Source: a virus. From it: a stretch of 20,007 nt of DNA. The stretch is taken from positions 1 to 20,007 of the IMG/VR virus record IMGVR_UViG_3300023208_000402. One strand, given 5' to 3'. The first letter of the stretch is position 1; the number at the start of each line of letters is the position of its first letter. Below the pieces are notes generated by a model that searched no databases, had not been told where the DNA came from, and saw only the letters and a list, made by a program, of their open reading frames with translations. The position numbers and the translations under genes were made by a program. Below, piece by piece: positions 1 through 20,007 of this stretch.

Positions 1-50
1 GGCCAGCAGGCAAGGCCGGGACACCCCGGCCCGCCCTGAGCGTCGACCCG

Positions 51-75
51 ACCCGGTGCCTGCACCGGGTTTTTT
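51..75 (+). terminator. rho-independent terminator, plus strand
   Basis: A perfect 8-bp GC-rich stem (51-58 with 63-70) around a 4-base loop is followed directly by a T run at 70-75. It would end a plus-strand transcript entering from the left edge, probably a host gene whose end lies at or before this window. A frame with TGA at 37-39 is open from base 1 but is too short to identify. A second hairpin at 14-31 (7-bp stem, 4-base loop) lacks a T run. The terminator converges on the minus-strand terminator at 111-147. Confidence 0.72.
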
Positions 76-110
76 GTTGCCTGTCGCGGCAGCCCGGCCG
101 CCGCAACCCC

Positions 111-147
111 AAAACAAAAATGCCTGGTTCCCTTGGAAACCAGGCAT
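111..147 (-). terminator. rho-independent terminator downstream of the tRNA-His fragment
   Basis: On the minus strand a perfect 10-bp stem (147-138 with 129-120), with an 8-base loop, runs into TTTTT at 120-116, then G and TTTT. It lies 23 bases beyond the 3' end of the tRNA-His fragment and has the form expected of that tRNA's own terminator. After prophage insertion it is also the first clear factor-independent terminator downstream of the phage late operon. Confidence 0.75.
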
Positions 148-170
148 TCGGAGCGTTGCCGCTTATTCGG

Positions 171-220
171 TGGGGTGGCTGATGGGACTCGAACCCACGA
201 CAACCAGAATCACAATCTGA
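171..220 (-). other. prophage attachment site: 3' part of a tRNA-His gene (truncated)
   Basis: Read on the minus strand, this stretch folds as the 3' two-thirds of tRNA-His. It has a five-pair anticodon stem (the first pair a U-G wobble), the loop TTGTGAT with anticodon GTG, a variable loop, a five-pair T stem with loop TTCGAGT, the acceptor 3' strand CAGCCAC, discriminator C73 and encoded CCA. The bases upstream (above 220) do not form a D arm or the 5' acceptor strand, so the gene is cut at the anticodon stem. Phage integrases commonly recombine in this part of tRNA genes. A lone 3' half, with phage genes on its 5' side and a terminator on its 3' side, is what the host-distal att site of a tRNA-integrated prophage should look like. 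The crossover lies in or just beside this block. The intact tRNA-His and integrase should lie at the other prophage end, outside the window. Confidence 0.85.
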
Positions 221-232
221 GGCGGGAAGCGA

Positions 233-300
233 GCATTCATGCGGTTTGGCGGCCGTTGCGTGGGAACAAGGGCCGCATTCTGCGCCACGCAATCATGCGG
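233..300. repeat. 12-bp direct repeat pair and inverted repeat next to the att site
   Basis: GCATTCATGCGG at 233-244 recurs as GCAATCATGCGG at 289-300 (11 of 12 identical, 56 bp apart, same orientation). Between them an 8-bp inverted repeat, TTGCGTGG at 256-263 and CCACGCAA at 285-292, partly overlaps the second copy. The whole block lies in the gene-free phage arm between the tRNA fragment and the spanin gene. Position and form would suit integrase arm-type or excisionase sites, but this is inference from location alone. No obvious late-operon terminator with a T run is present here. Confidence 0.4.
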
Positions 301-327
301 CTCCCAGGCCGGTCGTCCCCACGAAAA

Positions 328-843
328 TCACCTCGTCGAGGTCAGCGAGTCGTAGGCCCGCTCGCAGGCGAGGCCGGCGATTCGGGCTCGGTCGTAGGCG
401 GCAGCCAGCTCCCCCGACGTGTCGTCAGACCGCGCGAGCAGGTCGGCGAGCACCAGGCCGGGGCCGGCGGCTGGCGCGCTGCCGGCGGTAGCGGCGGGAT
501 CGGCGCGGCCGTCACAGCGGGCGGCGAGGCCTGCAGCGTGGCGCCGCAGGCGGTCAGCAGCAGCACCAGCGGCAGCAGCATCAGCGCGCGCGGCGCTGGC
601 GGCGGTTTCGGCTTCATGGGCGATCTCCTGGGAGGATTCGACACGTCGGCGGTACTTGTCGAGTTCGGCGGCGGCTTTCGACGCATCGGCGGTCGCGCGC
701 GCGGCGCGCTCGGCGTCCCAGCGCTGCTGCACCGCCGCGCTGCCAGCCTTGACGCCGCCGTGGTGGCCGGCGATGAACAGGCCGGCGGCCACCACCAGCA
801 CCGCCAGCAGCTCGGCGGCCAGGAGCCACAGCGCGGGCGTCAC
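328..843 (-). CDS. Rz: i-spanin, Rz-like
   Basis: A 171-residue protein with a GTG start at 843 that overlaps the endolysin stop (GTGA). It has one N-terminal membrane segment (about residues 3-24, Leu/Ala/Val-rich) and then a long charged, Ala-rich stretch (about 35-115) of the kind that forms the periplasmic coiled coil of Rz proteins. Rz anchors in the inner membrane and pairs with the outer-membrane lipoprotein Rz1 to fuse the two membranes in the last step of lysis. Location right after the endolysin, topology, length and the embedded Rz1 frame all agree. Rz proteins diverge strongly in sequence, so the call rests on architecture and context. It is the last gene of the late operon before the att site. 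Confidence 0.82.
   Translation of the reverse strand: MTPALWLLAAELLAVLVVAAGLFIAGHHGGVKAGSAAVQQRWDAERAARATADASKAAAELDKYRRRVESSQEIAHEAETAASAARADAAAAGAAADRLRRHAAGLAARCDGRADPAATAGSAPAAGPGLVLADLLARSDDTSGELAAAYDRARIAGLACERAYDSLTSTR
342..617 (-). CDS. Rz1: o-spanin lipoprotein, Rz1-like, nested in Rz
   Basis: A 91-residue protein that starts at ATG 617 behind AGGAG (8-base spacing) and lies wholly inside the Rz gene in another frame. A short basic, Pro-rich N-terminus precedes a hydrophobic run ending in the lipobox LLTAC at about residue 24, so signal peptidase II would cleave before the Cys and leave an outer-membrane lipoprotein. The mature part is rich in Pro and Ala (ASPPAV, PIPPLPPAA), as in known Rz1 proteins. 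The frame stays open upstream of 617, but only the 617 start gives a proper lipoprotein signal. It is somewhat longer than lambda Rz1 (60 aa). It should contact the Rz C-terminus across the periplasm. Confidence 0.8.
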   Translation of the reverse strand: MKPKPPPAPRALMLLPLVLLLTACGATLQASPPAVTAAPIPPLPPAARQPPAPAWCSPTCSRGLTTRRGSWLPPTTEPESPASPASGPTTR

Positions 844-1397
844 GCCACCCCCAGGACGCCGCGTGCGGCCGCGTACCGGGTCTGGCGGTCGGCCAGGCCG
901 TTCGTGCCGCCGTTGATGCGCCGCGTGATGCCGATGAAGTCGCCGGCATCGGCCAGCTCGTTCAGCCCGCGGTTCGCCCAGTACCAGCCGGCGCTGGCCG
1001 CCGCCCACTGCGGCAGCTCGAGCAGGTCGGGCTGGGCCTCGAAGTCCGGGGCGCCTGGGAACCAGCGCTGCAGGCCGGCCGCCGCGGCGCGGTAGTTCGC
1101 CCTGCCCGTCACCTGGATCAGCCCGCGGCCCATGTACCGCCGGCCGTCGCCGGGCACGTTGTTGCCGAGGTCGACGCGGCCCTCGTAGCGCTGCTGCGCC
1201 GGCGTGGGCCCCCAGATCTCGCGGGCGTAGCGCAGGCCGCCGCTCTCGTGCCCGACCTGCGCCAGGAAGGCGGCGGCGCGTGCTGGCGTGTTGACGCAGA
1301 ACGCCTCGAGCGTGGCATTGATGTGGTCGAGCCAGCGGTAGCCGCGATCGAGCGGCGCGCCCACGGCGGTGGCCAGCTGGTAGGCGTCGAGCTTCAT
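840..1397 (-). CDS. endolysin, GH19 chitinase-like muramidase
   Basis: A 185-residue glycoside hydrolase family 19 protein that cleaves the peptidoglycan sugar backbone. Family signatures are visible in order: HESGG at 50-54 with the likely catalytic Glu51, REIW with Glu60 as the candidate second acid, YEGR at 71-74, LGN followed by PGDG at 82-85, and GRGLIQVTGR at 90-99, then a Trp-rich stretch (GWYWANRG) and INGG. The ATG at 1397 overlaps the previous gene's stop by 4 nt (ATGA), and its own TGA overlaps the Rz GTG start, so the three lysis genes are probably translationally coupled. No signal peptide or SAR anchor is seen, so release to the periplasm should need a holin. The length is typical of single-domain GH19 endolysins. 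Confidence 0.9.
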   Translation of the reverse strand: MKLDAYQLATAVGAPLDRGYRWLDHINATLEAFCVNTPARAAAFLAQVGHESGGLRYAREIWGPTPAQQRYEGRVDLGNNVPGDGRRYMGRGLIQVTGRANYRAAAAGLQRWFPGAPDFEAQPDLLELPQWAAASAGWYWANRGLNELADAGDFIGITRRINGGTNGLADRQTRYAAARGVLGVA

Positions 1398-1726
1398 CGC
1401 GGCGCCGTCCCCGCGCCATCCAGCGGCGCCCAGTCGGTAACGCGGCGCACCGGGTGCCGCACGCGGCCGCGGCGCAGCAGGTAGCCCAGCAGCACCACCG
1501 CGGCCCCGATGTGCACGCCGGCCAGGCACAGCATGAGCGGGCGGTACGGCGTCCAGTCGCCGCCGAGCAGCAGCATGGAGACGCCCAGCTCACTCAGCGC
1601 CATCAGCACCAGGCCCAGCTTGATCACGATTCCGTCGTTGACGGTGGGCGACAGGATGAGCCACGAGAGGCCGGTGAACAGCACCAGGGTGGCCAGGGCG
1701 TTGATCAGGGAGAGCGCGTCCATCAT
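1394..1726 (-). CDS. small three-helix membrane protein, probable holin
   Basis: A 110-residue protein with three hydrophobic segments at about 8-28, 33-55 and 63-84 and a basic tail (RRGRVRHPVRR), the general plan of class I holins. No named holin family is recognised from the sequence. Two ATG codons stand side by side (1726 and 1723). The first overlaps the upstream stop (ATGA); the second has the better spacing (6 bases) from GGAGG. It lies directly before the endolysin and overlaps it, the usual holin position. The gene upstream is a second small membrane protein, so one of the two may be an antiholin. Confidence 0.6.
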   Translation of the reverse strand: MMDALSLINALATLVLFTGLSWLILSPTVNDGIVIKLGLVLMALSELGVSMLLLGGDWTPYRPLMLCLAGVHIGAAVVLLGYLLRRGRVRHPVRRVTDWAPLDGAGTAPR

Positions 1727-2049
1727 TGGCCTCCACCGAAGCGACGGGTGAGGAACCCCGCGAGATCGAAGGTGCGGATGGCCTGTGTCACCGCGTCGGC
1801 GATGGAGATGCCGAACAGGCCGATGACCAGGCCGGTGACGCTGATCTGCGACGGGCTCAGGTGCAGGCGCTCAGCCACCGCCGGGGCCAGCACGCCGGCC
1901 AGCACCGTGCCGCTGGCGACGTTGGCGACCTTCGTCGGCCAGCCGGTGCCGGGCGCCCAGCGCAGCCCCACCAGGGATCCCAGCAGGCCGAAGGCCCCGG
2001 GGTGAGATGCGACAGCTGCGGCCGCGGCGTCAATGTCTGGCGGCTGCAT
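1723..2049 (-). CDS. small membrane protein, holin or antiholin candidate
   Basis: A 108-residue protein starting at ATG 2049 behind AGGAGG, just after the tailspike stop at 2069. The frame extends a further 22 codons upstream, but that part overlaps the tailspike gene and lacks a good ribosome site. Hydrophobic segments fall at about 17-30 (GAFGLLGSLVGL), 44-58 (NVASGTVLAGVLAPAV) and 68-88 (ISVTGLVIGLFGISIADAV); the C-terminus is short and basic (FLTRRFGG). It is similar in size and layout to three-helix phage holins. Assignment as holin or antiholin relative to the next gene cannot be made from sequence. It opens the lysis cassette. Confidence 0.55.
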   Translation of the reverse strand: MQPPDIDAAAAAVASHPGAFGLLGSLVGLRWAPGTGWPTKVANVASGTVLAGVLAPAVAERLHLSPSQISVTGLVIGLFGISIADAVTQAIRTFDLAGFLTRRFGGGQ

Positions 2050-2068
2050 TACAGGGCCTCCTGGTGGG

Positions 2069-3811
2069 TCATACGATCTGCGCTGCGGCCACGTTGAATC
2101 CGCCCGACACGGCAATACCGGCGCCGGTGACGTTGGTGCAACGAACCTTGACCGCTGATGCGCCAGAGTCCCAATACGCCTCCCATGACACTCCTGCCGG
2201 GATCGCGAAAATGGGGGTCGCCTTGAGCATGAACGTGTTGTCCACGCCGCTGATCGTGACCGTCTGATCGACGCTCGACTGAGCCGGGATGGTGCCGAAG
2301 TTCAAGCTGACATTGACGCGCCCTTGCAGTGCGCGAATAGCGGCTGAGTTGGTCCCTCGGCTGAAGCGCAAGCCTGCGAATCCACCCCCCGTGTTCTCGA
2401 TGTGCACGTCCGCCGTCGCGCTCGTGCTGATCAAGCGGATGATCAGGTTGCGAGTAGTGGCCTCCTTGACGATCTGCCAGACACCTGATGTCGTGGCCTC
2501 GATGAAACGCAGGTCGAACCACGCAATTGGAGACTTGAAGAGCGGCAGGTTCGTGATCGAGCCCCGCTTCCCGACGACGTAGTTTCCAGCTCCGTTGTCG
2601 GTGATCTGGTCGTTCGTCAATGCGATTCGATCGCCAATCACCCAGTTCTCATCGGCCCCGCTGTCAAGGATGGTGCCGCCCGCGGTGTTGTTCTCGGTGT
2701 ATGCCTTCGGCAGGTAATTGCCGCGCGCATACTGGGCGAAGTGGACTCCATAGCCGGTGTTGTTCTGGCAGGCAATTCCGAGCAGCTGGTTCTCGCACGC
2801 CTCGCCAACCTTCAGGCCATCCCCACCATTGAAAGACGCCTCGAACCCGTGGAGGCAGCCGGCGTTTGCATCAGGTACCGTCGTTTCGCCCTCGTGGCTA
2901 ATGAACAGTCCGTGGCGTGTGTTCGATCGGCTGATGGCGTTCTCGATGCGCCAAAGGTTCGTGTTGGCGGAACTCACCGCGTAATCGCCGACCTTGATGC
3001 CATCTCGGCCATGGCCGAAGGACGACACGTTGCGAAGGCTGGACCGGCCGCCAAGGACATGGATCCCGTCTCCACCGTTGCCAGCATCACCTTCGACGCT
3101 CAGGTTCTCGAGTTGAGAGCCGACGTTGACCACGACGCCATTGAAGTTGCCCCGCTTGATGAAGCGCGTCCCAGCCTGGCCAGCGACCGTGCCGTAACCG
3201 TCACCGTGCACCTTGACGAGATTCGGCACCACCAGTTGGGAGGTGAACAGGTACACCCCCTCCGGCGCGTAGATCTTCTTCCGGCCGCAGGAGAAGGCTG
3301 CGGTTAGGGCGGCGGTCACGTCCTGCGTCAGCGTGCCAGCCTTCACGTCCGCGATCTGCGCTTCGGTCATGAAGTCGAACACGCTGACGCTCTCGCTGAG
3401 CTTGTCCTCTACCCAGCGCGCCACCGCTCCAGTCAAGCGCAGCATGTAGGCAATGAGCTTCGACCCCTTGCCTACAGCCGGAGAGGCCAGATTGGCGCCC
3501 AGAGAAGCAAATGCTGCGAAGTCGGCGGACTCCTTGGCATAGACAACCAATCGGCGCTTGGCATCCCTCACGGTCAACGAATAGTCCAGCGCAGCCGTGA
3601 ACACTTGAGTGGGGGTGCCATAGCGGACGGCGCACCCGTTGATGGTCCGGATGGGTTGCTCTGCTGGCTGAGTCCCCGCCGCGTCCCAGTAGACCTGGAC
3701 CGGGTTCGTCTCAGGGTTGTCGTTGGCCGCCCCAAAGTACAGGTAGCCGCTGTCGAGCGGCCGGCCTTGGAGGTCGAAGTACTGTGGGAACGGGGAAACA
3801 GTGGCGAGCAT
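2069..3811 (-). CDS. tailspike with P22-type head-binding domain and beta-helix
   Basis: A 580-residue tailspike. Residues 1-92 resemble the P22 gp9 head-binding domain: PFPQYFDLQGRPLDSGYLYFG, a middle with NPVQVYWD, and a terminal VRDAKRRLVVY (compare MAIYDANGSQV in P22). A linker follows, then FMTEAQIADVKAG, the entry motif of many phage pectate-lyase-like beta-helix proteins. Gly- and Asn-rich coils run from about 180 to 400 (GDGIHVLG, DGIKVGD, GGDGLKVGE). The C-terminal part (about 415-580) looks like a beta-sandwich trimer domain. Tailspikes of this form bind, and often cut, host O-antigen or capsule. The catalytic residues cannot be placed without a structure. The start at 3811 has GAGGA 6 bases upstream. 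It is shorter than P22 gp9 (about 667 aa). P22 tailspikes are trimers attached below the portal-gp4-gp10 stack. Confidence 0.85.
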   Translation of the reverse strand: MLATVSPFPQYFDLQGRPLDSGYLYFGAANDNPETNPVQVYWDAAGTQPAEQPIRTINGCAVRYGTPTQVFTAALDYSLTVRDAKRRLVVYAKESADFAAFASLGANLASPAVGKGSKLIAYMLRLTGAVARWVEDKLSESVSVFDFMTEAQIADVKAGTLTQDVTAALTAAFSCGRKKIYAPEGVYLFTSQLVVPNLVKVHGDGYGTVAGQAGTRFIKRGNFNGVVVNVGSQLENLSVEGDAGNGGDGIHVLGGRSSLRNVSSFGHGRDGIKVGDYAVSSANTNLWRIENAISRSNTRHGLFISHEGETTVPDANAGCLHGFEASFNGGDGLKVGEACENQLLGIACQNNTGYGVHFAQYARGNYLPKAYTENNTAGGTILDSGADENWVIGDRIALTNDQITDNGAGNYVVGKRGSITNLPLFKSPIAWFDLRFIEATTSGVWQIVKEATTRNLIIRLISTSATADVHIENTGGGFAGLRFSRGTNSAAIRALQGRVNVSLNFGTIPAQSSVDQTVTISGVDNTFMLKATPIFAIPAGVSWEAYWDSGASAVKVRCTNVTGAGIAVSGGFNVAAAQIV

Positions 3812-3820
3812 GCTCGGTCC

Positions 3821-5851
3821 TCAGTTCGGGATGGCTTCAGCCGGCAGGGTGGCCTGCTGCGCTTTTTCTTTGGCCTTGGCTGTCCGCAGTGCATCGTTGA
3901 CACGCTGGCGCACGCGGCGGTCCTTGAGGTGCTGTGACAGCACCTTCATGCCGGTAAGCACGGGAACGGGCAGGCCGGTCATCGAGCCTGCGGCCCCGGC
4001 CTCCGCCAGGGCCGCCAGCACGACGCTCGCCGTGTTGCTGTGGTTAACGGTCCCGGGCGGGGTGGTCAGCACGTACGCCGAGATTTCAGCCAAGTCGCGC
4101 GCGGACTGCGCTTCCTTCTTGCCCAGCACCAGATCGAGTCGGCCGTTCTTGTCCAGGCGCTTGACGGCGTCGAGGTACTTGGCATGCGAGAAGATCGTGC
4201 GGCCAGCCTGGTCCGTGGCGCTGTTGGCCAGGGCTTGCTCGCGCAGGTAGCGGTAGGCGGCGCCGCGCAGTTCGGTCCAGGCCTGGGCACCATCCTCGCC
4301 GCCAGACTGCAGCAGGTTGCGCATGAAGGAGACGTCGTCCTGCGAGCCCTTGAGCACCACGCGGTCGAAGACGTTCTCTGCGGCAACCTTGGGGTCTGCC
4401 ATCTTCTTGCGGTTGGCCAGCAGGTCAGCCACTACGGCGCGGTTTTCGAACTTCCGGGCCAGGTCGATGCGCGCCGAGCGAGCGGCCTTGTAGGCGTCGC
4501 CGCCCACGCCATCGGTCATCGCGTCCAGCGTCTCTCGGATGCCGGAGGCCATGGCCATGTCGGGCCCTTCCTGCTTGGTGAACTTGTTCACCGCCTTGCG
4601 CACCGCCTCGAGCTTGTTCAGGTCCAGCGTGCCAGCGACGAGGGAGCCGTCATCGGCCAGCGACGCGCCGCCGAGGCGCACGAGCTCGTCCTTCGCCACC
4701 TTCAGCACCGGCGCCGTCGTTTCACCTACGCGGTTTTCATTCAGGAAGCCCACCAGGCCATCGGTGCCCACCGGCTCGGCCATGTCGCCGGCCTTCTCCG
4801 CCTGCTTGTATAGCGCGCGAACCTTGGCTTTTTCGCTCGCCTTCATGTTGGTGAGCGTGTCCACCACCCGGTTGCCGGTCTGGACGTTGTCGATGGTCTC
4901 GGCCCCGGTGCCATCGATCCAGCGCTCGACCGTCTGGGCGAGTTGGTGGTTTTGGTTGGCCGAGCGCTCCCGGATCAGCTCACCTACGGGCGTCTTGGCC
5001 GTCTCGGCCTCGAAACGCAGTTGATCGGGGTTGCGGGAGGCCTGGCCCTTGGTTAGCGCTGAATCGCCCGTGAAACCGAGTTGCTCCGCCGTTGCGATGC
5101 GCTGGGCAGCGATGTCCGTGCCGGCGGCGCCAACACTACCCATGGTGCCCGGCGTGGCCTCGGCGGACCGGCCAGCACCAGGGGCAATGCGCTCCTGCGC
5201 CGCCTGGACCACCGGCGCGAGGCGCTCACGGGCCGCGGCCGTGGTGCCGCGAGCAACCACCGGAGCGGCAGCGGCGGCGCTTTGGCCGGCATTGGATGCC
5301 ACCCGCGCGATGCCGGCAAGTTCCCCAGTGAGGCCCATGACGGGGACCGTCTGCTGCAGCACCTCGCCAAGTGCCTGCACCTGCTGCTGTCCCTGTTGGG
5401 TGCGGGGCGCGTAGGTGAACCGCTCCGCGCCCTGCTCCGCCTGCTGCTGAACGCGCTGGGCCGCTTCCGGGGTACCGTAGCCGCCGGCAGCGATCGAAGC
5501 CGCAATGCCACCGAGCGCTCCGCCGGCCATGCCTAGCGCACCCCCGGTCGCACCGGTGATCGTTGCGAGGGCCGTCTCCGCTGCGCCGGCCACGCGGTCG
5601 CCGAACGACGGGGCGGGCTGCGGCTGTGCGCCCGGCACCGGTGCTGTTGCGTCAGGCGCCGGCGCTTGGAACCGCGGATCCGACTGCGGGATGGTGGACG
5701 CCGACAGACTGCCGGCGATGTTGCGCACCTGGCGGCCGCGGAAGTCCTGAGCCGCGCGCGCCTCCACCTGGTCGGGCGTGACGTTGTCCGGCACGTTCCG
5801 GTACTGGTGCGTGCTGCCGTCATCGAATGTGAGGGTGACGTCGCGCGGCAT
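3821..5851 (-). CDS. internal virion / DNA ejection protein (gp16 position)
   Basis: A 676-residue protein in the place of P22 gene 16, the largest ejection protein, which leaves the virion with the DNA and helps it cross the cell envelope. Residues 1-47 form a small domain beginning MPRDVTLTFDDGS, a type of N-terminus seen in other phage internal proteins. A Pro/Gln/Ala linker follows, then a Gly/Ala-rich hydrophobic stretch at 88-125 that could insert in a membrane. The rest is mostly helical and charged, with a second Gly/Ala-rich hydrophobic stretch near 610-635 (VVLAALAEAGAAGSMTG). The start lies 3 bases after the upstream stop. Homology to P22 gp16 (609 aa) is inferred from position and composition, not from a clear motif. 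Confidence 0.65.
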   Translation of the reverse strand: MPRDVTLTFDDGSTHQYRNVPDNVTPDQVEARAAQDFRGRQVRNIAGSLSASTIPQSDPRFQAPAPDATAPVPGAQPQPAPSFGDRVAGAAETALATITGATGGALGMAGGALGGIAASIAAGGYGTPEAAQRVQQQAEQGAERFTYAPRTQQGQQQVQALGEVLQQTVPVMGLTGELAGIARVASNAGQSAAAAAPVVARGTTAAARERLAPVVQAAQERIAPGAGRSAEATPGTMGSVGAAGTDIAAQRIATAEQLGFTGDSALTKGQASRNPDQLRFEAETAKTPVGELIRERSANQNHQLAQTVERWIDGTGAETIDNVQTGNRVVDTLTNMKASEKAKVRALYKQAEKAGDMAEPVGTDGLVGFLNENRVGETTAPVLKVAKDELVRLGGASLADDGSLVAGTLDLNKLEAVRKAVNKFTKQEGPDMAMASGIRETLDAMTDGVGGDAYKAARSARIDLARKFENRAVVADLLANRKKMADPKVAAENVFDRVVLKGSQDDVSFMRNLLQSGGEDGAQAWTELRGAAYRYLREQALANSATDQAGRTIFSHAKYLDAVKRLDKNGRLDLVLGKKEAQSARDLAEISAYVLTTPPGTVNHSNTASVVLAALAEAGAAGSMTGLPVPVLTGMKVLSQHLKDRRVRQRVNDALRTAKAKEKAQQATLPAEAIPN

Positions 5852-5854
5852 GGC

Positions 5855-7243
5855 TTACCAGCTCGAAACGGTCGCGCCGCCTTTGGTGGTCGCTGGGGCA
5901 GCGCTACCACTGGCCTGCGGCTGGAAATCACTGCTGCTGGGCTTCGGCCGCGCCGCGGGGATGTCCGGCGCCGATAGCGGCACGCCCGTGCGGACCGAAA
6001 GGTTCTGCCGGCCCTTGTTGACAAGTCGGAATGCCTCGTCGAGGCTCTCGCGGAACTGCTTCTCGCTTTGGGTGCGCTTAAGGTTGGCCAGCGCGGCCTG
6101 CAGCTTCTCGCCCTCGGCGTTCGACAGCGCGCCCTGCCCCTTCATGTTCGGGACCTGCGAAAGGAAGGCCTGTGAGCCCAGTTGCTCGATCAGCGCGATG
6201 GCGTCTGCCCGGTCGTTGGCCGAGGCGGTGATGCCCATCGCGGCAGCGGTGTTGCTGCCCATCAAGGTGTGCGGGTACATCTCGTTGCCAGCGACCGGCC
6301 CGACCACCGTGCCGAGCGCCGGGTTCTTGCGCAGGCGCTCAATGGTGTTGAGCATGTTGTCCATCGTCGCTGCGCTGGCCTCCGCGCCGGCGACCTTCTC
6401 ACGGATCTTGTCGTCAAGCGCAGTGCGCGCCTCCTGCGCCTTGAGTTGAAGTTCCTCGCGCTTGAGTTGGTTGCCCTCGCGGCTAGTGGCCGCATTCATC
6501 GCGGCGATGCGGTTCGCCTCCTTGGCGATCTCGATGTCGGCCACCACCTTCTTGATGTCCCAGCCCTTCTTTTGCAGGTCCATCACGGCGCTCTGGTCGG
6601 CGTACTTCGCGGCAACCTTCGCCGTTTCGGCATCGGCTTCTGCCTTGTTGGCGCCCGCCTCGGCAGTGCGCAGTTCAGCAGGGGCCTTCGCGGCCGCGCG
6701 GTCTTCCGCTCCAATCTTTCCAACGCTCTCGATCACCTTGTCGCCGCCGGGCAGCGACGCGAGCATGAGCCCCATGACGTTCCCGGCGAACTCCGGGTGC
6801 TCACGCACCAACTGAGCCTGCGTTCGAAGCGCATCGATCTCACGCTTATCGGCTCCAGAGTTCTCCATCGCCGTTGCGCGCTGGTCCATGAGGTCCGCAG
6901 CGATCTCCGGCTTGCCGTTCCGGACCGCGGCGTAGTACTGGGACACGTCGCTGAGATGCGATTGCTGCTGATCGGCGCTGCGCAGCTTCCAGGACGATTC
7001 GAACTGCTCGCGTAGCTGAGGCATCTGGACGATGGCGTCCGCGTAGTCCTGGGCCGTCTTCTGAGGCTTGGACATGAACTGCTGCAGGTACTGCTGCTGC
7101 CGTTGCTGCTGCTGCAGCGCGAGCTGTTGCTGCTGTTGCTGCATCTGGTCCTGGCGGATCGCCGCGCCGGCCTGGTAGCCCTTCAGCGCAGATTCGAAGG
7201 GCGTGGCGACGTCGATGCTGTAGTCGATCGGTCCGAGGGCCAT
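5855..7243 (-). CDS. DNA ejection protein (gp20 position)
   Basis: A 462-residue, mostly helical protein in the P22 gene 20 position; P22 gp20 is 471 aa. After an N-terminal segment (GPIDYSIDVATPFESALKGYQAG) comes a Gln-rich tract at about 33-54, then long charged heptad-like stretches (about 190-290, rich in Ala, Lys and Glu) that suggest coiled coil, and a Pro/Ser/Ala-rich C-terminus. The opening 'P..YSIDV..PF..ALKG...G' occurs in many phage ejection proteins. The ATG shares one base with the upstream stop (TGATG), so translation is probably coupled. No enzymatic motif is visible. Confidence 0.7.
   Translation of the reverse strand: MALGPIDYSIDVATPFESALKGYQAGAAIRQDQMQQQQQQLALQQQQRQQQYLQQFMSKPQKTAQDYADAIVQMPQLREQFESSWKLRSADQQQSHLSDVSQYYAAVRNGKPEIAADLMDQRATAMENSGADKREIDALRTQAQLVREHPEFAGNVMGLMLASLPGGDKVIESVGKIGAEDRAAAKAPAELRTAEAGANKAEADAETAKVAAKYADQSAVMDLQKKGWDIKKVVADIEIAKEANRIAAMNAATSREGNQLKREELQLKAQEARTALDDKIREKVAGAEASAATMDNMLNTIERLRKNPALGTVVGPVAGNEMYPHTLMGSNTAAAMGITASANDRADAIALIEQLGSQAFLSQVPNMKGQGALSNAEGEKLQAALANLKRTQSEKQFRESLDEAFRLVNKGRQNLSVRTGVPLSAPDIPAARPKPSSSDFQPQASGSAAPATTKGGATVSSW
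7081..7143 (-). repeat. CAG/CTG-type triplet tract coding for a poly-Gln stretch
   Basis: Mostly CTG and TTG triplets on the plus strand (CAG and CAA on the coding strand) encode about 17 Gln in 22 codons near the N-terminus of the gp20-position protein. Leu, Arg, Ala and Tyr codons break up the run. Such tracts can change length by slippage. Whether this one does is unknown. Confidence 0.6.
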
Positions 7244-7938
7244 CAGAATTTCCCCCCGTTGCCGTAGTAGGTCCCAATGGCCTGGGTGACGCCGTTGACT
7301 GCGCTCGACGTGGCCTTGCCTTGCGCCAGGTATGCGCCTGCTTGGGCCGCGCCTTGCTGCTGCAGCAGGTTCGTCACGTTGCCAGCCGACTGCATGCCTG
7401 CGTTCCCGGTCATGGCGGCCGCGTTCTGGCCGATGCTGGTCATGCCACCCAGCTTCGTGTACTGGTCATTGATCGTCTGGGCCAGAAGAAGAGGCGAGTA
7501 CTGTGCAAGCGCAGCCTGCGTGTTGCCGCCTCGCAGCCCCCCAGTAGCCGAGGCGTTCTGCAGAATGCTGGTCTCGCCCTGCTTTAGCTGCGCCTGAAAT
7601 GCTGGCGAGCTCTGCAGCGCAGCCACTGCCTGCTGCTGGGCATTGGCGCCGTTCAACCCAAGCAGGTTCTGCTGCGCCGACAGCGACGAGTTCCCGGCTT
7701 GCACGTACGGGCTCAGCAGCTTCTGAATCGCTGCAAACTGCTGGGTGTTCTGATCGATGCCGGCTTCTGCTGCGGCCTGTTGAGCATCAGCGGCCTTGTT
7801 CGCGGCGCTGCGCTGAGCGTCGGCCGACACCACGCCTCCGACCACCGCGGCGCCAACCATGGCCGCCGCAACCGTCGTCATCCGAGCCGACAGCCCCTCA
7901 AGCGAGGGCCATCTCCGGGTGTTAGATGAGCTTCGCAT
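7243..7938 (-). CDS. DNA ejection protein (gp7 position)
   Basis: A 231-residue protein in the P22 gene 7 position; P22 gp7 is 229 aa. Two starts compete. ATG 7938 overlaps the acetyltransferase gene by 17 nt and has GGAG 7 bases upstream. ATG 7881 gives MTTVAAAMVGAAVVGGVV, a hydrophobic N-terminus typical of this ejection-protein class, but has a weaker ribosome site. The first 19 residues from 7938 are basic and Ser-rich, and from memory P22 gp7 loses about 20 N-terminal residues on maturation, so the longer form is kept. The remainder is Gln-, Ala- and Asn-rich with AAANKAADAQQAA-like helix, 'LSPYVQAGN' and 'LNGANAQQQAV' motifs, which recur in phage DNA-transfer proteins. Confidence 0.7.
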   Translation of the reverse strand: MRSSSNTRRWPSLEGLSARMTTVAAAMVGAAVVGGVVSADAQRSAANKAADAQQAAAEAGIDQNTQQFAAIQKLLSPYVQAGNSSLSAQQNLLGLNGANAQQQAVAALQSSPAFQAQLKQGETSILQNASATGGLRGGNTQAALAQYSPLLLAQTINDQYTKLGGMTSIGQNAAAMTGNAGMQSAGNVTNLLQQQGAAQAGAYLAQGKATSSAVNGVTQAIGTYYGNGGKF

Positions 7939-8446
7939 ACAGGCGCTCCACGGGCTTGTAGCCCAGGCGTTCGAACAGTGGCCCCTGGTCCATGTGGAGC
8001 TTCGTGGCAGTGAAGAGCTTGCGGACGCCCAGCTTCTTCAACTCTCGCTCCACGGCCTGGAAAAGGCGCATCGCGGTGATTCCGTGTCGGCACTCGGGGG
8101 CAATCCAGTAGACGTCTGTGATGCCGTGCAGCGTGCTGGCGTAGTGGAGGTGCCAGGACACGATGGCGACGTGATAGCCGATCAGCAGGCCATCGCGGCG
8201 CACGGTGAGGACATGCAGGCCGCCCACATCCGCCAGGGCGTCGTAGCGCGCGTGGTCAATATCGAGAGGAACGTCGGCATGGTTCAGCGCCACCTCTCGC
8301 CAGTGGCGGACGAACAGCTCACGGGCCTCTCCCTTAAACGATCTCCAGGGCTCGGTCTGGTACACGGTCCCGCGTTGGACCGTTCGCACGCCCTCAGACG
8401 CTGTCGCGAGGATGGCGCCACCCGTGGCCATGATGGCGCCGATCAC
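7922..8446 (-). CDS. GNAT-family N-acetyltransferase
   Basis: A protein of about 174 residues with a GNAT core: strands around LHVLTVRRDGLLIGYHVAIVSW, then GITDVYWIAPECRHGITAMRLFQAVERELKK, which matches the acetyl-CoA pyrophosphate-binding beta4-alpha3 motif (R-H-G-I-T in place of R/Q-x-x-G-x-G/A). A C-terminal LFERLGYKPVERLYAKLI follows, typical of the GNAT end. The best start is GTG 8446, which overlaps the hydroxylase stop (GTGA) and has GAGG 8 bases upstream. GTG 8455 and ATG 8431 are alternatives. It would transfer an acetyl group from acetyl-CoA to an amine; the substrate is unknown. It fills the slot of P22 gene 14 (172 aa) together with the neighbouring hydroxylase, but sequence relation to gp14 is not shown. 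Confidence 0.8.
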   Translation of the reverse strand: MIGAIMATGGAILATASEGVRTVQRGTVYQTEPWRSFKGEARELFVRHWREVALNHADVPLDIDHARYDALADVGGLHVLTVRRDGLLIGYHVAIVSWHLHYASTLHGITDVYWIAPECRHGITAMRLFQAVERELKKLGVRKLFTATKLHMDQGPLFERLGYKPVERLYAKLI

Positions 8447-9033
8447 TTGGAGCACCTCGCGTCCATCACAAGATGGATACGGTCAATCGGGCTGTCGTTG
8501 ATGACTTCGTGCTCGACCTTGTTGTCGAACCAGAAGACAGACCCGGTCTCCCAGTACGTCACTTCGTCGCCCGCACGGAACTTCACGCCCTCTGCACTCT
8601 GCAGCACGACATGGAATCGGCTGTAGTAGCCGGCATGCTCTTCGGTGTCCGGATGAGGATAGATCCGGCCGCCAGGGGCGATCTTGTTGATAATGACGCG
8701 GCCGAGCCGCTCACCGGCAACCGCGGCGAATACATTCATGACCAGAGGGCGTGCCTCGGTCAGGATCGAATACGCGGGGTAGTCGATGCTCTCGTGCTGG
8801 TCGTACCCAGGCAGGCGGTTCTGCTTGTAGAGCTCGACCTTCTTCTCTGCGCTCTTGCCCTTGAAGACCACCTTCTCCGGGAAGCGGAGCATGATGCTCT
8901 CGACATCGCCGAACGGTCCTTGTGGGTAGTGCCGAAGGAAGGAGTCTTCCTTCCACAGGTCGGGCCGGCGCGCGAGGGCCAGCATCAATGGCATGACGTT
9001 GATGCCAGTACCGAGCCGCAGGAAGTTCCGCAT
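8443..9033 (-). CDS. 2OG/Fe(II) oxygenase, aspartyl/asparaginyl beta-hydroxylase-like
   Basis: A 196-residue protein with the double-stranded beta-helix fold signature of the aspartyl/asparaginyl beta-hydroxylase family. HPDTE at 127-131 supplies His127 and Asp129 as metal ligands, EHEVINDS at 174-181 supplies distal His175, and Arg185 (DRIHL) is the likely 2-oxoglutarate anchor. YYSRFHVVLQ at 136-145 and GSVFWFDNKVEH match the family pattern of strands around the active site. It would hydroxylate a side chain using oxygen, 2-oxoglutarate and iron, releasing succinate and carbon dioxide. The start ATG 9033 has a GA-rich ribosome site. It overlaps the acetyltransferase by 4 nt, so the two are probably co-translated. 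The substrate is unknown; a virion or host protein is possible. A 110-base gap separates it from the fibre gene upstream. Confidence 0.83.
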   Translation of the reverse strand: MRNFLRLGTGINVMPLMLALARRPDLWKEDSFLRHYPQGPFGDVESIMLRFPEKVVFKGKSAEKKVELYKQNRLPGYDQHESIDYPAYSILTEARPLVMNVFAAVAGERLGRVIINKIAPGGRIYPHPDTEEHAGYYSRFHVVLQSAEGVKFRAGDEVTYWETGSVFWFDNKVEHEVINDSPIDRIHLVMDARCSK

Positions 9034-9143
9034 TGCAGTTCACTCTCTCCCGCTACTTGCGGGGTTCAGTGAGCTGCTGGCGGCTCGACGTGCTCAGCGG
9101 ACCGGGATCCGGTCGATTGGCGGATTGTATGGCGTGAAGCCGC

Positions 9144-10040
9144 TCAAGTGAGCAGTGCCGCGCGGGTAGTGTGCGTCTGGATCGCCGATTGCTGCAGGGT
9201 AAGCGACACCTTCAGCGCCGCTGTTGTGTCGATGGTTGCTGCTGAGTAGGCGCCGTTCGCAATGCCGAGCACCGCACTGGCCAGGGTGGCGCGGCCGCCC
9301 GCGGTTGCTGTGCCGGTGACGCCTGCGGTCAGGCAGGAAATCAGCGCCTCGACGCTGGTCCAGTCGTTCGCCACGCCAGCCGCGCTGGTGGCGAAGGTTG
9401 CCACCAAGGCGTCCGCAGTGGTCCCCGCAGTGCCGATGCGTAGGCGATAGGTCAGCGTGGCCGTGCTGCTCACCTGCCCGATAGCCGAGAGCCGCAGGTT
9501 TCGTCCTGCCGACAGGAATCCTGCGACAAGGCTCCACTGCGCAATTACCGTCTCGCCGGTGCCTGTGCCATTCGTGAGCGCGGCCGCCCCTGGCTGCGCG
9601 GTCAGTAGAGGATAGCGGGCGTCGCCCTCGGTTTGCGTGAGGTACTGAGGGTGCGGGTCAACCGCGGCGACGTGGGCGGCCACAGCGGCAGAGGCGGCGC
9701 CGATCGCGTCGTAGAGCGCATCCCCTTCGGCCTGCTGCAGGTACTGGGGATGCGGGTCGGCCGCAAGTTCGTGGGCCGAGATGGCCGCCACCGCTGAGTT
9801 GGCGGTGCCCTGTGCAGCGGCGGCGTCCGTGATTGCCTCCGCCGCCGCGTTCGCCGCCGCAGCCGCAACGGAGGTCGCCGTGTCGGCTGAATCCTGCGCC
9901 TCGTTGACGCCGGCCGGCAGCGTCGTGCCGACGTCGGACTGCAGGGCCTCGAAGACCTTGATGAGTCGATGATTGCCGCCCAACGCTGCAGCGAGCTCAG
10001 CGCGCGGGATGGGCCTGGTCTGGGTGATGAGGTCAGCCAC
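9144..10040 (-). CDS. tail fibre or tail needle protein (gp26 position)
   Basis: A 298-residue protein with a GTG start at 10040 overlapping the gp10-like stop. Residues 45-90 are Ala-rich and helical, fit for a trimeric coiled coil. Then come two copies, 33 residues apart, of a repeat holding DPHPQYL (95-101 and 128-134) followed by EGDA(L/R)Y; this HxxxDPHPQYL type is common in phage tail fibres. The C-terminal 140 residues (ETVIAQWSL, LTYRLRIGTAGTTADALVATF) are beta-rich and look like a jelly-roll knob. It lies where P22 has gene 26, the needle that plugs the tail and probes the envelope, but no gp26 sequence likeness is evident beyond length class and trimeric helix. A receptor-binding fibre is an equal alternative. 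Confidence 0.65.
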   Translation of the reverse strand: MADLITQTRPIPRAELAAALGGNHRLIKVFEALQSDVGTTLPAGVNEAQDSADTATSVAAAAANAAAEAITDAAAAQGTANSAVAAISAHELAADPHPQYLQQAEGDALYDAIGAASAAVAAHVAAVDPHPQYLTQTEGDARYPLLTAQPGAAALTNGTGTGETVIAQWSLVAGFLSAGRNLRLSAIGQVSSTATLTYRLRIGTAGTTADALVATFATSAAGVANDWTSVEALISCLTAGVTGTATAGGRATLASAVLGIANGAYSAATIDTTAALKVSLTLQQSAIQTHTTRAALLT

Positions 10041-11451
10041 CGTCGCCCCCGAATGTCAGCGGCTCGATCTGGGCCTGCAGCGCGGCGATCGACAGGTGGG
10101 CGTCGGACGTGCCACGGAACCGCTGCGTGCGGTACATCTGCATGTCGCCATTGCGGCGCCAAGCGATGCGCTTCGCCCGCTGGCCCTGCTTGCCGGCGGC
10201 CTTGGGACGCTCCTGGCTCCACGTCTCACCATCCAGGCTGTACGAGGTCCAAATTGTCGGCTCGGGGCCGAGCGCCACGCGGCCGGGGAGCGTGATGAGC
10301 TCCAGTTCATGGACCACCGCGCCGTCCCCGCCGTTGAACAGCATGAGAGTGCCGAACTCCCAGCCAATCTTGGCGCCGAAGTGGTCCGAGCGGTTCGTGA
10401 CAAGTTCACCGATGCCAGGTCCGGTCGGGTCGCCTGCGAGCCAACGGTCGTACGCCCACACGAGGCTTCGAGCGCGGTAGGTTGAGGGCTCCCCGAGGCC
10501 GCTGTCGGCGCTGTACCACACCGGTTCTCCCGCGGCCTTGGAGGCGGCCGCGTCGTAGATCCAGCACTGGTCCGGCAGGTGCATGTAGAGCTGTAGATGC
10601 CCCTTGGACACGCGTGACTCCAGCACCACATCGGCCAGTTGCGCCTCGGTGTAGCCCTCGAGCACTTGGTCGATCTCGCGCGTTGACAGCTTCGTCGAAT
10701 CGCCTGGCTGCATCAGCCACACCGCAGGCGCCTCGTTCTTGCCCCCCCCGAGGAACGCGAAAGACCCAATGAACTCGCTCACCGCGTGAGTACCGATCGC
10801 GCCCCGCGGCACCTGCGCTTCTTCAATCCGCTGAAATGGGAAGTTGTCGCCACCGACGTTCTCGAACACCTCGATCGTGTGCCGGCCGAAGGCATACACC
10901 TCGTTGCGCAACTCCCGCACGGCTTTGATGGGGTCGGGGTCGCTCTCCGCGCTGCCGTACTTCAGCGGGTTGACTGCGGTTGGGTCGTTGAGCTCGGTGA
11001 CGATCAGGTAAGTGCCGTCCGTGGTCATGTAGTACCCGGCGACCCACTGCATGTCCACCACTGTGCCCAGATCGGTATCGGTCACCTGGCTGAGCGTGGA
11101 ACCGTTCCAGTAGTACAGCCGGCCACCAGACGCGATCGCCAAGCGATCGAAGCCATAGTCCAGCGTGACCTGCCCCACCCCGCCGACATCCCCCAGTACC
11201 GTGACGCTTCCGCCTGCGCTCACGCTGCACAGCTTGGTGCCCATGACCCGGTACATGACCCCGTTCCATTCGATCCCGCCGCGGTCAACGCCAGGGCCGG
11301 TGCCGAACAACACAATGCCATCGGCCGGGCGCAGATAGCCCTGGCTGATGCCTTGCGCCTTCGGCACGGCGACCATGTTGCGCGGGTAGCGCGTGCGCCA
11401 GTCGGGGGCCTGGTCTGCGTACACGCCGTTCAGGATCGGGATGGCGGTCAT
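10033..11451 (-). CDS. packaged-DNA stabilisation protein, P22 gp10-like
   Basis: A 472-residue protein, the length I recall for P22 gp10, with matching landmarks: N-terminal NMVAVPKAQGISQGYLRPADGI (P22: NMLATPKE..SSGYLRSFPGI), VYR-type motif YRVMGTKL, LGDVGGVGQV (P22: VGDVAGSGRV), EVYAFGRHTIEVFEN (P22: IVCFGSSTIEYF) and a C-terminal arginine-rich RMQMYRTQRF-like block. P22 gp10 forms a hexameric ring below gp4 in the tail hub, closes the portal channel and carries gp26 and the tailspikes. The start at ATG 11451 has a poor ribosome site. The 45-base gap to the GH5 gene upstream is longer than most gaps here. Confidence 0.88.
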   Translation of the reverse strand: MTAIPILNGVYADQAPDWRTRYPRNMVAVPKAQGISQGYLRPADGIVLFGTGPGVDRGGIEWNGVMYRVMGTKLCSVSAGGSVTVLGDVGGVGQVTLDYGFDRLAIASGGRLYYWNGSTLSQVTDTDLGTVVDMQWVAGYYMTTDGTYLIVTELNDPTAVNPLKYGSAESDPDPIKAVRELRNEVYAFGRHTIEVFENVGGDNFPFQRIEEAQVPRGAIGTHAVSEFIGSFAFLGGGKNEAPAVWLMQPGDSTKLSTREIDQVLEGYTEAQLADVVLESRVSKGHLQLYMHLPDQCWIYDAAASKAAGEPVWYSADSGLGEPSTYRARSLVWAYDRWLAGDPTGPGIGELVTNRSDHFGAKIGWEFGTLMLFNGGDGAVVHELELITLPGRVALGPEPTIWTSYSLDGETWSQERPKAAGKQGQRAKRIAWRRNGDMQMYRTQRFRGTSDAHLSIAALQAQIEPLTFGGDGG

Positions 11452-11496
11452 GTGTCTAGTGGGTGCACCGGCAGGGGATGAGATTTCAGGCAGGGA

Positions 11497-13176
11497 TCAG
11501 GCGCCAATGCCATACGCAGTCGTGGAGCCCGAGCCGAGCGGCCACACGGCGTATAGATCTCGCTCGCCCCCCGTTGGGGGCGATGTCGGCGCCACAAACG
11601 CCCCCGCGTCGTCGTCCTTTAGCCATGCGGCGCACCAATACAACGCGCCACCATTGGCAGTGATTGCGTTCCCGGCGGTGCTCCCAGACGTGCCGACGCC
11701 CCAAGAGCCGCTGTCGCCAAGCCCTGCGGCGTCTCCCGTCGTGGCGGACGAAGCCACCAATACACCATCCACGTAAAGACGGACGCCAACCGTGCGCGAA
11801 TAATAAGCACGGATATGATGCTCCAGTCCGTCCTTAATATTCGATGCTGCGACTATCGTCACAGACCCATAGAGCGCAAGCGGCCTGCCAGAAGAGTCAA
11901 TGCCGAGCCGAAACGTGTTGCCGAAAAAGTATCTCGTCGCGCCTGGCGCCCAGCCAGAAGGAATGCTCACAACCCCCTCAAGCATGCACGGAGCGCTGCG
12001 GAAGACAGGGCTTAAATAGTCTCCGTTTGCGCTGTACCCCGGATTCACAGAATATGCTGAATAGCTGTACCCGCCTGTCATCGCTGTTTTGCCGTTGACA
12101 GTGCCGAAGACGACGCTTTGGTCCGACATTGATAAGACGCCCGCCGAAACTACCGTGGACCCATCGCGCTTTGAGCCGCGCAAAAAGTACGGACGCTGCG
12201 CCAACGACTGTTGTGTGTCAGCGTAATTTGATCCCTGCAAAAGCAGAATATAGGAGCCCGACCAATAATTACCCGCCCCCCATACTGTCCAGCCTATCCA
12301 CACGTCCGAATTGTTATTCATGTGCGCTAATCCGCGCTTCATGCAGTCGAGTGCCAGTTGAGTCGAACTGCCTGCTCCGCCTTCACCAAAAAACAGTTTG
12401 ATCCCCGCCTTGCGGGCGATCACGGTAGCGGCGCTTATGAAATTCCTGAAAATATTGGCGCCACGCACTTGTGCGCTTGTCCCCGAGAAGCCGTCATCGA
12501 AATATTGGTGCAGCTCATACGCGACGTTGTTGTACGGATCGGATATAAGCGCCGGCATGAGATACCCGCGCTTGTTCGTCGTGCCTTCGGAAACGAAATT
12601 GCCGACAGTGCTGCCGCTATTTGGAGGGACGAGGATTAGTTGGCTTGTGGCGCCAGCGCTCCTGATAGCAGATATGCACGCATTACACACCCCGGCCCAC
12701 ACCGTATAGTCGTTCTCCGCAGGTTCGTTCATCAACCCGAACACTACGTTCTGGCTAGATGCAAATACCGCCGCCAGTTTCCCCCAAAAGTCGCTCAGTG
12801 TTGCCGCATTGCAGTCCGATGTAACCGAGTAGTATTTGCCATAGTTGTGGCAATCAAGAATGACTTTGATTCCAAATGCGGCGCACCGAGAGACCATCGT
12901 CTGCAGTCGCCCGACATTGGTTGCGTCCAAGTCCCCGTATAACGTCGGCTGAAGCCTTTCCCACTTGAACGGGAATCTGACGATGTTCACTCCACGCGCC
13001 GCCCAAAACGTAACGCTTTGATTCCCCGGCAGGAAATAGTCAACACCGAACGTGCCCGGCAACACGCCGCCGGCGAACTCCATCCCAGACAGGTTGATGC
13101 CGCAATACTGCACGCCCGTGTCGGGGCCCGTGTACGCTTTAGCAATCGCGGCGCGAGCGAGAGATGATCTGCCCAT
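11497..13176 (-). CDS. GH5 glycoside hydrolase (cellulase-like) with LamG-like C-terminal domain
   Basis: A 559-residue protein. Residues 20-330 carry the full glycoside hydrolase family 5 set: Arg67 (NIVRFPF), HN at 110-111 (LDCHNY), NEP at 150-152 with acid/base Glu151, His223 (ELHQYFD), nucleophile Glu265 (FFGEGG) and the aromatic run GWTVWGAGNYW at 295-305. Family members cut beta-1,4 glucans, mannans and related sugars; the substrate here is unknown. Residues about 385-525 look like a LamG/concanavalin-type sandwich (FRLGIDSSGRPLALYG, HIRAYYSRTVGVRLYVDGVLVAS). No signal peptide is present, so release by lysis or incorporation in the virion is likely. GGAG lies 8 bases before the ATG. It sits between the gp4-like and gp10-like genes, where P22 has nothing. 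GC is about 51% at 12181-12360, against 70% at 11701-11760 and 10081-10140, which suggests acquisition by transfer. Confidence 0.87.
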   Translation of the reverse strand: MGRSSLARAAIAKAYTGPDTGVQYCGINLSGMEFAGGVLPGTFGVDYFLPGNQSVTFWAARGVNIVRFPFKWERLQPTLYGDLDATNVGRLQTMVSRCAAFGIKVILDCHNYGKYYSVTSDCNAATLSDFWGKLAAVFASSQNVVFGLMNEPAENDYTVWAGVCNACISAIRSAGATSQLILVPPNSGSTVGNFVSEGTTNKRGYLMPALISDPYNNVAYELHQYFDDGFSGTSAQVRGANIFRNFISAATVIARKAGIKLFFGEGGAGSSTQLALDCMKRGLAHMNNNSDVWIGWTVWGAGNYWSGSYILLLQGSNYADTQQSLAQRPYFLRGSKRDGSTVVSAGVLSMSDQSVVFGTVNGKTAMTGGYSYSAYSVNPGYSANGDYLSPVFRSAPCMLEGVVSIPSGWAPGATRYFFGNTFRLGIDSSGRPLALYGSVTIVAASNIKDGLEHHIRAYYSRTVGVRLYVDGVLVASSATTGDAAGLGDSGSWGVGTSGSTAGNAITANGGALYWCAAWLKDDDAGAFVAPTSPPTGGERDLYAVWPLGSGSTTAYGIGA

Positions 13177-13179
13177 TGG

Positions 13180-13779
13180 TCACACTCCGCTGACGATGTA
13201 GCTGTTGCGATTCGAGGCGCGCTGCTGGACCACGAACATCGGATTGCCGGCGTACGCTCTGGCGATGCTCGTCGTCGCACCATTGAGTAGCACCGTGCCA
13301 TCGCTGACGATGGAGCAGCCGCCCGCACTGGGGATCACGGAGAAGGCTACGTTGTCCTTCAGCCCGGCAGACAGTGTGATGGCATAGACGCCCGTGACCT
13401 CCAGGACAGCATCGGAATAGGTGTCCTGATTGGCCGTGGTGATGGTCACATCGGACGACACCAGCAAAACCCTAGCCCCTGACACCGCTGCTCCGTTTTT
13501 AGAGTCACGGGGCGTGCCGTCATCGCCCACCACCACCCGGCGCGACGGGTCCACGAAGGTGGAGACGTCATAGGTGACGGCGGAAACACCGGCCGTGAGA
13601 CCAACAGTGCGGTCTTGGTCGAACGGACCGATGCGCCATTCGTCGCCGGCGGTGAGCGCCTGAGTGAACGAGGCTTGCGTGGATGCGATCACCGCGACAC
13701 CAGGGCCGCGGCCGATGATCACTTGCTTGGCCGTGAGGCTGATGGAGGCGGTGACGCCGGCGTTGATGGTGGTGCTCAT
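13180..13779 (-). CDS. beta-rich phage structural protein, unknown role
   Basis: A 199-residue protein starting at ATG 13779 behind GAGGA; the frame is open 15 codons further but the earlier ATG overlaps the upstream gene. It is almost entirely Val/Thr/Ser/Ala beta-type sequence in two parts. Residues 1-90 contain IIGRGPGVAVIASTQ, WRIGPFDQDRTVGL and YDVSTF; residues 95-199 contain RVLLVSSDVTITTANQDTYSDAVLEVTG and SIVSDGTVLLNGATTSI. The second part looks like domains found in phage fibre and decoration proteins. It ends 3 bases before the GH5 start, and the ribosome site for the GH5 gene lies across its stop codon. An adaptor or carrier for the GH5 protein, or a fibre component, are guesses from position. 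Confidence 0.6.
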   Translation of the reverse strand: MSTTINAGVTASISLTAKQVIIGRGPGVAVIASTQASFTQALTAGDEWRIGPFDQDRTVGLTAGVSAVTYDVSTFVDPSRRVVVGDDGTPRDSKNGAAVSGARVLLVSSDVTITTANQDTYSDAVLEVTGVYAITLSAGLKDNVAFSVIPSAGGCSIVSDGTVLLNGATTSIARAYAGNPMFVVQQRASNRNSYIVSGV

Positions 13780-13786
13780 GTGTTCC

Positions 13787-14239
13787 TCAGCCGATGCGGT
13801 ACCAGGCGGCGAAGACCCCGTCATAGCGGAGCCGGAAGAAGGCGTTTGCGGCGAGCGTCGTTGGCGCGCCGTTGACGGTGTGGCCGTTGCCGTTGACGGT
13901 CAGCGCGGTCACGGCCTGGGCGCAGGTAACCGACACCTCCTGGCCATCGACACCTGCGGCAGGCAGGACCACCGTTCCGGCTGCATAGCCAGCAGCGGGC
14001 GTGAGCAGCAGCCAGACTGAGGATCCATCGGTGGGGGGCGCGACGGTGACGCTGAAGCCCGTCGCACTTGGCGCCGAGTACTGGGCCACCGGGGCGCCGG
14101 CAGCGGTCAGCAACGACTGGATGAGCTCGACAAGCTGGCTGACAGAGCAGGTGCGATCGGCGCCGTTGTCGGGGTCGTAGAACGGGAGCCGGGACCCGCT
14201 GGACGGATCCCCTTGGCTCAATCGGTTGATGGCCGACAT
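13787..14239 (-). CDS. beta-rich phage structural protein, fibre-like
   Basis: A 150-residue protein starting at ATG 14239 behind AGGAG (7-base spacing), 4 bases after the gp4-like stop. Residues 1-45 (MSAINRLSQGD, SRLPFYDPDNGADRTCSVSQLVELIQSLL) match the type of N-terminus seen on phage fibre-like proteins. The rest is a beta domain (TGFSVTVAPPTDGSSVWLLLTPAAGYAAGTVVLP, ending FRLRYDGVFAAWYRIG) that recurs in phages as a small virion protein. No enzymatic motif is seen. It lies with the next gene in the block between gp4 and the GH5 gene, so a structural role at the head-tail region is likely but not proved. Confidence 0.65.
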   Translation of the reverse strand: MSAINRLSQGDPSSGSRLPFYDPDNGADRTCSVSQLVELIQSLLTAAGAPVAQYSAPSATGFSVTVAPPTDGSSVWLLLTPAAGYAAGTVVLPAAGVDGQEVSVTCAQAVTALTVNGNGHTVNGAPTTLAANAFFRLRYDGVFAAWYRIG

Positions 14240-14243
14240 GCGG

Positions 14244-14717
14244 TCACTCCTGAAGGTCGAGATTGCCCGCTTCGTCCACCTGCAGCGGGGAGTCGTCGGG
14301 CACTGGCGTGAACGGCCGGCACCACCGGTTGCCCGCGCCCGCTGGGATCGAGCGGAGCTGCTGCTGACGCGGCATTGCGGCGACCCGTTCGAGGGCGTCG
14401 TAGCCGTCACTCGCCGCCATGCGTGACTCGATGCGGACCGCCTTGCCGTAGCCCGGGGCAATGCGCACAGCGAGGTTGAGATACACCGTCTCCACCGCGC
14501 CAGCCGGCAGATTGCTGTCGTCGTCGAGGTCCGAATCGTCGGGGGACGATGGCACCGGGTAGCCCAGTCGGATGCCGCGGGCCTCCCAGGTGCCCATCAT
14601 CGTGTCGAGCCGGCGCAGCGCGTCCTCGAGCTCCTCGTCTTCCAGATCGAAGACGCGGGCCGCCAAGCCCAACTCAGCGAATGCCTGCTCGATGATCTGC
14701 TGCTTGGTCCAGCCCAT
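14244..14717 (-). CDS. head-tail adaptor / tail accessory factor, P22 gp4-like
   Basis: A 157-residue protein (P22 gp4: 166 aa). It opens with GWTKQQIIEQAFAELGLA, then DLEDEELEDALRRLDTMMGTWEARGIRLGYP, the helical start and the 'L..LD.M...W...G..LGY' signature of this adaptor family, followed by VYLNLAVRIAPGYGK. In P22, gp4 monomers bind below the portal, extend the channel and provide the site for gp10 and the tailspikes. GTG 14720 and ATG 14717 are adjacent; ATG is preferred. It lies after the coat gene and one small gene, as expected from P22 order apart from the two extra fibre-like genes and the GH5 gene that follow. Confidence 0.83.
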   Translation of the reverse strand: MGWTKQQIIEQAFAELGLAARVFDLEDEELEDALRRLDTMMGTWEARGIRLGYPVPSSPDDSDLDDDSNLPAGAVETVYLNLAVRIAPGYGKAVRIESRMAASDGYDALERVAAMPRQQQLRSIPAGAGNRWCRPFTPVPDDSPLQVDEAGNLDLQE

Positions 14718-14729
14718 CACGCCACCCAG

Positions 14730-15092
14730 TCAATCGGACAGGGCGGCAGAGATCAGCGCCGCGAGCTTCTTGTCCGTGACGCGCGGGCCAAAGGGGATCT
14801 TCAGCTCGGCGGCCTTGGCCTCGAGTTCGTCACGGGTCAGGCGCGGCGCCGTGCTGGCCGGTGAGCCGTCGGCATCACCGCTCTCTTCGCCTGCGATGCG
14901 TGCGGCGAACTCTGCATCCCGCTGCGCCTGCTCAGCGTCGGCGGCATCCTTGGCGGCGTATTGGTCCAGGTGCCAGCCTTCGGATTGGGCAGAGGCGAAT
15001 TGCTCCTCGTCGGCGACCTCGAGCACCGAGAAGTCGCCGGCCTCGAGCGCCCACGGGCCGCCCAGGCGGTACAGAAGACGGGGGAAGTCCAT
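14730..15092 (-). CDS. small phage protein with C-terminal HeH/LEM-like motif
   Basis: A 120-residue protein starting at ATG 15092 behind AAGGA. The frame is open for ten more codons upstream, but that stretch covers the post-coat hairpin. The N-terminus (FPRLLYRLGGPWALEAGDFSVLEVADEEQFASAQSEGWHLD) is of a kind seen in small phage head proteins. The centre is acidic and Ala-rich, probably helical or disordered. The C-terminus (LTRDELEAKAAELKIPFGPRVTDKKLAALISAAL) fits the two-helix HeH/LEM or SAP-like motif that often binds DNA or proteins. It lies between coat and gp4-like adaptor, a place often used for head-completion or decoration proteins. The role is not known. Confidence 0.65.
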   Translation of the reverse strand: MDFPRLLYRLGGPWALEAGDFSVLEVADEEQFASAQSEGWHLDQYAAKDAADAEQAQRDAEFAARIAGEESGDADGSPASTAPRLTRDELEAKAAELKIPFGPRVTDKKLAALISAALSD

Positions 15093-15113
15093 GTTCGTGC
15101 GTCCTTGCGAAAG

Positions 15114-15133
15114 CCCCGGCACAACGGCCGGGG
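15114..15133 (-). terminator. stem-loop after the coat gene, weak or partial terminator
   Basis: A perfect 7-bp stem, CCCCGGC with GCCGGGG, has a 6-base loop and starts 22 bases after the coat stop codon on the minus strand. It is followed by CTTTCG, not a true T run, so full termination is unlikely. Partial termination or protection of the coat message 3' end would fit a gene needed in hundreds of copies. It lies before the start of the 14730-15092 gene. Confidence 0.35.
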
Positions 15134-15154
15134 CGGGTCAGGCGGAGTCGCCGA

Positions 15155-16378
15155 TCAGGTCTGGCTGGCCAGGATCAGGCCGCACTTCTCGGGATCGAGC
15201 ACCGAGGCCGCATACAGCGTGGTGTGCCGCACGAACACCTTGCCCGTCTGGGCGTTGAGCTGCGCGACCATCACGAGCGGCACGCCGTTCTTGGTCGTGG
15301 CGGTCATGACGTTGGCACCGGCTGCGCTCGGGAACGCCAGGCGGCCGTAGTCCAGCGTCACGGCGCCTTGATCCCAGAACACGTTGACAGGCTTCGTCAC
15401 GGTGTTCAGGAAGGTCAGCGCAGCACCCGCGGCGGCCTGGGCCGTCACGTTCTGGTACGGGCCAGTGGTGATGATCTTCGGGCTGACCGTCAGCGAGGCC
15501 GTGCCGCCGCCGCTGATCACGCGGAACGTCATCGGCTGGCCGGTGTCGCTCTTGTCGATCATGTGCACCGCGTTGACGTTCGCGATGGTGAACGAGTCGC
15601 CGTTCTTGATGTTGGCGATGTTCGCGCCGCTCACGCCCAGCGTACCCACCCGGTTGTCGGTCGGGACGTCGCCCGTCATGGCCGTCACGGTGTGCGAGGT
15701 GTTCGCCGTGACGGTCGTGCCGGTGACGGTGCCGATCGCAGCCAGGTTCGCCACGTTGTCGGTGCGGAAGGTCGAGAAGGTGGCGATGTCGGGCACCTTC
15801 GACCGCTCGTAGGCGTCCTTCGAGCGGTCGCCCAGGTACGCGCGGTTGCCCAGATCCTTCGCGACGACCGAGTAGTCGAAAGGATTCAGGAACAGCTTGC
15901 GGTTGCCCGACTTGATGCCGCGCGACAGCATTAGAGCCTCGGCAGTGGCGCCGTCATCCCAGCTGATCGCGCCCACCTTCTTCACGATGATGTTCGCGTA
16001 GCTCGCGATCGTCGCGTAGAGGTTCTTGTCGATCTCAGCAGCCAGTCGCAGTGCGGCCGCCTGGCCCATCTTGCGCATGTACTGCTCGTCACGCAGTTCT
16101 TTGGCGTCTAGCTCGTAGATCACGTTGTCCGGCGAGCGGTAGACGGTCGGCACGAAGCGATCCACCACGTCGGTGCGGGTCGAGCCCGACACGTCGAGGC
16201 CGGTGACGACCGCGGCGTGGAAGTTCTGCTTCTTGTAGAAGGTGTCGCCCGCGCGCTGCATCGTCTGCGCGTCGGGGTAGGAGGTTTCAGCCTCCATCGA
16301 GATCACGCAGTTGGCGTCGAAGCCTTCCACGTACTCCTCGAACATCAGCTCGAGGTCTTTGGCGAGTGCGTTTGCCAT
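15155..16378 (-). CDS. major capsid (coat) protein, P22 gp5-like
   Basis: A 407-residue coat protein (P22 gp5: 430 aa). Helical N-terminus (ANALAKDLELMFEEYVEGFDANCV), N-terminal arm region with FHAAVVTGLDVSGSTRTDVVDRF, then YELDAKELRDEQYMRKMGQAAALRLAAEIDKNLY, comparable with P22 [31 protein letters not shown], and LFLNPFDYSVVAKDLGNRAYLGDRSKDAYERSKVPDIATF, comparable with YFFNPQDYKKAGYDL..R..FG. A Thr/Val-rich insertion domain (about 215-260) precedes NVNAVHMIDK and a C-terminal part with NVFWDQGAVTLDYGRLAFP. These place it in the HK97-fold P22 coat group. ATG 16378 is chosen because the frame upstream runs through a strong leader stem-loop and the next in-frame start (GTG 16426) has no ribosome site. 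The protein would assemble on the scaffold encoded next door. Confidence 0.88.
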   Translation of the reverse strand: MANALAKDLELMFEEYVEGFDANCVISMEAETSYPDAQTMQRAGDTFYKKQNFHAAVVTGLDVSGSTRTDVVDRFVPTVYRSPDNVIYELDAKELRDEQYMRKMGQAAALRLAAEIDKNLYATIASYANIIVKKVGAISWDDGATAEALMLSRGIKSGNRKLFLNPFDYSVVAKDLGNRAYLGDRSKDAYERSKVPDIATFSTFRTDNVANLAAIGTVTGTTVTANTSHTVTAMTGDVPTDNRVGTLGVSGANIANIKNGDSFTIANVNAVHMIDKSDTGQPMTFRVISGGGTASLTVSPKIITTGPYQNVTAQAAAGAALTFLNTVTKPVNVFWDQGAVTLDYGRLAFPSAAGANVMTATTKNGVPLVMVAQLNAQTGKVFVRHTTLYAASVLDPEKCGLILASQT

Positions 16379-16427
16379 GATGAGTGCAAGTCCTGTGAGG
16401 GATTGAGGGAATCGCTTTGCACTCACC
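16379..16427 (-). promoter_or_regulatory. stem-loop in the coat leader, ending at the start codon
   Basis: On the transcript, bases 16427-16417 can pair with 16389-16379 in an 11-bp stem (ten Watson-Crick pairs and one G-U) that ends exactly at the coat AUG. The 27-base loop (16416-16390) holds the only ribosome-binding candidate, AGGA at 16394-16391, plus two CCCTCA repeats. Linear spacing from AGGA to AUG is 12 bases, which is long. Folding could either hide the start region or set its geometry. Such a hairpin is a good candidate for post-transcriptional control of coat synthesis. Confidence 0.5.
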
Positions 16428-16467
16428 CTTTGCGGCCGGGCGGCAGCCGTTCATCTCGCGCCTGTTT

Positions 16468-16497
16468 GGCCCCGTCAGGGCCGCGCCAGGCGGCGCG
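16468..16497 (-). promoter_or_regulatory. tandem hairpins between scaffold and coat genes
   Basis: Two small GC-rich stems stand side by side: GGCCC with GGGCC (16468-16472 with 16478-16482) and CGCGCC with GGCGCG (16482-16487 with 16492-16497), sharing one base so they may be alternatives. Neither is followed by a T run. They lie just after the scaffold stop codon and could slow transcription or protect the coat message 5' end after cleavage. The function is inferred only from position. Confidence 0.3.
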
Positions 16498-16518
16498 CTT
16501 TGCCGTAGCGGCGACGGA

Positions 16519-17499
16519 TCAGGCCGAAGCCTTCTCCTTGGCTCGCCGTTTTGCGGCCAGGTACTCGGTCATGTCGCCCGTGCGGTGCGCCTTCTCGCGC
16601 AGCTTCTCGAGCTCACGAGACGCCACGGTCGCTCCTGGCACATTGCTGCGGACAACACGGTCCGGAGCCGGAGCAGTGCGCTGCTTCGGCGTGACCTTGA
16701 TCTTGTTCATGACTTCTCCGGCGGCCCAAAGGAACTCCACCGGATCGGCGATGCCCGCAAGAGCCTTGGCGCGCACCGGGTTCTTGCCCAGCGCGTAGAC
16801 GAGTTCTGCCGAGCGCGGAGCGGCGATGAGTAGGCCGCGCTGGATGACAGAGAAGGTGTCCTGTACGACCTCCTCCGCCTCCTCGAAGTCACTGACCTTC
16901 AGTGACTGCTTCGCTTGCGTGTACTTGAGCTGTTTGGCCTGGTAGTGCTCGTTGGCCTTGCGCTCCTGCGCCTCGCGCTCGCGCTGCTGCTCGTCTGCGC
17001 GCAGCTTGCGCTCCTGCCACGACTCGTAAGCCGCCTCGAACTTGTCGGTGTCGTAGTCGAAGTCTTCGAGCTTCGGCTTCTCGCCGACAGCAGATGCCGC
17101 CGGAGCGGCCCCCGAGGGGTTCTTGAGCTTGGCGTTCTCGGCCTCGAGCTCGCGTTGCCGGCGCACCAGTTCGCGATTCGTCTTGCGAAGGTCTTTGACC
17201 CAGGCCGGCGCGGCCTTGGTGTCTTCCTCCTCGCCGGCCGATGGCTCCTCGCCTTCGATGGAGATCGTGATCTCGTCGCCTTCGGAAGCTGCGGCGGTCT
17301 CGTCGGCATCGCCTTCATCGCCGCTCTGGCCGTCAGCGTCGTCGTCGTGCTGCTCGCCTTCAGCGTCGTCAGCACCATCACCATCCACGTCAGCGCCTTC
17401 GTCATCCTCGCCTGCAGCGCCGCCATCAGCATCGACCACATAGCGCGGGGCGATACCGAACAAGGCGAGCAGCTTGGCGAGGATGGTCGATACGTTCAC
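16519..17499 (-). CDS. scaffolding protein, P22 gp8-like
   Basis: A protein of 326 residues from GTG 17499 (AGG 6 bases upstream); P22 gp8 is 303 aa. TTG 17562 is a longer alternative with a poor ribosome site. The layout is that of a scaffold: a short hydrophobic start (STILAKLLALFGIAPRY), a strongly acidic low-complexity region (about 25-95, mostly Asp, Glu, Gly and Ala), a charged coiled-coil stretch (about 100-220, with RQRELEAENAKLK and REREAQERKANEHYQAKQ), and a basic helical C-terminus (REKAHRTGDMTEYLAAKRRAKEKASA) like the coat-binding helix-turn-helix end of P22 gp8. Scaffold guides coat assembly and then leaves the shell. It sits between portal and coat as in P22. No protease motif is visible. 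Confidence 0.82.
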   Translation of the reverse strand: MNVSTILAKLLALFGIAPRYVVDADGGAAGEDDEGADVDGDGADDAEGEQHDDDADGQSGDEGDADETAAASEGDEITISIEGEEPSAGEEEDTKAAPAWVKDLRKTNRELVRRQRELEAENAKLKNPSGAAPAASAVGEKPKLEDFDYDTDKFEAAYESWQERKLRADEQQREREAQERKANEHYQAKQLKYTQAKQSLKVSDFEEAEEVVQDTFSVIQRGLLIAAPRSAELVYALGKNPVRAKALAGIADPVEFLWAAGEVMNKIKVTPKQRTAPAPDRVVRSNVPGATVASRELEKLREKAHRTGDMTEYLAAKRRAKEKASA

Positions 17500-17592
17500 G
17501 GTTGGCCTGGTGGTCTTTGCGTTGGTCGCGATTCTGGTGCCGACTGCTGCATAAACAGGCAATTCACGGCCGACAACGGAAAGCGGTGCTTT

Positions 17593-19677
17593 CTATTGCC
17601 CCATCGGATCGAACCCTGCCGGGGGCTGAGCGGCCTGCTGGAAGGCGTTCACCGCGTCGATCACCTGCTGCTGCTTCTCTGTGTCGATCTCCGCCAGCGT
17701 CTTCGCGGTCTCCGCGCGGGCCTGTTCGGCCTTCACGACGGTCAGCACCGTGTTGGCCTCGGCCTGCTTGGCCTTGCCTTCCGCCTCAGCGGCCGCGGCC
17801 ATGAGGTACTGTTGCTGAGGGTCCGGCTTCTGGCTTGCCTGCTCCTGCGCAAGCTCGGCCTTCTCCTCATCGTTCGGCTTGATCAAGCCCATACGAACGG
17901 CGCGAGCGCGGCCCCAGTCGCGCAGATCCCCCAGACCCTCCCCTTCGAGGTTCGAGATGGTGGCCAGAGTGAGTGCCTGCTTGGTCTCCGGGTCCTCGGT
18001 GACGCTGGCAATGCCGGTGAGTGCGCGCACGACCGCATTGCGTAGGCTGGTCGATGACGGGCCCACATCAGCGACGACGTCATAGGAGGCCTTCGCAAAC
18101 TCGTTGCGGATCACGCGCTTGCTAGTCTTCTCGTCGATCACCGGCTCGTTGACCACCGTGGAGCCGGACTGCCCGTTGGTGCTCACGGTCTTCATGCGGC
18201 GCGATTCCTCGACGGCCACGTCCCGCATCATCGACAGCCAGACCTCACCGGATCGCTTCATGGCCTTGGCGAAGTTGCTCATGTAGATGAACACCTGCAT
18301 GTCCAGCCGGTTCTGGATGAGCTCCACCGCCTTGCCCGACAGGTTCGGCTGCATCTGCTCGCCGGCCTGCTGGTTGCCCAGTAGGTCCTGCAGTGCCTGC
18401 TGTGCCATCTGCGCCAGAGCAGCCATGGCCGGCGGGATGTTCGGCGCCTTGGTGTAAGCGGCCGGCACCTGGCTGCCAGGGATCTTGCTGCCGGTCTGCT
18501 TGTCCTTCTGTGCGTTCGCCAGCAGGTACGGCCAGCGCTCGATGCTGTCGTTCGACCACATCTGCTCGTGGCCGGCGATCTGCTCCGGGTCGAAGATGGG
18601 CTTCTCGACGTCGAATCGCGCCGCCATCTCGGCCAGCCAGGACATGATCATGTTGATCAACCGCTGCGGATCGCGCGCCAGGCGGACATGCCCCATGAAG
18701 CGCTCGACGCCGTCCACCATCCAGCGCTTGCCGTAGAACGGAACGATCGGGATGCATCGGCCAGCGATGTAGCCGCAGTCCTCGAGGATCCGAGAGCCCG
18801 ACATGATGACCTTGCGGATTCGCCGCCGCTTGATGTTCTTGGTGCGCGCCAAGGTGTAGCCGGTGACACGCAGCCGCTCGATCAGGCCGGTGTCGGAATC
18901 GATCTCGTCCTGCGTGACCTTCAGCTCCTCCTGCCCCTCATCTCCGAGCAGGCCGGTGTAGAACCGGACCTGCTCCTTGGTCTCTTCGACGCTGTAGCGC
19001 TCGGCCACCCAGACGAGATCCGCGGTGCACCAATCAAACTGCAGTTGGCTGACCTCGTGCGGCCAACTCGACGGGTCGTCGTCGAACTCGGCCTCGTAGG
19101 CGTCGCGGCTGTAGGGCGTGAGAACGTAGCACCGCTTGGCGTCGGCCTTGTCCTGGCGCTTGGCGTCCAGGTCATAGAACACTGTGGTGTCGGCATCGAA
19201 GATCGGCTCGATGGAGATGCGCTGCCGCTCGTCGTCCTCGTCCTCCTCGTCCTCGTAGCAGGAGCGCAGCCGCCAAGCACCCATGCCGCCGCTGGTGCCC
19301 TCCTCGAAGGCGTTGTCATAGGCCTCGTTGGCGCTGCACCGCTGCTCGTCCGCACGATAGAGCCCGTCGCAGGTGTCGGCGAAGTCGTCGTTCGGCGCTC
19401 CGTCCGTGGGCTGAAAGTCCACCGTCACCCGGTTGTTGCGGTACTCGTTCACCACCCGGATCACCGCCAGGTGTACGTGGTTGAACTCGAAGCGCGCCTT
19501 GTTCTCGTACAGGTCGCCGACGTCGCCCTCCCACTGGGCGCCGGCGATGGAGTAGAAGCGCCGATCCTGCAGCGCCTGCAGTCGCTCGGCGTGGGTGGCC
19601 TTCTGGATGTCGTCGAACTCGCGCACGGCCTCCGCGTGGAGGTTCGCTAGTTCCTGTTCCTTGCTGAGTCGCGGCAT
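17593..19677 (-). CDS. portal protein, P22 gp1-like
   Basis: A 694-residue portal (P22 gp1: 725 aa). The N-terminus (ELANLHAEAVREFDDIQKATHAERLQALQDRRFYSIAGAQWEG) and the following NHVHLAVIRVVNEYRNNRVTVDFQP are typical of the P22 portal family. Further landmarks are YDNAFEEGTSGGMGAWRL, PIFDADTTVFYDLDAKRQDKADAKRC and GSRILEDCGYIAGRCIPIVPFYGKRW. The C-terminal 130 residues are a long Gln/Ala/Glu-rich helix, matching the barrel of P22-type portals. Twelve copies form the vertex through which the terminase packs DNA and to which the gp4-like adaptor binds. GGGAG stands 9-10 bases before the ATG at 19677. A small hairpin (17579-17593) covers its TAG stop. The 93-base gap to the terminase holds only the ribosome site and a weak GCCGG/CCGGC stem. 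Confidence 0.92.
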   Translation of the reverse strand: MPRLSKEQELANLHAEAVREFDDIQKATHAERLQALQDRRFYSIAGAQWEGDVGDLYENKARFEFNHVHLAVIRVVNEYRNNRVTVDFQPTDGAPNDDFADTCDGLYRADEQRCSANEAYDNAFEEGTSGGMGAWRLRSCYEDEEDEDDERQRISIEPIFDADTTVFYDLDAKRQDKADAKRCYVLTPYSRDAYEAEFDDDPSSWPHEVSQLQFDWCTADLVWVAERYSVEETKEQVRFYTGLLGDEGQEELKVTQDEIDSDTGLIERLRVTGYTLARTKNIKRRRIRKVIMSGSRILEDCGYIAGRCIPIVPFYGKRWMVDGVERFMGHVRLARDPQRLINMIMSWLAEMAARFDVEKPIFDPEQIAGHEQMWSNDSIERWPYLLANAQKDKQTGSKIPGSQVPAAYTKAPNIPPAMAALAQMAQQALQDLLGNQQAGEQMQPNLSGKAVELIQNRLDMQVFIYMSNFAKAMKRSGEVWLSMMRDVAVEESRRMKTVSTNGQSGSTVVNEPVIDEKTSKRVIRNEFAKASYDVVADVGPSSTSLRNAVVRALTGIASVTEDPETKQALTLATISNLEGEGLGDLRDWGRARAVRMGLIKPNDEEKAELAQEQASQKPDPQQQYLMAAAAEAEGKAKQAEANTVLTVVKAEQARAETAKTLAEIDTEKQQQVIDAVNAFQQAAQPPAGFDPMGQ

Positions 19678-19770
19678 GGTCCGTCGCTCCCTGTCGGGAT
19701 GAGCGAGGAGCTGGCGGCCTCAGGGACTCAGCGCGCCGGGCAATGCCGGCCGGGTGTGTGCAGGGCGTGA

Positions 19771-20007
19771 TTATCGTCGTCTGAACGGCGAATGCATCGG
19801 GATCGGGTTGGCGACGACCTCCTGAGAGCGGCCGATCTCACCGTACGCGATGGCATGGCGACGCATCATGTAGGCGTACCGCATGGCGTCGAGCAGGTCG
19901 TCCCGTACCTTGACGATCTTGCCCTTTTCGTCTCGGTGGTACTGCAGGAACTCGTCCAGCAGGTCGCGCAGGCCAGCGAAGATCTTGAACTTGCCCTTGA
20001 TCATCAG
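19771..20007 (-). CDS. terL: terminase large subunit, C-terminal part (cut by window edge)
   Basis: The last 78 residues of a large terminase; the gene continues past the right edge. FKIFAGLRDLLDEFLQYHRDEKGKIVKVRDDLLDAMRYAYMMRR has the closing pattern of the TerL nuclease domain, where the Asp pair followed by L-x-DA-x-RYA supplies the last metal-binding acid. The large subunit powers packaging with its N-terminal ATPase (not in the window) and cuts the concatemer with this nuclease, at headful intervals in P22-like phages. It ends with a short Pro/Arg tail and TAA at 19771, 93 bases before the portal. Confidence 0.88.
   Translation of the reverse strand: MMIKGKFKIFAGLRDLLDEFLQYHRDEKGKIVKVRDDLLDAMRYAYMMRRHAIAYGEIGRSQEVVANPIPMHSPFRRR

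Follow-up and report, generated by a model that had tools for sequence, protein, structure and literature searches.

The window analyzed here is the entire IMG/VR virus record of 20,007 bp, and this length is the scope of all the searches made within the record. Near its left end lies a piece of a tRNA-His gene. The question raised by this locus is whether the piece marks the end of an integrated phage and, if so, on which side of it the host DNA lies. The piece itself is as follows.

171–219, minus strand: att core, the displaced 3′ 49 nt of tRNA-His(GUG) from position 28 to the CCA, defined by comparison with intact genes.

The minus strand reads CAGATTGTGATTCTGGTTGTCGTGGGTTCGAGTCCCATCAGCCACCCCA there, namely the final 49 nt of the gene: the back two thirds are kept, and the 5′ part is absent, in agreement with the initial annotation. 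No tRNA was called by ARAGORN anywhere in the record. The homology to the intact tRNA-His of Rubrivivax gelatinosus ends at 219, and base 220 gives U27, where the intact tRNA-His genes compared have C27. The interval of 171–220 given in the initial annotation is therefore correct at its start and one base too long at its right edge. In the genus of R. gelatinosus, 70 of the 81 genomes match the fragment; the identity over the 49 nt is 100% in five of these 70 and 98%, that is, one change, in most of the others. The tRNA match runs on through 72 further host nucleotides (88% overall, E 1.5e-38) and is not a chance resemblance.

The features to the left of the core are listed below.

1–39, plus strand: C-terminal end of a presumed host gene (last 12 codons, an open frame to the TGA at 37–39), convergent with tRNA-His.
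50–77, plus strand: intrinsic terminator of the gene ending at 39, with a 9-bp stem and a T run.
99–170, minus strand: host 3′ flank of tRNA-His, consisting of a spacer and a terminator (stem 118–149), with 88% identity over 99–219 to the R. gelatinosus locus L006.

The tRNA-type terminator that had been claimed on the 3′ side of the fragment is thus located at 118–149 on the minus strand, where a 14-bp stem, a 4-nt loop, and a T tract are found. When the tRNA piece is folded together with this terminator, the z value is −3.46, and one of 200 shuffled sequences is equally stable; the tRNA piece without the terminator is unremarkable (z = −1.09). A 40-base pattern covering spacer and tRNA tail had a single match in the genome collection, in R. 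gelatinosus DSM 1709, and the alignment of the window with this genome spans the tRNA, the spacer, and the terminator (window 219 to 99, 88% identity). The tRNA-His gene is intact in that genome and lies downstream of a gene with PPIC-type isomerase domains, which is, in our reading, PpiD-like. Window positions 1–98 had no match among the 81 genus genomes, and therefore the assignment of the host flank rests on 72 nt. Likewise, no convincing alignment with R. gelatinosus or with G008, a genome of the same genus, was obtained for the flank beyond the terminator.

The genome G008 carries a second tRNA-His piece approximately 21 kb from its intact copy, and past this second piece the same spacer and terminator occur (92% identity to R. 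gelatinosus over 78 bp, 17 of which belong to the tRNA). It was also observed that the start of the G008 island at tRNA-His itself resembles the displaced host spacer and terminator (L064, 582–640; L065, 2088–2170). In local alignments of window 99–170 with 54 tRNA-His flanks, R. gelatinosus (L006) ranked first with a score of 79 and the far side of the G008 island (L065) second with 66, while the G008 element's own arm scored 26 and all the other flanks, integrase-side arms included, 24 or less. These scores bear on an alternative in which the left 170 bp are not host DNA but an integrase-side arm, belonging either to the same phage in its free attP form or to a neighbouring tandem element at tRNA-His. 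Several observations are in keeping with such an arm: a terminator directly after the core is common in such elements (5 of 12 arms; also the phage Magia), the start of the G008 element is similar to the host flank (82.7% over 110 bp with the core), G036 and G002 contain tandem copies, and the left gene ending at 39 points at the core, as integrases do. Nevertheless, the two highest scores were given by R. gelatinosus and the G008 far side and not by any arm; none of the six integrase-domain matches in R. gelatinosus is on the contig with tRNA-His; and the 12-residue C-terminus of the gene ending at 39 is, by eye, unlike the integrase C-termini compared. We therefore regard an integrase-side arm as very unlikely, and the claim of host DNA on the left is supported. 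The expected order, with host flank outside (99–170) and phage DNA inside (from 220), is that found in the window.

To the right of the core, after an arm of about 110 bp that is described below, the genes found are those of a phage.

328–840, minus strand: Rz-like spanin (phrog_312 1.5e-35, PF10721 1.5e-28).
840–1529, minus strand: GH19-like endolysin (phrog_181 1.3e-63; PF00182 0.00054, below Pfam's cut-off).
1394–2115, minus strand: two holin-like ORFs, 1394–1726 and 1723–2115 (phrog_2508 9.6e-5, phrog_2359 2.9e-13).
7243–7938, minus strand: P22 gp7-like DNA ejection protein (PF25688 8.9e-9).
10033–11451, minus strand: P22 gp10-like phage stabilisation protein (PF11134 1.1e-36).
14244–14720, minus strand: gp4-like P22 tail accessory factor (PF11650 6.6e-17).
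15155–16426, minus strand: P22-type coat protein (PF11651 2.4e-71).
16519–17562, minus strand: head scaffolding protein (phrog_648 4.2e-52).
17593–19677, minus strand: P22-type portal protein (PF16510 1.1e-142).
19771–20007, minus strand: C-terminus of the terminase large subunit (PF17289 2.6e-6); the record ends inside this gene.

The portal, coat, tail accessory, stabilisation, and ejection proteins place the phage among the P22-like podoviruses. No match to the integrase domain (PF00589) was found in the 20,007-bp record. Two further regions of the record deserve mention. The ORF at 11497–13176 (minus strand), located among the virion genes, matches a GH5 cellulase domain (PF00150, 3.9e-44) and, weakly and below the cut-off, a laminin-G-like one, and its product is possibly a virion-borne polysaccharide depolymerase. 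The region of 7922–9033 (minus strand), beside the gp7-like gene, has matches to a GNAT acetyltransferase (PF00583) and to an aspartyl/asparaginyl hydroxylase-like gene (PF05118, 4e-15). Exact searches for a nearly identical or overlapping phage among the viral contigs, with the letters of the right end and with those of the arm, gave no matches in either case, and among the plasmids the records listed (20 of 31) show short tRNA matches and endolysin pieces.

The arm between the core and these genes has the following structure.

220–330, minus strand: phage-side arm (P′) of the attachment site, with similarity beyond the core to L003, L005, L007, and L070.
257–266, minus strand: proximal putative integrase arm-type site, TTCCCACGCA, 47 bp from the core.
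313–323, minus strand: distal putative arm-type site, inverted, CGTGGGGACGA, 104 bp from the core.

The arm aligned with the viral contigs L003, L005, and L007 and with the genome G036 (L070) at 76–86% over 85–155 bp, core included, and the region of 220–330 resembles the arms of G002–G005 and G036 also outside the core. Across 12 such arms, some of which are not independent since L088–L090 are near copies, a TTCCCACG-like site was found 45–47 bp from the core in seven, and the inverse of the proximal site 102–104 bp from the core in nine. The proximal site is missing at its place in L005, L088, L089, L090, and L094, and the distal site in the second L007 copy, L076, and L094; L005 has a variant word, TTCCAG, in both of its arms. 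TTYCCA-type words occur 14 times in the 12 arms as compared with about once in shuffled sequences, and 17 times on 11 integrase-side arms, neither count being reached in any of 500 shuffles, which preserve base composition only and concern a motif picked after the sequences had been viewed. From this recurrence we infer that the two inverted sites are putative integrase arm-type sites. Inverted TTCCCA-type sites beside the core are expected of the G005/Magia-type tRNA-His integrase group, and the putative ones of the window are at 257–266 and 313–323.

These arms also bear on another alternative, namely that the piece is a degenerate tRNA fragment or a satellite remnant in the host, to which the phage genes became adjacent by chance or by assembly chimerism. 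Displaced fragments can indeed outlast the element that produced them, and the integrase remnant in L007 hints at this. In that locus, the tRNA-His fragment and arm occur twice, 10 kb apart (4817–4924 and 14832–14938), with the integrase remnant after the first, which we read as a tandem or decayed pair of elements. In the window, by contrast, the break coincides with the start of a tRNA-His integrase-type arm, and lysis and virion genes follow immediately upon this arm, so that this alternative is hardly credible. The claim of phage DNA on the right is borne out: P22-like lysis and virion genes follow, beginning with the shared integrase arm.

We thus consider, with a probability of about 93%, that a P22-like temperate phage is integrated in tRNA-His of a bacterium close to Rubrivivax gelatinosus and that the locus is its integrase-distal junction. 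Directly visible in the window are the tRNA fragment, a flank of host type, the phage genes, and the arm shared with other elements; the junction is a correctly read, ordinary prophage boundary. According to the proposed mechanism, a tyrosine integrase would recombine the host gene with the phage attP, in which the final 49 nt of tRNA-His are present, and strand exchange would take place somewhere in the 49 bp common to the two. At the integrase end, the phage copy would then restore a complete tRNA gene; the 3′ end that originally belonged to the host, together with the adjoining spacer and terminator, would be displaced to the far end, which would be the left edge of the window. The prophage end had been said to be fixed to within a few bases; this is too precise, as the crossover can be placed only within the 49 bp of identity.

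An integrase and an intact tRNA-His would be expected at the missing end, and we examined the relatives for this arrangement. G004 and G005 have the appearance of unintegrated phages; their tyrosine integrase of 354 aa stops 77 bp from the core, across it from the arm that is seen in the window. Of the 24 loci encoding a relative of the G005 integrase, 17 extend well past the integrase stop, and a tRNA-His 3′ end was found in 14 of them: within approximately 120 bp in 11, near 0.4 kb in two, and at 1.7 kb in one. The tRNA-His is intact by sequence in five of the 14 loci. The three loci where no tRNA-His end was found are L079, L085, and L093. The full layout, with an intact tRNA-His and an integrase at one end and a fragment at the other, was found in G036 and G123. 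G036 has an integrase with 46% identity to the G005 enzyme; it stops about 90 bp short of an intact tRNA-His adjoining a PpiD-like gene, and a tRNA-His fragment and arm lie 54.7 kb from the intact copy. Since the sequence following this fragment directly follows intact tRNA-His in other genomes, it is probably, on that comparison, a second element. In G123, an intact tRNA-His lies beside the integrase and the fragment is 44.7 kb apart, with a terminator after it. On the G003 contig, the integrase is at one end and the arm, core, and terminator are at the other; G003 may contain two elements, because a second, unrelated integrase domain lies in the middle of the contig.

In the genus itself, close relatives of the G005 integrase (46%) were found in only two of the 81 genomes, and a P22-like prophage in one of the 81, with 26% portal identity. 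Relatives without this phage have the gene complete: tRNA-His is intact in all 30 loci examined, which are the best matches, one per genome. Truncated second copies are present in a number of genus genomes. A truncated fragment in phage-free relatives had been named as an observation that would speak against a prophage junction, and in the five genomes opened (G006, G008, G010, G036, and G047), the truncated copy coexists with an intact one at a distance from it. Two further recurrent sequences were observed directly 3′ of intact tRNA-His genes (L023, L025, and L026; L037, L039, L040, and L042), and these are probably the arms of other integrating elements. The occurrences in the genus suggest that its tRNA-His is an insertion hot spot that has been used repeatedly.

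Insertion of this kind separates the tRNA from its own terminator. We note the terminators in the integrase-side arms: an intrinsic terminator in the tRNA orientation is found within 90 nt of the CCA end in five of 12 such arms, namely L203 (phage Magia), L076, L082, L087, and L091, as compared with 0.17 expected from shuffled sequences. The arms of L071 and L005 form hairpins that do not pass the terminator test. The Magia record itself annotates a terminator after the tRNA-His end. These results suggest that a phage separating the tRNA from its terminator often brings a spare one, and the spare terminator would presumably matter for tRNA-His transcription.

The relationship between this integrase group and the type of portal was also examined. 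A P22-family portal is present in 10 of the 22 other records with this integrase or arm, and this finding refuted the notion that P22-type genes are never accompanied by the attachment module. Eight of the ten (G003, G112, G114, G115, G116, G117, G120, and G125) show the predicted arrangement: in the orientation of the window, the integrase is encoded on the plus strand, to the right of a minus-strand portal. In the other two, G118 and G119, the portal is beyond the tRNA as seen from the integrase and therefore belongs to something else. The portals of the layout set are very distant from that of the window (seven records compared, G115 and G119 being outside the comparison; none better than E 4e-4). 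Records of the integrase group in which the search found no P22-family portal include Magia, G004, and G005. Conversely, the tRNA-His core was found in none of 80 portal loci (the best 80 of 161, up to 10 kb on each side of the portal), and among 24 records of close portal relatives searched whole, one has an integrase relative, at 26%; many of these records may be fragments, so that missing portals or integrases are weak absences. Since the integrase occurs with distant P22-family portals and in records where none of these portals was found, and the window's close portal relatives lack it, the attachment module seems, from these comparisons, to have been exchanged between phages. It is possible, at somewhat under even odds in our estimate, that a single tRNA-His module, frequently with a spare terminator, is common to Burkholderiales phages with different capsid genes and is here found in a P22-like phage of a Rubrivivax relative.

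Insertion into a tRNA gene, giving a regenerated gene and a displaced fragment, is the textbook route for viruses, and P22 integrates using a threonine tRNA. The window shares with the P22-like podoviruses the portal, coat, gp4-, gp7-, and gp10-like proteins, its portal being 46.6–55.9% identical to those of the best three phage records, and differs from them in extra genes such as that for the GH5 cellulase-like protein. The cultured Burkholderia phage Magia (NC_070954), whose integrase is 53.7% identical to that of G005, likewise has its integrase next to a tRNA-His 3′ end, across the core from the arm that the window contains; unlike the window, it has no P22-family portal in its genome, and its core differs in the anticodon stem. 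Table 2 of PMC9658991 lists the tRNA-His att type for four Variovorax podovirus prophages of 52–68 kb (PDNC026_pp_1, EPS_pp_1, PBS-H4_pp_3, and PAMC 26660_pp_2). As described in that source, they resemble the window in the tRNA-His target, in the att core up to one C/T change and an extra 3′ A, and in being classed as podoviruses, and theirs carry a tyrosine integrase; the host genus is different, and the likeness comes from the att core and the description, not from proteins. In Islander islands, a regenerated target gene and a displaced fragment mark the two ends (PMC4383910), and nothing essential differs from the islands in tRNA genes as outlined there. The phage YA3, according to a passage of PMC7326022, uses tRNA-Ser. 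Among the titles listed by the literature searches, none concerns a Rubrivivax tRNA-His prophage.

Both the principle and the att type are already known, the case is an ordinary one, and the textbook picture is unchanged by these results. Their value lies in fixing one end of an uncultivated P22-like prophage and in indicating its host, a bacterium near Rubrivivax gelatinosus. The junction also predicts which integrase, namely one of the G005/Magia group, the missing end should carry. If the proposal on the spare terminators is true, such a terminator would leave the lysogen with a complete tRNA-His transcription unit.

Follow-up and report, generated by a model that had tools for sequence, protein, structure and literature searches.

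A GH5 subfamily 5 glycoside hydrolase gene in a variable slot of a P22-like head-tail operon: a candidate virion-borne exopolysaccharide-degrading enzyme

An uncultured P22-like bacterial virus carries, in a variable slot among its tail and structural genes, a complete gene for a glycoside hydrolase of family GH5, subfamily 5 (GH5_5), and we think it probable, at a probability of roughly 0.58, that the product is a virion-borne or tail-associated enzyme that degrades exopolysaccharide. The window, by which we mean the whole stretch of DNA analysed, is an IMG/VR virus record of 20,007 bases. The family, subfamily, catalytic residues, operon position and variable slot are established here by sequence comparison, and from them we infer the activity, substrate, virion attachment and adsorption role of the protein. 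In the mechanism we propose, a P22-like short-tailed phage would have acquired a GH5_5 gene in its variable slot for receptor-binding proteins and depolymerases; the product would be translated with the head-tail proteins and would most likely be located at the tail or on it, attached by its C-terminal beta domain, by its slot neighbours ORF150 and ORF199, or by both. From that position it would cut an exopolysaccharide of beta-1,4-glucan type that surrounds the host, such as bacterial cellulose or a similar polymer, and clearing of this layer would let the tailspike reach its receptor. The features concerned, all on the minus strand, are as follows.

2069..3811, minus: the phage's own separate tailspike-like protein (weak pectate-lyase-like match)
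10033..11451, minus: gp10-like head-closure/stabilisation protein, the other slot border (Phage_stabilise 1.1e-36; phrog_578 2e-101)
11497..13176, minus: GH5_5 glycoside hydrolase gene, 559 aa (open frame, Pfam, phmmer, structure comparison)
11500..12168, minus: C-terminal ~220 aa of that protein, possible LamG/concanavalin-like beta domain (weak Laminin_G_3 match)
12169..13119, minus: catalytic (beta/alpha)8 barrel, residues ~20-336 (confident AlphaFold2 model; VIA-align Z 41.4 to XacCel5A, 5hpc, over 307 residues)
13177..13195, minus: ribosome-binding region (GGAG), overlapping the end of ORF199; the GH5 ATG lies 3 nt past the ORF199 stop
13180..13779, minus: ORF199, small protein directly upstream of GH5 (no family match)
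13787..14239, minus: ORF150, conserved first slot gene with a gp10/TSP4-type docking fold (AlphaFold2 pLDDT 82; structure matches)
14244..14720, minus: gp4-like tail accessory factor/head-tail adaptor (Pfam P22_Tail-4 6.6e-17; phrog_637)
17593..19677, minus: P22-type portal protein (Pfam P22_portal 1e-142)

The GH5 gene is real: its frame runs uninterrupted from 13176 to 11497 for 559 codons, and the opposite (plus) strand of 11497-13176 carries stops throughout. Pfam PF00150 (Cellulase, GH5) matches residues 27-301 with an E value of 3.9e-44 and a score of 151.6 bits, the cut-off being 23.5. A sequence-only reading of this DNA had described a complete GH5 hydrolase without a signal peptide and would have been refuted by a family search placing the protein outside GH5; the frame and the Pfam match bear out the complete gene, the search places the protein inside GH5, and the N-terminus, MGRSSLARAAIAKAYTGPDTG, shows by eye no signal-peptide-like hydrophobic stretch. 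The identity of the protein as a GH5 enzyme is close to certain. A reading as an endoglycoceramidase was discarded, the NCBIfam match being sub-threshold (19.6 bits against a cut-off of 700), and PHROGs gave no match for the protein. A single-protein scan of viral contigs returned no close relatives of the whole protein.

The AlphaFold2 model, built from an alignment of 17 sequences (the window protein and viral ones), has high confidence for about residues 17-336 and not past there. In VIA-align comparisons GH5_5 structures score Z 34.4-41.4 and other GH5 subfamilies at most 28.2, and a profile search repeats this gap; solved GH5_5 cellulases are matched at 4e-56 by phmmer, the closest solved proteins by sequence being Xanthomonas and fungal cellulases. 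The barrel belongs to GH5_5. All eight GH5 catalytic-site residues (R67, H110, N150, E151, H223, Y225, E265 and W299) are present, with E151 as acid/base and E265 as nucleophile, and comparison with other GH5_5 proteins, in which these are likewise kept, confirms the full active site that the sequence-only reading had reported. GH5_5 enzymes characterised up to 2012 were all endo-beta-1,4-glucanases (PMC3526467), and a role for such enzymes in Pseudomonas bacterial cellulose formation has been proposed (PMC8900817). The targets suggested earlier (cellulose, mannan or another exopolysaccharide) are narrowed by this class, which favours beta-1,4-glucan and speaks against mannan or xylan. Judged from the sequence class, cellulase-type chemistry is likely, and bacterial cellulose, or another beta-1,4-glucan of similar kind, would be a natural target.

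One position departs from the subfamily pattern. The window protein has Gly188 where 29 of the 30 GH5_5 domains compared have Trp, Tyr or Phe, and thus lacks the +subsite aromatic (mostly Trp, with some Tyr or Phe), which is common in GH5_5 but does not formally define the subfamily. Counting from the acid/base Glu, position 188 would lie at or near the +subsite tryptophan, which in RBcel1 is Trp171 (PMC8900817). Since Gly188 replaces this aromatic, the substrate may differ from plain cellulose. An elaboration of the virion-borne reading, which we put forward only tentatively and think unlikely to hold in full, is that the +subsite has been remodelled so that the enzyme cuts a substituted beta-1,4-glucan (such as a polymer resembling acetan or xanthan, or a modified form of bacterial cellulose) and docks through a separate adaptor, ORF150 or ORF199, with no fused anchor.

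The gene stands in a continuous one-strand series in the order portal, scaffold, coat, ORF130, gp4, ORF150, ORF199, GH5, gp10 and further P22-type genes. Pfam models of the P22 portal, coat, gp4, gp10 and gp7 all match and the P22 order is kept, so the P22-like head-tail module recognised from the letters alone stands. The placement of GH5 between gp4- and gp10-like genes holds as to position, with the correction that it does not touch gp4, ORF150 and ORF199 intervening. Gaps are 4 nt between gp4 and ORF150, 7 nt between ORF150 and ORF199, 3 nt between ORF199 and GH5, and 45 nt between GH5 and gp10, and promoter and terminator scans found no internal promoter or terminator above chance. Because of these tight gaps, the GGAG and the lack of a promoter or terminator of its own, GH5 is expected to be made together with the virion proteins. 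ORF199 has neither a family match nor a close relative in our scan of viral contigs; the idea that it is a second copy of ORF150 was tried and found unsupported. Contigs that bear gp10 relatives at 48-61% identity have been assigned to Massilia, Acinetobacter, Chromatiales and other groups, an assignment that does not identify the host. N-terminal homologues of the tailspike-like protein at 2069..3811 occur at the equivalent place in related phages.

Elsewhere in the window, an aspartyl/asparaginyl beta-hydroxylase-family gene (8443-9033, minus; PF05118, 4e-15) and a GNAT acetyltransferase gene (7922-8455, minus) are found in the stretch that separates the gp10 region from the gene for the gp7 ejection protein; their products might modify virion proteins, and in Pseudomonas phage PfAn1 a putative acetyltransferase also adjoins ejection genes. 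A likely endolysin, weakly similar to the GH19 chitinase class, is encoded at 840-1529 (minus).

The place between gp4/ORF150 and gp10 is, by sequence, a variable cargo slot. Loci were fetched from gp10 (17, then 80 viral, a few of them shared, plus 8 from bacterial genomes), and in 87 the slot was bounded on both sides; counting as an insert any protein of at least 250 aa between ORF150/gp4 and gp10, 31 of the 87 carry at least one, and in 49 the gap is below 700 nt. The inserts form many mutually unrelated groups. A PHROGs scan of seven of them (loci are given by our own L numbers) returned structural-type results for four, namely a tail spike in L114, a tail protein in L016, a virion structural protein in L081 and a tail fibre assembly/minor tail protein in L095; those of L067, L133 and L137 gave no result. 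One complete relative has its slot gene annotated 'tail fiber', and none of the other sampled relatives has a GH5 in its slot. Since relatives use the slot for exchangeable tail and receptor-binding proteins, the virus particle is the most likely place for the enzyme. Locus L114 itself (588-6438) encodes three large slot proteins, at least two of which start, by eye, with an ORF150-like motif, one of these being confirmed by hhalign.

Base composition is less telling. The GC content of the GH5 gene is below that of the neighbouring genes and 8.7 points under gp10, and low GC had been considered a sign of a recent moron; this is weakened by slot tailspikes that are equally GC-poor, the slot tail proteins differing from gp10 by -11.2 (L016), -10.7 (L114) and -8.9 points (L129). 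Across the 31 insert-bearing loci the median GC difference is near zero.

How the protein might be attached is suggested by its neighbour. ORF150 has homologues in most relatives, and its model resembles CBA120 TSP4 in the N-terminal part (Z 10.4), T4-type baseplate chains (Z 8.1-9.4) and a Pseudomonas phage capsid spike (Z 8.4), with weak scores to the Pam1 and Pan3 tail complexes (Z 5.6-6.1); the predicted fold thus matches tailspike and fibre docking domains, those of TSP4 and T4 gp10 among them. The first 54 residues of ORF150 recur at the N-terminus of the L114 slot tailspike (hhalign E 2.6e-10, probability 96.8%). With an ORF150 profile, hhalign finds no such motif in the GH5 protein (probability 0.1%), which may carry anchors of other kinds. 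Its C-terminal part had been read as a LamG-like tail. The match to Laminin_G_3 at residues 412-497 (E 2e-4) is weak, its 22.0 bits lying under the curated cut-off of 27.6, and the AlphaFold2 model has pLDDT below 50 for most of residues 337-559 and is not usable there. Scans of viral contigs and related phages gave this part no detectable homologue and no close viral relative. A kinship of the tail with the LamG-bearing slot protein of L016 was also considered, and the direct match failed.

A profile scan found GH5_5 domains in 33 IMG/VR contigs, and where neighbours were checked, the fetched flank in most cases includes a virion or packaging gene; the neighbours scanned were hand-picked, so this is a description and carries no statistic. 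They include tail sheath (L026, L034), portal (L029), tape measure (L037, L040, L052), major head protein (L039, L048, L050), tail fibre (L036, L046) and terminase (L031, L049) genes, and in L049 the GH5 is fused to the podophage fibre domain Gp80. The order in L047 is tailspike, GH5, an unassigned gene in adaptor position and Hc3; that in L028 is an adaptor-like virion structural gene, a LamG-type virion structural gene (phrog_10356) and GH5, and phrog_10356 also occurs inside the P22-like slot of L081. Exceptions are L025, among NAD/nucleotide genes, L030, near a helicase, and L055, near a ribonucleotide reductase. The GH5_5 proteins of L025, L028, L045 and L050 have signal-peptide-like starts, which suggests that these phages export the enzyme instead of building it into virions. 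In L026 (5073-8963) and L033 (4914-9011) a single giant ORF encodes two or three GH5 domains, and in the former the GH5 domains are fused behind a tail-terminator domain. In a tree the viral rows are scattered among bacterial rows, forcing at least three label changes, and phages have therefore probably taken up GH5_5 several times. The nearest branch to the window GH5 is L028 (support 99/85), a pairing that is unsure because the branches are long, that of L028 in particular. The best database match labelled as phage ('Bacteriophage sp.', MT835628, our L020) was excluded as phage evidence; it looks like a mislabelled Bacteroidota locus of polysaccharide-utilisation type, with a TonB receptor, a SusD-like protein and several hydrolases, two of which are GH5_5-like.

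The slot, the operon and the placement of GH5 elsewhere in phages together favour association with the virion, and the earlier suggestion of a second polysaccharide-degrading enzyme besides the tailspike gains partial support, in that the slot of relatives holds tailspikes and virion proteins and GH5_5 sits beside or fused to virion proteins in other phages; the absence of the ORF150/tailspike motif tells against it, as do the lack of any recognisable virion anchor, the C-terminal part without a detectable homologue, the absence of a GH5 from every other slot sampled and the signal-peptide-like starts of some phage GH5_5. The missing anchor and signal peptide would suit a soluble cargo enzyme of the auxiliary-gene type, made late, kept outside virions and set free when the cell lyses, to break up biofilm or supply nearby cells with food. 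A late-operon position is equally expected of such an enzyme, the missing signal peptide does not separate the two readings, the GC deficit resembles that of acquired cargo, and a soil viral GH5 active as an endomannanase has been discussed as a carbon-degrading auxiliary gene (PMC6786970). However, no separate promoter serves the gene, which is coupled to structural genes, the slot's other occupants are tail and virion proteins, and tailspikes of the same slot are also typically GC-poor; we regard release as soluble cargo as possible but on the whole unlikely.

The loss of the aromatic at or near the +subsite and a possibly lectin-like tail would also fit a receptor-binding or adhesin protein whose GH5 barrel binds glycan and hardly cleaves it, but the catalytic residues are all intact, which is unexpected after loss of catalysis and makes this reading improbable. 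Finally, the fall in GC across the gene, together with our failure to find a second contig with the same junctions among the viral contigs scanned with GH5, could hint that the contig is misassembled or that a host gene has been attached to phage sequence. Against this, the operon is continuous at 3-45 nt spacing with phage genes on both sides, and the genomes and plasmids sampled contain no close bacterial donor, all bacterial relatives lying at or below ~40% identity; such an artefact seems very improbable indeed. The finding suggests that a second enzyme, of the cellulase type, may accompany the tailspike in some P22-like phages, and it points to a modular slot of the head-tail operon in which such enzymes and receptor-binding proteins get swapped. 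If the virion-borne reading is right, that would offer a testable route for phages through cellulose-type biofilms and make the slot an indexed place to seek new depolymerases.

Among known systems, the GH5_5 endoglucanases Xanthomonas XacCel5A/Xac0029 (5hpc, 5hos), Thermoascus Cel5A (1h1n) and RBcel1 (4ee9) share the fold over ~300 residues (Z 36-41) and the eight active-site residues; unlike them, the window protein is phage-encoded, is ~35% identical or less, has no secretion signal, has Gly188 and bears the extra ~220-aa tail. Xanthomonas phage LucasX gp247 (MW825358), GH5-like by alignment, is likewise a phage GH5_5-like protein without a signal peptide, and a tail host-specificity gene lies a few genes upstream of its own; it differs in belonging to a jumbo phage, in its 709 aa, in its C-terminal part and in an insertion within the barrel. 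The connector modules of L028 and L047 also place GH5 next to genes for adaptor-like, tailspike or virion structural proteins, but they may differ from the P22 gp4-gp10 slot, and the L028 enzyme has its signal-peptide-like start. With podophage tailspike depolymerases of the P22 type, whose like is found in the L114 slot, our protein shares the proposed task of stripping surface polysaccharide enzymatically ahead of DNA entry; those tailspikes are trimeric beta-helices that bind the virion through an N-terminal part, whereas this is a GH5 barrel in which none is recognised. The soil viral endomannanase demonstrates that a phage-borne GH5 can be active (PMC6786970), although it cleaves mannan, and Gp255 of Bacillus phage BpSp is a stand-alone glycoside hydrolase that forms part of the virion (PMC4870245), differing in its LysM domains and its action on host cell-wall extracts. 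BFVD matches include phage proteins already annotated as GH5 (Erwinia phage pEp_SNUABM_01 and Pseudomonas phages POR1 and Skulduggery). Annotated phage GH5 proteins, one active soil viral GH5 and a stand-alone virion glycoside hydrolase are thus already known; what is new is the P22-like slot, the presence in it of a GH5_5 that lacks a fused anchor, and the departure at Gly188.
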